From: Alphaproteobacteria bacterium
GTDB taxonomy: Bacteria; Pseudomonadota; Alphaproteobacteria; UBA7985; JAUIBT01
Direction: 5' to 3'
DNA length: 64,000 nucleotides
Assembly: GCA_030428255.1 (NCBI GenBank)
Contig: JAUIBT010000002.1
Coordinates: forward strand, 124,001-188,000
Position numbers and translations under genes: made by a program. Below the pieces are notes generated by a model, which worked only from the letters and a program-made list of their open reading frames with translations, did no database searches and was not told where the DNA came from. Shown piece by piece: positions 1 to 64,000 of this stretch. Position 1 is the stretch's first letter. Each line of letters begins with the position of its first letter.

Positions 1-204
1 GATCTTGCCGGTTTGCCTATCATCATGCTGACCGCCAAGGGGCAAGAGAGCGACCGTGAAAAAGCCGAAGCTCTGGGCGCCAGCGCATTTATGACCAAGC
101 CCTTTTCAAACGCTGAAGTGGTGGCCACGGTCATGCAACTGGCTGGACAGCGCCTTGCCGATTGCCAAGCCTCTGCGGCCACGGCACCAGCCGCTGACGG
201 CTAA
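1..204 (+). CDS. Response regulator receiver domain, C-terminal part (truncated by window edge)
   Basis: The frame is open from the first base and ends at a TAA at 202-204. The visible 67 residues are the second half of a CheY-like receiver: the PIIMLTAKG strand with the conserved Thr, an ALGASAFMTKPF segment with the conserved Lys-Pro, and the last helix. The phospho-accepting Asp lies upstream of the window. A short Ala-rich tail follows and there is no output domain, so this is either a stand-alone receiver or the end of a larger protein. It sits 8 nt before a small membrane protein gene that overlaps a histidine kinase, so it is probably co-transcribed and may be that kinase's partner; the pairing is inferred from position only. 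Confidence 0.85.
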   Translation, partial: DLAGLPIIMLTAKGQESDREKAEALGASAFMTKPFSNAEVVATVMQLAGQRLADCQASAATAPAADG

Positions 205-212
205 CCCCAGCC

Positions 213-596
213 ATGCAGCCTAAACCGTTGCCGACCAATTCGCCCGCTATGTCGACCGAAACCCCAGCCAGCCAGGACAGCCTTGCCAGTGACTCGCGGG
301 CAGATGAGATGTTTGATGGCGAGATTCAGGATGGCGACGCGGCAACCACCGAGCGCAAGCTGGGACCGCAGCCCTTGCCCCGCGCCCCTCAGCGCAGCCT
401 GCTGTTGCCTGCAGCCTTCTTGTTTGCCGTGTCTGCGCCTGCCCTCTATACGCTCAGCGCCGCGACACAGCATCTCTCGCCCTGGATCTTGATTGCCTAT
501 CTTTTCTTCGTCTGGGCGGCGGGCATCGCCTTGGCTTTTTGGCGGCGGCGCGGCCTGAGGCCCAACAGCAAGACGGGTTGGTCGGCGCGTGTTTAG
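213..596 (+). CDS. Small two-helix membrane protein upstream of the symporter-kinase
   Basis: A 127-residue protein with a polar, acidic first half and two hydrophobic helices at about 65-84 and 92-110, followed by an RRR stretch that suggests a cytoplasmic C-terminus. I do not recognise a family beyond a general likeness to small DUF485-type proteins that often precede sodium:solute symporters. Its last 8 nt overlap the GTG start of the symporter-fused kinase, which implies translational coupling and a role with that sensor. The start is uncertain: neither the first Met nor the one at 249 has a convincing ribosome site. Confidence 0.6.
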   Translation: MQPKPLPTNSPAMSTETPASQDSLASDSRADEMFDGEIQDGDAATTERKLGPQPLPRAPQRSLLLPAAFLFAVSAPALYTLSAATQHLSPWILIAYLFFVWAAGIALAFWRRRGLRPNSKTGWSARV

Positions 597-3333
597 TCCT
601 GTCTTCGCCGTCACCCTATCGTTTGGCTACCTGGCCTTTTTGTTCGCGGTGGCCTTTTTCACCGATCGCCTGCGCCCGCATCACAAGCAGAGCCTGGTCG
701 GTTCGCCGGTGATCTATACCCTGTCGATTTCGATCTATTGCACCAGTTGGACCTTTTACGGAGCGGTGGGCTCGGCGGCGAAAAATGGCTTGGAGTTCAT
801 CACCATCTACTTAGGGCCAACACTGGTCTTCTTTGCCTGGTGGACAGTGCTGCGCAAGATGATCCGCATTGCCAGCCAACAGCACACCACCTCCATCGCT
901 GACTTTATTTCTGCGCGCTATGGCAAGTCGGCGCGCGTATCGGTCTTGGTGACGCTGATCGCTCTAACCGCTACGACACCCTATATCGCGCTTCAGCTTC
1001 AGGCTGTGGCCACCAGCTTTGAGGCGCTGATATCCACCCCGACCCTCTCAATCCGCTCCTCGAACTTCTTCGGCGACATTGGCTTTTGGGTGGCGGTCAT
1101 CATGGCGGTTTTTGTCTCGCTTTACGGTGCGCGCCTGATCGATGCCAAAGAGCAGCACGCCGGCGTCGTGGCCGCTATCGCCCTGGAATCAATCGTCAAA
1201 CTTTTTGCGTTTGTCGCCATCGGCTTGCTGGTTATCTTTGGCTTGAAGCTGGGCACGCAGGGTTCGCCCTTAGCGCCCGAGCAGCTCAACCAAGCCAGCG
1301 CCCAGGTCTTGAGCCTGCGCGGGGGCGGCGCTCTTCGCTGGACCGCCTTGCTGTTCTTGTCGTCGGCTGCGGTCTTGTGCCTGCCGCGCCAGTTTCAGGT
1401 CACGGTGGTTGAGAACCGGCGCGAGCGTCACCTAGCCACGGCCTCCTGGCTGTTTCCGACCTACCTCTTCATTCTTTGCCTGTTTACGGTGCCCATCGCC
1501 ATTACCGGCCTGCGCCTGTTGCCCGGCAGCGACCCCGATCTGTTTGTCCTGTCAGTGCCCCTGTTCAGCGGTTACAGCAACTGGGCCTTGTTCGCCTATA
1601 TCGGCGGGCTAGCCTCGGCCACCTCCATGGTCATCATGGCCTCGATTGCCTTGTCGATCATGATGTCGAACCACCTGGTTATGCCTTTGATCTTGCGCTT
1701 TGAAGCCCTGGGCCTGTCGCGCAGCACCGACTTGACCCGCGTGCAAATTCTGGTGCGCCAGGCAAACATCGCCGTGCTGCTGTTGCTGGGCTTTTTGTAC
1801 TACTACCTCTCGCGGTCCAACGAGGGGTTGGCGGCCATGGGCCTGATCGCCTTTGCGGGCGTTGCGCAAATTTTTCCGGCCCTGATCGGCGGCCTGTTCT
1901 GGCGCGACGGCACCGAAGTCGGCGCTCTGGCGGGGCTGGCCGTCGGCTATTTGCTGTGGTTGTATTTCCTGATCTTCCCCACCTTGCAAGACACTGGTTG
2001 GGCGCTGGTGGCGGGCATTCCCGATCCCCAGGGCCTGTTCATCGCCATGGATGTCGATCCCTTGGTCGGCGCACTGTTCTGGAGCCTCAGCCTAAATGTC
2101 TTGGCCTATGTGAGCTTGTCTTATGCTTCGAAGGCCAACGCTCTGGAGCGCTTGCAGTCGGCCTACTTCGTGGATGTCTTCCGCTCCCGGCGCCTGGGCG
2201 AAAGCGCGCTCTATGAGCGCTCGGCAGCGGTCGGCGACCTTTATGATTTGACCCAGCGCTTTATCGGCCGGGATCAAACCTACCGCGCCTTTCGCTCCTA
2301 CGCCGAGCGCCAGGGCATTCGCGGGCACCTGCCCAAGCCCGACCAAAACCTGGTGCCCTTCGTTGAACGCTTGCTCGCCGGACGCATTGGCGCGGCCTCG
2401 GCGCGGGTTATGGTGGCCTCGATCGCCACCGGTGAAACCATCTCTATGGATGCGGTGATCAAGATCTTGGACGAGACCCAGCAGGCCATCGAGTATTCGC
2501 ACGCGTTGGAGCAGAAATCCACCGAGCTGGAGGCCATCGCCGACCAGTTGCGCGACGCCAACGAGCAGCTCAAGGCGCTGGATATCATGAAGGACGACTT
2601 CCTGTCGCGCGTCAGCCACGAGCTGCGCACCCCCATGACAGCGCTGCGCTCGCTGACGGAAATTCTCACCGATACCGACGACTTGTCCCAAGACGAACAG
2701 CAGCGCTTCTTGAAGGTCATGGCACAGGAGAGCAAGCGCCTGACCCGCTTGCTGGACGATATCTTGGAGGTCTCGCGGCTGGAGTCGGGCATGGGCGTCA
2801 AGCTGACCGACACGGTCAACCCCATGCAGGTCATGCGCGACGCCATCGCTGTGGTCGAGGCCAATGCGTCAACGGCGGGCGTCAAGCTGGTCAACGCCCT
2901 GCCCGCGCGCTGGCGGCTGCGCGCGCTGAGCGACAGCGATCGCTTGCAACAGGTGTTTGTCAACCTGCTGTCCAACGCCATCAAATACAACAACACCCCC
3001 AACCCCAGCGTGGTGGTGAGCGCCGAGAAGCAAGACTCCTACCTGTTGCTGCACGTGCAGGACAATGGGCCGGGCATATCGGAAAAAGACCAAAAGACCC
3101 TGTTCACCAAGTTCTCCCGCTCCTGGCAAGATGTGGTGGAGACAACGACGGGCTCGGGCCTGGGCCTGGCGATTTCCAAGCAGATCGTTCAGCAGATGAA
3201 CGGTGAGATCTTAGTGCGAACCAGCCTGGGCCAAGGTGCGCGCTTCAGCGTCAAGCTGCCGGTCTTCAAAGCGGGCTCCATTGAGGCCGCAGACGCGCGG
3301 GCTGCGATGACCGCCAGCATCAAACCCGAGTGA
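589..3333 (+). CDS. Sodium:solute symporter-fused sensor histidine kinase (CbrA/PutP-type)
   Basis: A 914-residue GTG-start protein. Residues 1 to about 520 form a many-helix sodium:solute symporter (SSS/PutP) module. A predicted coiled-coil near 635-665 leads into HisKA with phospho-accepting His at about 676 (VSHELRTPM) and a HATPase domain with N box (NLLSNAIKYNN, about 797), DNGPGIS and GSGLGLAIS (about 854-862). There is no C-terminal receiver. Proteins of this architecture (CbrA of Pseudomonas is the known example) couple sensing or transport of a nutrient to phosphorelay. The gene follows a receiver protein and a small membrane protein. The ligand cannot be read from the sequence. The domain assignment is firm; any pairing with the upstream receiver is inferred. 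Confidence 0.92.
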   Translation: MFSPVFAVTLSFGYLAFLFAVAFFTDRLRPHHKQSLVGSPVIYTLSISIYCTSWTFYGAVGSAAKNGLEFITIYLGPTLVFFAWWTVLRKMIRIASQQHTTSIADFISARYGKSARVSVLVTLIALTATTPYIALQLQAVATSFEALISTPTLSIRSSNFFGDIGFWVAVIMAVFVSLYGARLIDAKEQHAGVVAAIALESIVKLFAFVAIGLLVIFGLKLGTQGSPLAPEQLNQASAQVLSLRGGGALRWTALLFLSSAAVLCLPRQFQVTVVENRRERHLATASWLFPTYLFILCLFTVPIAITGLRLLPGSDPDLFVLSVPLFSGYSNWALFAYIGGLASATSMVIMASIALSIMMSNHLVMPLILRFEALGLSRSTDLTRVQILVRQANIAVLLLLGFLYYYLSRSNEGLAAMGLIAFAGVAQIFPALIGGLFWRDGTEVGALAGLAVGYLLWLYFLIFPTLQDTGWALVAGIPDPQGLFIAMDVDPLVGALFWSLSLNVLAYVSLSYASKANALERLQSAYFVDVFRSRRLGESALYERSAAVGDLYDLTQRFIGRDQTYRAFRSYAERQGIRGHLPKPDQNLVPFVERLLAGRIGAASARVMVASIATGETISMDAVIKILDETQQAIEYSHALEQKSTELEAIADQLRDANEQLKALDIMKDDFLSRVSHELRTPMTALRSLTEILTDTDDLSQDEQQRFLKVMAQESKRLTRLLDDILEVSRLESGMGVKLTDTVNPMQVMRDAIAVVEANASTAGVKLVNALPARWRLRALSDSDRLQQVFVNLLSNAIKYNNTPNPSVVVSAEKQDSYLLLHVQDNGPGISEKDQKTLFTKFSRSWQDVVETTTGSGLGLAISKQIVQQMNGEILVRTSLGQGARFSVKLPVFKAGSIEAADARAAMTASIKPE

Positions 3334-3396
3334 GCCTCAAGAGCAGGTTTCGTCGAATTGCATTCAGTCAACGCGCTCTATCTATCTAGTTTTAAA

Positions 3397-3416
3397 GCAG
3401 ATCGACGTGGGCAAGC
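3397..3416. repeat. 20-bp intergenic element, copy 1
   Basis: The sequence gcagatcgacgtgggcaagc lies between the kinase stop and the convergent exporter stop. It matches 12539-12558, also intergenic, with one mismatch, and similarity continues loosely for several bases downstream. Function unknown; it could be a small dispersed repeat or chance. Confidence 0.4.
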
Positions 3417-3440
3417 GTTGCGAGTTTCTCGCGGTTTGCG

Positions 3441-4349
3441 CTAACGCCCGTCCTTCGTGAGGCGCTGGTCGAGCTTGGCCCGCTCACGCCACCAGACATA
3501 AAGCCCCGCGCCGACCACGATACTAGCGCCAATCGCCGTCGCAGGCTCGAACACCTCGCCGAAGATGGTCACACCGTACAGGGTGGCAAAGACCAGCAGC
3601 AGGTAGTTATAAGGCTGCAGGACCGACGCCTCAGCGTACTCGAAGGCCTTGGTATAGAGCCAATGCCCCGTCACCGAGGTAAAGCACAACAGGGCCATGA
3701 TCAGCGCATGCTGGGTGGTCATGGGCTTCCAGACAAAGAAGGCGGGCAGCGCGTACATGCCAAAACAGACCAGTGCCATATAGATAAAGGCGGTCTCAAA
3801 CCGCTCGCGTTGGGTCACATAGCGCGACAGCACGTTGTAAAGGCCGAACATGAATGCCCCCAGCAGGACTAAGGGCGCCAGCGGGTGAATGATGCCAAAG
3901 CCAGGGCGCAGAATAATCAGAACGCCGACCAAACCGATCAAGACCGCCGTCCAGCGCCGCAACCCCACCCGCTCGCCCAAAATGGGCACTGACAGGGCGG
4001 TCGCCATGAGTGGAAATGAGGAAAAGACGGCGTGCTGAGCCGACAGGTCCATGCTGCCCACCACATAGGCAAAAATGCCGATCTCGGCAGCGATCAACAG
4101 CGCCCGGATGAGCTGCACCAAGGGAATTTGCGACCGCAAAGCGGTGCGCAGACCACAGCGCGCCTGCACAAACATCAGCGCAAAAATCAAGAAGGCGGCA
4201 AAGCGCACTGATAAGAACTGCGACACCGGATAATTGGCAGACAGCACTTTGGTAAAGGCGTCTTGGCTGGCAAATGTAAACACCGCCAGCACGGCGCAAA
4301 GTATGCCCAATTGCTGGCGAGGAATGGCTTGCAGCTTGGCCAAAATCAT
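3441..4349 (-). CDS. EamA/DMT-family exporter
   Basis: A 302-residue integral membrane protein with about ten helices in two tandem EamA repeats, as in the 10-TMS drug/metabolite transporter superfamily (RhaT, YdcZ and SAM-transporter-like members). The ATG at 4349 is preferred over longer in-frame options because an AAAGGA ribosome site lies upstream and the protein then begins just before the first helix (about residues 11-30). It converges on the symporter-kinase gene. A GxxLxxxR segment between helices and a positively charged C-terminus (WWRERAKLDQR) are typical of the family. Substrate unknown; the family exports amino acids, nucleobases and other small metabolites across the inner membrane. 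Confidence 0.85.
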   Translation of the reverse strand: MILAKLQAIPRQQLGILCAVLAVFTFASQDAFTKVLSANYPVSQFLSVRFAAFLIFALMFVQARCGLRTALRSQIPLVQLIRALLIAAEIGIFAYVVGSMDLSAQHAVFSSFPLMATALSVPILGERVGLRRWTAVLIGLVGVLIILRPGFGIIHPLAPLVLLGAFMFGLYNVLSRYVTQRERFETAFIYMALVCFGMYALPAFFVWKPMTTQHALIMALLCFTSVTGHWLYTKAFEYAEASVLQPYNYLLLVFATLYGVTIFGEVFEPATAIGASIVVGAGLYVWWRERAKLDQRLTKDGR

Positions 4350-4457
4350 GAACAGCGGTCCTTTGTCGAGCGGATTGGCGGCCCACAAAACCCGCCGCCC
4401 GTTTCTTGCTAGCATGCGCCAGGACAGCCATGTTGTCTTATTGCGCCAGGCGGAGCA

Positions 4458-4961
4458 CTATTTGTGGCTCAAGATCTCAAGGTCGGCGTTGGCCAAGCCA
4501 TAGAGCAGAGGCGATGCTGAGTCGCGAAATCGAAACACGACATAACGCGCATCTGCGAAGGTCTCGCCCTGACCTTCTTGAAAGAAATAGCTGCGGGGCT
4601 CGATCAAGGTGCGGCTGCTGCGATCATCGACGCGCAGCATCGCCTGGCCGGGCTCCAGGCTTGGCGCGTCGCTAGCGTAGCCTGCCAGGGTGCCAACGCC
4701 GCGATCATCTAGGTTGAAGATGGCCCAGCGCTTCAGTTCGGGGCTTGACTCTGCCGTAGCCAGGCCGCCGGGCGCGTCGGCCTCATAGGCCAAAGCCATG
4801 AAGTCGCCCTGCATCATGGAGCGCGGATCGACCGGACGCATAGCCAAATAGAAGTCCTTGCCGTTGCGATAGACCCCTTCGAAGTTCAGCACGGTTTTGC
4901 CCGCGACGAACAAGGTCGCTAAGACCGAGGCCAGGACTCCCAAACGATAGATCATCTTCAT
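4458..4961 (-). CDS. GDYXXLXY-family membrane-anchored protein
   Basis: A 167-residue protein with one N-terminal membrane helix (about 6-22) and an extracytoplasmic domain. The family signature is seen as GDFMALAY at residues 52-59, a conservative GDF variant of GDYxxLxY. Members are usually encoded directly after DUF2157/DUF4401 membrane proteins, which is the arrangement here. Its ATG overlaps, in an ATGA, the TGA that closes a reading frame running on from the DUF4401 gene upstream, suggesting translational coupling in the present or past. The biochemical role of this family is not established. Confidence 0.85.
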   Translation of the reverse strand: MKMIYRLGVLASVLATLFVAGKTVLNFEGVYRNGKDFYLAMRPVDPRSMMQGDFMALAYEADAPGGLATAESSPELKRWAIFNLDDRGVGTLAGYASDAPSLEPGQAMLRVDDRSSRTLIEPRSYFFQEGQGETFADARYVVFRFRDSASPLLYGLANADLEILSHK

Positions 4962-5110
4962 GCGACCTTGCCCTCTTGTGTTGTCTGTTGGCGCAGCAAG
5001 AGCCAGCCGCTCACCAGATACAGCAGGCCGCCGCCCAGCATGAGACCTGAATAGACCAACGCATTGGCGGCCTCAATCTCCAATTCGACACGACTATAGC
5101 CCTTGAGCAC
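4958..5110 (-). other. Possible 50-residue membrane peptide or severed tail of the DUF4401 protein
   Basis: Downstream of the DUF4401 stop, the same frame is open from about 5158 to a TGA at 4958-4960 and has GC-rich third positions like real genes here. It encodes an acidic stretch and one membrane helix (ALVYSGLMLGGGLLYLVSG). The only start in a reasonable position is the GTG at 5108-5110, without a ribosome site. Its stop overlaps the next gene's ATG. It may be an independent small protein, or the old C-terminus of the upstream gene cut off by the 16-bp repeats, which bring two in-frame TGA codons. The DUF4401 domain itself looks complete without it. Confidence 0.4.
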
Positions 5111-5154
5111 GATCAGCGCCAGCGCAGGGCAGGCATATCGAGCCTTCTCGCGCT

Positions 5155-5226
5155 CCGTTCAGGGGAATATCCGTTCAGGGCAATATCCGTTCAGGGCAAT
5201 ATCCGTTCAGGGCAATATCCGTTCAG
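5155..5226. repeat. Tandem repeat, 16-bp unit, 4.5 copies, at the end of the DUF2157/DUF4401 gene
   Basis: Units ccgttcagggcaatat run at 5155-5170 (with one g-for-c change), 5171-5186, 5187-5202 and 5203-5218, then a partial ccgttcag at 5219-5226. The stop codon of the minus-strand gene (5207-5209) lies inside the copy nearest that gene, and a second TGA in the same frame lies at 5159-5161. Because 16 is not a multiple of 3, each copy shifts the frame, and the present number returns to the original frame after the array. Confidence 0.9.
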
Positions 5227-7285
5227 AGAAAGTAATGCGTCGCCGCCGATGCCAAGTGGCCCCCAGAGTGAGCAGCCAGGCCAGCGCCGCCGAGCCCGCC
5301 AAATAGCCCGACTTGATCAGCAAGCTCAGGCCCAAGCTGGCGTACCATTGGTTCAGCGCCACCAGCAGCACCAACCACCCGAACACCTCAAGGCCCATGC
5401 GCCCACGCTCCCGACCGGCCAGCATGAGCATAAGCGCAAAGCCCGCCATGGTCGGCAAAGCCGCCGCCAACAGCACCAACGCGGCTGCATAGGGCAGTAC
5501 CATGCGCTCCTGCTCGCGACTGATGCCACGGTATCGCAGCACCAGCGCCGCCAAAATGCTGTAGCCCAGCAGCGCCAAAATCCGCTGCTGCCAATACCCA
5601 CCGATGCGAATTTGGAAGCCCAGCGCCTCCTCTGCGACCTGCACCAGGAAGGACATGCCGCTGGCTTGGGTCTCAATCCACAAGGCAAGCTCCAGGCTGG
5701 CCAGCGTCACCAAGATCAAGCCCCACTGCAGATAGCGCAAGTTCGACCAGCGCTGCCCCCAGATGTGCGTTGCCGCCACCAGGGCAATCAACGCCACGTT
5801 GATCTGGACAAGATTGGCCAGGCGCCCCAACTCGGGCAGCCACGCCACCAGTGACAGCATGAGCAGCAAGACCTGCCCGGGTCGCCAAACCCCGCTAAAT
5901 CCGGCCAGGACAAAGAAAACCGCCAGCAGCAAACGTTGGGGCAAAAAGACGATGCCGCCCTCCGCTGCCAAATCGCCAGCCAGGTCGCCAGCCAGGCCGA
6001 ACAGCATGAAGCCCAGGCCGTCCAGCAGCAGCACAAATAAGAAGACGTGCATGCCCGACAGACCGCTGGGGTCCGCGACGTGTGCACGCCGGCTGCCATA
6101 AAATCCTACGGCGCTGAGCAGCAGGCCTTGGATCAACATAGCTCCGGGCAAGTCGCTGAAGATAAAGCTGGGGCCAAGCAATCCAATGGTCAGAACCAGA
6201 CCACCCAAAAGGCCCGCCACCGAACGCAGCGCAGTGACCGACCAATGACTGGTCTGGGCCACCAGGCTCGACACCAGCTCGGCCGCGCTGCGATCCATGC
6301 CGCCATAGCGCCGCAACCAAGCACGCATGACCAAACTGGCGCCCAAAAAACACAGCACCAACACCAGCCCAGTTACGGTGATGTAGTTGAAAATCCCATC
6401 GCCAAAGTTGGTCAACGCCAGCCGGAAGCCCAGCGCAGCCAGCGCGCCGGCACCCCAAAACACGCCAACAAAGGTCAACAGAGCCTCGCGCCGCCAAAAA
6501 GCCGCGCTCAGAAGGCTGGCCGCCAGCACCAGCGACCACAACAGCCAGACCGCTTGAGCCGCCTGGTTCATAGGGGCCTCAGCCATCCAGTTTGGCGTCA
6601 GCAGAAGCCAGAAGCGCGGGAACCACTGCACGACAGCCGCCAGCGCCACAGCGCCAGGCAGAAAGCTGGGCCGCATCCAGGCAAAGCGCTGCATCAAGAC
6701 CTGACGCAGAGCCAGCAAAATGCCCGCCATCATCAGGTTGAACAGCATGGGATCATCAAAGACGATCAACCCACCCAGCAGGCTGTTGGCTGGTGCTTGG
6801 AACACCGCAAGCCACCACACCACCACCCAGGCCGCCCAGAGAATTTGCGCCCGGCTGACCAGCACCAAAGGCAGCGCAAACAGCCCCCAATTGACGAACA
6901 AGACATAGCTGTCGGCGCCCAACTGGTAGAGCTGACCCACCACGGCAAACAGGACGCCGATCAGACCAAAGGTCAGCAGCAGCAAGGGCCCTCGGGCAGG
7001 CGAACGCGGCCCTACCAACAGGCTAAGACCTGCCGAGATCAACAGGCCCAAGGCGACCAAACCCGCACGCGCAACGCGGCCCAGATCCTGCCAGTTGTAG
7101 GCAATAAAGCAGATCAGCGCGGCGATGGTCAGCAGGCTGGCAATCAACAGGCTGGCCGCACGCAGCCAACCGAGCCAATCCCCTTTACCGGCGAGCGGGG
7201 TCAGCGCCTCGATTGGCCCCGTCGCACTGCGTTTGGGGCGGTCTGCAAGGGGGCTGTGGTCTTGGCTGGTCGGGGGAAGGGCCAC
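5207..7285 (-). CDS. DUF2157/DUF4401 polytopic membrane protein
   Basis: A 692-residue, strongly hydrophobic protein with roughly 20 predicted helices. The N-terminal part (about residues 25-180, starting GDWLGWLRAASLL) is DUF2157-like and the C-terminal part (about 400-675, ending near LLIKSGYLAGSAALAWLL) is DUF4401-like. The GTG start at 7285 is supported by a perfect AGGAGG site 6 nt upstream, which also covers the stop region of the LysE-type gene, so these genes form an operon continuing to the GDYXXLXY gene. The last residues (ITFSERILP) are encoded by the first unit of a 16-bp tandem repeat. The family has no assigned function; conserved association with GDYXXLXY proteins implies a membrane complex. 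Confidence 0.88.
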   Translation of the reverse strand: MALPPTSQDHSPLADRPKRSATGPIEALTPLAGKGDWLGWLRAASLLIASLLTIAALICFIAYNWQDLGRVARAGLVALGLLISAGLSLLVGPRSPARGPLLLLTFGLIGVLFAVVGQLYQLGADSYVLFVNWGLFALPLVLVSRAQILWAAWVVVWWLAVFQAPANSLLGGLIVFDDPMLFNLMMAGILLALRQVLMQRFAWMRPSFLPGAVALAAVVQWFPRFWLLLTPNWMAEAPMNQAAQAVWLLWSLVLAASLLSAAFWRREALLTFVGVFWGAGALAALGFRLALTNFGDGIFNYITVTGLVLVLCFLGASLVMRAWLRRYGGMDRSAAELVSSLVAQTSHWSVTALRSVAGLLGGLVLTIGLLGPSFIFSDLPGAMLIQGLLLSAVGFYGSRRAHVADPSGLSGMHVFLFVLLLDGLGFMLFGLAGDLAGDLAAEGGIVFLPQRLLLAVFFVLAGFSGVWRPGQVLLLMLSLVAWLPELGRLANLVQINVALIALVAATHIWGQRWSNLRYLQWGLILVTLASLELALWIETQASGMSFLVQVAEEALGFQIRIGGYWQQRILALLGYSILAALVLRYRGISREQERMVLPYAAALVLLAAALPTMAGFALMLMLAGRERGRMGLEVFGWLVLLVALNQWYASLGLSLLIKSGYLAGSAALAWLLTLGATWHRRRRITFSERILP

Positions 7286-7297
7286 CGCGGCCTCCTG

Positions 7298-7987
7298 TTA
7301 ACCGGATAAAATCGAGACGATCAGCAAAGCAGATAGACCGAACAACACCAAGCCCAAAACAACATCCAACACCGGCCCAAAGCGCAGCAGCCAGCCGCGC
7401 GCGGTCTGGGTGGAGACAATCCAGGCCAGGCAGGTATGCCAGCACAGCGACATAGTGACTGCCAGCGCCATGATGACAAAACGCATGCCAAGCCCCAGAT
7501 CGTTGCGCACCAGTACCGAGGTCAGCGACAGCCAAAACGCACCCGCCTTGGGGTTAAGCATCATCAAGCCCAGCCCTTGCAGGAACCAAGCAAAGGGCCG
7601 CCGATCGTGCGGGGCATGGGCACGCTCGCCCATCACCTGAGGGCGCAAAAGCTTTTCTTCTTGATCCTGCCATCCGTGGGTCTGGCGATAACGCTGCACC
7701 AGCAAACGCGTTCCGGACTCCAGCGCGCCCCAGCCGATATAGGCCAAGAAAGCGCCACCGCCCAAAGCCAGCAAGACCTTGACGATTTCATAATCGCGCG
7801 CCACGGCAGCGACGCCGAACAGCGCCAGGCTGGCCCAGATGGCTTCGCCCAGCGCGATGCCGCCCGCAATGGCGATGCAGCCGGTGCGATTGGTGCGCCG
7901 CGCCGCGTTCAGCAGCACAGCATAGTTCGGCCCCGGGCTGACCAGAGCGATGCTAAAAGGAATGAAAAACAAGAGAATTTCGGTCAT
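7298..7987 (-). CDS. LysE/RhtB-family amino-acid exporter
   Basis: A 229-residue protein with about six helices. The N-terminal signature SPGPNYAVLLNAARR is diagnostic of the LysE/RhtB translocator family, which exports amino acids and homoserine lactone-like compounds at the inner membrane. I chose the ATG at 7987 (MTEILLFF) since the family begins immediately before helix 1 and the longer in-frame start adds nine polar residues. A charged cytoplasmic loop (about 108-140) separates the two halves as usual. The stop lies 12 nt before the GTG of the DUF2157 gene, so the two are probably one transcript. Substrate is not predictable. Confidence 0.88.
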   Translation of the reverse strand: MTEILLFFIPFSIALVSPGPNYAVLLNAARRTNRTGCIAIAGGIALGEAIWASLALFGVAAVARDYEIVKVLLALGGGAFLAYIGWGALESGTRLLVQRYRQTHGWQDQEEKLLRPQVMGERAHAPHDRRPFAWFLQGLGLMMLNPKAGAFWLSLTSVLVRNDLGLGMRFVIMALAVTMSLCWHTCLAWIVSTQTARGWLLRFGPVLDVVLGLVLFGLSALLIVSILSG

Positions 7988-8047
7988 GATACGTCCATAA
8001 CCTGTGGCGGCCACAAAATCGAGTCCCGTCGCGCGCTGGCCACAGGG

Positions 8048-8920
8048 CTAGGCCGCGCGCCGTCGTGCGCTGCGCAGTCGAAACCCGGCATTGCCGATCA
8101 AAGCTGCGATGACCAAAGCGCCCCCGATCCAGGCATTAAACCCCGGTGCCAGGCCCACCAGCCACCAGACCAACAGCGGGCCCAACACGGTCTCACCGGT
8201 CATGAGCAAGCTAACTTCAGCAGCGGGCAGATAGCGCAGCCCCAGCGTGATCAGAGCCATGGCTCCCGCGCTGATGACCATGCCATTGCTGACCAGCAAG
8301 GTCGTGTCCCAAAGCGTCGGCGGCGCGCTGATCGGCTGGATCAAGGCCACGGCCGCTGCGGCCAGGGCGTGGCTGAGGCCAAAAGCCAGCCAGACATCCG
8401 GGCTCTCAAGTCGCCGCGCAATCGTAAAGCCAAAAGCCAGGGAGATCGGCACCGACAGGGCAAACAGGTTGCCGATGAGGGTCACTTGCCCGTCCGAGCC
8501 TCCGGCAACCGCAATAGCAACGCCAACGAAGCCCACCAGAATTGCAATTTGTGTGGTACGGCTGCTGCGCTCTCCGATCAAGAACCAAGCCACGATGGCG
8601 GTGAAAAAGGGCGTGGCCCCCACCATGACCAAGGCAATGGCGGGCGCGGTCAGGCTCACCCCCGCCACGAAGGAGATCTGCCCGATGGCAAACAAAGGGA
8701 CCAGTACCAGCCCCAGAGGCCAGTTGCTGGCCAGATAAGCGCGGAACTTACCGCGGTGGCGCAAATAGGCAAAGGTCACCATCGCCAGCGCCGAACCCAA
8801 AGAGCGCCACACAATGATCGACCAAGGGTCCAGATCGATCAGGCGGATCACCGCCGAATCCGGGGAAATGAGGGTCACGCCCAGCGCGACGATCAACAGC
8901 CCTTGGGCATAGCGGCTCAT
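8048..8920 (-). CDS. EamA/DMT-family exporter (second of a coupled pair)
   Basis: A 290-residue, ten-helix membrane protein with two EamA repeats (about 5-135 and 150-280); residues such as WRSLGSA in helix 2 and GERSSRTTQ after repeat 1 are typical of the family. The ATG at 8920 overlaps the TGA of the preceding EamA gene (ATGA), so both are translated together and could act as a heteromeric exporter, as is known for some small DMT pairs; here each is full length, so separate function is equally possible. Substrate unknown. Confidence 0.87.
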   Translation of the reverse strand: MSRYAQGLLIVALGVTLISPDSAVIRLIDLDPWSIIVWRSLGSALAMVTFAYLRHRGKFRAYLASNWPLGLVLVPLFAIGQISFVAGVSLTAPAIALVMVGATPFFTAIVAWFLIGERSSRTTQIAILVGFVGVAIAVAGGSDGQVTLIGNLFALSVPISLAFGFTIARRLESPDVWLAFGLSHALAAAAVALIQPISAPPTLWDTTLLVSNGMVISAGAMALITLGLRYLPAAEVSLLMTGETVLGPLLVWWLVGLAPGFNAWIGGALVIAALIGNAGFRLRSARRRAA

Positions 8921-9810
8921 GTTTGCAGCTCCGTTTTGGGGCGCGGCCAGGCCTCAACCAGCACCACACCGACGAAGATCAGCAAGCAGCCGAAAATTTC
9001 TGTTGCACTCAGCGCTTGACTGAGGATCAGCCAGCCGAACAGAGCCGCGAACACCGCCTCCATCGACAACAAGATGGCCGCAGTCGAGGGGCTGGAATAG
9101 CGCTGTGCGATCAACTGAAGCGTAAAGCCCAAAAAGACCGACATGAAGGCGGCATAGCCCGTGTACTTCAGCGTCGCCAGGGCAATCGACATGTCCAAGC
9201 CTTCGCGGGCTAGGCCCAAAGGCAAAGTCATGAGGCAGGCCACCAGCGCCTGCAAACACGAGGCCTGAAACGGAGCGGGATAGCGCGCCATGAAGGCCTG
9301 GATCACCAAAATGTGCAGGGCAAAGAACAGCGCCCCCAGCATGATAATTGCGTCCCCGCTGTGCAGCGTGAGGTTGGTCAGCCCCGCCAACAGATAGGTG
9401 CCAAGCAAGCACAACACCACGGCTGGCCAAACGATCCAGCGCACCGGCTGGCGCAGCGCCAGCAAAGCGATCAACGGCACCATGGGCACATAGAGCGTTG
9501 TCAAAAAGCCCGCGTTGGCCAAGCTTGTGCGCTCGATCCCCGCTTGCTGGGCGGCCGATCCCAGCCCCAACACCAGACCAAGGCCCAGCAGCAAGCTCCA
9601 ATCGGTCAGGCTGAAATCACGCGTCCGCAATGGGGTCTTGCGCCGCTCCCAAAAGGCCAAGGGTGCCAGCAGCAAGGTGCCGAGCAAAAAGCGCAAGCCA
9701 TTGAATCCAAAGGGTCCTATCTCGCCTGCCGCCCAGTGTTGAGCCACAAAGACCGAGCCCCAGCACAAGGCAGTAATCAGCAGCAAAGCGTGCGCAACTA
9801 AGCGAGGCAT
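8917..9810 (-). CDS. EamA/DMT-family exporter (first of a coupled pair)
   Basis: A 297-residue protein with ten helices and two EamA repeats. Helix 1 carries the ITALCWGSVFVAQ pattern common in YdcZ/RhaT-like members, and FNGLRFLLGTLL matches the helix 2/3 region. The ATG at 9810 has a TTTTGGAG ribosome site; the upstream in-frame extension to 9873 lacks hydrophobic or conserved features. It is the promoter-proximal gene of the pair with the gene ending at 8048 and diverges from the tungstate transporter operon. Substrate unknown. Confidence 0.87.
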   Translation of the reverse strand: MPRLVAHALLLITALCWGSVFVAQHWAAGEIGPFGFNGLRFLLGTLLLAPLAFWERRKTPLRTRDFSLTDWSLLLGLGLVLGLGSAAQQAGIERTSLANAGFLTTLYVPMVPLIALLALRQPVRWIVWPAVVLCLLGTYLLAGLTNLTLHSGDAIIMLGALFFALHILVIQAFMARYPAPFQASCLQALVACLMTLPLGLAREGLDMSIALATLKYTGYAAFMSVFLGFTLQLIAQRYSSPSTAAILLSMEAVFAALFGWLILSQALSATEIFGCLLIFVGVVLVEAWPRPKTELQT

Positions 9811-10194
9811 CAGGGCTCCAAAAGTGTGATGAGGCAAGGATGGGCGGGCAAGGCAGGCAGGACCAAGCCTCAACGGACTAAGAGACCTGCGGCCTTGCAG
9901 GGTGCCTCCTTTGGCCTTACGGCATTGCGGCAGACAGTGCTAGCACTTTTTCCCTCGCCCTGGCCGTGCCAAACCCAGCCATGTGTAACGCTCTGGCGCT
10001 GGGCGGATCGCTGCGAGCTGGCCCATATCGGCGCCGCGCGTCGCAGGTGGTGGCCGCCTCTGGCGTCTGACTGGCGCCCGATTGGAACTCGACTGGAACT
10101 CGACTGGGGCTTGACCTTGGCGACCAAATCAGGCCACCACTTTGCCAACCCACCTTGAACGCCCGCTTGCAACCCGAAAAGGCCCCCCTCGCCC
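9811..10194. other. Intergenic region between divergent exporter and tungstate-transporter operons
   Basis: This 384-bp gap should hold the promoters of both operons. I see no riboswitch or ModE/TupR-type operator that I can name. It contains a short direct repeat of tggaactcgac (10083-10093 and 10094-10104). Opposite-strand open frames here have poor composition and no family, so I do not call a gene. Confidence 0.5.
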
Positions 10195-10908
10195 GTGAAC
10201 GAAATTGGCCAAGCCCTGAGCATCGCGATCGACCTGATCCGCAAGGGCGACCCCGACTTGCTAGAAATCGTCGGCCTATCGCTGCGCGTCAGCCTCAGTG
10301 CTTTGGTACTGGCCTGCCTGATCGGCTACCCAGTGGGGGCCATGCTGGCCACCTTGCGCTTTCCAGGTCGGGGGCTGCTGCTGATCTTCATGAACACGCT
10401 TATGGGCCTGCCGCCGGTGGTGGCGGGACTGCTGGTCTACCTGGTCCTGAGCCGAGCCGGACCTTTGGGCGTGCTCGAGCTGCTCTATACGCCCGGTGCC
10501 ATGATCATCGCCCAGACCTTGCTGATCACGCCCATTGTCGCGGCCTTGACCCATCAAGTGATTGAGGATCTGTATCATGAATACCGCGACCTGCTGAAAT
10601 CCATGCGCGCCAACCCTTGGCAGCGGCTGGTTACCTTGTTGTGGGACGCGCGCTTTTCCCTGCTGACAGCGGCGCTGGCAGGCTTTGGCCGCGCACTAGC
10701 TGAGGTGGGCGCGGTGATGATCGTTGGTGGCAACATCAACCACTACACCCGCGTCATGACCTCGGCTATTACGCTCAGCACCGCCAAGGGGGAGTTCGAA
10801 TTCGCTCTGGCTTTGGGCATCATTTTGTTTGCGCTGGCCTTGCTGGTCAACGCCGCGCTCTTGAGCCTGCGCGCCCAGTTTACCCGCTGGAGCCACCACC
10901 ATGCTTGA
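10195..10908 (+). CDS. tupB: Tungstate-type ABC transporter permease (TupB-like)
   Basis: A 237-residue permease with about five or six helices. It belongs to the TupB/WtpB-like group of the molybdate/tungstate/phosphate permease families: GLPPVVAGLLVYLVLS after helix 2, the EAA-like loop MRANPWQRLVTLLWDARF, and the RALAEVGAVMIVGGNI segment. The GTG at 10195 has no clear ribosome site, so the exact start is uncertain. It overlaps the ATPase gene by 8 nt and the solute-binding gene follows, giving a complete three-component importer in the order permease, ATPase, binding protein. Confidence 0.88.
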   Translation: MNEIGQALSIAIDLIRKGDPDLLEIVGLSLRVSLSALVLACLIGYPVGAMLATLRFPGRGLLLIFMNTLMGLPPVVAGLLVYLVLSRAGPLGVLELLYTPGAMIIAQTLLITPIVAALTHQVIEDLYHEYRDLLKSMRANPWQRLVTLLWDARFSLLTAALAGFGRALAEVGAVMIVGGNINHYTRVMTSAITLSTAKGEFEFALALGIILFALALLVNAALLSLRAQFTRWSHHHA

Positions 10909-11620
10909 TCCCCAAGCCGCTGGACAGCCGCTGGCGCGCTTTGTCGATGTCGGCCTGGCCTTCGGCGGTGTGACGCGCCTAACCGGGCTCAGCTTTGATA
11001 TTCCGGCCCAAGGGCTACTGGCGATGCTGGGGCCCAACGGGGCGGGCAAGAGCCTGTGCTTGCGCATTGCAGCGGGCTTGGAAGCCCCGCAAAGCGGGCA
11101 CCTGGAATGGCAAGCCGGGACCCAAGTGGCCTGGGTGGCGCAAAAGCCGATCCTGCTGCGACGCTCGGTCTGGGCCAACCTGATCTTCGCGCTCAAACTG
11201 GCCCGCTGTCCTGCCGCCGAGCGCCCGGAGCGCGCCGCACATCTGCTCGACATGGCAGGGCTCGCCGACCGCAAGCGCCAGCCCGCGCGCTCTTTGTCCG
11301 GCGGTGAGCAACAGCGCCTGGCCCTGGTACGCGCGCTGGCCGCCAAGCCGCAACTGCTGCTGTTGGACGAGCCGACGGCTTCCATGGACCCCGCCAACAC
11401 GCGAGCCATCGAGCAACTGATCGCGACGGTCAAAGCGCAAGGCATCAGTCTGATTTTGGTTACTCATGACCGCGATCAGGCGCGCCGTTTGGCCGACCAG
11501 GTGGTTTTCTTGCACCAAGGCCGCTTGATCGAGCAGACACCCGCCCAGCCCTTTTTCCAACAGCCCCAAAGCCAGCTCGCCCGCGCTTATCTGGACGGTC
11601 GCTTACTGGATCAACTTTAG
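10901..11620 (+). CDS. tupC: Tungstate-type ABC transporter ATP-binding protein (TupC-like)
   Basis: A 239-residue ABC ATPase with all motifs: Walker A GPNGAGKS (44-51), Q-loop region near VAQKP, signature LSGGEQQR (132-139), Walker B LLLLDEP (about 152-158) and the H-loop LVTHD. It would energise the TupB-like permease, with which it overlaps by 8 nt. There is no extra C-terminal regulatory domain of the ModC (TOBE) kind, consistent with the short Tup-type ATPases. Confidence 0.9.
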   Translation: MLDPQAAGQPLARFVDVGLAFGGVTRLTGLSFDIPAQGLLAMLGPNGAGKSLCLRIAAGLEAPQSGHLEWQAGTQVAWVAQKPILLRRSVWANLIFALKLARCPAAERPERAAHLLDMAGLADRKRQPARSLSGGEQQRLALVRALAAKPQLLLLDEPTASMDPANTRAIEQLIATVKAQGISLILVTHDRDQARRLADQVVFLHQGRLIEQTPAQPFFQQPQSQLARAYLDGRLLDQL

Positions 11621-11633
11621 GAACTCTGCAGCC

Positions 11634-12509
11634 ATGGACTTGATCGCTACCTGGCTCTTGCACACGCTACGACACCCCAGCCTGACTGCTGGTTTGCTCG
11701 CGCGCCTTGGTTCGCTCGCCTGCCTTGCGCTATTGAGCCTCAGCGGTCCGGCCAGCGCAGGCGGGTTCCTGATCGTGCAGTCCACCACTTCGACCCAAAA
11801 CTCGGGCCTTTACGACTACCTGCTGCCGATCTTCGAGCAGAGCGTGGATTTTCGCGTGCACGTGGTGGCGGTGGGCACTGGCCAGGCGCTGCGCAATGCG
11901 GCCAACTGCGACGGCGATCTGTTGATCGTCCACGCCAAAGCCGCCGAGCTGGAGTTCGTTGCCAAAGGCTATGGCAGCCAGCGCTTTGATCTGATGTACA
12001 ACGATTTCGTGCTGGTGGGTCCGCAAGATGACCCGGCCCAAGTAGGCACTGCCGAGACCATCGCAGAGGCTCTCCACCGTTTGGCCGACACCAAAGCGCC
12101 CTTCATCTCGCGCGCCGACGACAGCGGCACCCACCAAAAGGAAATGGCCCTGTGGCAGGCAGCGGGTCTGGACCCGCGCCCGGCCAGCGGCACCTGGTAT
12201 CTGGAGACTGGGGCTGGCATGGGGGCCTCGCTGGGCACAGCGATTGAGGTGCGCGGCTATACTCTGAGCGACCGAGCAACCTGGATCGCCTTTGCCAAAA
12301 AGCGCGACCACGCCATCCTGTTCGAGGGCAGCCCAGAGCTGTTCAACCAATACGGCATCATCCCCGTCTCGCCCCAACACTGCCCCAAGGTCAAAAGCGC
12401 GCGCGCCCAGGCCCTACTGGAATGGTTGCTCGGTGCCTCAGGTCAAGAGGCCATTGCCGCCTATCGTCGCTTTGGTCAGCAGCTCTTCTTTCCCAACGCC
12501 CAGCGCTAG
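11634..12509 (+). CDS. tupA: Tungstate-type periplasmic binding protein (TupA-like)
   Basis: A 291-residue secreted protein with a long signal peptide (cleavage near Ala40-Ser-Ala42). The mature N-terminus has the TTST oxyanion-binding motif (51-54) and a second SRADDSGTHQKE segment (about 159-170), both hallmarks of TupA/WtpA-like proteins. It delivers tungstate (possibly molybdate) to the TupBC transporter encoded just upstream. Ser/Thr oxyanion ligands are visible; preference for tungsten over molybdenum is inferred from the family, not proven. Confidence 0.9.
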   Translation: MDLIATWLLHTLRHPSLTAGLLARLGSLACLALLSLSGPASAGGFLIVQSTTSTQNSGLYDYLLPIFEQSVDFRVHVVAVGTGQALRNAANCDGDLLIVHAKAAELEFVAKGYGSQRFDLMYNDFVLVGPQDDPAQVGTAETIAEALHRLADTKAPFISRADDSGTHQKEMALWQAAGLDPRPASGTWYLETGAGMGASLGTAIEVRGYTLSDRATWIAFAKKRDHAILFEGSPELFNQYGIIPVSPQHCPKVKSARAQALLEWLLGASGQEAIAAYRRFGQQLFFPNAQR

Positions 12510-12538
12510 TCCACCGCTTGCGTTGCGTAAAGCGCAGG

Positions 12539-12558
12539 GCAGATCGACGTTGGCAAGC
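12539..12558. repeat. 20-bp intergenic element, copy 2
   Basis: gcagatcgacgttggcaagc between tupA and the pseudouridine synthase gene; one mismatch to the element at 3397-3416. Both copies are intergenic and in the same orientation. Confidence 0.4.
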
Positions 12559-12609
12559 CTTGGCGGACGGGTCCGTCTCTGCTAAACAGTCGCGGCATTC
12601 CTCATCGTG

Positions 12610-14463
12610 ATGATTGATAAGCCCTTTTCTACGAGACAGCTCATGAGCCAAGACAACGACGCGCCGAACCCGCGCGATTCCCGCCCCGCCCACGACAAAG
12701 CCGACCAGCCAACTGGCGCGCGCCTATCGAAATGGATGGCCCAAGCCGGCCTCTGTTCCCGCCGCGAAGCCGAAGACTGGATCGCCGATGGCCGCGTAAC
12801 CCTGGACGGCTCAGTGGTGAACCACCCTGCCGTGGTGGTGGATGATCCGACCCGCATCTCGGTCGATGGCAAGCCACTGAAAGCGCCCGAGGCGGCGCGC
12901 TTGTGGAAGATGCACAAGCCGACCGGCGTACTGGTGACCGAGCACGACCCCGAAGGCCGCCCCACCATCTATGACCTGTTGCCCAAAGACCTGCCGCGAC
13001 TGCTGTATGTTGGCCGCCTGGACATCAACTCTGAGGGCCTGCTGCTGCTGACCAACAACGGCGAGCTGAAGCGCAAGCTGGAGCTGCCCGCGACCGGCTT
13101 GGCGCGGTCCTATCGCGTGCGCCTGCGCGGCAAGCCCAAGCAATCCGACCTGGACAAGTTGGAACAAGGTCTGGAGATCGACGGCATTACCTATGGCTCG
13201 ATCCAAGCGGAGATCGAACGCAGCCTGGGCGCTAATACCTGGATGAACGTGACGCTGCACGAGGGCAAGAACCGTGAAATTCGCCGCGTGTTCGAGCATC
13301 TCGGCTATGAGGTCAACCGCTTGATCCGCGTGTCCTATGGCCCGATCACGCTGGGCACTCTGGCGGCGCGCGGCCTGCGCGAAATCGACCGTCAGTTGCT
13401 ATCGCGCTATTTCGGGCTTGGGCCTAAGCGGCGCTCGACCTGGGCGCGGGCCAAGACGCCAGAGGGCAAACGCCTGGCCCGCCCGACTCGCTCTGAGGTC
13501 ACAGGAATGCGCGACCTGCGCGACGACGTGAAAGAGGCTCTGCAAGCTGTTGAAGAGCGCGACGCAGCGCGCGAAGAAGGCCGCCGCCGCAAAGCTGCTG
13601 GCTTGCCGTCCCTGCGCGAAGAGCGCAGCAGTGCCTTCCGCGATCGCCACGTGCGCAAGGACGGCGAGCGCCGCGAAGGCGGTCGAGACGGAGAACGCCG
13701 CGAAGGCGGCTTCCGCAGCGGTCCCCGTGAAGGCGCCAGAAGCGGTGGCAGAGACGGTGGACGTGATGGTGGCCGTGACGGAGAACGCCGCGACGGCGGT
13801 TTCCGCAGCGGTCCTCGTGAGGGCGCCAGAAGCGGTGGCAGAGACGGCGGTCGCGACGGAGAACGCCGCGAGGGCGGTTTCCGCAGCGGTCCCCGTGAAG
13901 GTGCCAGAAGCGGTGGCAGAGACGGTGGACGTGATGGTGGTCGTGACGGAGAACGCCGCGAGGGCGGTTTCCGAGGCGGTCCTCGTGAAGGCGGCAGAAG
14001 CGGTGGCCGTGACGGAGAACGCCGCGACGGCGGTTTCCGCAGCGGGCCCCGTGGCGGTGGCAGAAGCGGTGGACGTGACGGTGGCCGTGACGGAGAACGC
14101 CGCGAAGGCGGTTTCCGCAGCGGTCCTCGTGAGGGCGCTAGAAGCGGTGGCAGAGATGGTGGCCGTGACGGAGAACGCCGCGAGGGCGGTTTCCGCAGCG
14201 GTCCCCGTGAAGGCGGCAGAGACGGTGGCAGAGACGGCGGCAGAGACGGCGGTTTCCGCAGCGGTCCCCGTGAAGGCGGCAGAGACGGTGGCAGAGACGG
14301 CGGCAGAGACGGCGGTTTCCGCAGCGGTCCCCGTGACGGCGCCAGAATCGGTGGCAGAAGCGGTGGCAGAGACGGTGGCCGTGATGGTGGTCGTGACGGA
14401 GAACGCCGTGAAGGCGGCCCGCGCAAAGAACGCCCGCCCTACCGCGCGCGTCGTGACGACTAA
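12610..14463 (+). CDS. rluB: 23S rRNA pseudouridine synthase, RluB-like, with Gly/Arg/Asp-rich repeat tail
   Basis: About 617 residues. Residues 36-85 are an S4 RNA-binding domain (LSKWMAQAGLCSRREAEDWI). Residues about 95-275 are the RsuA/RluB/E/F catalytic domain with the GRLDINSEGLLLLTN motif holding the catalytic Asp. From about residue 350 to the end lies a low-complexity tail with nine imperfect units around GGFRSGPREGARSGGRDG (13666-14420), extremely basic and disordered. Typical RluB proteins are 250-330 residues, though alphaproteobacterial forms often carry an Arg/Gly tail. The ATG at 12610 was taken; 12643 is an alternative. rsmD follows 13 nt downstream. RluB versus RluE/F cannot be separated with certainty here. 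Confidence 0.88.
   Translation: MIDKPFSTRQLMSQDNDAPNPRDSRPAHDKADQPTGARLSKWMAQAGLCSRREAEDWIADGRVTLDGSVVNHPAVVVDDPTRISVDGKPLKAPEAARLWKMHKPTGVLVTEHDPEGRPTIYDLLPKDLPRLLYVGRLDINSEGLLLLTNNGELKRKLELPATGLARSYRVRLRGKPKQSDLDKLEQGLEIDGITYGSIQAEIERSLGANTWMNVTLHEGKNREIRRVFEHLGYEVNRLIRVSYGPITLGTLAARGLREIDRQLLSRYFGLGPKRRSTWARAKTPEGKRLARPTRSEVTGMRDLRDDVKEALQAVEERDAAREEGRRRKAAGLPSLREERSSAFRDRHVRKDGERREGGRDGERREGGFRSGPREGARSGGRDGGRDGGRDGERRDGGFRSGPREGARSGGRDGGRDGERREGGFRSGPREGARSGGRDGGRDGGRDGERREGGFRGGPREGGRSGGRDGERRDGGFRSGPRGGGRSGGRDGGRDGERREGGFRSGPREGARSGGRDGGRDGERREGGFRSGPREGGRDGGRDGGRDGGFRSGPREGGRDGGRDGGRDGGFRSGPRDGARIGGRSGGRDGGRDGGRDGERREGGPRKERPPYRARRDD
13666..14420 (+). repeat. Degenerate coding tandem repeat (RGG/RDG-rich tail)
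   Basis: About 750 bp of imperfect 60-100 bp units inside the pseudouridine synthase gene, built from a core encoding GGFRSGPREG followed by a variable number of GGRDG blocks. Nine GGFR-GPR cores are visible. Copies are close enough for slippage or unequal recombination, so length is likely to vary between strains. Confidence 0.85.
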
Positions 14464-14476
14464 GGCAGCCTAAGGC

Positions 14477-15103
14477 GTGGCCAGATCAAACAAAGCACAG
14501 AAGCTTAACGCGCCTGCGGGCTTGCGCGTGATCGCGGGCGAGCATCGCGGGCGGCGCTTGGCCGTGCCCCAAGGGCGCGACGTGCGCCCCACCTCGGACC
14601 GGGCACGCGAGAGCCTGTTCAACATTCTGACCAATGGCTATCGCCGCCCTGATGGCACCGGCCTGCTGCCAGGCGCGCACGTGTTGGACGGCTTTGCAGG
14701 CAGCGGCGCTTTGGGGATCGAGGCTCTGTCGCGCGGCGCAACCCAGGTTACTTTTGTCGAACGAGATCGCGAAGCCCTGACCTGCTTGCGTCAGAACCTG
14801 GCGCCCTTCGGCCAAGCCACTCGGGTCATTGCAGGCGCGATTGAAGCCCTACCGCAAGCCAGTGCCGCCGCAGATCTGGTGTTGCTCGACCCGCCTTATG
14901 CTTATAGCGAGCTTGGCAGCTTGCTGGCTCAGCTCTCCGCAGGCGGCTGGCTGAAGCGCGAAACGCTGCTGGTCATTGAGCGCGACGCGCGCGCCAAAGG
15001 CGACCACCAGGACCGGGACCTTCGCGCTTTTGATGCGGCAGGCTTGCAGGTCCTGGATCGCCGCGAGATTGGCCGCAACGCGTTTTTCTTTTTGAGCAGC
15101 TAA
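14477..15103 (+). CDS. rsmD: 16S rRNA (guanine(966)-N(2))-methyltransferase
   Basis: A 208-residue SAM-dependent methyltransferase. The N-terminal RVIAGEHRGRRL and RPTSDRARESLFNIL segments are characteristic of RsmD. The SAM-binding loop DGFAGSGALGIEA starts at about residue 71, and the catalytic motif DPPY is at 138-141. The GTG start at 14477 lies 13 nt after the stop of the pseudouridine synthase, forming an rRNA-modification operon. Length fits the family. Confidence 0.94.
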   Translation: MARSNKAQKLNAPAGLRVIAGEHRGRRLAVPQGRDVRPTSDRARESLFNILTNGYRRPDGTGLLPGAHVLDGFAGSGALGIEALSRGATQVTFVERDREALTCLRQNLAPFGQATRVIAGAIEALPQASAAADLVLLDPPYAYSELGSLLAQLSAGGWLKRETLLVIERDARAKGDHQDRDLRAFDAAGLQVLDRREIGRNAFFFLSS

Positions 15104-15128
15104 CGCAAGTCGACGCAGGCCGGTCTAC

Positions 15129-15797
15129 CTACTTGCTGCTACTGCCATAGTAGACGGGCAGGCCTTCGCTTGATCCTGGGAAGGGCGGAATTGCGCTGGA
15201 TTGTTGTGCCGCAAGACTGGCGGGCACCGGATAGGGCACGCTGTGCCAAGTCCCACCATCTAGCCCCTCGCCCAGAGCCTGGTGCGCAGCTTGATCGCCA
15301 GCATACAAATAGAGCGCGCGCCCCGCGACCGCCCATTGCTGGCGGCCGTCGGGCCTTTGAATCACACCGGTTTGTCCGTTTGATTGCAAATTGGCCGCCG
15401 CGCCGGGCTCGACCAAATAGGGTGGCCAGATCCGCGCGCACTCGCCGACACAAATCGACTGCCCAAGGGGGTCCTGATCATAGACGTAGAGCGTGCGCCC
15501 TTCGGTGCTGGTCAAGCGATTTCCCAAGTGGGCAACGGCAAAGCCTGAAACGCCCTGATCTGGCACCGCGCGCTGCGCTGCTGCTTGAGAGGGCCGCGTC
15601 GCATAGGCCTGTGACGGCGCGCTGGCAGCCAGGGCCTGGCCTGCGCTCAGGGGCGCATACCCTGGCGCGGAGACGGTCCGTGAACCGCCCGCCAATGACT
15701 CGTTAGGCTGCGGCGCGCAGCCAACCAAAACCGCAAAGCCCGATGCCGCGACCAGTGCCACGCCATAGGCGTAAAGAGAAGAGGAACGCTTGATCAT
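15129..15797 (-). CDS. Lipoprotein with secreted-repeat (Lipoprotein_15) motifs
   Basis: A 222-residue predicted lipoprotein. The ATG at 15797 (MIKRSSSL) gives a signal peptide ending in the lipobox LVGC with Cys27; the longer in-frame ORF would overlap the upstream gene and bury the signal. The mature protein has a Ser/Ala/Pro/Gln-rich linker (about 28-95), then GRTLYVYDQD, a CVGECARIWPP segment and a second GRALYLYAGDQ, matching the 'secreted repeat of unknown function' family (PF03640-like), here with Cys pairing likely in the CxxxC. Function unknown. It is convergent with rsmD and just downstream of the AsmA-like gene. Confidence 0.8.
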   Translation of the reverse strand: MIKRSSSLYAYGVALVAASGFAVLVGCAPQPNESLAGGSRTVSAPGYAPLSAGQALAASAPSQAYATRPSQAAAQRAVPDQGVSGFAVAHLGNRLTSTEGRTLYVYDQDPLGQSICVGECARIWPPYLVEPGAAANLQSNGQTGVIQRPDGRQQWAVAGRALYLYAGDQAAHQALGEGLDGGTWHSVPYPVPASLAAQQSSAIPPFPGSSEGLPVYYGSSSK

Positions 15798-15867
15798 TCT
15801 GCTTCTTAGTTCGACAGCTCGGTAAAAGCGAATAACGATTGCGCTAGGCAGCAGCGTCGATCGCGGC

Positions 15868-18800
15868 TCAGCGGGTCTCGTGCGGTGAAATATTGCCGAT
15901 GATCTCGTTGAACATCTCACGCAGGATACCAGGCGCAAGCGCGGTCAGCGGATTGACGCTCACCACCGGGCCAGCGAACCCGCCATTGACCGTAAAGTCA
16001 GCGGCCAAGAAGCCCTCGCCCTTAGTGCCGGTCAAAAGCTCGCCAAACAGCGGGATTTTCTCGACCGCTTGGCCGACGAAATTAAAGGGCGCCAGGGTGC
16101 CCGCGATGCTGATCTGTTGGGCGGGCAAGTCGATCTGGCCTTCTAAAGAGATACCAACCGAAGGCCCCCCCAATTGCACGCCGCGCAAATCCAACAGGCC
16201 GCGATCAAAGCGAATATCGGCCAGCATGCCCTCCATCCAAAGGCCGCGATTGTTCAGCAGGTCCGAAATGCCGGTCAAAGACACAAGATTGAACAAGCTG
16301 GAAACAATCGGCGCGTCTACAATATAGAAGTCTTCGACCGCTAGGCTGCCAATCAGCGGGGCGGACAACAGCGGGCCTTGGGTCTGCCCCTTAAAGCGCA
16401 TGAATCCGCCGTTCATGTTCTCCCAATAGCCCAAGGTTTTCAGCAGCGCGCCTGCGTCAACGGTCTCAATAAACAGCTCGTAGCCGCCGCCGGAATTGAG
16501 CGGCGCAAAGGAAAGCTGGGCGCGCGGCACCTTGTCCTGTGTCACCGAGCTAAACGGCATGGTGCCCGCAAATTCGATGCGATGCCACAAGGTGCCGACC
16601 CGCTCGCCATAAAAAGATACGTCAGAAATGACATTGTTGGACGGCAGCAAAACGTGATCGACACGCGGCGCGTTGAAGACGATGGGCTTACCGACACTAA
16701 TCGCACCGCCGCCCGGCTGGCTGGGGCCAGATTGCTTCATGGCCTCAAAAATGGCCTTGGCGTCGAACTGGCCACCGCCCAGGCTGAAATGCAGCGCATC
16801 AGGCCGGTTTTCAGCGCGCAATCCGCGCAGCACGGTGCGCTCAAAGCGCACTTCATCAAAGGCCAGCGCCTGCCAAGCGCCGGTCTGCTCGGAAAAGTGG
16901 CCCTGCCCGCGCACGGCAAAGACCGGCTCGTTCTGCCCAGGGCGATAGGTTTGCAAGTCCAGGCCCTCGATTTGCACCGGCCGCCCGCCGCGCAACCGCG
17001 CAGCAAGATCGACCGAGCCGCGATGCCCAGCAGGCTTGCGCATGGATAAGAAGGGCAACTGGAAGCCCGCATTTTGCAGATCCGTCAGTGCGACCACGTG
17101 GCCATCACCCGCCCAATCGTCTTCATAGGAGGCTTCAAAGCTCAAGCTGCCGTCGGTCAAATAGGAGGTCAGGAAGGGCAAGTAGGTCAGGGCCTGGCTG
17201 ACGGGCAAGCGGCTCATGACTTTGACCTGGTTACGCTGCGCAGACTTGGGGTCAAAGGACCGCACGAAGGACAAGTCCAACGGCGCGCCATCAAACAGCG
17301 CCTGGCCATCGCCCTTCATGCCTTGCGGATTGATGGCAAAACGCAGGTTTCCGCCGCTGACGTTCGAACTGCCAACGATGCCTTGCCAGCCCAGCCCTTG
17401 AGCGTTGCCCTGCCCTTCGAACGCAACGTCTTGAGGGCTCATGATCTCGCCAGGGTTGGGTAGCCGCAGCGCCAAGGACACGTCGCCTGCGACCTGGCCG
17501 GTGAGCCGATCCAGCGGCAGGGTCGTGAGAATGTCCAGACCAATTTGCCCTTTGGCCAGGGTCTCCAGCAAGGGACGCAAGTGTGACTCGGCACTGCCCT
17601 GCAGACGGATTTCAGCGCGTTGATTGACCTTGTGATCGATCTGGATCGCCGCAGCGCCCCACTTGGACACCCCCGCAAAGGCCTCTGGTTTCAGCGTTAA
17701 GCTGGTTTGCTCGGTGCCGATCGTCACCTCGCCAGCGCCGCCCTCGATCAACGGCAGATGGGGCCAAGCGCGCATTTGGCCGCCGACAAAACTAAAGCTG
17801 CCTTCGCGCAAGCGGGTATCAGGGTCTTCGCTCAGATCGTAGGGCACAAATTCGTGCTGGCGAAAGCGCACATCGCGCGCCTCGCCCAACAACTCGGCCT
17901 CAGCGAACCAAGTGCGCAAGCAGGAGTCGCGCCGGCAATTGGGCCAAAATTTGAGGCCCGTTTGTACGTCGCTACGCTCGGCAACAACATCAACTTTCTG
18001 CTCGATGGCGCTGCCGTCTTTGGCTTGAAAATCAAAGTAAAAGCGACCACTGGCCTTGCTGAGGCTGCCGTCCAACAAGGGAAAGGTCAGCTTGGCCTCG
18101 TCAACCGTGAGCTGGAGCAAGCGCACATCCAGGCGCCCGCGCGCGCTGCCCTGTTCGACCAGCAAGGCTTGGCTATAGAAGGGCGCCATAGCAGCCTCAC
18201 CGCGGCCCGAATCCAGATCGAAATCCACGCTCAGCAATTGGAGATCACGACCAAATCTGAGCGTCGCGTCGCCCGAAATCGGCAAATTGACCTCGTTGAT
18301 CTGGGCGGCCAAGGGATGTAACCCCACCAAAGCCGAGGGCCGCAGCTCGCTGAACTTGAGATCAATCTCGGGCATGCCGCTGTCGGGCAGGCGCGCGGAG
18401 ACGCTCACATCTACCAACTGATTGGCCAGCGTGAGGCGCGCCGACAAGTTCGCCTGACCAGTGCCGCCTTCCAGGTTCATATCAAGCCGGGTCGCAAATC
18501 CGCCAATCGGGTTGGGCAGTTGAGGGACCTGCAAACTAAAAGCGCTGGCGGTTAGGGCCAAGCCTGCTTGGCTGCGCCGCACATCCATGGCCAGTTGCAG
18601 ATCATTTGCCGCAAAGGCGCGGTTGCCAACAGAATCGGCCATCGACAGGCGTTTGAGGCTGACCGCAATGGTGCGGAGCTGTTGAAAGAACGGTGTGTCG
18701 CGGCGCATGGCCTCAAACTGGCTCAGCGCGTGGCTCAAGATCACGTCTTGCTGGGCCTGGCTTGAGTCGGCCTGTTGGATGGCTCGTTGGGTCTCAGTCC

Positions 18801-19242
18801 CCAACTCGAACTCGCTGTAGAGCCGCGATTCGGTGGACAAGGGGAACAAAGACACGCTGTAGCGTCCAACCGCCAGACGGCGCAGCTCCAGGGCCTGGCC
18901 CTCGATACGCAGATCCTTGGGACGAAACAGCCCGCGAACCAAAGCGTTGTTGGCCAGCTTCATTTCAATGCGCGGCAAGGCCGCCGCCTCGGAGCCACCA
19001 TCCTTGGGCACAAAGGCCAGGTCGCTCAGCACAATCAAGCTGGAGCGATCCTCGTGGTCAAAGGTCAGCACGGCACGCCCGATGTCAACTTTGTAATCGG
19101 GCAGCGCGGAGGTGATCGCAGCTTCGATCCGTGGCTTGAAAAAGCTGAGATCAATCGGGCTGCGCGAGATGTACCAAGCCGCAAACACCGCCGTAATCAG
19201 GACCGAAATCACGGATATCCCGACCAAGCGCGCCAACAGCAA
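15868..19242 (-). CDS. YhdP/AsmA-like envelope protein (DUF3971/AsmA C-terminal region)
   Basis: About 1124 residues with one N-terminal membrane helix (about 5-25) and a long extracytoplasmic beta-rich region. The C-terminal portion (about 960-1110: IDLPAQQISIAGTLAPFNF, IPLFGELLTG, TALAPGILREMF) is the AsmA-like C-terminal domain found in YhdP and alphaproteobacterial DUF3971 proteins. Members of this bridge-like family are implicated in moving phospholipids between inner and outer membrane. The TTG at 19242 is used because it sits right at the membrane helix; the frame stays open upstream, with no better start, so the N-terminus is uncertain. It diverges from bcp. Confidence 0.82.
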   Translation of the reverse strand: MLLARLVGISVISVLITAVFAAWYISRSPIDLSFFKPRIEAAITSALPDYKVDIGRAVLTFDHEDRSSLIVLSDLAFVPKDGGSEAAALPRIEMKLANNALVRGLFRPKDLRIEGQALELRRLAVGRYSVSLFPLSTESRLYSEFELGTETQRAIQQADSSQAQQDVILSHALSQFEAMRRDTPFFQQLRTIAVSLKRLSMADSVGNRAFAANDLQLAMDVRRSQAGLALTASAFSLQVPQLPNPIGGFATRLDMNLEGGTGQANLSARLTLANQLVDVSVSARLPDSGMPEIDLKFSELRPSALVGLHPLAAQINEVNLPISGDATLRFGRDLQLLSVDFDLDSGRGEAAMAPFYSQALLVEQGSARGRLDVRLLQLTVDEAKLTFPLLDGSLSKASGRFYFDFQAKDGSAIEQKVDVVAERSDVQTGLKFWPNCRRDSCLRTWFAEAELLGEARDVRFRQHEFVPYDLSEDPDTRLREGSFSFVGGQMRAWPHLPLIEGGAGEVTIGTEQTSLTLKPEAFAGVSKWGAAAIQIDHKVNQRAEIRLQGSAESHLRPLLETLAKGQIGLDILTTLPLDRLTGQVAGDVSLALRLPNPGEIMSPQDVAFEGQGNAQGLGWQGIVGSSNVSGGNLRFAINPQGMKGDGQALFDGAPLDLSFVRSFDPKSAQRNQVKVMSRLPVSQALTYLPFLTSYLTDGSLSFEASYEDDWAGDGHVVALTDLQNAGFQLPFLSMRKPAGHRGSVDLAARLRGGRPVQIEGLDLQTYRPGQNEPVFAVRGQGHFSEQTGAWQALAFDEVRFERTVLRGLRAENRPDALHFSLGGGQFDAKAIFEAMKQSGPSQPGGGAISVGKPIVFNAPRVDHVLLPSNNVISDVSFYGERVGTLWHRIEFAGTMPFSSVTQDKVPRAQLSFAPLNSGGGYELFIETVDAGALLKTLGYWENMNGGFMRFKGQTQGPLLSAPLIGSLAVEDFYIVDAPIVSSLFNLVSLTGISDLLNNRGLWMEGMLADIRFDRGLLDLRGVQLGGPSVGISLEGQIDLPAQQISIAGTLAPFNFVGQAVEKIPLFGELLTGTKGEGFLAADFTVNGGFAGPVVSVNPLTALAPGILREMFNEIIGNISPHETR

Positions 19243-19552
19243 AAAAGAGAAGCGAATGACCGCGGAAATGGTGTTCTTGCCTCGCGCCGAAATGACAGAC
19301 AGTCGTTGTCAAACTGCGCTGGGTTTAGCGGTCCAATGGGGCAATTTCAAGAGCATAGACGTGCGCTTGCAGACTAAGAGCAGCAGCCCGCCGAATTGGC
19401 ATCAGGTCAGGCTAGAGACCTAACATTTTCGCTCTACAGGCCGCCAAGCCACTTGACCTGGCGCGCTGGGCTCTAGTTTTATGCCCTCACCTGCCCGCTG
19501 GCAGCGCCCCAAGGCGGCCACGCGTTGCACCTTTCGCATAAAAGGAAATTTC
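19243..19552. other. Divergent intergenic region between AsmA-like gene and bcp
   Basis: This 310-bp gap carries control signals for the AsmA-like gene (leftward) and bcp (rightward). Apart from the promoter-like pair listed at 19453-19482 I see no operator or RNA element. Confidence 0.45.
19453..19482 (+). promoter_or_regulatory. Possible sigma-70-type promoter for bcp
   Basis: A TTGACC hexamer at 19453-19458 is followed after 18 bp by TTTTAT at 19477-19482, resembling -35 and -10 elements, about 70 bp before the bcp start. The match to the -10 consensus is only moderate, so this is tentative. Confidence 0.3.
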
Positions 19553-20047
19553 ATGACCCACGCGCCTGCTGTCCTGCTGAAGGACGGCGATCAAGCCCCC
19601 GCTTTTGCGCTACCCTCAGCGCCGGGTCCACAGTTGGCCAGCGCCGATCTGGCTGGACAAGCCTATGTGATCTACTTCTATCCCAAAGATGATACGCCGG
19701 GCTGCACGATCGAAGCTCAGGACTTCCAAGCCCTGCGCGACGATTTCGCGGCTCTTGGGGTGCGGGTGATCGGCGTTTCGCGCGACTCCCTGGCCTCGCA
19801 CGCCAAATTCCAGGCCAAGTACGATCTGGACTTCGCCCTGATCAGCGACAGCGAGACCGAACTGTGCCAGGCTTACGGCGTGTGGCAGGAAAAGACCAAC
19901 TATGGCAAGACCAGCATGGGAATTGTCCGCTCGACCTTCCTGGTGGGTGCGGATGGGATCATTGCCAAAGCTTGGCGCAACCTGCGCGCCAAGGGACACG
20001 CCGAGGCGGTCCTAGCCGCCGCGCGCGACCTGTTGCCAGCGGGCTGA
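19553..20047 (+). CDS. bcp: Thioredoxin-dependent peroxiredoxin, Bcp/PrxQ family
   Basis: A 164-residue peroxiredoxin that reduces H2O2 and organic hydroperoxides in the cytoplasm. The ATG at 19553 has an AAAGGAAA ribosome site. The YFYPKDDTPGCT motif places the peroxidatic Cys at 51. The resolving Cys found five residues later in E. coli Bcp is replaced by Gln56; the only other Cys is Cys105 (ETELCQAYGVW), so the enzyme either uses that residue or works by a 1-Cys mechanism. It is followed 5 nt later by the DUF455 gene. Confidence 0.92.
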   Translation: MTHAPAVLLKDGDQAPAFALPSAPGPQLASADLAGQAYVIYFYPKDDTPGCTIEAQDFQALRDDFAALGVRVIGVSRDSLASHAKFQAKYDLDFALISDSETELCQAYGVWQEKTNYGKTSMGIVRSTFLVGADGIIAKAWRNLRAKGHAEAVLAAARDLLPAG

Positions 20048-20051
20048 AGCG

Positions 20052-20918
20052 GTGAGCCCTGCCCGTCACCTGCCCGTCCACCAACTGCCCGACAGCGCCT
20101 TGGCTAGCCTGTCAGCGGGCGCGGCCTATTGCTTGGCCATCGCCGATCCTCACGACAAAGCGCGCGCCACCCGCGCTTTGGCCGCCACCTGGCGGGCAGG
20201 TGATCTGCCACCCAAGGGCGAGACCGCCTTGCAGGACCGCCCGGCGCGTCTGCCCCGGCCCGAACTCAAGCAGCCGCGCGAAATGCCCAAGCGCAAGGTC
20301 GGGGCCTCGATCTCGGGGCGCATCGCGCTGCTGCACGCTCTGTCTCACATTGAACTCAACGCCATCAACCTGTCGCTGGACATCATGGGGCGTTTTTTGG
20401 AGATCGACTTTCCTGAGCGCTTTTATTGGGACTGGCTGAAGGTGGCCGACGACGAGGCCAAGCACTTCTTGTTGCTGGCGGATCGCCTGGAGGCCTTTGG
20501 CGGGCGCTATGGCGACCTGCCCGCTCACGATGGCTTGTGGGAGAGCGCTGTTGCCACCGCCCAGGATCCGCTGGGGCGCTTGGCGGTGGTGCCCATGGTG
20601 CTGGAGGCGCGCGGCCTAGACGTAACTCCGCTGATGATCGACAAGCTCAGCCAGATCGGCGACCAAGACACGGTGGCCGTGCTGCGGATCATTTACGAGG
20701 ACGAGATCACCCACGTAGCCGCCGGCCGGCGCTGGTTCGAATGGCTCGCAAAACAGCGCGGAGAGAGCGACCTGGAGGGCCTGTGGCAGAGCCTGGTGCA
20801 ACGCTATTTCTTGGGCAAGCTGAAGCGCCCCTTCAACAAGCCCGCGCGCTGGGAGGCCGGTATGCAGCCCAGCTATTATGAGGCTTTGGCGGACTGGTAC
20901 GCGGATATCGAACTTTAG
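20052..20918 (+). CDS. Ferritin-like DUF455 protein (MiaE-related fold)
   Basis: A 288-residue protein of COG2833/DUF455. A four-helix ferritin-like di-iron site is suggested by SHIELNAI (His99, Glu101), DDEAKHF (Glu135, His138), LEARGLD (Glu185) and EDEITHV (Glu218, His221). The GTG start lies 5 nt after the bcp stop, so the genes are co-transcribed, a pairing that fits an oxidation-related role. The family's substrate is unknown; tRNA-hydroxylating MiaE is only a structural relative. Confidence 0.85.
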   Translation: MSPARHLPVHQLPDSALASLSAGAAYCLAIADPHDKARATRALAATWRAGDLPPKGETALQDRPARLPRPELKQPREMPKRKVGASISGRIALLHALSHIELNAINLSLDIMGRFLEIDFPERFYWDWLKVADDEAKHFLLLADRLEAFGGRYGDLPAHDGLWESAVATAQDPLGRLAVVPMVLEARGLDVTPLMIDKLSQIGDQDTVAVLRIIYEDEITHVAAGRRWFEWLAKQRGESDLEGLWQSLVQRYFLGKLKRPFNKPARWEAGMQPSYYEALADWYADIEL

Positions 20919-20921
20919 GTG

Positions 20922-21956
20922 CTAGCCTTGCGCGGCCCAGTAGGCTTCGCCAGCCAGCACGCCGCGCCCCACCGCACGGGTCACACAGTCGGCCAGCAGC
21001 TCGCCGATCATCGCCAGATCATAGAGATCGCCTGAACCCAGCGCCTCACCCCGCAAGCCGGTGGCGACCGCAAATAAGGTGTCGCCGTCCAAGGGCGTGT
21101 GCGAGGGACGCAGCGCGCGTGCCAGCCCATTATGCGCCATGGCCGCCAGCCGCCGCAGTTGCTTTTGCGTCAATGGCAGGTCAGTAGCGATCAGGCCAAT
21201 GCTGGTATTGGCTCCCAGGTCGTGGCCCTTCATCGGCAGCGCCAGCGGGGTGCTGCGCAGTGGATCGCGGCCGGTTTCAACAGGTGCAAGGCCGAACTCG
21301 CCCGCCAGCTCCCAAGGCGCGGCCCAAAGCTGGCGCGCGCCCGGCTGGGGTTCATAGAAGGGCGAGCCCACCGCATTCACCGCCACCAGCGCCGCCAGGC
21401 TCCAGCCTTTGGGGTGACGCAGGGAGGCCATGCCGAGCCCGCCTGGCCCGCCAGCGGTCAGGGCACCATAGCCCGCGCCAATCGCGCCCAAATCTGCGCC
21501 CAAATCTGAGGAATCCCCCAAAGCGGCCACCGCTTCTTGCCCCAAGCTGTAGTAACGCCGCGTCGCCGGGTCATAGTCTTGACCTCCATTGAGAAGGTCG
21601 AACAGGATCGCTTGCGGTACCAAGGGCACCCGCACCGGGCCAATAGCAAAGCCCCGCCCTTGTTGAGCCAGGGCCGCCTGCACCGCCGAAGCCGCCTCCA
21701 GCCCAAAGGCCGAGCCGCCCGACAACACCAGAGCATCAATCTGCTCGACCGTCGCGCAGGGGCCAAGCACGTCGGTCTCGCGGGTACCGGGCGCGCCGCC
21801 GCGCACATCCACCGCCGCGGTCATAGGAGCCTCGCCCAGTACCAGCGTTACCCCTGAGCGCAGCGCCGCGTCATGCGCGTGGCCGAGCTGTAGCCCCGCC
21901 ACATCCAACAGTCCGTTGCGTGGACCCGGCTGCAAATCCTGCGGATCAAAGGCCAT
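20922..21956 (-). CDS. P1-family (S58, DmpA-like) peptidase
   Basis: A 344-residue member of the DmpA/L-aminopeptidase-esterase family, N-terminal-nucleophile hydrolases that self-cleave into two subunits. The likely cleavage and nucleophile site is GANTSIG, with Asn250 and Thr251/Ser252; the upstream LSGGSAFGLEAA and GVVPL-like segments are family features. The ATG at 21956 has a strong AGGAG site; the longer ORF start adds nine residues without support. It converges closely with the DUF455 gene (3-nt gap). Substrates are probably short peptides or amides. Confidence 0.88.
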   Translation of the reverse strand: MAFDPQDLQPGPRNGLLDVAGLQLGHAHDAALRSGVTLVLGEAPMTAAVDVRGGAPGTRETDVLGPCATVEQIDALVLSGGSAFGLEAASAVQAALAQQGRGFAIGPVRVPLVPQAILFDLLNGGQDYDPATRRYYSLGQEAVAALGDSSDLGADLGAIGAGYGALTAGGPGGLGMASLRHPKGWSLAALVAVNAVGSPFYEPQPGARQLWAAPWELAGEFGLAPVETGRDPLRSTPLALPMKGHDLGANTSIGLIATDLPLTQKQLRRLAAMAHNGLARALRPSHTPLDGDTLFAVATGLRGEALGSGDLYDLAMIGELLADCVTRAVGRGVLAGEAYWAAQG

Positions 21957-22095
21957 GGCAAAAAGCTCCTGAAGCAAAAACAAACGAAATCTTGAAGCGC
22001 GGGCTGCGTGACCAAGGCTTTACAAATCGGCCTCTGGCGCGCCCAATAGACAGGGTAAAAGTCCTGGTCCTGCTTGGAAAGCCCCTTTGCGCCTC

Positions 22096-22572
22096 ATGTT
22101 TGCTCGCCTTATGTCCACCCGCCGATCACCCGCCAACCTCCTGCTAACATGCCCATATCGGCACAGGCAGTCTGCGCGCCACGTCCTTGCCCCCTTCGGC
22201 CTGGCCTTGCTTCTGGCGCTCGGGCTGATCGCGGCGCTGCCCAGCCTGGCCAACGCCAAGGGCTCCAGCGGCCAGCGGGTCTGCGCGTTGCGCTGGGGCA
22301 TGAACCACGACCTGGGCTATTGCGGGCACATCTTGCGCAAACAGGGCGAATTGCGCCACGTCAAGCTGGACGAAGTGCGCCGCTCCTACATCGGCTTTGG
22401 CTGGTCGAACGCTTGCAGCGGCTGGCATCACCTGGGCAACCTAAAAGTTGGTAAGACCATCGTCGTGCATCGCGATTGCCTGGACCGCAAGCCCGGCCTG
22501 CTGCGCAACTGGCGCGACACCACGGTGCTGATTCAAAGCGTCGCCGGGGTGGCGCTACTCTTGCTCGGCTAG
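22096..22572 (+). CDS. Cys-containing exported protein of unknown function
   Basis: A 158-residue protein with a basic N-terminus, one strong hydrophobic segment ending in PSLANA (a signal-peptidase-like site, about residue 54) and a basic mature domain with four Cys (VCALRWG, GYCGHIL, NACSGW, RDCLDR) that could form two disulfides, then a second hydrophobic stretch at the very C-terminus ([15 protein letters not shown]). I do not recognise the family. The 3' end overlaps the convergent mutS stop by 18 nt. Start could also be TTG at 22087 or ATG at 22111. Confidence 0.6.
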
Positions 22573-25320
22573 CAGCCCTTTGAGCTGATACAGCGCCTCC
22601 AGTGCCTGGAGCGGGCTGAGCGCGTCGGGGTCAAGGGCTTCTAGAGCCTCCAGAGCCACTTGGCCTTGCGGGGCTACCGTCGGTCCGGCGTCGAAAACGG
22701 GCTCATCAACGTAACCAGCGGCCTCTTCTTCGACCAGGGCTTGAAACAGCGGCAAATCCTCGATCACAGAGCGCAAGCTGGAGCCCTGCTGCCCCGCTTC
22801 TAAGCGCTTCAGGATGTCTTTGGCGCGGGTCAAAACGCTGCGCGGTAGCCCCGCCAGTTCGGCAACATGAATGCCATAGGAGCGGTCGGCCGAGCCCGCT
22901 TCGACCTGGTGGGTAAAGATGATCTTACCCTTCAGCTCGCTGACCCGCATGCGGTGGCTGGACAGCAAGGCCAGGCGGTCGCACAGGGCCGTCAGCTCGT
23001 GATAGTGGGTGGCAAACAGCGTGCGGCAGCCGCGCTTGTCGTGCAGATATTCCAGGCAGGCCCAAGCAATCGACAGACCGTCAAAAGTGGCGGTACCGCG
23101 CCCGATTTCGTCCAAAATCACAAAGGAACGCGGCGTCGAGCGGTTCAAGATGGCCGCTGTTTCCACCATCTCGACCATAAAGGTCGATTGGCCGCGCGCC
23201 AAATCATCGGCCGCACCAACCCGGCTGAACAGCCGATCGACCAGGCCCAGCCGCGCCGATTTTGCCGGAACGAAGCTGCCCATCTGGGCCAAGACCACCA
23301 TCAGCGCGTTCTGACGCAAGAAGGTCGATTTGCCCGCCATATTGGGGCCGGTCAACAGCCACAGGCGGTCGCTTGCATCAAATTGGGTCTCGTTGGGAAT
23401 GAAGCTCTGGCCCTGGCCCTGAGCGAAGAGCGCGCGCTCCACCACGGGGTGGCGTAACGCCTCGACCTGCATGTCCAGCCCTTCGTCGAGCTGGGGCGGG
23501 CACCAATCGCGGCTGGTTGCCAGCTCTGCCAGCCCGGCCCAAACATCCAGGCGTGCCATGGCTGAGGCGGCCTCGGCCAGATCTTGCAGCGCTGCACCCA
23601 CGGCGGCCAACAGGCCCTCGAACAGCTCCAACTCCAGCGCCAGCGCGCGGTCGGCTGCCGAGGTGATGGCTTGTTCCAACGCGTTCAGCTCGGTGGTGGT
23701 GAAGCGCAGCGCGTTCTTCATGGTTTGGCGGTGAATAAAGGGCGATTCGGCGCTGATGTCGATCTTATCGGCGTGGTTGGCCGTCACCTCGATGAAGTAG
23801 CCCAGCACGTTGTTGTTCTTGATCTTCAGCGAGGATACGCCGGTCTCAGAGACATACCGCGCTTGCAGGTTGGCGATCAAACGGCGGCTTTCTGAGCGCA
23901 GACCGAGCAGCTCGTCGAGCCCAGCGTGGTAGCCGGGCTGAATGAAGCCGCCATCGCGCGCCAACAAAGGGGCCTCCGAGTTCAGCGCGTTTTGCAGGCT
24001 CACGCGCAATTCCTCAAAGTCGCCCAGGGCTGCACGGGCATCGACCAAACGCGGCGGCAATGCCAGCGTGGCCTGGGTCAGCAGCAAGCTGAGGCGCTGT
24101 GCCACCTCAACCGCCGACGCGACCGCCAGCAGGTCGCGCGGCCCGGCCCGGCCCAAGGAGACCCGCGAGACCAGGCGCGCCAGATCGGGGCAGCCTTTGA
24201 GCGCCGCGCGCAAATCGGAGCGCAACAGACCCGCATCGACAAAAAATCTGACCGCGTGCTGGCGCTCCATAATGGGCTCAAGTTCGGCCAGGGGGCGGGC
24301 GATCCACTGACCCAACAGGCGCGAACCTGCCGAGGTCACGCTGGTATCGATGCAATCGAGCAGCGAGCCTTTGCGCTGGCCATCGGGACCGGTCAGGATC
24401 TCCAGATTGCGCAGGCTGGCGGCATCCAATTGCAACAGAGCGTTTTCTTGCTGACGGCTGAGCGCATCCAGACGCGGCAGCTTGCCTTTTTGGGTCAGCT
24501 CTATGTAATCGAGCAGGCTGCCCGCAGCGGTCAGCTCAGCGGGCGCAAAATCGCCAAAGCCCTCCAGCGTGGCCACACCGTAGTAATCGCAAAGCCGCTT
24601 GTGGGCGTTCTTGGCATCAAAGCGCGCCTTGGGTTGGGCGCTCAGCGTCGCCTGTCCCTGGGTCATGAGCGCCAGGCGGTCAGGCGCGAATTTGGTCAGC
24701 AGCGGTGGCGCATCGGCGACCAACAGCTCGCGCGGTTGTAGAGCGGTGAGGCGCGCCTCCAAGGCGGCGTCGCTCTCAAGGCTGCAACAAAAGAAGCCGC
24801 CGCTAGCGATATCGACCCAAGCCAGGGCGCGCGCGCCCTTGCCTTCGATATAGCAGGCCAAATAGGCGGCGGCATTAGCGGGCAACAGGCTGTCTTCGGT
24901 CAGCGTGCCGGGGGTGACGATGCGCACCACCTCGCGCCGCACCACGGACTTAGAGCCGCGCTTCTTGGCCTCGGCAGGATCTTCGGTCTGCTCGCAGATG
25001 GCGACCTTGTGGCCACCGCGGATCAAGCGCTCCAGATAGGATTCGGCGGCGTGGTAAGGCACGCCCGCCATGGGGATGGGATCGCCCGCGTGCTGACCGC
25101 GATGTGTCAAAGTGATTTGCAAGGTCTCGGCGGCCAGCACGGCATCGTCAAAGAACAGCTCATAAAAATCGCCCATGCGATAAAACAGCAGGCAGCCTGG
25201 ATGTGCGTCTTTAATCTCCAGGTATTGCTGCATCATCGGCGTGGACGCAGACCGCGTGCCTGCATCAGCACCAGAGCCAGGTTTTGCGTGGGGGCTTGGA
25301 TTGGGCTTGGGGGGAGCCAT
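22555..25320 (-). CDS. mutS: DNA mismatch repair protein MutS
   Basis: About 921 residues. The mismatch-recognition motif [12 protein letters not shown] is near residue 38, followed by the connector, lever and clamp domains and the C-terminal ATPase: Walker [10 protein letters not shown] (about 657-665), [15 protein letters not shown], Walker [13 protein letters not shown] and ATHYHEL. The start MAPPKPNP at 25320 was chosen because the additional in-frame residues upstream run into the maeB promoter region. It binds mispaired DNA and recruits MutL. Divergent from maeB. Confidence 0.95.
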
Positions 25321-25451
25321 GCTTGTTTCGCTATTCCGTACTCTAAAATCAGCAAAGCTAGGGGCAGCTTGCCGCATGCATTGCCGATTTGACTGTGCTA
25401 GCACAAGAGCTTGGTGCCAAAAACCGAGCAATCGACGGGAAAGAACAATAC

Positions 25452-27728
<2,277 letters not shown>

Positions 27729-27926
27729 AGCCGCTTCGCCATTATTCCACCCGAATCCATCCCCGTAACAGGCCGATCAGCCTGCGACGCGGTTGCGTCT
27801 TGGCGTCCTAGCGCATAAAGATGTAGCAATTTGCATCTGTTCGCGTTTTGCATATTCTGATTGACGCTGGTCGCATCGGCGCGCCGACTATCAGACAGGG
27901 ATCGAACCCACTAAGGGAATAAAAGT

Positions 27927-28607
27927 ATGTTTGGAAAGCCCCAAGATCAAAATCCAGGCGGTCCGCGCCCCGGCGGTGAGCCCGGTCGTCCCGGCCCGCG
28001 CCCTGGCGGCCCTGCCGGCCCCGCTGGGCGCCCAGTCCCAATGGGCGGCCCTGGTGCCTTTGGAGGCCCTGGCGGCCCTGCCAAGCCAAACGGCCCCGCA
28101 GGCGGCCCAGGTGGAGCGCCCGGCGCTGGCCCTGGTGGCGCTCCTGGCGGCCGACCGCTGCCACCGCGCCGCCCGGCCCAAGCCGCCGCTGCGCAACGCC
28201 CTCTGGGTGGCGAGCGCGCCAGTCTTGCGGGCCAGCAAGAAAATGGCCGTTTGACCGTCGGGCAGGAGATCAAGCTGTCTGGCGAGATCAAGTCCTGTGA
28301 CCGCTTGGTTGTTGAAGGCACCGTCGAGGCGCAACTGTCCGACAGCCGTGCGCTGGAAGTCACCGAGACTGGCATCTTTCGCGGTACCGCCGAAGTCGAC
28401 ATGGCCGAAATCAACGGCGTCTTTGAAGGCGACTTAAACGTCGAAGGTCGCTTGTTCATTCGTGCGCAGGGCCGGGTGTCCGGCAACGTTCGCTATGGCG
28501 AGCTTGAAGTCGAGCGCGGCGGGCGTATCGCTGGCGAACTGGGTAACCAGGGCGACACGGCACCGACCAGCGGCTATCGCCGTCCCTATGAGGCAGACGA
28601 ACTCTGA
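27927..28607 (+). CDS. Bactofilin (polymer-forming cytoskeletal protein) with Gly/Pro-rich N-terminus
   Basis: A 226-residue protein. Residues 1-95 are almost entirely Gly, Pro, Ala and Arg (PGG repeats), and about 108-205 form the right-handed beta-helix bactofilin domain (LTVGQEIKLSGEIKSCDRLVVEG, GRVSGNVRYGELEVERGG), ending in a short acidic tail. Bactofilins polymerise without nucleotide at the inner face of the membrane and organise cell-wall enzymes or appendages. A GGGA ribosome site precedes the ATG. The N-terminal tail is unusually long and compositionally extreme for this family. No M23 peptidase gene, a common neighbour, is next to it. Confidence 0.9.
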   Translation: MFGKPQDQNPGGPRPGGEPGRPGPRPGGPAGPAGRPVPMGGPGAFGGPGGPAKPNGPAGGPGGAPGAGPGGAPGGRPLPPRRPAQAAAAQRPLGGERASLAGQQENGRLTVGQEIKLSGEIKSCDRLVVEGTVEAQLSDSRALEVTETGIFRGTAEVDMAEINGVFEGDLNVEGRLFIRAQGRVSGNVRYGELEVERGGRIAGELGNQGDTAPTSGYRRPYEADEL

Positions 28608-28711
28608 AAACCGTGAGACGAGCGTGGGCCCAAGCGCCCGCTGCTTGGCTGACGGCAAGACACTCAGTAACCGGACCTCGTGTGGGGTCCACGCGCTGAG
28701 TCGCCAAGCCA

Positions 28712-28747
28712 AAGCCCGCAAATTTGCAAAGAAATTTGCGCGGGCTT
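28712..28747. terminator. Long hairpin, possible terminator after the bactofilin gene
   Basis: Left arm aagcccgcaaattt pairs with right arm aaatttgcgcgggctt through 14 bp with a two-base bulge and a six-base loop. It lies about 105 nt after the bactofilin stop. A proper U-tract does not follow, so intrinsic termination is uncertain; it could also stabilise the mRNA end. Confidence 0.4.
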
Positions 28748-28851
28748 CAGGGTTTGGACACAATTTTAGCGTAAGGCTGGCCGACTTACGCAGATCCCTT
28801 TCTAGCGTCCCAACCAACCGGGGCGCGAGCCAACCGGGTCGATGCAGTCAG

Positions 28852-28905
28852 GTTTGGCACGATAACCACGTTTGGCACGATAACCACGTTTGGCACGATA
28901 ACAAC
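28852..28905. repeat. Three 18-bp direct repeats just upstream of the IalB-like gene
   Basis: Units gtttggcacgataaccac occur at 28852-28869 and 28870-28887, with a third (one change) at 28888-28905. The array ends 15 nt before the ATG at 28921, so it lies in the promoter or 5' leader and may be a set of protein-binding sites. Confidence 0.85.
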
Positions 28906-28920
28906 GACGAAGAGCTTTGC

Positions 28921-29442
28921 ATGACTATCATTCGCACCCTCGCTGTTATGGTGTTCGCCCTCGGATTTGCAGGCGCAACGCTGGCTGAGGAGATCACCGA
29001 TCTCGGCACCTTTACAGACTGGTCCGCCTACAAGTTTCAAGAGGGCGGTTCGGACGTGTGCTATATGGCCAGCCAGCCGTCCAAATCCGAAGGCGACTAT
29101 ACCAAGCGCGGTCAGGTATTCTGGCTTGTGGCGCACCGCACGGCCCTGAACAAAAAGAACACCTCCAGCTTTGTTCCCGGCTATACGCTGCGCCAGGACA
29201 GCTCGGTCTCCGTTGAGATTTCGGGCCGCACCTTCACCATGTTCGCCGGCACAGAGGCCGAAAACCAGGCGATCGCTTGGTTTCGCGACCAAGACGACAC
29301 CTCGGCTGTTGACGCCATGCGCAAGGGCCTGACCATGATCGTTAAGGCGGTGTCCTCGCGCGGGACACTGACCACCGACGAGTTTTCTTTGCGCGGCTTC
29401 ACCGCCGCCCACAACAAAATCAGCGAGGCCTGCGGCTTCTAG
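28921..29442 (+). CDS. IalB-family (invasion-associated locus B) periplasmic protein
   Basis: A 173-residue protein with a clear signal peptide (MTIIRTLAVMVFALGFAGATLAEE, shortened here, cleavage after Ala22). The mature part has the family features: a W-x-A start, CYMASQP with a Cys, a central VSVEISGRTFTMF strand region and a C-terminal Cys (EACGF), which probably forms a disulfide with the first. The ATG at 28921 is chosen over the long upstream ORF because the signal peptide begins exactly there. IalB proteins are common in alphaproteobacteria; in Bartonella the founding member affects erythrocyte invasion, but most family members have no known function. Confidence 0.85.
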   Translation: MTIIRTLAVMVFALGFAGATLAEEITDLGTFTDWSAYKFQEGGSDVCYMASQPSKSEGDYTKRGQVFWLVAHRTALNKKNTSSFVPGYTLRQDSSVSVEISGRTFTMFAGTEAENQAIAWFRDQDDTSAVDAMRKGLTMIVKAVSSRGTLTTDEFSLRGFTAAHNKISEACGF

Positions 29443-29634
29443 GCCAGCGCGCTTTTCGAGTTCGGCGACACTGCGCTTGTCCCGACCGCCTTGCTGCTGA
29501 TTTGCGCCTTGGCTCGCTTGCCCATCCCATCGATGCGGCGCGCGAGCCTTTTGCTTTTTTGAGCCGAATCGCCTAAACAGGCGCTCCTTGGTCTCGACCT
29601 TTTGCCCCTGCCCTCTTCGAGCTGCCTTCCTTCT

Positions 29635-30792
29635 ATGCACGCCAGTCACGCCAAAGCCTTCGCCCCATCCGAAAGCCGCCAAGACGGCAAGATCAACCTG
29701 ATCGGCCTGTCGCGCGACGACATCCAAGCTTTGTTCGAGGACCGCGGTCTGAAGGCCTTCCGTGTTAAGCAAGTTTGGCAGTGGATCTATGGCTGGGGCG
29801 TCACCGACTTCGACGCCATGACCAATCTGGCCAAGACCGTGCGCGCGCAGTTGGCCGAAGAATTCGTGATCGAGCGGCCCAAGGTCAAGCAGGCGCAAAA
29901 CTCGGTCGATGGTACCGCCAAGTGGCTGTTGCAGTTCGACGACAACCAAGAGGTCGAGACGGTCCACATCCCCGAATCGGATCGCGGCACGCTGTGCGTC
30001 TCCAGCCAAGTCGGCTGCACGCTGACCTGTAAGTTTTGCATGACCGGCACGCAAAAGCTGGTGCGCAATCTGTCGGCTGGTGAAATCGTCGGCCAACTTA
30101 TGCTGGCGCGTGATGCCTTCGGCGAGTGGCCAACGCCGACCGATGGCTCGCGGCAACTGACCAATATCGTACTCATGGGCATGGGCGAGCCGCTCTATAA
30201 CTACGAGAACGTCGCAAAGGCTATGCGCATAGTCATGGACCCCGACGGCATGGCCTTTTCCAAACGCCGCATCACCCTGTCTACCTCGGGCGTGGTGCCG
30301 GAATTGCGCCGCTGTGGGCAAGAACTGAACGTCAACCTGGCCATCTCGCTGCACGCGGTCAATGACGAGATCCGCTCGGAAATCATGCCGATCAACAAGA
30401 AGTACCCCTTGGCCGAGCTGTTGGCGGCTTGCCGCGACTATCCCGGCGTTTCCAACGCCCGCCGCATCACCTTTGAATATGTCATGCTGAAGGGCGTCAA
30501 CGACAGCCTGGCCGACGCCCGGGCGCTGGTGCGCATTTTGCGCGGTATCCCGGCCAAGATCAATTTGATCCCCTTCAACCCCTGGCCGAACTCACCCTAC
30601 GAGTGCTCTGAGCCGCTGACTATCGCCAAGTTCCAGGACGTGCTGGCCCGCGCGGGCCTGTCAGCGCCGGTGCGCACCACGCGCGGCGAGGATATCTCGG
30701 CGGCCTGCGGGCAGCTCAAGTCCGAGTCGGTCCGCGAACGCAAACCGCGTCCACACGATCACTTGCGCGCTCAGGTGGCCGCGGTCGGTTAG
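29635..30792 (+). CDS. rlmN: 23S rRNA (adenine(2503)-C(2))-methyltransferase / tRNA m2A37 methyltransferase
   Basis: A 385-residue radical-SAM enzyme. The cluster motif CTLTCKFC gives Cys128, Cys132 and Cys135 for the 4Fe-4S centre; Cys358 (ISAACGQL) corresponds to the methyl-carrying Cys of E. coli RlmN (Cys355) and Cys121 (TLCVSS) to its partner Cys118. The [12 protein letters not shown] motif is also present. The ATG at 29635 was preferred over a TTG at 29602. It methylates A2503 of 23S rRNA and A37 of some tRNAs. Confidence 0.95.
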
Positions 30793-30922
30793 CGCGAAGC
30801 GCGAACAATCGCCCTCGATTGCACCACAGCTGCTTGGGGTACATTTGCCGCAATATCAAAGAGATAGAGCACGCAAGACACACTCTTGGCCATTGGTCTG
30901 GCGTTAGCACGCATGCTTTCGC

Positions 30923-33900
30923 CTAGGGCATTGCCGCGACCTGAGCGGTGGTGCCCTGCGGTCGCTGTTGCTGTTCATCGGGCAGGCCCATCGCCGCTAG
31001 CAGGGCCTTGCGATTATTGCCCCAAGTGTAGCCTTGTATACTGTCCGAGCGCGGGTGTTCACGCTTAGCAAACAGCGCCTGCCAGTCTTGAATCGCGAGC
31101 GCCAAATCCTGTGGCGTGGAGCCAGAAAAATAGTAGGCCCCCTTTTCGCCAGCGATCTCGCGAAACACCGGAATATCGCGGGCGATGATCGGCAGGCCGT
31201 GGGCGGCCGCTTCGACCAAGGGCAAGCCAAAGCCCTCGCCACGCGAGGCCGTGATGAATACGTCCGCACTTTCATACATGGCTTGCAGATATTCATCGCT
31301 GATACCTTGCAGCCAAAAGAGTCTCTTACCGCGCTCCTCGCAGGCATTCAGCGCAGCCTCGACCTGGGGGATAATTCGGCGATCTTCCGCGCTTCGCTCT
31401 GGCCAAAGCGCGCTGCCGACGATCACCAAATTGACGTCCTGGCCTTCGTCCCACAGCTGTTCGAAGGCAGGTAAGAGCTGTTCATAGCCCCGGCGCGGGC
31501 AGACCGAACCAACGGCCAAGAAGGTCAACTTGCCCTTCACAGCGCCAAGCACCTCGTCGGCGTCAGAGGGCATGCCGCTTGTCGGTTGGCTCTTGTCAAT
31601 GTCGTATCCCAAGGGTGCTGCTGCTAAGCGGAGTGTCGGAGCCGGGCTGACAGTCTGCTCGAGCCAAGATTCGGTTTGTTGCCTCACCGTGTGCGAAATG
31701 CAGATCAAACCATCAGAGCAGCCCGCGATGGTCCGCAGCCAAGTGGTATGAAAGCCGCTGGTTTCAGGCGGAAAATATTCTGGGTGATCGATTGGCAGCA
31801 CATCGTAAATCGTGAAATAGACGCCCATGCTTTTAGCGCGCATGTCTTGAAACAGGCCCTGTTGGGCCGCGATCGGCACCAGCAAGGGATTGAAATCCGC
31901 GCCGAAAAAGACGTCGCCCGCGTGAAGATCAACCGTCAAGTCCGGCAGCTTGGCTTTCGCTAGCCCCAAAAACTCGGCTGCAAATTTTCGCGCAAAGACC
32001 AACTCGACACCGGTCGGCGTTGGGATGAGCCGCACTGGCTCAATGAGAAACCCCGGCGGCGGGGAGGCGAATAGCCCCAGCAATTGGGCGCGCAGGGTGC
32101 GCTGAATCCCCGTGCGATGGTCTAAAAGAGCGATGCCGGTAACATCAAACAACAAGCGACGCGCAGGCACAGGAAATGTGCGGCCATCTACCAGGGCCCG
32201 CGCCGCTTGCGCCACCGCCTCGTCCGTTGGAGTGCTGGATAAGGTCTTGCGCGCATGCTCCGCTATTCTTGGCAGGCTGTTCTCCGGACGCGCCTGCGCA
32301 ACCAGCTCTTCAATTTTGCTGTGATACAGAGCAGCGACGGTGTTTGGGTTGTAGGCGCGCTCAAGGTAGGCACGCGCCTCTTGGCTCAAACTTTGCCTCA
32401 AGGCTTCGTCGCGATGCAGGCGCTGTATTGCGTCCGCCAACTGCGAAGTGTCAAATCCGTCTGGCACCTTTATCACCACACCGTCTGGAAGCTCGGCCAA
32501 GGAGCCATTGGCATTGACAATGGTGGGCAGGCCATATGCCAAGGCGTCTAACACGGTGCCAGAGCTTTCGCCGCGCGAGGAGCTGCGCAGCTGCACCGCG
32601 ATATCAGCAGCAGCAAGATAGTCGCGATAGACCGCTTCATCCACGTAACCGGTGATCGAAGCGCGTCCGTTCGCGGTATCAAGATTGGGGGCCATTGAGG
32701 CCTTAAGGCAACTGCCGACAAAGAACAGGTGGCTGGAAAGGTCATCTGCCAACAGACCTGCCGCGATAAACGCATCAAGGACTGCCTGATTGCTCTTTGT
32801 GGGGACCAAATAGCCAAAACAGCCGACCACGAAGGCATCTTGGGCAAGTCCCAAGCGTTCACGCGCGGCCGCTTTGTCCGAAATGGGGGCCGGTTGCCGA
32901 CCCAGCTGCACCTGTGCCAAGGGTATTTCCTTGCTGCCGTTCCAAATGCTGCGCAGACCCGCCAGGGCGTGGTGGTTGGTCGTCAGGACGCCTTGGGCAA
33001 ACTTGGCCAGGGAAAACAGCATAGGGTAGTGCTGACAAACCTTCGCGGTACCGTCTTTGCTGTAGCGCTGTTGAAGAGCCGCGTAGCCACCTTCTTCCCA
33101 CAGAGCGTTGTTGGCGTACCCGCTGCGACTGGGGTCGCTCGCAAGTGCCAAGGTTATTTCGCCCAGGAATGTGCCATGCATCAAAAGGATGCCGGGAAAT
33201 TCCTTGCTGAGGGCAAAGGCGTCCGTGTGAAAGTGCGCATTCCCAATATTGTAAACAATGCGGTCGTAGTCGAAGGCACAGGCTCGAAAATCAGCGGTCG
33301 AAATGACTCGTCTTAGACCATCACAACTGTGAACCGCCGCAGGGTCGCCCTGCACAACGCCATCAATCTCGTAATATTGCGCCAAGGAGGGCAGCAGAGC
33401 GGCTGAATAATCGGCGACACCGCTCTGGTCAGGGGGCAAGGGCGTCACAAAGGCCATGCGCGGCTTGGTCAAGTCTGCGGGTCGGTGCTTGGGAAGCCCT
33501 CCCGCTGCGATCCGCAAACGAAGGCCCGCAAGCTGCTCGTTTGTACCGGCCTCAATGGCTTCATGTGAGCTGGTTTGGGGGGCAAGGAAATGGTTGGCAA
33601 GCCGATGGAGCGCCGGCGTTGCCAGCACCTTTTCTGTGATGATGGCGTGCAACCCCTTGTGCTTGCGCAGCAGCAGCAACAAGCGCCGAGCCGCTGCACG
33701 GCCCAAGTTGTATCGCAGGCTATTTTGGTCCGCTGAAATCCAGCTTGCGAGCCCCCTGACCACGCCTCTGCCTCGCCGTTGCGGAGCGCTGGCACCGCTC
33801 ACCTGCCCAGGGTGCTGCCGCCCCAAGTGCCGGACCAGTTTTGGCAGATGCCGCGCCTTGACGTGATCGCTTTGCAGCAGCATTCGAAGGGCCAGTACCT

Positions 33901-34684
33901 CGTGTTCGAGCTTTGCGATCCTTTGTTGGGCACTTTTCAGTCGATGCCCGAGCGGCTCGACGCCAACGATGCCCTCGGTCTCGCCGTACACAAAACAGTC
34001 GAAGACATTCGGCCCGGGGCCAAAATGTTTGGCACGTTCCATGTGATTTTGGTGCAAGTAGAAGCGGTTGAGGCCATCAAAATAGACGAACGCATAGCCC
34101 AATTGCAGCAGCAGTGATTCCCACTTGGCATGGGTCTGGGTCGGATCTCCTGGCTCGGTTGCCTCGATGACGACGATCCACGGTCGCACCTGTCCAGTCC
34201 AACTTTCAAGAACGGCCTTTTCCATCCCTTCGACATCGATCTTTAGCCAATGAATATCCTTTCCTTCGACCCCGGCGAACACCTGATCTAAGGTCAAGGT
34301 CTCAACCGAAATCGCCGTGAACGACAACCCGGCCTCGATGTGGCGCAAATGGGTTTCTTTGGCCCCTGTGCTCAGCCCGGTACTGCTTTCGTCTCCCTCA
34401 TAGAAAGTGATGGGACCAGGCGCCGTCGTGACCGCTGCTTGCAGCACCAACTCGTCCGGTCGCGCCGAGCGCAGCGCGGCTGCTTTTTCGGGAGAGGGAT
34501 CGACATGAACCCCCCGCCAGCCGCATTTGTAAAAGCCATAGCTCACGCTGCAAATTATTGGATCGTGAGCTCCAATATCAACATAGCACCCCAATTCGAT
34601 GTCATGAAGCGCGCGATTCAAAATAACGTCTTCGAAATTTTGCGCAAAAGCCTCAAACGGCTTATGTGGACTTGGTTTGGGCAT
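30923..34684 (-). CDS. Trifunctional polysaccharide protein: FkbM methyltransferase plus two glycosyltransferase domains
   Basis: A 1253-residue protein. Residues about 14-235 are an FkbM-type SAM methyltransferase (GCYVDIGAHDP, IHWLKIDVEGMEKAVL). A short coiled-coil (about 250-275) and a basic linker follow. Residues about 405-795 are a GT-B glycosyltransferase (SGVADYSAALLPSL start, GYLVPTKSNQ, SSRGESSGTVLDALAYGLP). Residues about 840-1230 are a second GT4-like domain (FDVTGIALLDHRTGIQRTL, SVCPRRGYEQLL, ASRGEGFGLPLVEAAAHGLP) with the E-x7-E retaining motif. It diverges from the polysaccharide operon across an AT-rich region, so it likely modifies and extends that glycan, e.g. adding sugars and O-methylating a terminal residue. 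Order of action is inferred. Confidence 0.88.
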   Translation of the reverse strand: MPKPSPHKPFEAFAQNFEDVILNRALHDIELGCYVDIGAHDPIICSVSYGFYKCGWRGVHVDPSPEKAAALRSARPDELVLQAAVTTAPGPITFYEGDESSTGLSTGAKETHLRHIEAGLSFTAISVETLTLDQVFAGVEGKDIHWLKIDVEGMEKAVLESWTGQVRPWIVVIEATEPGDPTQTHAKWESLLLQLGYAFVYFDGLNRFYLHQNHMERAKHFGPGPNVFDCFVYGETEGIVGVEPLGHRLKSAQQRIAKLEHEVLALRMLLQSDHVKARHLPKLVRHLGRQHPGQVSGASAPQRRGRGVVRGLASWISADQNSLRYNLGRAAARRLLLLLRKHKGLHAIITEKVLATPALHRLANHFLAPQTSSHEAIEAGTNEQLAGLRLRIAAGGLPKHRPADLTKPRMAFVTPLPPDQSGVADYSAALLPSLAQYYEIDGVVQGDPAAVHSCDGLRRVISTADFRACAFDYDRIVYNIGNAHFHTDAFALSKEFPGILLMHGTFLGEITLALASDPSRSGYANNALWEEGGYAALQQRYSKDGTAKVCQHYPMLFSLAKFAQGVLTTNHHALAGLRSIWNGSKEIPLAQVQLGRQPAPISDKAAARERLGLAQDAFVVGCFGYLVPTKSNQAVLDAFIAAGLLADDLSSHLFFVGSCLKASMAPNLDTANGRASITGYVDEAVYRDYLAAADIAVQLRSSSRGESSGTVLDALAYGLPTIVNANGSLAELPDGVVIKVPDGFDTSQLADAIQRLHRDEALRQSLSQEARAYLERAYNPNTVAALYHSKIEELVAQARPENSLPRIAEHARKTLSSTPTDEAVAQAARALVDGRTFPVPARRLLFDVTGIALLDHRTGIQRTLRAQLLGLFASPPPGFLIEPVRLIPTPTGVELVFARKFAAEFLGLAKAKLPDLTVDLHAGDVFFGADFNPLLVPIAAQQGLFQDMRAKSMGVYFTIYDVLPIDHPEYFPPETSGFHTTWLRTIAGCSDGLICISHTVRQQTESWLEQTVSPAPTLRLAAAPLGYDIDKSQPTSGMPSDADEVLGAVKGKLTFLAVGSVCPRRGYEQLLPAFEQLWDEGQDVNLVIVGSALWPERSAEDRRIIPQVEAALNACEERGKRLFWLQGISDEYLQAMYESADVFITASRGEGFGLPLVEAAAHGLPIIARDIPVFREIAGEKGAYYFSGSTPQDLALAIQDWQALFAKREHPRSDSIQGYTWGNNRKALLAAMGLPDEQQQRPQGTTAQVAAMP

Positions 34685-35119
34685 GTTAAATACCTGATAA
34701 TTATATATTTATTGCAAGAAACCTGAGATGTAACCATCGAGTTTGTCAAGCAAATTTACTCAAATGCGCGGCCACCCCGGCGATCCCCAATCCACCTTAC
34801 CCTTCATTGGTCTCACCCTAAGACTTTTAAAATGATATATGTTTGGGCATAAATAGAAGACGCGCTAAGGTTGGCAGACCGACAAGCCGAGATAATCACC
34901 TACCCTTGCTCGACATCGCCCTACGGTGTGCGGCGTAATACCTGCGACACATGCTAGAATCGACCCATAATTGTGAGTGAACTTTCGTTTTGCATATATC
35001 TTGCTAGCGATTGTGATACCTTTTTTACGCTCAATCTACAAAACCCGCACAGCAAGCCTGAAACCTAAGCACTTAATCTTATATAACTAAAACCTCAAAA
35101 CCTTGGCGGGGCTGCTTGT
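34685..35119. promoter_or_regulatory. AT-rich divergent control region of the polysaccharide locus
   Basis: This 435-bp gap separates the FkbM/glycosyltransferase gene from the sugar-transferase operon and is visibly richer in A and T than flanking DNA, with runs such as ataattatatatttatt (34699-34715), aatgatatatg and cttatataac near 35080. It is long for this genome and must hold at least two promoters. I could not fix a specific -35/-10 pair or operator. Confidence 0.5.
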
Positions 35120-35776
35120 ATGAACGTCGGACATAGTCTTCGTTCTTTCGATATTTGTTTTGCCGTGATCGGCCTCGTTCTGGGCGCGCCGCTGTTGGCG
35201 GGGCTGTGCCTAGTATCCTGGCTGGACACGCGCGCCGCGCCGATCATCATTCAGCAAAGGCTGGGGCGCGACCAGCGCAAGTTCGGACTCTTGAAGTTTC
35301 GCACCTTGTCTGCGGGCGCGCCCTTGTGGCCCGCGGAATTTGTACCCTCCAACCATGTCAGCAGGATCGGCCGGATCATGCGTGCGGCAAAGTTGGACGA
35401 GCTGCCGCAACTGTGGAACATCCTGGTCGGCGACATGAGTTTTGTCGGCCCTCGCCCGAGCCTGTTGAGCTATGAGCTGTTGATCGACGAACGGGCCAAG
35501 CGCGAGGTGTACCGGGTACGGCCTGGGTTGACGGGTGCTGGCCAAGTCTGTGGGGTCACGATGGCGCGACCAATTCTGCTGGCGCGCCTAGACGCCCGGC
35601 TGGTGCAATCGATGGGCCTTCGCAGTTATTTCAAGTACATCGCCTTGACCTTAGCGGGCCATGGCTTTGGGGACGCACTCGGCCAGCGCGCTGGAGGCCT
35701 GGCTCTCACTCGAGAGCAGCAGCCCGCCAGAATGCCAGTTTCGATAATCAGCCGCAAAAAGACCGCTGCACTATGA
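35120..35776 (+). CDS. Initiating sugar-phosphate transferase (bacterial sugar transferase family)
   Basis: A 218-residue protein of the small monotopic phosphoglycosyl transferase family (PF02397). It has the N-terminal hydrophobic re-entrant helix (FDICFAVIGLVLGAPLL), QQRLGRDQRKFGLLKFRT, the RAAKLDELPQLWN catalytic segment with the Asp-Glu dyad, and GDMSFVGPRP. It transfers a sugar-1-phosphate from a nucleotide sugar to undecaprenyl phosphate, starting the repeat unit. The large multi-helix N-terminus of WbaP is missing, as in PglC-sized forms. The C-terminal 60 residues are atypical. It overlaps manC by 4 nt. Confidence 0.88.
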   Translation: MNVGHSLRSFDICFAVIGLVLGAPLLAGLCLVSWLDTRAAPIIIQQRLGRDQRKFGLLKFRTLSAGAPLWPAEFVPSNHVSRIGRIMRAAKLDELPQLWNILVGDMSFVGPRPSLLSYELLIDERAKREVYRVRPGLTGAGQVCGVTMARPILLARLDARLVQSMGLRSYFKYIALTLAGHGFGDALGQRAGGLALTREQQPARMPVSIISRKKTAAL

Positions 35777-37218
35777 TGATCCCCGTTTTGCTTTCTGGAG
35801 GGACGGGAACCCGACTTTGGCCCATGTCGCGCCAAGCCCTGCCGAAGCCCTTTATGAAGCTGACGTCGAACGGCACCTTGCTTAAACACGCCTATGAGCG
35901 CGCCACATCAGCCCTGCAGGCCTGCGGTCGAGCGCCAGGTGAGATCGTGTCGGTGACCAACCGCGACTATTACTTTTTGAGTAAAGAGGAGTGGCGAAAA
36001 ACCGACCTGACTCGAAACTGGACAAGCAGCTTCCTGCTGGAGCCAGAAGGGCGCAACACCGCCCCGGCCATAGCTTTGGCAGCTCACTACGTGCAAGCGA
36101 AGTACGGTCCAGAGGCCAAAGTGCTGGTGTTGGCGGCCGATCATTTGGTGACGGACCAACACGCCTTTAACGAGGCGGTGCACCGCGCCGTGGCTCTGGC
36201 CGACAAAGGCTTCTTGGTGACCTTCGGCATCCAGCCAGACAGCCCCCACCAAGGATATGGCTATATCGAAGCGGGGGCGGCGCTGCCCGGCGGCCACACC
36301 GTGAAACGCTTTGTCGAAAAACCGTCGCGCGCGACAGCCGAAGCCTACTTGCAAAAGGGCGGCTTCTTTTGGAATTCGGGCATTTTTTGCTTTCAAGCCG
36401 GCGTCATGCTCGCGCAGTTGGAACAACACGCGCCGGTGGTGTCTCAAACAGCGGAACGCTGTTGGCAGGCGAGCTGGGCGCAAGGTGCCGCCGCGCCAAG
36501 CATGATAGAGCTGGCAGCAGACGAATTTGAGAAGATCCCCGCTGGTTCGATCGACTACGCGCTGTTTGAGCACTCCTTAGACATGGCAGTGGTGCCCGCA
36601 GATATCGGTTGGAGCGATGTGGGCTCTTGGGACGCGGTCAAGGCTTTGGTCGAGCCCGATCAGGAGCAAAACAGAGCCGTCGGCGAGGCCCTGTTCGTTG
36701 ACAGCTCAGAAACCTTCGTGATGAGCGAGGATCGCATTGTGGTGGCGCTTGGGGTCAACGACCTGACCATCATCGACACCCGCGATGCTTTGTTGGTGGC
36801 GCGCCAAGACAAAATGCAGCAAGTGCGCCAAGTCGTTGATGCCCTTAAAGAACGCGAACACGACTCCTATAAAGAACATACAACCGTGCGGCGCCCTTGG
36901 GGCAGCTATACTGTGCTGGAGCGTGGTACGGGCTTCAAGATCAAGCGGATCGAAGTCAAGCCTGGCGGGCAACTCAGCCTGCAAAGCCATGAGCACCGCA
37001 GCGAGCATTGGGTCGTTGTCTGTGGTCGCGCCCACGTCGTAAACGGTGAGCGCGAGTATGTTATCGAAAAGAACGAGTCCACCTATGTGCAGGCAGGATC
37101 GGTTCATCGACTAGAAAACAAAACGCAAGACGATTTGATTTTGATCGAGGTACAAAGCGGTGATTATTTAGGGGAAGACGACATAACGCGCTTTGATGAT
37201 GAATACGGACGAACATGA
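35773..37218 (+). CDS. manC: Mannose-1-phosphate guanylyltransferase / mannose-6-phosphate isomerase
   Basis: A 481-residue bifunctional type II PMI/GMP enzyme. The nucleotidyltransferase half begins with the signature LLSGGTGTRLWPMSRQALP (about 6-24) and has FVEKPSRA near 181. The C-terminal cupin half has VRRPWGSYTVLERG and LQSHEHRSEHWVVV with His406, typical isomerase metal ligands. It makes mannose-1-phosphate into GDP-mannose and fructose-6-phosphate into mannose-6-phosphate. The ATG overlaps the preceding TGA, and its own end overlaps wzm by 4 nt. With the phosphomannomutase at 43111 it completes a route to GDP-mannose. Confidence 0.95.
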   Translation: MMIPVLLSGGTGTRLWPMSRQALPKPFMKLTSNGTLLKHAYERATSALQACGRAPGEIVSVTNRDYYFLSKEEWRKTDLTRNWTSSFLLEPEGRNTAPAIALAAHYVQAKYGPEAKVLVLAADHLVTDQHAFNEAVHRAVALADKGFLVTFGIQPDSPHQGYGYIEAGAALPGGHTVKRFVEKPSRATAEAYLQKGGFFWNSGIFCFQAGVMLAQLEQHAPVVSQTAERCWQASWAQGAAAPSMIELAADEFEKIPAGSIDYALFEHSLDMAVVPADIGWSDVGSWDAVKALVEPDQEQNRAVGEALFVDSSETFVMSEDRIVVALGVNDLTIIDTRDALLVARQDKMQQVRQVVDALKEREHDSYKEHTTVRRPWGSYTVLERGTGFKIKRIEVKPGGQLSLQSHEHRSEHWVVVCGRAHVVNGEREYVIEKNESTYVQAGSVHRLENKTQDDLILIEVQSGDYLGEDDITRFDDEYGRT

Positions 37219-38015
37219 TTGGCAATACGATAATCAAATCTTTGTGGAAGTACAAAGGATTTGTATATTTCAGCGCGCTTAGAGAGTTCCAAATTCGTTA
37301 TAATGGCACAATTCTGGGCGTTATTTGGGCGGTGCTACAGCCACTTTCAATCGTTTTCATCTATACCGTTATCTTTGGCGAGCTCTTATCTACTAGAATT
37401 GCGGGCGACACCCAAATATACCATTATAGTATTTATCTATGTTCGGGAATTTTGACCTGGGGATTGCACGCTGAAATCGTAAATCGCTGCCAAGTCATGT
37501 TTCTCGATAATGCGGAAATGATCAAAAAAATCCAATTTCCAAAATCATCACTTCCATTTATAGCCGTTTTCGTTTCATTAGTGCAATTTTTCATCGTTTC
37601 GGTGATATTTATATTATTTTTACTCTTAGCGAACGCCTTTCCCGGGTGGCTCTTTTTGGGCGTGGCGCCCGTTTTGTTGGTGCAACTGATATTCTCGGTG
37701 TCATTGGGGACAATCCTCGGGGTTCTCAATGTCTTTTTCCGCGATATCGGTCAGATGACTTTGATCGTGTTGCAGCTTTGGTATTGGGCAACGCCAATTG
37801 TCTACCCGCTTGATATCTTGCCAACTTGGCTTAAGCCCTGGATGAGCTTAAACCCCATGTTTCATATCATGAATGGATATCAAAGAGTCTTTGCAAGCCA
37901 GCAATGGCCGAATTTCAGTGGCTTGGCGGTGGTGTTCCTGCTGTCGGTGGCTATGAGCCTCGTCGCCATCTGGCTGTTTCGTCGTCTGAGCGGCGACATT
38001 GTGGACGAGCTATAG
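37215..38015 (+). CDS. wzm: ABC-2 type polysaccharide exporter permease (Wzm-like)
   Basis: A 266-residue membrane protein with six helices. The N-terminal LWKYKGFVYFSALREFQIRY matches the amphipathic start of Wzm/KpsM/RfbA permeases, and the YWATPIVYPLDILP loop is a family feature. With the ATPase immediately downstream it exports a completed lipid-linked glycan across the inner membrane. The first 450 nt are markedly AT-rich with runs of A and T unlike neighbouring genes, which suggests foreign origin or relaxed codon use. It overlaps manC by 4 nt (ATGA) and wzt begins on the base after its stop. Confidence 0.92.
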   Translation: MIGNTIIKSLWKYKGFVYFSALREFQIRYNGTILGVIWAVLQPLSIVFIYTVIFGELLSTRIAGDTQIYHYSIYLCSGILTWGLHAEIVNRCQVMFLDNAEMIKKIQFPKSSLPFIAVFVSLVQFFIVSVIFILFLLLANAFPGWLFLGVAPVLLVQLIFSVSLGTILGVLNVFFRDIGQMTLIVLQLWYWATPIVYPLDILPTWLKPWMSLNPMFHIMNGYQRVFASQQWPNFSGLAVVFLLSVAMSLVAIWLFRRLSGDIVDEL

Positions 38016-38726
38016 ATGGCAGTTGTATTGACGGTCAAAGACCTGGCCAAAGCCTACAAGGTCTATCCTCAGCCATCTGCGCGCTTGCTGGAGTGGTGCC
38101 TGCCGTTCGCGGGCCCACAGCACACTCTGGAGTGGATCCTGAACGACATTAATTTTTCGCTGATGGCAGGCGAAGTCGTCGGCATAAGCGGGACCAATGG
38201 CGTCGGCAAGTCGACACTGCTCAAAATTATCTTGGGCACCGTGCGACCAACCCGAGGGCGGGTCACTGTCGCGGGCCGCGTGGCCGGCATGCTTGATCTG
38301 GGTCTGGGATTTCATCCGCAACTCACCGGGCGGCAGAACCTCTATCTGGCGGGTCAACTGTTGGGATTGAGCCTGGGCGACATGCGTGCTCTCTTGCCTT
38401 CGATCATTAACTTTTCAGAATTGGGCGAGGTGATTGACCGCCCGCTACGGGTCTATTCATCAGGCATGCGGCTTCGGCTTGGGTTTGCCATTTCGACCGC
38501 AGTGCGCCCAAGCGTTTTCGTCGTTGATGAGGTGTTTTCCGTTGGCGACGAACAGTTTCAAGCCAAGTGCTTTGACCGGATCGACCAGTTCCAAAAGCAA
38601 GGAACCGCAATGCTGCTGGTCAGCCACGACGCGGCAACTGTCGCCAGGCACTGTGATCGAACCTTTGAATTGCGCGAGGGATTGTTGCATGCTGACCCGC
38701 TATCATCCGCCCTACCCTCGCATTAA
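38016..38726 (+). CDS. wzt: ABC polysaccharide exporter ATPase (Wzt-like, no carbohydrate-binding domain)
   Basis: A 236-residue ATPase. Walker A is GTNGVGKST (59-67); the signature is the variant YSSGMRLRLGFA (from 147), typical of Wzt/KpsT/TagH exporters rather than LSGGQ; Walker B is VFVVDEVFSVGD and the H-loop LVSHD. It ends just after the nucleotide-binding domain and lacks the C-terminal sugar-binding domain that in E. coli O9a Wzt recognises the methylated chain end. It is directly adjacent to wzm with no gap. Confidence 0.92.
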   Translation: MAVVLTVKDLAKAYKVYPQPSARLLEWCLPFAGPQHTLEWILNDINFSLMAGEVVGISGTNGVGKSTLLKIILGTVRPTRGRVTVAGRVAGMLDLGLGFHPQLTGRQNLYLAGQLLGLSLGDMRALLPSIINFSELGEVIDRPLRVYSSGMRLRLGFAISTAVRPSVFVVDEVFSVGDEQFQAKCFDRIDQFQKQGTAMLLVSHDAATVARHCDRTFELREGLLHADPLSSALPSH

Positions 38727-38744
38727 GAGATTGACGACGTTCGC

Positions 38745-39782
38745 GTGAAAACAGCTCTCATAACCGGCATCACAGGCCAAGACGGCGCTTACCTTGCTCA
38801 GCTCTTGCTGGCCAAAGGCTATCGTGTCTTTGGGGCCTACAGGCGCAGCAGTTCGACGAATTTTTGGCGCATCCAAGAGCTGGGGATCGCGCACCACGAG
38901 CGGCTTCACTTGGTCGAATTCGATCTAACAGACCTAGGCTGCGCAGTACGATTGCTTGAGACGGTCGAGCCGGACGAAGTGTATAATCTGGCTGCCCAGA
39001 GCTTTGTCGGCGTGTCGTTCGAGCAGCCGCTTGCGACGGCCCAGATTACCGGCATGGGAGCCGTGACGGTCTTGGAGGCCATCCGCATCGTCAATCCCGC
39101 CATCCGCTTCTATCAAGCCAGCACGTCTGAAATGTTCGGCAAGGTGCAGGCTGTGCCACAGGACGAATCCACGCCGTTTTACCCGCGCAGCCCCTATGGC
39201 GCGGCCAAGCTCTATGCGCATTGGATGACCATCAACTATCGCGAGAGTTATGGGATTTTCGCTGCCAGCGGCATCTTGTTCAACCATGAATCCCCCCTGC
39301 GAGGCCTGGAGTTTGTAACCCGCAAAATCACAGACACTGCCGCTCGCATTGCCTTGGGCCAGCACGAGGTCCTGGAACTTGGAAACCTGAGTGCAGAACG
39401 CGATTGGGGCTTTGCCAAGGACTACGTTGATGGCATGTGGCGCATGTTGCAGGCAGACGAACCTGACACCTTTGTGTTGGCAAGCGGCAAACGCCAGACC
39501 GTGCGCGATTTTGCTCGCTTCGCCTTCCGGGAAGCAGGCATAAAGCTCGAGTTTCGCGGAAACGGCGTGGAGGAGATCGGCGTCGATGCCAATACAGGAA
39601 AGACGCGGCTGAAGGTTTCAGAGAAATTTTTCCGCCCGGCCGAAGTGCAGCTCTTGCTCGGCGACGCCTCCAAGGCAGAGGCCAAGCTCGGCTGGAAAGC
39701 GACCACCACCTTAAAAGAGCTTTGCACTATGATGGTTTCCGCTGACCTGCAGCGCGTCCGCTCCGGCCATGCTTCGTTTTAG
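38745..39782 (+). CDS. gmd: GDP-mannose 4,6-dehydratase
   Basis: A 345-residue extended short-chain dehydrogenase. It has the NADP-binding start [32 protein letters not shown] with Thr127 and Glu129, and [12 protein letters not shown] with Tyr151 and Lys155, which correspond to the catalytic Thr, Glu, Tyr and Lys of E. coli Gmd. It converts GDP-D-mannose to GDP-4-keto-6-deoxy-D-mannose, precursor of GDP-fucose, GDP-rhamnose and GDP-perosamine. The start is GTG at 38745, 18 nt after wzt. No reductase, epimerase or aminotransferase to finish the pathway is seen in the window. Confidence 0.95.
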
Positions 39783-39860
39783 CCCGCGTTGGATTTCGCA
39801 TGCGGTTGTTGCCTGCCGTGAGCAAGCTGGCGCGTACTTCGGCTATCGCGAGGTACGGTC

Positions 39861-41018
39861 TTGAAGGTCTTGTTGGCCATAGATGCGGTGAAGCACCCGC
39901 TGACGGGGATCGGCCGCTACACCTACGAGCTGGCCGCGGGGTTGGAGCGGCGCGGCCTTGAAAGCTTACGCTTCTTGCAGGGTGCGCGGGTCTCGCAAAG
40001 CCTAGCGAGCCAAGTTGGCGAAGCGCAGGCTGGGCTGGCAGGCACGTCCGCGCTTTCGGCCAGCGTGAAAGCAGGCCTGCGGCGGGTTCCGGGGCTGGCG
40101 CCTCTGCGAACAGCCATTGAGCAGTGGCGCATGAGCCAAGCGCAGCAAGCCTATGAGGATCACATTTTCCACGGCCCGAACTACGCCATCCCAGCGCACA
40201 TCGGCCCCAGCGTCGTGACGATCCACGATCTATCAGTCTTCAAGATGCCGGAGAGTCATCCCGCCGATCGCGTCAAGAAAGTTAGACGCCAAATTGAGGA
40301 GGCGATCAAGCGCGCCTCGGCTGTGATTACCGATACGCAGTTTACGCGCCAAGAGGTGATCGACTTCTTCGCGCTGCCGCCGGCGCGGGTTCACGCGGTT
40401 CATTTGGCCAGTTCACAGGATTTCTATCCGCGCGATGTGGTTGACCTTGCCCCGGCGCTTCGCGCGCTGGACTTGGAGCCGGGCGGTTACACCTTGTTTG
40501 TCGGCACCGTTGAGCCACGGAAAAACCTGCAACTCTTGTTGGATGCCTATGCGCGTTTACCTCTCGCGGTGCGCTCGCGCTGGCCGCTGGTGATTGCTGG
40601 CAGCGCTGGGTGGCGAAGTGGCAAGCTTCACGAGCAAATAGAACGCGCCCGGGCAGAAGGCTGGCTGAAATACCTGGGCTATGCGCCCCAGGAGCAGCTA
40701 GCGCTTGTCGTTGCGGGCGCTCGCCTGTTCGCCTTTCCCTCGCGCTACGAGGGCTTCGGGCTGCCGGTCTTGGAGGCTGCGGGCTGCGGTGTGCCTGTGA
40801 TCTGTTCGAATGCCTCTTGTCTGCCAGAGGTTGGGGGCCTGGCCTTTGCCTATCACGATCCTGACGATGGTGACGGGCTGTTCGCCCTGCTAGACCAAGG
40901 TCTAACGGACACACAGTGGCGCGAGGAGGCAAGCAAGGCTGGCCTACATCGCGCACGGGCCTTTTCGTGGGATCGCTGCGTCAGCGAAACCATTCTAGTT
41001 TATAAAACAGTGTCATAG
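39861..41018 (+). CDS. Glycosyltransferase family 4 protein
   Basis: A 385-residue GT-B enzyme. The N-terminal half begins LLAIDAVKHPLTGIGRYTYEL and the C-terminal Glycos_transf_1 domain has FVGTVEPRKNLQLLLDAY, the YLGYAPQEQL loop and FPSRYEGFGLPVLEAAGCG with the retaining E-x7-E pair. It resembles mannosyltransferases of the WbdB/MtfB kind. The likely start is TTG at 39861 with a GAGGT ribosome site; 79 nt separate it from gmd. It probably adds a mannose-derived residue during repeat-unit assembly; sugar and linkage cannot be read from sequence. Confidence 0.88.
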   Translation: MKVLLAIDAVKHPLTGIGRYTYELAAGLERRGLESLRFLQGARVSQSLASQVGEAQAGLAGTSALSASVKAGLRRVPGLAPLRTAIEQWRMSQAQQAYEDHIFHGPNYAIPAHIGPSVVTIHDLSVFKMPESHPADRVKKVRRQIEEAIKRASAVITDTQFTRQEVIDFFALPPARVHAVHLASSQDFYPRDVVDLAPALRALDLEPGGYTLFVGTVEPRKNLQLLLDAYARLPLAVRSRWPLVIAGSAGWRSGKLHEQIERARAEGWLKYLGYAPQEQLALVVAGARLFAFPSRYEGFGLPVLEAAGCGVPVICSNASCLPEVGGLAFAYHDPDDGDGLFALLDQGLTDTQWREEASKAGLHRARAFSWDRCVSETILVYKTVS

Positions 41019-41088
41019 CTTATGATCACACAGCGGCTCAACACGGAGAACAGCAAGCGGCCCGTCGCGTCGAGCGCGCACAATCCTG

Positions 41089-41097
41089 AAAGGAGGT
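41089..41097 (+). promoter_or_regulatory. Near-perfect ribosome binding site
   Basis: The sequence aaaggaggt, complementary to the 16S rRNA 3' end, lies 4 nt before the ATG at 41102. It is the strongest such site in the polysaccharide operon and fixes the start of the unknown protein that follows. Confidence 0.7.
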
Positions 41098-41101
41098 CGA
41101 G

Positions 41102-41950
41102 ATGAGCACCAAAGTTCAAATCGTGGTTGAGGGCCATGACCGGGCGAGCAAGGTGAGCGCCTTGATGGCAAGTCTGCACAGTCAGCTGCTACCTGGGGTG
41201 ACGATCAGTTATCTGACCGGTTGCATCGGTGATCCGGGACCAGCCGATTTCCAGGTGTGGCACTTTGAAGGCGAAAACCATTTTCAGCTTCGCTCGCGCT
41301 TGCCCGAGCTGGTTGGGGACTGCGAGTGGGTCGTTCTTCTTGAAGACCACAACGCCATTGATGGCGATTGGATCCCTGCGATCTTGGATGCCGTGGACAG
41401 GGCACATGCGGATACTCAAATTGTGGTGGGGCCGCTCAGCAACAAGCGCTCAACCGAGCCTTGGTCTTGGGCGAGTTTTCTTGTGGGTTCAGGCTTACAT
41501 TGGGCACCGCGCCCGCTGGTACCAATTCCGCCCAATCGTTTCAATTGTGCCATTCGGCGATCGATCTTCGGCTCCGCTCGCTTGGAGGAAGGTGAGTTTG
41601 AATTCCAAACCTTGCCAGGAATGATCGGACAAACCGAACTCGCACCCGATATGGTGGTCGATCACATTCAGCATCAAACGATAACTTCGGCACTCCAGCA
41701 TCACTGGTGCAACGGGCGCGCGGCAGCCACTTTGTTTCCGGGCGGTAGGCCCCAAGCGCTGATGCACATAAAGATCATGGGCACCAAGCGAACCACCGTG
41801 GTTAGGGATGCCATACGCGCGCATCCTGAAAGGGCGCAGTTGCCGCCTGGTACAAACGCGCGGATTTTTTGTTTGTGCCTTATGCACGCCGCTGGCTGCT
41901 GGTGGGGAACGACGTTTGGCACTGGTCGCGCCGCTTGGGAGCTTGAATAA
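41102..41950 (+). CDS. Unknown polysaccharide-locus protein with GT-A-like features
   Basis: A 282-residue cytoplasmic protein with no membrane segment. The N-terminal VQIVVEGHDRASKVSALMASLHSQ and the WVVLLEDHNAIDGDWIPAI stretch resemble family 2 (GT-A) glycosyltransferases, where an acidic DxD-like region (here EDHNAIDGD) binds metal and nucleotide sugar. Further motifs are weak, and the His-rich C-terminal region (VVDHIQHQTITSALQHHW) is not one I can place. The gene sits between two GT4 genes in the same orientation, so a glycosyltransferase role is likely but not certain. The start is set by a near-perfect ribosome site at 41089-41097. Confidence 0.6.
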   Translation: MSTKVQIVVEGHDRASKVSALMASLHSQLLPGVTISYLTGCIGDPGPADFQVWHFEGENHFQLRSRLPELVGDCEWVVLLEDHNAIDGDWIPAILDAVDRAHADTQIVVGPLSNKRSTEPWSWASFLVGSGLHWAPRPLVPIPPNRFNCAIRRSIFGSARLEEGEFEFQTLPGMIGQTELAPDMVVDHIQHQTITSALQHHWCNGRAAATLFPGGRPQALMHIKIMGTKRTTVVRDAIRAHPERAQLPPGTNARIFCLCLMHAAGCWWGTTFGTGRAAWELE

Positions 41951-41977
41951 GAGCGTGAGTAGAAGAAAGCCTCGTTT

Positions 41978-43114
41978 GTGAAGGTTCTGCAGGTTTATCG
42001 CACCTACTTTCCGGATAGCTTCGGGGGGGCCGAGGAAGCAATCCGCCAAATTTGTCTAGCAACGCAGGCCCTTGGCGTCGAAAACACCATCTTCACCCTC
42101 TCTCCAAGTCCAAAGCCCAGCACCGCCAACAGGCCTGAAGCGCGGGTCGTGCGCGCGCGGTCCTGGGCCGCGCCAGCGTCGTGCGATCTGGGTGGACCAG
42201 AGGCGTTTCGAAGGTTCCGTTCGTTGGCCGCAGAGGCCGACTTGATCCACTATTATTTCCCCTGGCCTTTCGCTGACCTCTTAATGAGAGCCACGCCGAA
42301 CACGCCCTCGGTTTTGACCTACGTCTCGGATATCGTGCGCCAGAAATGGTCCGGCCTGGCCTATGCCCCCCTGATGTGGCGCAGCCTCAATCGCATGGAT
42401 GCGATTGTCGCCAGTTGCGACGCCTATGCGCGAACAAGCCCAGTTCTTTCAAGTCCGCGCCTAAAGCCCCCGGTCCATATCATCCCCCTTGGCCTTGATG
42501 AGCCCCCTAACGCTCCCGCCGCTGATCCGCGGATTTTCGCGCGCCTCGGGTTGGCAGCAGATGAGCCCTTCATTCTGTTCTTAGGGGTCCTTCGATATTA
42601 TAAGGGGTTGCACAGCCTGCTTGATGCCGCCCCCTCGGTTCAAGGCCGGATCGTTATCGCGGGCGATGGACCGTTGCGCCCGGCGCTCACGGCGCAAGCA
42701 GAGCGGCTTGGTTTGGGTCAACGCCTTATATTTGCCGGGCAGGTCAGTGAGGGCGAAAAGCGCGCGTTGTTGACGGCGGCCCGCGCCTTCGTGCTGCCGT
42801 CACATCTGCGCTCCGAGGCCTTCGGCATGGTACTTCTTGAGGCGAGTCTCGCCTCTAAGCCCTTGGTGTCTTGTGACATTGGAACTGGAACATCCTTCAT
42901 CAATCGCGATGGAGAAACCGGATTTGTGGTGCCGCCTGAAGCGCCACAAAGGCTCGCAGATGCCATGAACGCCCTGTTGCTGGACGCGGAGCTGGCGGCC
43001 AAGCTGGGGCGTGCCGCGCGCTTGCGCTATGAGCGGGTCTTTTCTGGCCAGCCGCTGGGCCAAGCTTACAAGGATTTGTTTTCTGACGTGTTAGAAGGTC
43101 ATGCGATTTCGTGA
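41978..43114 (+). CDS. Glycosyltransferase family 4 protein
   Basis: A 378-residue GT-B enzyme starting with GTG. It has the N-terminal glycine-rich acceptor loop (YFPDSFGGAEEAIRQI), the FLGVLRYYKGLHSLLDA nucleotide-sugar region, IAGDGPLRPAL, and LPSHLRSEAFGMVLLEASLASKP with the E-x7-E pair. It is typical of WcaI/RfaG-like enzymes that build cell-surface glycans on the cytoplasmic side. It overlaps the phosphomannomutase start by 4 nt, so the two are translationally coupled. Donor sugar is unknown, perhaps GDP-mannose from the ManBC pair here. Confidence 0.88.
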   Translation: MKVLQVYRTYFPDSFGGAEEAIRQICLATQALGVENTIFTLSPSPKPSTANRPEARVVRARSWAAPASCDLGGPEAFRRFRSLAAEADLIHYYFPWPFADLLMRATPNTPSVLTYVSDIVRQKWSGLAYAPLMWRSLNRMDAIVASCDAYARTSPVLSSPRLKPPVHIIPLGLDEPPNAPAADPRIFARLGLAADEPFILFLGVLRYYKGLHSLLDAAPSVQGRIVIAGDGPLRPALTAQAERLGLGQRLIFAGQVSEGEKRALLTAARAFVLPSHLRSEAFGMVLLEASLASKPLVSCDIGTGTSFINRDGETGFVVPPEAPQRLADAMNALLLDAELAAKLGRAARLRYERVFSGQPLGQAYKDLFSDVLEGHAIS

Positions 43115-44625
43115 CAAATGCCCCAACACTCCAAGAACGGTTCGAGGCCCTTGCCTTTGGCACCAGCGGTCTGCGCGCCCTTATACCTGACCTGACGCCC
43201 CAGGCGGTCGGCGGCTTTGTCTACGCGTTCGTTGAACGCCTGCAAGCACAGGGGCTTGCGCGGGTTGGCCAAAGCGTTGCTGTGGGAGTGGATCTTCGGC
43301 CCAGCAGCCCCGCGCTTGCCGCGATGGTGAGCCACGCCTTGCAACGCTTGGGCTATGAGACGCGCTATCTAGGCCCTGTGCCGACCCCTGCCCTCGCGCT
43401 GGACTGCCTTGGCCAAGGCTGCCCCGGTATCATGGTCACCGGCAGCCATATTCCGAGCGATCGCAACGGAATAAAATTCTATACGCCTCACGGTGAAATT
43501 GAAAAGGCCGACGAAGAGGCGATGAGCGCTTGTCGCGTCGCTGCGACTTGGCTCCAGGGGTGCGACGTGACTCACGCCTTGCCACCGGTCAATCGCCAGG
43601 GTTTGGAGGCCTATCGTCAGCGCTACCTGGCTGCATTTGATCGGCAGGCCCTGCAAGGTCTGCGCGTTGGCCTGTTCCAGCACTCGGCGGTTGGTCGTGA
43701 CCTGACCGACGACCTTCTCGCAGAGCTGGGCGCGGAGGTAATAGTGCTTGGTCGCAGTGAAGACTTCGTGCCCATCGATACGGAAGCTGTGAGCGACGAA
43801 CAGCGGCGCCAGGCCAAAGATTGGTGTGACACCTACCTGCTCGATGCACTAGTTTCGACCGACGGCGACGGCGATCGCCCGCTGGTGTTCGACGACACCG
43901 GCGGGTTTATCGCGGGCGATCTGTTGGGCATGCTGGCAGCGCAGAGCCTGGCGATCACCCACCTGGCGGTGCCTTTGACTTGCAATACTGCACTGGAGCG
44001 CTCGGGCGCTTTCAAGAAGGTCCTTCGAACGCGCGTCGGATCCCCCTATGTCTTGGCGGGCATGCAAGCTTTGGCCAGCCAGGCCGATGACGACAGCGCC
44101 AATTGTCCGCGCATTGCGGGCTTTGAAGCCAATGGCGGCTTCCTGCTCGCAAGCGCCATGGCGGGGTTGGATGCCCTGCCAACGCGTGACGCGCTGCTGC
44201 CGATCTTTGCGGTGCTGGCCCAGGCGCGCTCCCAAGGGATCAGTGTGTCGGCACTGCGTAGGCGATTGCCCGCGCGTTGGACACACAGCGCGCGCCTTTC
44301 TGGAGTGCCAAGTGATCAGGCGCAAGTTTTGCTCAGCAAGCTAGCCTCGGACCCCGATTTGCGCGCGAGCCTGGGCCAGGCGGGGGGCACATGTCTTGAT
44401 GTTGATCAGAGTGATGGCTTGCGGATGACCTATGACACTGGCGACATCCTGCATTTTCGACAGTCGGGCAACGCCCCGGAATTGAGGTGTTACACGGAGG
44501 CAAGCAGCCAGCGCATCGCTCAAGCTTGGTGTTCAAACAGCCTCGCTAGGGCGCATGCGGAACTGACCAAAATCGCGGAAGCTGGTGGGTCACAGCCGTT
44601 GCAGCGCCCGTCTGACCGCCCTTGA
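43111..44625 (+). CDS. manB: Phosphomannomutase / phosphoglucomutase-family protein
   Basis: A 504-residue alpha-D-phosphohexomutase. The active-site phosphoserine loop is TGSHIPSDRNGIKF (Thr110 to Phe123, Ser112 phosphorylated), the TGSHIPxxxNG form being typical of phosphomannomutases. The metal loop is DGDGDRP (Asp251, Asp253, Asp255), the sugar loop lies near GFEANGGF, and the phosphate-binding FRQSGNAPELR is at the C-terminus. It converts mannose-6-phosphate to mannose-1-phosphate for ManC. The GTG start overlaps the previous TGA by 4 nt. It ends the polysaccharide operon. Confidence 0.92.
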   Translation: MTNAPTLQERFEALAFGTSGLRALIPDLTPQAVGGFVYAFVERLQAQGLARVGQSVAVGVDLRPSSPALAAMVSHALQRLGYETRYLGPVPTPALALDCLGQGCPGIMVTGSHIPSDRNGIKFYTPHGEIEKADEEAMSACRVAATWLQGCDVTHALPPVNRQGLEAYRQRYLAAFDRQALQGLRVGLFQHSAVGRDLTDDLLAELGAEVIVLGRSEDFVPIDTEAVSDEQRRQAKDWCDTYLLDALVSTDGDGDRPLVFDDTGGFIAGDLLGMLAAQSLAITHLAVPLTCNTALERSGAFKKVLRTRVGSPYVLAGMQALASQADDDSANCPRIAGFEANGGFLLASAMAGLDALPTRDALLPIFAVLAQARSQGISVSALRRRLPARWTHSARLSGVPSDQAQVLLSKLASDPDLRASLGQAGGTCLDVDQSDGLRMTYDTGDILHFRQSGNAPELRCYTEASSQRIAQAWCSNSLARAHAELTKIAEAGGSQPLQRPSDRP

Positions 44626-44646
44626 CTCGCCTACGTTTTACGCTTA

Positions 44647-44670
44647 TTGAATTCAGACTTCAGAATTCAA
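44647..44670. promoter_or_regulatory. Perfect 8-bp inverted repeat, candidate GntR operator
   Basis: TTGAATTC (44647-44654) and GAATTCAA (44663-44670) are perfect inverted arms separated by 8 bp, ending 5 nt before the start of the GntR-family regulator gene. Such a site right at the start suggests autorepression and control of the downstream catabolic operon. Confidence 0.55.
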
Positions 44671-44675
44671 ATTGA

Positions 44676-45359
44676 GTGTTGCTCGTGAAACCCCTCGCGT
44701 CTCAGCCCAACCTGACCGAACGCGTCTATGACGCCATCCTTGATCAAATCGCCTCCGGGGCACTGCCTGCCGGTGCCCATCTGGTGCAAGAGCAGATTGC
44801 CGAAGGGCTGGGTGTGTCGCGCCACCCCATCCAGCAAGCCATGGCGCTGCTGAAGGCTGACGGCATGGTCGAGGAAGCGGGCAAGCGGGGGCTAAGGGTT
44901 GCGCCGATCGACGGTGAGGTTATGCGTCATCACTACGCAATCCGCGCAGCACTGGATGGCCTGGCCGCACGCCTGGCCGCCGAGCGGGCGGCTCAAGACC
45001 CGAGCATGGCCACCACCTTCCGCGCACGCGCCGACAAGATCCTGCACCTCGGTACCGCTGCAGTCGAGGCGGGCGATGTGATCGAACAAGTGCGCCAGGA
45101 CATGGCATTGCACACGCTGGTCTACGACATGTCGGGCAATCCGCTGTTGCGCCGTACCGCTGAGCCCCACTGGCGCTTTTTACAGCGCGCCATGGGCGAA
45201 ATCATGCGCCTGGCCAAGCTGCGGCTCGAGATTTGGCGCCAGCACGCAGAGATCATCGACGCGATCTGTGACGGGACACCAGAGCAGGCAGAGCGTCTGA
45301 TGGTCAGCCACGACTTGGACGCCGCCGACGCGCTGCACAGCGCACTCATGGGACAGTGA
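44676..45359 (+). CDS. GntR-family transcriptional regulator (FadR/FCD subgroup)
   Basis: A 227-residue regulator. Residues about 10-75 form a winged helix (LTERVYDAILDQIASGALP, GVSRHPIQQAMALL). About 85-220 is the all-helical FCD ligand-binding domain with family residues HHYAIRAALDGLAA, YDMSGNPLLR, HAEIIDAI and a late His (VSHDLD) forming the usual metal/carboxylate site. The GTG start at 44676 directly follows an inverted repeat. The gene leads into five catabolic genes in the same direction, so it is probably their ligand-responsive repressor; FCD regulators usually bind carboxylates. Confidence 0.9.
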   Translation: MLLVKPLASQPNLTERVYDAILDQIASGALPAGAHLVQEQIAEGLGVSRHPIQQAMALLKADGMVEEAGKRGLRVAPIDGEVMRHHYAIRAALDGLAARLAAERAAQDPSMATTFRARADKILHLGTAAVEAGDVIEQVRQDMALHTLVYDMSGNPLLRRTAEPHWRFLQRAMGEIMRLAKLRLEIWRQHAEIIDAICDGTPEQAERLMVSHDLDAADALHSALMGQ

Positions 45360-45424
45360 TTGCGGTTGGTAGGGCGGCCACTTGCTGCCCTGCCTATCTC
45401 CGCCAGCTTAGGGACAACGACCGT

Positions 45425-47044
45425 ATGAATACACTTCTGACCATTGGGCAGACCCTGACAGCGCAGGCCCGACTGCAACCGAAGCGAATTGGCGCTCGCG
45501 ATTTAGAGCGCGCCATGACCTTCCAAGACTGGAACGCGCGTGCCTGCCGCCTGGCCAACGCTCTGCTGAGCCTGGGTCTCACCAAAGGCGATCGGATCGC
45601 GGTGCTGGCCTACAACCGCCTGGAGTGGGTCGAGATCTATGCTGCCGTCGTCAAGGCCGGGCTGGTGGCTGTACCGATCAACTTCCGTCTCACCGGACCC
45701 GAGGCCCAGTTCATCGCATCGGACTGCGCGGTCTCGGCCGTGATCGCTGAAGAGGCGTTGATTGAGGTCGCAGAGACTATGCGCGCAAACCTGACGGTGC
45801 CCGCCAGCTCCTATGTGCTGATCGGCGCGGATCGCGACGGCTGGCAAAGCTATGAAGGGCTGATCGAAGGAGCCTCAGACCAAGAGCCCCAGGTTGATGT
45901 CACCAGCGATGACACTTGGTGCCTCATGTATACCTCCGGCACCACCGGCAATCCCAAGGGCGCGATTCGCTCGCATCGCGGCATGGCGATGCTGGCGCTG
46001 ATGACCCAGGTCGAGCTGGGCTTGGGCCGCGAAGACAATGCCCTGTTGGTCATGCCCATGTGCCATGCGAACTCCTTGAATTTCTTTACAGCCTTCCTCT
46101 ACATCGGGGCCGAGGTCACCATCTTCTCGCGCGCCAGTTTCGATGCGGTTTTGTGCCTGCGCACGATTGGCTCGCACGGAGTCACCTTCTCCTCGCTGGT
46201 GCCCACGCACTATCAAATGATGCTCGACGTGCCCTTGGACCAGCGCGGTGATGCCACCTTTGCCAGTGTGGCCAAGCTGCTGGTCTCCTCGGCGCCCGCG
46301 CGCATTGAAACCAAGCGCGCCATCATGGAGATGTTCCCCAACTCTGGCCTGTTTGAGCTGTATGGCTCAACCGAGCAGGGCTGGGCCACCATGCTGCACC
46401 CCCACGAACAGTTCGACCACCTGGGCTCGGTCGGGCGCGAGGTCGTAGGCTCGGCCCCGATCCGCATCCTGGATGATGCAGGCAACGAGGTACCCGATGG
46501 CACACCAGGCGAGCTGTTTTCCTGCGGGCCTTATGCCTTCGAAGGCTACTGGAACCTGCCTGAAAAGACGGCCGAGGCCTTCCGGGGGGCTTACCTGTCC
46601 GTCGGTGACATGGCGCTGCGCGACGAACACGGCTTCATCAAGCTGATCGACCGTAAAAAGAATATGATCATCTCAGGCGGCGAGAACGTCTACCCGACCG
46701 AGGTCGAAGCCGTCCTTGGTCAGCATGGCGACGTGAAAGACGTGGCGGTGGTCGGGATCGCCGACGACAAGTGGGGCGAGCAGGTGGCAGCAGCGGTGGT
46801 GCTGCGCGAGGCGGCCTCAGCCACGGCGCAGGAGCTGATCGATTGGACGCGGGACAAGCTGGCTGGCTTTAAACGGCCGCGCAAGATCGTCTTCCTGACC
46901 ACTGAAGAAATGCCGCGCAATGCTACGGGCAAGATCTTGCACCGCGTGCTGAGAGACATGTTGGCCGAGCCGACCAACGCCCCAACTGCCAACACCCCAA
47001 CTGCCAACACCCCAAATGCCCACAACCAGGACGTAAAACCATGA
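45425..47044 (+). CDS. AMP-forming acyl-CoA synthetase
   Basis: A 539-residue ANL-superfamily ligase. The nucleotide motif [11 protein letters not shown] is at 169-179, followed by [27 protein letters not shown] and the C-terminal [15 protein letters not shown] with the catalytic Lys. It activates a carboxylic acid to its CoA thioester through an acyl-adenylate. The C-terminal 20 residues are an added repeat ([13 protein letters not shown]) encoded by 15-bp tandem units. The ATG at 45425 is taken; the TGA overlaps the next ATG (ATGA). As first enzyme of the cluster it probably primes the substrate of the downstream TPP lyase, SDR, ACAD and kinase; the acid is unknown. Confidence 0.9.
46974..47018 (+). 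repeat. Coding 15-bp tandem repeat (3 copies) at the end of the ligase gene
   Basis: Units caacgccccaactgc, caacaccccaactgc and caacaccccaaatgc occur at 46974-46988, 46989-47003 and 47004-47018. Each adds five residues (TPTAN-like) in frame, giving a disordered tail after the ligase domain. Confidence 0.8.
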
Positions 47045-48774
47045 CCGACATACAGGACTTGAACCGCGACGATGACAGCGTCGCAGCCTGGATCGCCAAG
47101 CTGCTGCAACAGCGCGGGATTGACCGGGTCTTCGGCCTCCAAGGCGGCCACATTCAGCCGATCTGGGACTATCTGGGCAAGCTGGGCATCCGAATCATCG
47201 ACGTCCGGGACGAGGGCGCTGCGGTGCATATGGCCCACGCCCATGCTGAGCTGACCGGCACTCTGGGACTTGCCATGGTGACCGCCGGGCCCGGCGTGAC
47301 CAACTGCGTGACCGGCATGGCCAATGCCTCGTTGGCACGCATGCCCGTGCTGCTGATTGGCGGCTGCACCTCGCGGCCTCAGGCCAATATGGGGCCGCTG
47401 CAAGACATCCCTCATGTGGACATCATGCGCCCCGTGGCCCGCTATGCACGCACCGCGCGGGTTGCTGAACAAGTCATCCGAGAGTTGGACGAGGCCATCG
47501 CTCGCGCGCAGGGGGACATGGGCGAGCCCGGACCGGCCTATATCGAAATCCCGACTGACGTTTTGCGCACCCGCGTGCCTGCCGGTCTGATCCCAGAGGA
47601 CTGGATGGCCGCGAAGTTGCCGCGCCAACCCCAGCCCGATCCGCGCGCGATTGCAGAGGCTGCAGCGGCAATCCGGGCGGCCAAACGCCCGCTGGTGGTC
47701 TCAGGGCGGGGCGCGCGGGGCGCCGGGCCAGCGATCCAGCAGTTCCTCGATGCCAGCAATGCGCTCTATCTCGATACGCAGGAAAGCCGCGGGCTGGTGC
47801 CTGCCGAGCACCCCTCGGTGGTTGGGGCGGTGCGCGCGGCGGCCATGGCGCAGGCCGACCTGGTGATCACGCTGGGCCGCAAGTTGGATTACCAGCTTGG
47901 CTTTGGCTCCCCGGCGGTCTTCCCCGATGCGCGCTTTGTGCGCATTGCCGACACCACGGGCGAGCTGATCGACAACCGACGCGGAACACCTGAAATCCTG
48001 GCTCCGGTGGACATTGCGCTCGCTGCCTTGAGCGAGGCGCTGGGCACTGACGCCGGCCAGCGGGACGAAGCCTGGCTGGCGGGTCTGCGCGCCAAGCAGG
48101 CCGAGCGGATCGACAAGAGCCGCAAAACCCCGGCCCCCCAGACTGACCCGGACGGCAAGATCCACCCCCTTGCCATCTTTGAGGCTCTGCGTGAGGTCGC
48201 CGATCCCGACTATATTGCGATCGCTGACGGAGGCGACTTGCTCAGCTTTGCACGGGTGGGCCTGTCTGCCTCCACCTACCTAGATGCAGGAGCGTTTGGC
48301 TGCTTAGGCATCGGCCTGCCCTATGCGATTGCAGCGGCGCTGGCCTGCCCCGAACGGCAGGTCATCTCGGTCACTGGCGACGGGGCCTTTGGGATCAACG
48401 CTATGGAGATCGATACGGCGGTGCGCCACGACGCCAAGGCGGTGATCATCGTGTCAAACAACGCTGCCTGGAACATCGAGCGCTATGACCAGGAGTTCAA
48501 CTATGGAGGCCGGGTTGTCGGCACCACCTTGCGCCATTCCGATTATGCGGCCATGGCCCGCGCGTTGGGCGCTTACGGCGAGCGGGTCGAGGACCCAGCG
48601 CAGCTTGGCGCAGCGATCCGCCGAGGGCTGGAAAACGCGCCAGCGGTGATCGACGTTGTAACGTCGCAGCAGGCGGTCTCGTCGGATGCGCAAAAAGGGC
48701 TGGGCTTTGTTCCCGACTATCAGGCCCTAACGGCTTGGGACGCGGCCGAGCGCAGGCGCAGGGAGGAAGCGTGA
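47041..48774 (+). CDS. Thiamine-diphosphate-dependent lyase/synthase (acetolactate synthase superfamily)
   Basis: A 577-residue TPP enzyme. The activating Glu is Glu58 (VRDEGAAVH). A Gln-Gly-Gly-His segment puts His37 21 residues before the Glu, the same spacing as His29 and Glu50 of Pseudomonas benzaldehyde lyase. The TPP-binding GDGAF starts at Gly446 and the Asn-Asn pair is at 473-474. Residues about 195-330 are the central FAD/nucleotide-fold domain. Within a CoA-ligase/ACAD cluster it may act as a 2-hydroxyacyl-CoA lyase or a carboligase instead of acetolactate synthase; no ilvN-like small subunit is nearby. Its TGA overlaps the SDR start. Confidence 0.88.
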
Positions 48775-49502
48775 TGAACTTGGACCTGACCGGTAAACGC
48801 GCGCTTGTCACCGGGGCCTCGAGCGGACTGGGCTTGCACTTCGCTGGCGTCCTAGCCGCGGCGGGGGCCGATGTCACCCTTGCCGCGCGCAGGTTGGAAA
48901 AGGTCGAGGCGGCCGCCAGCCGCTTGCCGGGAGCCACCGCAGCCGCGCTGGACGTGACCGACGCGGACTCCATCGCGGCTTTGTTTGACGGCGCGCGGTT
49001 TGACGTGGTGATCAACAATGCGGGCATCGCCTTGGACGGCAAGGCGCTTGAGACCTCGACCGAGGCCTTTCAGACCGTCATCGACACCAATCTGACCGGC
49101 GTTTTTTCTGTGGCCCGCGCGGCGGCGCAGGGCATGCAAGACCGGGGCGGCTCAATTGTCAACATCGCCTCGATCCTAGGGCTGCGGGTTGCGGGCAACG
49201 TCGCCGCCTATGCTGCCTCCAAGGCGGGCGTGCTGCAGTTGACCAAAGCGCTGGCGCTGGAGTGGGCGCGCCACGGCATTCGCGTGAATGCCCTGTGTCC
49301 GGGCTACGTCGAAACGCCGATCAACGCCGATTTTTTCGCAACCGACGCCGGGACGGCGATCATCAAGCGCATTCCCCAGCGCCGCCTGGGTCGGCTGACA
49401 GACCTTGAAGGCCCACTGCTGTTGCTGGCCTCGGACGCGTCGGCCTATGTGACCGGGGCGGTCATGGCTGTCGATGGCGGCCATCTGGTGTCCTCACTTT
49501 AA
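48774..49502 (+). CDS. Short-chain dehydrogenase/reductase
   Basis: A 242-residue classical SDR: nucleotide-binding TGASSGLG (13-20), NNAG motif, and YAASK with catalytic Tyr146 and Lys150. The C-terminal YVTGAVMAVDGGHLVSS fits the family. A GGGAGG-like site (gggagg) precedes the ATG, which overlaps the TGA of the TPP enzyme gene. Within the cluster it probably oxidises or reduces a hydroxyl group on a CoA-linked or free acid intermediate; in the lva operon the comparable SDR is LvaD. Confidence 0.9.
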   Translation: MNLDLTGKRALVTGASSGLGLHFAGVLAAAGADVTLAARRLEKVEAAASRLPGATAAALDVTDADSIAALFDGARFDVVINNAGIALDGKALETSTEAFQTVIDTNLTGVFSVARAAAQGMQDRGGSIVNIASILGLRVAGNVAAYAASKAGVLQLTKALALEWARHGIRVNALCPGYVETPINADFFATDAGTAIIKRIPQRRLGRLTDLEGPLLLLASDASAYVTGAVMAVDGGHLVSSL

Positions 49503-49512
49503 GGAATTGACC

Positions 49513-50721
49513 ATGGATTTTACAATCTCACCCAGAATCGAGGACTACCGCGCCCGCATCGCGCGCTTTGTCGAGCAGGTCATCCTGCCGCTGGAGGCGG
49601 ACCGCGCCAGCTATGACGCGCACGAAAACATTCGAACCGAGCTGTTGGACGACCTGCGCGCCAGGGCCAAGGCCGAAGGGCTGTGGTGTTTGCAGCTTAA
49701 GCAAGAGACCGGCGGTCAGGACTTGGGGCTCATGGGAATGGCGGTTTGCTATGAGGAGATGAACCGCTCAATCTTCGGCCCGGTCGTCTTCAATGCCGCC
49801 GCACCTGATGACGGCAACATGCAGGTGCTGGAAAAGGTTGGCACTGAGGCTCAGAAAGCCGAATGGCTGCAACCCATCGTGCGCGGGGATGTGCGCTCTG
49901 CCTTTGCCATGACCGAACCCGCGCCGGGCTCAGGCTCTGATCCGGGCGGCATGATGCTGACCACGGCCCAGAAGGTGGGCGACAGCTACGTTGTGCGGGG
50001 CCGCAAGTGGTTCATCACCGGGGCCGAAGATGCCGACCACTTTATCTTGATCGCCCGCACCTCTGACGACCCGCGCAAGGGGCTGTCGGCCTTCCTGCAC
50101 CGCCGCGACACGCCCGGCTTTCGCATCGAGCGGCGCATTCCGATCATGGGCCCCGAGGAGCACGGCGGCCACTGTGAGGTGGTGTATGAAGACATGGTCA
50201 TTCCGGCTGAAAACCTTCTGATGACCGAGGGCGATGGCCTGAAGCTGACCCAAATTCGCCTTGGCCCGGCCCGCCTGACCCACTGCATGCGCTGGCTGGG
50301 CTTGTCCAAGCGCTGTGTGGAAATCGCCCATGAGTACGCACAGAACCGCTTTGCCTTCGGTGAGCGTTTGTCGAAGCGAGAAAGCATCCAAATGATGCTG
50401 GGCGATCTGGCCATGCAAATTGAGCTGGGCCGCATGCTGGTAATGAAAGCCGCCTGGGAGCTGGAGCGCGGCGGTTTCGCGCGCAAGGACGTGTCCATGG
50501 CCAAGGTGCATGTGGCCAACTTGCTGCACAAGGCCGCCGACACCGCCATCCAGATCAACGGCGCGCGGGGCTATTCCAAGGACACGCCGCTGGAGTGGAT
50601 CTATCGCTACGCCCGCCAGGCGCGCTTGGTGGACGGCGCGGACGAAGTGCACAAAATGGTCCTATACCGCAATGTCGAGAAGGAAGGGCGCGACTTCTGG
50701 GCCTGGGATGTGGGCGCATGA
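49513..50721 (+). CDS. Acyl-CoA dehydrogenase family protein (ACAD10/11-like)
   Basis: A 402-residue flavoprotein with the N-terminal helical, beta-barrel (AMTEPAPGSGSDPGG) and C-terminal helical (RFAFGERLSKRESIQMMLGD) parts of acyl-CoA dehydrogenases. The C-terminal DTAIQINGARGYSKDTPLE segment is FAD- and substrate-binding. It resembles the ACAD10/ACAD11 and LvaC group and is coupled by an ATGA overlap to an APH-like kinase, the same partnership that in ACAD11 is a single fused protein. ATG at 49513 has an AAGGA site. Confidence 0.9.
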   Translation: MDFTISPRIEDYRARIARFVEQVILPLEADRASYDAHENIRTELLDDLRARAKAEGLWCLQLKQETGGQDLGLMGMAVCYEEMNRSIFGPVVFNAAAPDDGNMQVLEKVGTEAQKAEWLQPIVRGDVRSAFAMTEPAPGSGSDPGGMMLTTAQKVGDSYVVRGRKWFITGAEDADHFILIARTSDDPRKGLSAFLHRRDTPGFRIERRIPIMGPEEHGGHCEVVYEDMVIPAENLLMTEGDGLKLTQIRLGPARLTHCMRWLGLSKRCVEIAHEYAQNRFAFGERLSKRESIQMMLGDLAMQIELGRMLVMKAAWELERGGFARKDVSMAKVHVANLLHKAADTAIQINGARGYSKDTPLEWIYRYARQARLVDGADEVHKMVLYRNVEKEGRDFWAWDVGA

Positions 50722-51731
50722 GTGAGACCGATTTCGATCCGAGCCAGCTCGTCCGGTATCTCGACGCGCGGTTTGGCGACCAGGCGCCGCTGCACATAGA
50801 GCGGATCGCAGGCGGGCAATCCAACCCCACCTATTTCGTGACCCGTGGTGGCGAACGCATGGTGTTGCGCAAGCAGCCCAACGGCCCGATCCTGCCTGGC
50901 GCTCATGCGGTGGACCGGGAGTTTCGGGTGATCTCGGCGCTGCACCCTACGGGCGTACCCGTACCCCGCCCACTTGTCTTTTGCGACGATGACAGCGTGT
51001 TGGGCACGCCCTTTTATCTGATGGAGCGCGTCGATGGCCGGGTCTTTGCCGATGGGGCGCTGAGCGAGGCCGATCCCCAGGAGCGGCGCGCGCTGTGGGA
51101 TGGCCTGGCCGATGCCATGGCCGCCATGCACGCGGTGCGCCCCGAGCAGGTCGGGCTGGAGGACTTCGGACGGCCTGGCAACTATTTCGAGCGCCAGATC
51201 ACCCGCTGGTCGCGCCAATGGCAGGACAGCGACCACCCAGCGATCCCCGAGCTCGACCGCCTCACCGATTGGCTGGTCGCCAGTCAGCCCCATGACGATG
51301 GCCGCGTCAGCCTGGCACACGGGGATTTCCGTATGGGCAATGTGCTGTTCCACCCCAGCGAAGCGCGCGTGGTCGCGATCCTAGACTGGGAGCTGTCGAC
51401 CCTGGGCCACCCGCTGGCCGATTTGGGCTATTGCTGCATGGCATGGCACACCAGCCCGGACGAATACGGCGGCATCCTTGGGCTGGATCTGGCGGCGCTG
51501 GGTCTCCCCTCAGAAGCGCAGTTTGTGGCACGCTATATGCAGCAGACAGACGGCATGGCACCCCTGACCACCTTTCACAAGGTCTTCGCCCTGTTCCGCT
51601 TCGCGGTCATTTGGGTCGGGGTTGCGGATCGGGTGCGCGCGGGCAATGCCGCCGGCACCAATGCGGCGCGCAATGCGGGTATGGCCGAGCGCTTGGCCCG
51701 CCGCGGGGTCGCACTGATGTCCGCGAGCTGA
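50718..51731 (+). CDS. Aminoglycoside-phosphotransferase-like kinase of the ACAD10/11-LvaA type
   Basis: A 337-residue APH-fold phosphotransferase. It has the N-lobe start IERIAGGQSNPTYFV, the catalytic HGDFRMGNVLFH loop with Asp203 and the metal-binding DWELSTLGHPLADLGY with Asp223. The latter long motif is characteristic of kinases paired with acyl-CoA dehydrogenases (ACAD10/11, LvaA), not antibiotic-resistance enzymes. Established knowledge: LvaA of Pseudomonas putida phosphorylates 4-hydroxyvaleryl-CoA before elimination. Here it overlaps the ACAD gene by 4 nt and closes the cluster. The substrate is inferred only. Confidence 0.88.
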   Translation: MSETDFDPSQLVRYLDARFGDQAPLHIERIAGGQSNPTYFVTRGGERMVLRKQPNGPILPGAHAVDREFRVISALHPTGVPVPRPLVFCDDDSVLGTPFYLMERVDGRVFADGALSEADPQERRALWDGLADAMAAMHAVRPEQVGLEDFGRPGNYFERQITRWSRQWQDSDHPAIPELDRLTDWLVASQPHDDGRVSLAHGDFRMGNVLFHPSEARVVAILDWELSTLGHPLADLGYCCMAWHTSPDEYGGILGLDLAALGLPSEAQFVARYMQQTDGMAPLTTFHKVFALFRFAVIWVGVADRVRAGNAAGTNAARNAGMAERLARRGVALMSAS

Positions 51732-52020
51732 GCTCTGTCTGGCCCCTGAAATGTGGGCCCAGCGCCATCACTCAGACAATGAGGCCACCCCAGGAAGAAG
51801 CCCATATGAAATTCCACCAACGCAACGCGAATGATGCGGACCAAAGCCGCTGAAAGCAGATGGAGATGGCGCTGAAAACGTTTTGAGACTCGTCTCGCAA
51901 CCTAGAAAACACCGGGATTTTTGGAAGGTATAAAAGCCTGAAACCTGCGCCGATTTGTCCAGCGGCTGGTTCCCGCGACAAATTTTTAGTCGGCGATTTC
52001 AATATCTTAAAAGCACAAAA
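51732..52020. other. Intergenic region between the kinase gene and tRNA-Leu
   Basis: This 289-bp stretch has no convincing gene. It holds a possible 15-codon mini-ORF at 51806-51853 with a GGAAG site upstream, of unknown significance, and AT-rich tract downstream of the tRNA 3' end, where transcription termination of the tRNA would occur. Confidence 0.4.
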
Positions 52021-52105
52021 TGGTGCCCTGGAGAAGACTCGAACTTCCACGACCGAAGTCACACGTACCTGAAACGTGCGCGTCTACCAATTCCGCCACC
52101 AGGGC
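52021..52105 (-). tRNA. tRNA-Leu (anticodon CAG)
   Basis: The minus strand folds into a class II tRNA: acceptor arms GCCCTGG/CCAGGGC, D-arm with GCGGAATTGGTAGACGC, anticodon stem CACGT/ACGTG with loop TTCAGGT (anticodon CAG), a long variable arm and TTCGAGT T-loop. The 3' CCA is encoded. Length 85 nt. Confidence 0.95.
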
Positions 52106-52306
52106 ACTCGCTCTTGCGAGACCCGCGTTATGTTAGCTTCCGTGCCGCTTGTCAACACGAAGTTTCTTGCCCAGCGATGATTTTTCGCCTCCTTGCTCGT
52201 GGTCAGCTTTGAGCCTTGTACCAACACCATTGAAAGGTCCAGGGCTTGCCATTGTCGGCTCAATTCTCACATCATAGGGGCCCTCAGGTTTCACGGAGTC
52301 CAGACC

Positions 52307-53266
52307 ATGCACCCTACCAAATTCAGCCGCGCGCGTCTTGCGGACCCGCAAACGGCCGTCGTCTTTGGCGGCAGCGGCTTCATCGGCCGCTATCTGGTGG
52401 CCGCGCTGCTGGCTGACGGCTGGCGCGTGCGGGTTGCTAGCCGTCGCCCGGGCGCGCTGAACCACCTCAGAAGCACTACACCCGTCGGTCAGCTTGAGCA
52501 TGTCCGCGCGCCGCTGCAAGACCCCAAGGCCGTGGCGCAGGCCGTGCAGGGCGCGGCAGCGGTGATCAATTTGGTCGGCATCTTGGCCGAGGGCGGCAAG
52601 CAACGCTTTGATGACCTGCACGCCCAGGGCGCTGGCGGCATCGCCCAAGCCGCCGCCAATGCGGGCGTGCCAGCCATGGTCCAGGTCTCGGCGATCGGCG
52701 CTGACCCCAAGGCACGCGCCCGCTATGCCCGCAGCAAAGCCGCTGGCGAGGCCGCCGTCCTAGCCGCCATGCCCCAAGCCACGATCTTGCGCCCCAGCTT
52801 GGTGATCGGCCCTGAGGATGGCTTTTTCAACCGCTTCGCACGCATGGCTCAGATCTCGCCGGCCTTACCGTTGGTCGATGGCGGACGCGCCCGCTTTCAG
52901 CCGCTGGTGGTCCATGATCTGGTGGCCGCGATCATGGCGGCGCTGGAACAGCCCCAGGCCGCTGGCCGGGTCTATGAGCTGGGCGGGCCGACCACCTATA
53001 GCTTTAAGGAGTTGCTGCGCATGACCTTGGAGGGCCTGGGTCAAAGGCGCTGGCTGTTGCCTTTGCCGCTGCCGCTTGCGCGCCTGCAAGCCAGCATCCT
53101 ACAGGTTTTACCAAATCCGCCCTTGACCTTGGATCAGCTCATCATGTTAGAGCGCGACACGGTGGTCGATGAGCGCTTGCCGGGACTGGCGGACTTGGGT
53201 ATCCAGGCGCAAGCGATCGAGCCCATGGTGGCCAGAATCTTGGCCGCCTATCGTCGCCCCTCATAG
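52307..53266 (+). CDS. NAD(P)-binding epimerase-like protein, NDUFA9/complex-I-associated type
   Basis: A 319-residue extended SDR-like protein. The N-terminal AVVFGGSGFIGRYLVAALL is a Rossmann nucleotide site, and RPSLVIGPEDGFFNRFA with LPLVDGGRARFQPLVVHDLV and YELGGP follow the pattern of complex-I 39-kDa-like (NDUFA9) proteins, common as single genes in alphaproteobacteria. The catalytic Tyr-Lys is present only as a partial YARSK. The ATG at 52307 sits after a GGAG site. The bacterial function is unclear; a quinone-biosynthesis or complex-I chaperone role is suggested for relatives. Confidence 0.85.
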   Translation: MHPTKFSRARLADPQTAVVFGGSGFIGRYLVAALLADGWRVRVASRRPGALNHLRSTTPVGQLEHVRAPLQDPKAVAQAVQGAAAVINLVGILAEGGKQRFDDLHAQGAGGIAQAAANAGVPAMVQVSAIGADPKARARYARSKAAGEAAVLAAMPQATILRPSLVIGPEDGFFNRFARMAQISPALPLVDGGRARFQPLVVHDLVAAIMAALEQPQAAGRVYELGGPTTYSFKELLRMTLEGLGQRRWLLPLPLPLARLQASILQVLPNPPLTLDQLIMLERDTVVDERLPGLADLGIQAQAIEPMVARILAAYRRPS

Positions 53267-53320
53267 CCCACTTATTGCGCGGACCGCTCGCAGGCCCGCG
53301 CGCTGTCAACGCGAGACCTC

Positions 53321-54019
53321 ATGCTTGAACTGATAATCTTTGACATGGATGGCGTGCTGCACGATTCAGAAAGCCTCAGTGCCGTTGCGGTCAGCGCCTG
53401 CCTGGCTGAGCGCGGCATTGCCATCACGCCAAAGGAAATCGAGCTGCGCTACGGCGGTAAGACCTTTGAAGGTATCACCGCTGGTCTTGAGCAAGACATG
53501 GGGCGCTCTTTGGGGGCCCAGGCTGCTGAGGAATTTGGCACCCGCTGGGTGTCTTTGTTTGAAGAGCAGCTAACCGCAACGCCGCAAATCGCGGGCTTTC
53601 TGACCGACTTGCAGGGCGCGGGATTGCAGATTTGCGTGGCCTCCAATGCCTCACGGCCTGAGATTGATGCCGCCTTGGGTATCTCTGGCCTGGACGACTT
53701 CTTTGCCCTGGATCATCGCTTTTCGGGCATGGACATGCCCAACCCGAAACCTGCCCCCGACCTGCATCTGGCCTGCCTGGCCCATTTCGGCCTTGCGCCC
53801 CATCAGGCGCTGATCTTTGAGGATTCCTTGACCGGCGCTGGCGGCGGGATTGCGGCAGGTGTGGCCGTGGCGGGCTATGTCGGAGTCCACCCGCAGCCTC
53901 AGACCCATGCTGAGAAGCTCTTGGCCAGCGGGGTGACAGCCTGCTTCGACGACTGGGCCATGGTGCCGCGTGATAAGGCCAGCCTCAGCAAGCTGATCCA
54001 GGCCGCGCATGCCCGCTGA
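53321..54019 (+). CDS. HAD-superfamily hydrolase, beta-phosphoglucomutase/phosphatase-like
   Basis: A 232-residue HAD enzyme. Motif I is FDMDGVLHDS (nucleophile Asp8, acid Asp10), a helical cap follows, motif II is near VASNAS, motif III Lys in NPKPAPD and motif IV FEDSLTGAGGG. It would dephosphorylate a small metabolite or act as a mutase. It overlaps a second HAD gene by 11 nt, which appears to be a paralogue from tandem duplication. Confidence 0.9.
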   Translation: MLELIIFDMDGVLHDSESLSAVAVSACLAERGIAITPKEIELRYGGKTFEGITAGLEQDMGRSLGAQAAEEFGTRWVSLFEEQLTATPQIAGFLTDLQGAGLQICVASNASRPEIDAALGISGLDDFFALDHRFSGMDMPNPKPAPDLHLACLAHFGLAPHQALIFEDSLTGAGGGIAAGVAVAGYVGVHPQPQTHAEKLLASGVTACFDDWAMVPRDKASLSKLIQAAHAR

Positions 54020-54662
54020 GCTGATTATTTTCGACATGGACGGCGTTCTGACCGACTCAGAGCGCCTGATGACCGGCCTGGTAGCCAACGTACTGTGCGA
54101 GCTGGACTACCCCATCACCGAGGCCGAGGTGGTCGAGCGTTTCATGGGTGTCGCCACAGCCGTTCAGCTCGATATCCTGCGCCAGGAGCGCTCTGAGGCC
54201 TTTGTGCAGGCCTATAAGGAGCGGGTTGGCCCGCGCTGGCGGCAGGTCATGGCCCGCGAGCTTAGGCCCGCCCCCGGCGTTCACGATTTGCTGGCGCGCC
54301 TCGATCAGCGCGAGCGTCGTCGCTGCGTGGCCTCGAACGGCAGCCTAGCCCACATTCATGAGTCGCTGGCCCTGGTCGATCTGGAGGGGCAGTTTGCGCG
54401 CCATCACCGCTTCTCAGGCACCGATGTCGCTCGGCCCAAGCCCGCACCCGATCTTCACCACCACTGCCTGCGCATCTTCGATATGAAGCCGGACCAAGCG
54501 CTGGTGTTGGAAGACAGCGTTACGGGCCTAAAGGGAGCGGTGGCGGCTGGTATCGAAGCCTGGGGCTTCGTTGGCCTGCATCCGCGACCAGAACAGCAGG
54601 CCGACGCCCTGCTGGCCGCTGGTGCCGCGCGCGTTCTTTGGTCGTGGGACGAACTGGAGTGA
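54009..54662 (+). CDS. HAD-superfamily hydrolase, tandem paralogue
   Basis: A 217-residue HAD enzyme with motif I FDMDGVLTDS (Asp9, Asp11), VASNGS as motif II, RPKPAPD as motif III and LEDSVTGLKGAV as motif IV. It resembles the preceding gene in length and motifs but differs in the cap, so the pair probably have different substrates. Phosphoglycolate or sugar-phosphate phosphatase activity is possible; not resolvable here. Confidence 0.9.
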   Translation: MPAELIIFDMDGVLTDSERLMTGLVANVLCELDYPITEAEVVERFMGVATAVQLDILRQERSEAFVQAYKERVGPRWRQVMARELRPAPGVHDLLARLDQRERRRCVASNGSLAHIHESLALVDLEGQFARHHRFSGTDVARPKPAPDLHHHCLRIFDMKPDQALVLEDSVTGLKGAVAAGIEAWGFVGLHPRPEQQADALLAAGAARVLWSWDELE

Positions 54663-54969
54663 CGCCATCGCTAAGGATTGTGCAGACCTGAGGCGCGTTT
54701 CCGTCAATCGCGCTTGGGAAACGCGCGCCATCGCAAAGAATTTGCTGCACTGAAACCACTGCACTGTTTCTGCTGCCTGTTTCTGCTGCGAAGTATCCTT
54801 CGCGCGCAAGGGTGATCCCCCAGGGACCTGCACCAGCCACAGCGTGGCCCCCTTAGCAGAACCGCGTGGTCGACGACTTGGCTCCAGTTACGACTTGGCT
54901 CCAGTTACGACTTGGCTCGAGTTGCGACTTGGCCCCAGTTACGACTTGGCCCCAGTTGCGTCTTTTGTG
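54663..54969. other. Intergenic region with tandem repeats between HAD pair and porin
   Basis: This 307-bp gap between convergent genes has a 13-bp direct repeat ctgtttctgctgc at 54764-54776 and 54777-54789, then a five-copy 17-bp array (54874-54958). Reading frames in it look random. Confidence 0.55.
54874..54958. repeat. Tandem repeat, 17-bp unit, 5 copies, beside the porin stop
   Basis: Units cgacttggctccagtta (54874-54890 and 54891-54907), cgacttggctcgagttg (54908-54924), cgacttggccccagtta (54925-54941) and cgacttggccccagttg (54942-54958). The array ends 11 bp before the porin stop codon on the other strand. Confidence 0.9.
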
Positions 54970-56136
54970 CTAGTAGGCGACTTTAACCGCTGCGCGGGCA
55001 ACCCAAGCGCGGTCACGCTCATAATAGAGCGGCTCAATGCTGGCATCACCGACGGCGAGGCGGTAGGCCGAGCGGTTGGCGCGCGAATCAGCGTCCAGAT
55101 TGGCGACGCCCAAAGCCAGGGTCATGCCTTCGGCCACTTCGTAGGCAGCGCCCAGGAAGTAGTTGGTTTCATAGACCTCGCCCTTCCCGCCGCGCGGCGA
55201 AAAGTCCGGTACGACATTGTTTGGATCAATATAGGCCAAGTGGCGGATTTCGGTCTCAACACCAGTGCCGATGGTCAAGGCGCCCGCTTCATAGCTCACC
55301 CCAGCCGCGACATACTCGGTCGTGGCCTTGACCTCCTCAGAGGCATAGTTGAGGCCGAAGCTCAGCCCCCCTGCGCTGGCTTGGATTGAGCCCGCCAGGG
55401 TCTCGTCCTGCGCGGTCAGTCCCAAGGCGACCAGGACTCCGCCGACATCGGCTTCATAGCCCAAGCCTAAGGACCAATTGGAATCGTCGTCAACCGAGGC
55501 ATCGAAATCGACCCCCATAAAGGAGTTGGCATAATAGACCTGTTCAAGCTCTTGAGTGCTATAGTGGCTCACCTCGCGCGCGCCAACCAACAGTGGGACG
55601 TGCAATTGATTGCTGGCATAGCCCGCGTCGCCCGTGTCGCCCAGTTTCACATTGCCAAGCGAAGAGTTGATATAAACATAGCCGTCATTGAAGGCCACAA
55701 AGTCGCCGCTGACGAAATCGTTGATATCACTGGATTGAAAATCCAGCTCCCAGTGCGCGCCGTACTCCAGACCTGCCTTGGTCGCTTGGCCGTAATCAAA
55801 GCTCATGCGACCATCCACGACAAAATCAAGCTGCGTGACTTGTCCGTCGCCCTGGCCTGCCTGCGTGTTCAAGATCATAGCCTTCTGATAGCCGTTTCCA
55901 GAGATATCTGTACCGGCGGCATAATTTTGGATCACATAGCTCCAGTCGAAGAAGCCATTGTCGGCCCCGTCAAACCCGTCGCCGTAATAAGAGTTGAAAC
56001 GCAGGTAGCCGTCCACGCTCAGCCCTTGCGCCAGCGCCAGGCTCGGCGCGGCAAGTACCAGAAGGCTGAAAGCTGACACGCCAAGCCCTGGCAATCCCCA
56101 GCCAGGCTTCTGCATCTTAGTTTCGAAGGTGTTCAT
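54970..56136 (-). CDS. Outer-membrane porin
   Basis: A 388-residue protein with a signal peptide (cleavage near LALAQG, about residue 37) and an alternating beta-strand pattern with many aromatic and acidic residues throughout, ending in VKVAY, a C-terminal aromatic of the type BamA recognises. It resembles Gram-negative porin_4-type channels of alphaproteobacteria. The ATG at 56136 has a CAGGG site and is more likely than the in-frame start 7 codons earlier. It forms a passive channel for small solutes. Neighbour to a small exported gene upstream. Confidence 0.88.
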   Translation of the reverse strand: MNTFETKMQKPGWGLPGLGVSAFSLLVLAAPSLALAQGLSVDGYLRFNSYYGDGFDGADNGFFDWSYVIQNYAAGTDISGNGYQKAMILNTQAGQGDGQVTQLDFVVDGRMSFDYGQATKAGLEYGAHWELDFQSSDINDFVSGDFVAFNDGYVYINSSLGNVKLGDTGDAGYASNQLHVPLLVGAREVSHYSTQELEQVYYANSFMGVDFDASVDDDSNWSLGLGYEADVGGVLVALGLTAQDETLAGSIQASAGGLSFGLNYASEEVKATTEYVAAGVSYEAGALTIGTGVETEIRHLAYIDPNNVVPDFSPRGGKGEVYETNYFLGAAYEVAEGMTLALGVANLDADSRANRSAYRLAVGDASIEPLYYERDRAWVARAAVKVAY

Positions 56137-56202
56137 GACCCTGAAAGTCCAAATCATTGTTCGTTAGTTCACATCGCTGCCTAGGCACGCTGGCTTATCT
56201 CG

Positions 56203-56442
56203 TTAGTCATCGCTCGGTAGCGGATTTCCACCGTCAAAACTGCTTGAGCTGCCTTCCCCGATGAACTGATCCGGCGGTGTTGGGCTGCCACTCCCCTTGG
56301 GGTCGATCTCGTTATCATCGACCACCACGCAAACGCCGTTCGCCTTCACGCAGCCGGTTTTGGTCGTTAACTGCCCCGCATGCGCTGGTCCTATGACCAA
56401 GGCCATGCAGGCGACTACACAAGCTGCAACCCAAAGTTTCAT
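56203..56442 (-). CDS. Small secreted protein of unknown function
   Basis: A 79-residue exported protein. ATG at 56442 gives MKLWVAACVVACMALVIGP, a signal peptide ending in AHA-GQ (about residue 22). The mature peptide has two Cys (GCVKANGVCVVVDD), likely a disulfide, then an acidic Pro/Ser/Gly-rich tail. No family recognised. The longer in-frame ORF upstream is not supported. It lies just upstream of the porin gene on the same strand. Confidence 0.65.
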   Translation of the reverse strand: MKLWVAACVVACMALVIGPAHAGQLTTKTGCVKANGVCVVVDDNEIDPKGSGSPTPPDQFIGEGSSSSFDGGNPLPSDD

Positions 56443-56737
56443 CGTTCTCTCACACCCATGGACCTTTGCGAGAAGGCTAGCCGCGAAAATCAAAAGGTGC
56501 GAGGCTTTAGCCGAAAGGTGGTCGTTTATTTTTTCAGCTGTTGCGGAAATAGCACAGTACCGGTGCTTTCCTGGCAAATCTTATTGGGTCGGTCATCCTA
56601 TCCTGACTGCCATACACAACCTTAAGTTGCCAATCGGTTGCCTCTGCGAATCGTCGACCGGCAAACGCAGGGCTGCGGTACGCGGCCAAGTCAGCCCCGG
56701 CGCTGCAAATCAACCATCCAGCACCTGGAGTTGTGGT

Positions 56738-57916
56738 CTAGATCCGCTCGATCGCCAGAGCAATGCCCTGCCCGCCGCCAATGCACATGGTGGCCAAGCC
56801 ATAACGCCCGCCTGTGCGCTCCAGCTCATACAGGCACTTGATGGTGATCATTGCTCCGGTGGCCCCCACAGGATGGCCCAGGGCGATCGCGCCGCCGTTG
56901 GGGTTGACCTTGGCCGGGTCCAGCCCCAAGCCCGCGCTGACCGCACAGGCCTGAGCAGCGAAAGCCTCGTTCGATTCAATAACATCGAAGTCGCTCGCTT
57001 TCAGCCCGGTGCGTGCCATCAGCAGCTCGACCGCTGGAATGGGGCCCAGGCCCATGACCTCAGGCCGCACGCCGCCATGGCCATAGCCCACAATGCGCGC
57101 GCGTGGCGTTAGCCCAGCCGCCTTGGCGGCGTCCGCCGTGGCCAGCACCAGCGCAGCAGCACCGTCGTTGATGCCGCTGGCGTTGCCTGCGGTCACGCTG
57201 CCGTCTTTTTGAAAGGCCGGGCGCAGTTTGGCCAAGGCTTCGGGCGTGGTGTCGGGCTTCAGATGCTCGTCCTTGTCAAACATGACCGTCTGTCGGCGTT
57301 GGGTGATCTCGACCGGCAGGATTTGGCTGTCGAAATAGCCCTTGGCTTGGGCCTCAGCAGCGCGGCGCTGGCTCTCTAGCGCGAAGGCGTCTTGCGCTTC
57401 GCGGCTGATACCGTTTTCCTTGGCAACGTTTTCAGCCGTGATGCCCATGTGGCCGCCGCCAAAGGGATCGCTGAGCGCACCCAACATCATGTCTTGGGCG
57501 GTGATGTCGCCCATGCGCTGGCCAAAGCGCGGGCTGGTCATGATGTGCGGGCCGCGCGACATGACTTCTGAGCCACCAGCGAGGCCAAAGTCAGCGTCAC
57601 CAAGCTGAAGGTTCTGCGTCACCGACACAATGGCTTGCAGTCCAGAGCCGCACAGGCGGTTAACGTTCATCGCCGGGGTCTGTTTGGGCATGCCCGCGTT
57701 GAGCGTTGCGACCCGCGACAGGTACATATCGCGCGGTTCGGTATTGATGACGTGGCCAAAGGCAACGTGGCCGACGCGCTCTGGCTCCAGGCCCGCTTGC
57801 TCCAATGCAGCGCGCGCGGCCAAGGTGGCCAGATCACAGGGAGTCTGACCCGCCAAGGAGCCTCCAAAGGTGCCGATTGCGGTGCGCAGACCGGACAGGA
57901 TTACAACGTCACTCAT
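56738..57916 (-). CDS. Acetyl-CoA C-acetyltransferase (thiolase)
   Basis: A 392-residue thiolase with nucleophile Cys89 (NRLCGSG), GHPVGATGA around His350 and the second Cys in CIGGGQGIA near the C-terminus. It carries out reversible Claisen condensation of two acetyl-CoA, or thiolysis of a 3-oxoacyl-CoA, in the cytoplasm; PhaA-like biosynthetic and degradative types cannot be separated here. An AGGAGA site supports the ATG at 57916. Confidence 0.94.
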
Positions 57917-58106
57917 GAGGGTCTCCTCGTAGGGGATAGGTTAGAATTTGGGCGCGACGCTAGGCGAGCGCTGGCTGCTTGTCTAGAGGGGCGGAAAGGA
58001 ATGCCACAAGGCGGTAAACCCAAAGGGCGAAGCCGCCTCCGGTGCTCAAATCCGGCGCCAGTTCGGCTTTGCAGTCCAGCGCGCAGTCGTCTGGCACACC
58101 ATGACC

Positions 58107-58856
58107 TCAGGCGCGCGTGGCGGGCGCGCCCTCACGCTGCCCAGCTCTGTCGTCACCGGGCGGGGCCACGGCGGCCGCGACGAAAATATACCCGCCGCCA
58201 TAGACCGTTTTGACGATCGGATTTTCTCGGTCACTCTCAAACTTGGTCCGCAGGCGGGAGATGCGCACGTCGATGGCCCGGTCATAGGCATCCGCGTCTT
58301 GGAGACCAAGGCTGGATTGGATCTGTTCGCGCGACAGCAAGCGGCCAGGAGCGCGTAGGAAGATTTGCAAGATCTCCGCTTCTGACAAAGACAAGCTGCG
58401 GATCTCCTGCCCACGCTTGATGGTCAGGCTGTCAAAATCGACGTGCCAGCCGTTGATATCAGCGCTCTTGAATTGGGCTGACGGGGCTTGGCGCGCGCGC
58501 CGCAACACCGCTTTGATGCGCGCGATCAGCTCGTCGATATCGAAGGGCTTCACCAAATAGTCGTCTGCGCCCAGCTCCAGGCCGTTGATCTTGTCGCGCG
58601 GCGAGGCGCGGCCCGAGATGATGATGACCGGAATGCCAAGCTGGTGGGCCACAGTGCTGAGCAGCGCCAGACCGTTGCGGTCGGGCAGGCCCAGATCGAT
58701 GACGCAAAGCTGGGGTCGCAAGCGGGCGACATTGGTCTCAAACTCGACCGCGCTGGAAAAGGAGACACTGCGAAAGCCCGCGTCCTCCAGCGCGTTACCC
58801 AGCGAGGCGCGGATCATCACCTCATCGTCTAATATGGCAATCAGTTCGCCGCTCAT
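58107..58856 (-). CDS. OmpR-family response regulator
   Basis: A 249-residue two-domain regulator. Receiver residues 1-120 contain the acidic pair Asp10/Asp11, phospho-acceptor Asp54 (VIDLGLPD) and the conserved Thr/Ser (ISGRA) and Lys (VKPF). About 135-230 is the winged-helix DNA-binding domain (SLSEAEILQIFLR, RAIDVRISRLRTKFE). It is coupled by an ATGA overlap to the hybrid kinase and is its likely target. Confidence 0.93.
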   Translation of the reverse strand: MSGELIAILDDEVMIRASLGNALEDAGFRSVSFSSAVEFETNVARLRPQLCVIDLGLPDRNGLALLSTVAHQLGIPVIIISGRASPRDKINGLELGADDYLVKPFDIDELIARIKAVLRRARQAPSAQFKSADINGWHVDFDSLTIKRGQEIRSLSLSEAEILQIFLRAPGRLLSREQIQSSLGLQDADAYDRAIDVRISRLRTKFESDRENPIVKTVYGGGYIFVAAAVAPPGDDRAGQREGAPATRA

Positions 58857-60826
58857 GCCTCAGCCTCCTGGGGCTGCTCACGGCGGTTCAGTGCCTCGAC
58901 GGTGGCCGCAAGTCCTGCCGCGTTCAAGGGCTTGGAGATGAAGGCATAGCGCCCCTCGGCGGCTTGGCGCTGTGGGCTGCTGGCGGGCAAGGCAGAAATG
59001 ATAATGCCGGGAATGCCTTGTTCCTCACCTTGCTGTGCCACGGCCAGGCCGTCGGGCCCCTGACCCAGATCTAAGTCACTGACGATAAAGCCGAAGTTCT
59101 GACTGGCGAGCAGCGCAAGCGCCTCATGACCGTTGCTGGCCTCCAGCACCTGATAGCCAAGTTGACGGATCACCTGGCGCTCTTCGGCCCGCAGCAAGGA
59201 ATCGTTTTCGACCAACAAGACCGGCCCACCCTGAGCGCCCGCTCCGCTGCCTGCGCCGCGCTCTGCGGGCAGGAAAATATCGACTTGCGCGCCTCCGCTG
59301 GGCTGGTTGGACAGGCGCGCCGAGCCACCCGCTTGGTGACTGAGATCGAAGACCGACGATAGGCCAAGGCCCGAGCCGGTCTCGCTGCGGGTGGTAAAGA
59401 AGGGCTCAAACCCGTGCGCCAGGGCCTCCGGGCTGAAGCCTTCACCGGTGTCGCGCACCTGAAGGTGGGCGCGCTGGCCTTCCATACGCAGATCAAACAC
59501 GATCTCGCCCGTTGCCAGAGCGGCACCTGCGACCTCATTCCTGTTACGACCCTCGATGGCGTGTTGGGCGTTGATCACCAAATTGATCAAGCAATCCACC
59601 AGATAGCCGCGATCGAGCAACACATAGACCGCCTCCTCGTGGGTCTGAATGACCAGCCGCAGATCGGCGCTCAGCAGCGGACGCACCAAATAGTCCAGCT
59701 CCTTGAGCACCGCGACCAGATCGGTGCGTTCGGGCTTGCCTGATCCGCCAGCGGTCATCTTAGAGATGCGCGCGATCAGCTCCCGCCCCCGCTCGGCGGC
59801 GCGCAAGGTGACCTCCACCGCGTCCAAGTCGTGCGCCTTGAGCAGCTCGTTTTGCGCCGCCTGGATGATCAGCAGCAAGTTAGAAAAGTCATGCGCCAGC
59901 CCTGAGACCATCATCGCCGCCGTTGCCCGCCGATTGGCCTGGGCGATCATGGCACGCGAAATGGTCTCCTCGGTGATGTCCAGTGTCAGCGCATTGACTG
60001 CCGTGGTGCGGCCCGCCTCTTGCACCGGCGTAAACGCAACCCGCAGGCGTTTGCCGTCGGCCTCATGGGTGAATTCGACGATCTGCGTCTGACCGTCAAA
60101 GGCGCGATCAATGGCCGGAGCGACGCGATCAAAGCTGGATTGGCCCAAGACCTCTGCGACCGAACGACCCACGATGTCACCAGGCATGTCGGGCAAGAGG
60201 CGCGACAATCCGCCGTTCGAATAGATATAGCGGCGCTCGGGGCTGATCTGCGCGATGTGTGCGGGTGCATAGTCAAAGGCCATGCGCATGCGCTCTTCAG
60301 AGGCCATGAGCTGGCGTTTGGTCTCCTCCAGCGCCGCGATGGATGCCTTGAGTTCGCGGTTGGTTGAGGACAGATCCGCAGCATAGATCGACACCTGCCC
60401 GTGCAGGTCTTGGGTGCGCGATTCTAACAGGCGTTCTTTGGCTTTGGTCTGGCTGATATCGGTGTAAACCGTCACCCAACCGCCCTTGGTCAGCGGGTGA
60501 CCTTCAACCGAAATAATCGCGCCGTTGTCGCGTTGTCGCTCGAAATAGTGCGGTTCGAAGGCCCGGGCTTGGTCCAACCGTTCTGCTACATATTGGTCTA
60601 TATTGTCGATCTGCCCATATTCGCCAGCCTCGATCAAAAACCGAATGATAGCCTCAAAACTTTGACCCCGAACCGCCAGTCTTTGCGGCAGGTTGAACAA
60701 GGTCACAAAGCGCGTATTCCAGGCAGCTAGCCTCAGGTCACGATCAAAAATTGAAATCGCCTGATCGATGAGATTCAGGCCCGATTGCAGGAAGTCGCTC
60801 TCGGAAGTTGTAGCCTTGGGCTCCAT
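58853..60826 (-). CDS. Hybrid sensor histidine kinase (PAS-HisKA-HATPase-REC)
   Basis: A 657-residue soluble kinase without membrane segments. PAS-7-like sensing domain at about 12-120 (LIDQAISIFDRDLRLAAWN), a coiled-coil at 125-190, a second PAS at about 200-300, then a phospho-acceptor His near 312 (GLAHDFSNLLL), HATPase with TGEGFSP and GSGLGLSSVFD, and a C-terminal receiver with Asp near 585 (VSDLDLG). The ATG at 60826 has a GAGGT site; the ORF start at 60880 is less likely. It precedes and overlaps the OmpR-type regulator and diverges from the acyl-CoA synthetase operon, which it may control. Confidence 0.9.
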   Translation of the reverse strand: MEPKATTSESDFLQSGLNLIDQAISIFDRDLRLAAWNTRFVTLFNLPQRLAVRGQSFEAIIRFLIEAGEYGQIDNIDQYVAERLDQARAFEPHYFERQRDNGAIISVEGHPLTKGGWVTVYTDISQTKAKERLLESRTQDLHGQVSIYAADLSSTNRELKASIAALEETKRQLMASEERMRMAFDYAPAHIAQISPERRYIYSNGGLSRLLPDMPGDIVGRSVAEVLGQSSFDRVAPAIDRAFDGQTQIVEFTHEADGKRLRVAFTPVQEAGRTTAVNALTLDITEETISRAMIAQANRRATAAMMVSGLAHDFSNLLLIIQAAQNELLKAHDLDAVEVTLRAAERGRELIARISKMTAGGSGKPERTDLVAVLKELDYLVRPLLSADLRLVIQTHEEAVYVLLDRGYLVDCLINLVINAQHAIEGRNRNEVAGAALATGEIVFDLRMEGQRAHLQVRDTGEGFSPEALAHGFEPFFTTRSETGSGLGLSSVFDLSHQAGGSARLSNQPSGGAQVDIFLPAERGAGSGAGAQGGPVLLVENDSLLRAEERQVIRQLGYQVLEASNGHEALALLASQNFGFIVSDLDLGQGPDGLAVAQQGEEQGIPGIIISALPASSPQRQAAEGRYAFISKPLNAAGLAATVEALNRREQPQEAEA

Positions 60827-60949
60827 GGCAGAGAGACCTCGCTTGAAATAATTCGCAACAATTAGGAAATACTTCTGCAAAATTTATCCGCTAGCGTCAA
60901 CCTAAGGAAGCAAAAAACAGAGCTCCGAACATAGCTCCAGGGAGGGTGT

Positions 60950-62929
60950 GTGACCGCGACGTCACCTGTAAAGGCCGTCACCGATTTCGGTGACTTGGTG
61001 AGCCTGCCTAAATTGCTGGCACGCAATACCCGCGCATACGGCAATCAAATCGCTTATCGCGAAAAAGAATATGGAATCTGGCAAGAATGGACTTGGGCGG
61101 AAGCGGCCAAGATCATTCAAGAGCTGGCTTCAGGCCTTATGGCTCTGGGCGTACAGCCCGGCGATCACATCGCCGTCGTGGGGCGCAACCGCCCAGCGCT
61201 GTACTGGTCCATGCTGGCCGCCGGCCACATCGGCGCGGTGCCTGTGCCCTTGTATCAAGACGCAGTTGCCGAAGAGATGGAATACGTCCTTGAGCACTGC
61301 GGCGCTAAGGTTGTAATCGCCGAAGACCAAGAACAGGTCGATAAGGTGGTCGAGGTCTCCGAACGCATCCACCACCTTGAAAAGGTGGTCTACTATGACC
61401 CCCGTGGCCTGCGCAACTACGATGGCGAGCGCTTCTTGTCCTTCGAAGAGCTGCGCCGCCGCGGCCGAGGCGCACTGGCAGACACCACGCCCAAGATGCA
61501 GGCGATTGTGGACGCCGCAACTTTCGACGATGTTTGCGTCATGCTCTATACCTCGGGCACGACCGGCAAGCCCAAGGGCGTCGTGCTGTCGAACCGCAAC
61601 ATCATCTCGGCCTCCGCCAACTCGGCGATCTTTGATCATCTGACCAACAAAGAGAGCACGCTCGCCTACCTGCCTATGGCCTGGGTCGGCGACTTTATCT
61701 TCTCGATCGGCCAGGCCATGTGGTGCGGTTTTGAGATCAATTGCCCGGAAAGCCAGGCTACCATGCAGACCGATATGCGTGAGATCGGCCCCAGCTATTT
61801 CTTTGCTCCGCCGCGCTTCTTTGAGTCGCTGCTGACAAGCGTCATGATCCGCATGGAAGACGCCAGCCACATCAAGCGCAGCCTGTTCCACGCCTTCATG
61901 AAGCATGCGCGCAAAGTGGGCCCGGCTATGTTGGACGGCAAGCCAGTCGGCGGCTGGGATCGCTTTATCTATCGCCTAGGCAATGTCCTGGTCTATGGTC
62001 CGCTGAAGGACGCGCTGGGCCTGTCGCGGGTACGCGTTGGTTACACCGCTGGTGAGGCCATTGGCCCTGAGATTTTCGCCTTCTATCGCTCATTGGGCAT
62101 CAACCTGAAGCAGCTCTATGGCCAGACCGAAGCCAGCGTTTTCATCACCCAGCAACCCGACGGTGAGGTCTCGGACGAGACTGTCGGTGTGGTGTCGCCC
62201 GGCGTTGAGCTGAAGATCGACGAGCGCGGCGAGGTCTTCTATCGCTCGGACGGCTCATTTGTTGAGTACTTCAACAACCCCGACAGCACCCGCGACACCA
62301 AAGATGCCGAGGGTTGGGTCGCCACGGGCGACGCGGGCTTTATCGACGAGAAAACCGGCCACCTGCGCATTTTGGACCGCGCCAAGGATGTGGGCAAGTT
62401 GTCCGACGGCTCCTTGTTCGCGCCCAAGTACGTTGAAAACAAGCTGAAGTTCTACCCTAACATCTTGGAAGCCGTGGTGATCGGCGCCGACCGCGACATG
62501 TGTACGGCCATGATCAACATCGACCTGTATGCTTTGGGCAACTGGGCCGAGCGCAACAACATCGCCTACGCCAGCTATCAAGAGCTGGCCGGTCATGACC
62601 GCGTTTACACCATGATCAAATCGCACGTCGAAGAGGTGAACGCCAGCTTGGCCGACGACGCCATGCTGTCCGGCTGCCAAATCCACCGCTTCTTGGTGCT
62701 GCACAAAGAACTGGACGCCGACGATGGCGAACTGACCCGCACCCGCAAGGTGCGCCGCCGCATCATCGAAGAAAAGTTCCACGATCTGGTCACCGGCCTC
62801 TACGATGGCTCGAAAGAGGTCAATACCGAGACCGAAGTCACCTATGAGGACGGTCGTAAGGGTTCGATCAAGGCCTGCCTGCGCTTGGAAGACACCAAAA
62901 CATTTGCCAGCAAGGGAGCCGCCGCATGA
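60950..62929 (+). CDS. Long-chain acyl-CoA synthetase-like AMP ligase
   Basis: A 659-residue ANL ligase of the FadD/FACL type. The nucleotide motif YTSGTTGKPKG is at 200-210; LYGQTEASVF and the GWVATGDAGFIDEKTGHLRILDR linker region follow. It activates long-chain or aromatic carboxylates. The GTG start at 60950 is preceded by GGGAGGGT. It is coupled by a 4-nt overlap to a Liv-type ATPase, an arrangement common in proteobacteria where uptake and CoA-activation of an acid are linked. Confidence 0.9.
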   Translation: MTATSPVKAVTDFGDLVSLPKLLARNTRAYGNQIAYREKEYGIWQEWTWAEAAKIIQELASGLMALGVQPGDHIAVVGRNRPALYWSMLAAGHIGAVPVPLYQDAVAEEMEYVLEHCGAKVVIAEDQEQVDKVVEVSERIHHLEKVVYYDPRGLRNYDGERFLSFEELRRRGRGALADTTPKMQAIVDAATFDDVCVMLYTSGTTGKPKGVVLSNRNIISASANSAIFDHLTNKESTLAYLPMAWVGDFIFSIGQAMWCGFEINCPESQATMQTDMREIGPSYFFAPPRFFESLLTSVMIRMEDASHIKRSLFHAFMKHARKVGPAMLDGKPVGGWDRFIYRLGNVLVYGPLKDALGLSRVRVGYTAGEAIGPEIFAFYRSLGINLKQLYGQTEASVFITQQPDGEVSDETVGVVSPGVELKIDERGEVFYRSDGSFVEYFNNPDSTRDTKDAEGWVATGDAGFIDEKTGHLRILDRAKDVGKLSDGSLFAPKYVENKLKFYPNILEAVVIGADRDMCTAMINIDLYALGNWAERNNIAYASYQELAGHDRVYTMIKSHVEEVNASLADDAMLSGCQIHRFLVLHKELDADDGELTRTRKVRRRIIEEKFHDLVTGLYDGSKEVNTETEVTYEDGRKGSIKACLRLEDTKTFASKGAAA

Positions 62930-63732
62930 CCAGCACTGTAACGCCCGACGGCCGCACCATTGGTGATGTCCTGCTGGAAGTCAAAAACATCACGCTGCGC
63001 TTTGGCGGGGTTGAGGCCATCAAAAACATCTCCTTTGATGTTCGCGAAGGTGAGATCCGCGCCATTATCGGCCCCAACGGTGCCGGTAAATCGTCCATGC
63101 TCAACGTGATCAACGGCTTCTATCACCCGCAGGAAGGCGAGATCTTCTTTCACGGCCGCAAGCGCAACGCCATGAAGCCGTCGCAGATTGCCCGCCAAGG
63201 AATCGCGCGCACCTTCCAAAACATCGCTTTGTTTAAGGGCATGAACACGCTGGACAATATCATGACCGGCTGTTTCACCCACATGAAGACCAGCTTGCTG
63301 GAACAGGCCATCTGGTGGGGCCGCGCCGAGCGCGAAGAATACGTGTACCGCGAGAAGGTCGAGCACATCATCGACTTCCTTGAAATCCAGGCCATTCGCA
63401 AGACCCCTGTTGGAGCCCTGCCCTATGGTCTGCAAAAGCGAGTCGAGCTGGCGCGCGCACTGGCCGCCGAGCCCAAGCTCTTACTGCTGGACGAGCCGAT
63501 GGCCGGGATGAACGTGGAGGAAAAAGAGGACATGTGCCGCTTTATCCTGGACGTGAATGCCGAGTTTGGAACCACCACCGTCTTGATCGAACACGATATG
63601 GGCGTGGTGATGGATATCTCTGATCGCGTCGTGGTCCTGGACTACGGCCGCAAGATCGGCGACGGCGTGCCCGACGAGGTACGCAGCAACCAAGAAGTAA
63701 TCGACGCCTATCTGGGCGTGGCGCATGATTAG
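62926..63732 (+). CDS. Branched-chain-amino-acid-type ABC transporter ATPase (LivG-like)
   Basis: A 268-residue ATPase: Walker A GPNGAGKSS (49-57), the signature variant LPYGLQKRVELARAL, Walker B LLLLDEP and H-loop VLIEHD. A long loop with Trp (WWGRAEREEYV) before the signature is typical of LivG. It would power import with the LivH-like permease that follows. Given the acyl-CoA synthetase in the same operon, the substrate may be an aromatic or fatty acid instead of an amino acid. Confidence 0.92.
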   Translation: MTSTVTPDGRTIGDVLLEVKNITLRFGGVEAIKNISFDVREGEIRAIIGPNGAGKSSMLNVINGFYHPQEGEIFFHGRKRNAMKPSQIARQGIARTFQNIALFKGMNTLDNIMTGCFTHMKTSLLEQAIWWGRAEREEYVYREKVEHIIDFLEIQAIRKTPVGALPYGLQKRVELARALAAEPKLLLLDEPMAGMNVEEKEDMCRFILDVNAEFGTTTVLIEHDMGVVMDISDRVVVLDYGRKIGDGVPDEVRSNQEVIDAYLGVAHD

Positions 63733-63744
63733 GGCCTGACGGAT

Positions 63745-64000
63745 ATGAGTGCAGATTTTCTATACGCGATTGAAGTCCTGTTGAACGGCCTGATGGCTGG
63801 CGTCATGTATTCGCTGGTGGCCTTGGGCTTTGTTCTGATCTTTAAGGCCTCTGGGGTCTTCAACTATGCTCAAGGTGTGATGGCGCTGTTCGCAGCCCTG
63901 ACATTGGTCGGGATCATGAATGGCGAGGTGCCCTTCTCGCACCTGATCAACGCCATGTTCGGCACCCAGGTTCACGACTTCGGCTGGCACGTTCCCGCGC
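63745..64000 (+). CDS. LivH-like ABC permease, 5' part (runs off window)
   Basis: The first 85 codons of a membrane protein starting with ATG at 63745, after a GGAT-type site. The N-terminal NGLMAGVMYSLVALGFVLIFKASGV and FNYAQGVMAL are the conserved start of LivH-like permeases. It continues past the window edge. Co-transcribed with the ATPase upstream. Confidence 0.9.
   Translation, partial: MSADFLYAIEVLLNGLMAGVMYSLVALGFVLIFKASGVFNYAQGVMALFAALTLVGIMNGEVPFSHLINAMFGTQVHDFGWHVPA

Follow-up and report, generated by a model that had tools for sequence, protein, structure and literature searches.

A conserved operon of six genes, made up of two joined modules (i.e., GntR-ligase-HACL and SDR-ACAD-APH), was found in a 64,000-nucleotide stretch of an alphaproteobacterial contig, referred to here as the window. 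We lean towards reading it as a composite operon for the catabolism of short-chain hydroxy or oxo acids, in which two parallel modules would draw on a shared acyl-CoA pool. Evidence for this reading comes from the predicted identity of each gene product, from the distribution of the two modules among other genomes and from the fate of the locus in a second species of the same genus.

Organization and probable regulation of the operon

All six genes were located at 44676-51731, on the same strand and in the same order as first described in the sequence-only reading, and Pfam family matches agreed with the earlier assignment of each gene (Table 1). The earlier description of overlaps at most junctions was fair, if slightly generous, since overlap was seen at three of the five junctions and was of the ATGA type at only two. 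Thus, 4-bp ATGA overlaps occurred between ligase and TPP enzyme and between ACAD and APH, a 1-bp TGATG overlap between TPP enzyme and SDR, and gaps of 65 bp and 10 bp between GntR and ligase and between SDR and ACAD, respectively. The region directly 5' of the operon (39861-44625) contained glycosyltransferase-like genes and a phosphohexomutase-like gene. A tRNA-Leu(CAG) gene on the opposite strand (52021-52105) lay approximately 290 bp beyond the operon end, and two tandem HAD-like phosphatase genes, overlapping and mutually related, were noted at 53321-54662.

Table 1. Genes and candidate operator of the operon (window positions).
Feature	Position	Strand	Supporting match or character
Candidate GntR operator TTGAATTCAGACTTCAGAATTCAA	44647-44670	.	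Perfect inverted repeat with 14-bp spacing of its two GAATTC boxes
GntR/FCD transcriptional regulator (GTG start)	44676-45359	+	Pfam FCD 1.2e-18, GntR 1.9e-14
AMP-forming acyl-CoA ligase, FadD/ANL type	45425-47044	+	Pfam AMP-binding 1.3e-78
TPP-dependent short-chain 2-hydroxyacyl-CoA lyase (HACL, AcHACL family)	47041-48774	+	NCBIfam NF058623, PDB 7pt1
SDR, likely oxo/hydroxyacyl-CoA oxidoreductase	48774-49502	+	Pfam adh_short_C2 2.8e-56
ACAD10/11-LvaC-type acyl-CoA dehydrogenase (ACAD)	49513-50721	+	Best PDB match mouse ACAD11 8v3u
APH-fold hydroxyacyl-CoA kinase, ACAD11 type (type A)	50718-51731	+	PDB 3dxp 308 bits

The candidate operator, separated by 5 bp from the start codon of GntR, was the sole 14-bp-spaced GAATTC pair in the window's genome. 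A GntR homologue occupied the equivalent position in many HACL loci, and for 47 of 54 such homologues GAATTC was present in the 160 bp lying upstream, compared with a background of 0.065 per 180-bp region, the boxes often showing a 7- or 14-bp period. The GntR/FCD protein is thus the probable regulator of the operon through this candidate site, and gene order suggests that the SDR-ACAD-APH trio is probably under the HACL-type regulator in this genome. A wider GntR regulon was rejected, as the remaining hit in the genome had unrelated spacing and was at chance level.

The TPP enzyme and the acyl-CoA ligase

By its sequence, the TPP enzyme belongs to the actinobacterial short-chain HACL family and is not an acetolactate synthase. 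Thus, it scored 1058 bits against NF058623 (2-hydroxyacyl-CoA lyase, cut-off 600), and the nearest solved structure was AcHACL of Actinomycetospora chiangmaiensis (PDB 7pt1, 727 bits). Scores against the acetolactate synthase model TIGR00118 (236 bits, cut-off 538) and the AlsS models (224-246 bits, cut-offs 510-551) were far too low for a true acetolactate synthase. In AcHACL, E493 is the acid/base catalyst and Q128 binds the substrate carbonyl, while L127 and I492 together with a C-terminal lid restrict the acyl group to about C5 (PMC8760513). In alignment, all four residues were identical in the TPP enzyme and the lid was conserved; E493, Q128 and L127 were invariant across 104 aligned sequences. 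Members of this family cut, for example, 2-hydroxyisobutyryl-CoA into formyl-CoA and acetone. The earlier proposal of C-C bond chemistry on a CoA-bound hydroxy acid is supported by the model score, the closest structure and the retained residues.

Homologous HACLs (51-59% identity) were found at three loci (L162, L165 and L166) in clusters with a B12-binding subunit, 2-hydroxyisobutyryl-CoA mutase and the PaaK-type 2-HIBA-CoA ligase HCL; at L166, where this was checked, the mutase scored 995 bits to 4r3u and HCL 798 bits to 6hdw. By annotation, a HACL on the Methylibium petroleiphilum PM1 plasmid lies in a similar mutase/HCL-type cluster. The position of these relatives is evidence that the family acts on short, branched 2-hydroxyacyl-CoAs. 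An HcmA-type mutase was not evident in the window's genome, where only a 45% identical mutase was found in a 698-codon frame, and this is probably methylmalonyl-CoA mutase.

The ligase was of the FadD/ANL type, and its identification as an orthologue of HCL was ruled out. Its best PDB match was FadD5, HCL was absent among the 60 PDB matches listed, and HCL was not evident elsewhere in the window's genome, the closest HCL-like protein being 33% identical. Of 80 named HACL loci, at least 75 had this same ligase adjoining the lyase gene. In the operon, one ligase is common to both modules, with hydroxy or oxo acids as its putative substrate class.

These results bear on the direction of the lyase reaction. 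HACL reactions are reversible (PMC8760513), and Desulfococcus biacutus is proposed to handle acetone by the condensation of formyl-CoA with a ketone or aldehyde to a 2-hydroxyacyl-CoA (discussed in PMC7176365). However, the near-constant presence of a ligase next to HACL points to substrates that enter as free acids, and the window's genome showed no evident 2-hydroxyisobutyryl-CoA mutase by which a condensation product could be used, so that operation of the lyase in this direction appears very improbable.

The kinase, the dehydrogenase and the SDR

The kinase-ACAD logic of the lva and ACAD10/11 type, recognized earlier, was upheld by residue signatures of both proteins. Besides the match listed in Table 1, the kinase matched the ACAD11 kinase domain (238 bits, about 37% identity) and retained both the catalytic residues D220 and N225 and the CoA-contacting residues R86 and R176 of ACAD11. 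These two arginines were not conserved in the two DUF6285-linked (type B) kinases aligned. Kinases of two types accompanied these ACADs, and a DUF6285 gene adjoined none of 26 type A kinases (i.e., the type found in the operon) but 12 of 16 type B kinases. From their size, which is about that reported for LvaB (12 kDa, PMC6692424), and their position next to the kinase, DUF6285 proteins are likely relatives of LvaB; no literature on DUF6285 was found in open-licence PMC. Searches for DUF6285 in the operon and in the whole genome were both empty, in agreement with the earlier failure to see an LvaB-like protein, and this absence fits a type A kinase, since that type was never found with DUF6285.

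A phosphate cradle, a catalytic Asp and a motif proline distinguish ACAD10/11 and LvaC (PMC12440821, PMC11342911). The aligned operon ACAD kept the cradle residues R626, H634 and R637, the shared R631, C635, M636, the catalytic D753 and the motif Pro, whereas the R.GP.R...HC.R cradle motif was missing in three ACADs taken from these loci as controls. The operon enzyme is thus predicted to eliminate phosphate rather than to oxidize. The SDR, which precedes ACAD in modules both linked to and separate from HACL, likely serves in an LvaD-like role as an oxo/hydroxyacyl-CoA oxidoreductase.

On a quick LG+G4 tree from which LvaC itself was left out, the operon ACAD fell in a separate 44-row clade (SH-aLRT 100), apart from the clade of mouse ACAD11. 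As identity to ACAD11 and its kin was only about 35-38%, the hydroxyl position on the substrate may not be C4. Kinase and ACAD might instead target another hydroxyl, e.g., one that is tertiary or at C3 in a branched acyl-CoA, as part of a single branched-chain pathway (2-HIBA-like or isoprenoid-derived), and the separation of the operon clade from mouse ACAD11 and bacterial kin is consistent with this, as is the presence of an ACAD-APH pair near related HACLs that occur with mutase and HCL (i.e., loci of the L162, L165 and L166 type). Nevertheless, all phosphate-cradle and catalytic residues characterized for 4-phosphoacyl-CoA were kept, and a different target hydroxyl seems improbable.

Conservation and repeated linkage of the two modules

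Conservation of the neighborhood, which the sequence-only reading had suggested looking for in other alphaproteobacteria, was evident in varied genera. Thus, 80 named HACL loci were sampled (69-82% identity), and ACAD with a kinase downstream was present in 13 and SDR also in 12 of those, the linked loci belonging to Stappia, Jannaschia, Roseibacterium, Silicimonas, Salaquimonas, Ruegeria, Paracoccus, a Methylobacterium MAG and other MAGs. The GntR-ligase-HACL arrangement recurred in dozens of genomes, and the SDR-ACAD-APH trio was missing from most of the 80 loci. Most ACAD orthologues, in turn, belonged to HACL-free SDR-ACAD-(ligase)-APH modules, often with their own ligase; some of these adjoined thiolases and TRAP transporters on marine plasmids, a setting that entry of the product into beta-oxidation would lead one to expect.

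The recurrence of GntR-ligase-HACL and the 13 ACAD-bearing loci place the gene arrangement far beyond chance. At the genome level, ACAD was present in 14 of 23 HACL genomes compared with 3.2 expected (hypergeometric p 5e-8, relatedness ignored). HACL linkage required eight changes on the ACAD tree, of which at least six were forced by starred branches, a count that does not separate gain from loss; the modules have thus been joined or separated repeatedly. The clearest independent case of HACL/ACAD-kinase pairing is the betaproteobacterial plasmid of Azoarcus KH32C, on which HACL, ligase and SDR (55%, 54% and 56% identical to those of the window, respectively) accompany a non-orthologous ACAD from a different clade (38%) and a kinase of type B that has DUF6285 beside it. 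The trio's own ligase was present in none of 18 HACL-linked loci compared with 13 of 47 others (p 0.013).

Several linked clusters contained additional genes. In Jannaschia seohaensis, a second upstream copy of GntR-ligase-HACL-SDR (L049:352-4343) looks broken, GntR and HACL each being matched in two pieces and SDR being truncated. The clusters of Paracoccus sediminis and a Rhodobacteraceae MAG (L058 and L088, about 14000-17500) add an Ohr/OsmC protein and also hold a class III PHA synthase (PhaC and probable PhaE). In Ruegeria marina and a Marivita genome (L108 and L118), a PQQ alcohol dehydrogenase system with an ABC transporter lies 5' of ligase-HACL-SDR. Such a dehydrogenase was rejected as the acid source in the window's genome, where none scored above cut-off.

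Parallel or sequential action of the modules

In G117, the genome of another species of the same genus, a true HACL was not found, and the GntR, ligase and HACL genes were matched only by short fragments of DNA. The ACAD-APH pair was retained, whereas most of the SDR gene was gone and only a degraded remnant similar to its C-terminal part was left upstream. ACAD was 92% identical to that of the window (dN 0.047, dS 1.17, dN/dS about 0.04), and the pair is thus under strong purifying selection, which indicates that kinase and ACAD are useful without HACL. This pair also borders sugar-nucleotide-like genes. The tRNA-side flank was on a different contig from ACAD-APH, and the locus has therefore probably been rearranged.

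The sequence-only reading had kinase and ACAD processing the product of the TPP enzyme. This part of the proposal was not supported, because HACL frees a product without CoA while ACAD10/11 kinases require the CoA ester and do not use the free acid (PMC12440821), because the modules are separable in most genomes and because G117 keeps ACAD-APH alone. Repeated linkage and a shared ligase could equally mean one substrate requiring both modules, and a sequential pathway through which a single dihydroxy or hydroxy-oxo acid passes can be drawn. For example, a 2,5-dihydroxy acid would be shortened by HACL, leaving a 4-hydroxy aldehyde; oxidation and a second activation by the same ligase would come next, followed by phosphorylation and dehydroxylation. 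The gain or loss of linkage on the ACAD tree, the single ligase with the trio's own missing from linked loci, the one operator-like site ahead of all genes and the alcohol and aldehyde dehydrogenases of some linked clusters are consistent with such a pathway; on the other hand, the window operon contains no aldehyde dehydrogenase, the lyase product carries no CoA, and either module is common alone. On balance, sequential action is considered unlikely, and parallel routes fed by one ligase are favored by G117, by the independence of the modules and by the CoA-free lyase product.

In the parallel scheme, the GntR/FCD regulator, acting on the candidate GAATTC operator, would govern one acyl-CoA ligase and both modules. 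In the first module, HACL would split 2-hydroxyacyl-CoAs of up to about C5 (2-hydroxyisobutyryl-CoA as prototype) into formyl-CoA and a ketone or aldehyde, and formate would then pass to formate dehydrogenase, which is present in the window's genome. In the second, SDR would interconvert 4-oxo- and 4-hydroxyacyl-CoA, the kinase would form 4-phosphoacyl-CoA, and ACAD (with FAD, the Asp base and the Arg/His phosphate cradle) would eliminate phosphate, the resulting 2-enoyl-CoA being a substrate for beta-oxidation. The two modules would thus address a common problem, i.e., a hydroxyl at C2 or C4 that ordinary beta-oxidation handles poorly.

Comparison with known systems and significance

No description of the combination of HACL with kinase and ACAD genes was found in open-licence PMC literature. 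The lyase-HCL cluster of A. chiangmaiensis (PMC7176365, PMC8760513) has in common with the window operon a GntR regulator, an AcHACL-family lyase in which the catalytic and size-limiting residues are identical and the lid is conserved, and an adjacent CoA ligase, but the window ligase is FadD/ANL and not PaaK-type, mpdB and mpdC are lacking and SDR-ACAD-APH is added. The Pseudomonas putida lva operon for levulinate, as outlined in PMC6692424 citing Rand et al. 2017, comprises the same four functions (ligase, SDR, phosphate-eliminating ACAD and APH kinase); by comparison, the window operon has no LvaB, an ACAD11-type kinase, an ACAD of a clade apart from ACAD11, an extra HACL and a GntR regulator. 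Mammalian ACAD10/ACAD11 (PMC12440821, PMC11342911), compared by sequence, share kinase residues D220, N225, R86 and R176 and ACAD residues R626, H634, R637 and D753 with the window enzymes; the latter are separate proteins, the kinase being about 37% and the ACAD about 35% identical to the mammalian sequences. HACLs that belong to the window family are also found in some 2-hydroxyisobutyryl-CoA mutase (hcm) clusters (L162, L165, L166 and L218), but neither an HcmA-type mutase nor HCL was evident in the window's genome.

The short-chain HACL family is known from work on an actinobacterium and from its use in formyl-CoA chemistry; these findings extend it to a wide set of proteobacteria whose loci come with a likely regulator and a candidate operator. 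Systems of the lva type that are free of LvaB may rely on an ACAD11-type kinase with its own CoA-contacting arginines. If the linked genes did form one linear pathway, with HACL and phosphorylation-dependent dehydroxylation acting on the same skeleton of a short dihydroxy or branched hydroxy acid, which we doubt, this would be a new degradation route with new intermediates. HACL has been paired repeatedly by evolution with dehydroxylation of the ACAD10/11 type, the mammalian counterparts of which were assigned only in 2024-2025, and this repeated pairing predicts an environmental substrate class in a form that can be tested.
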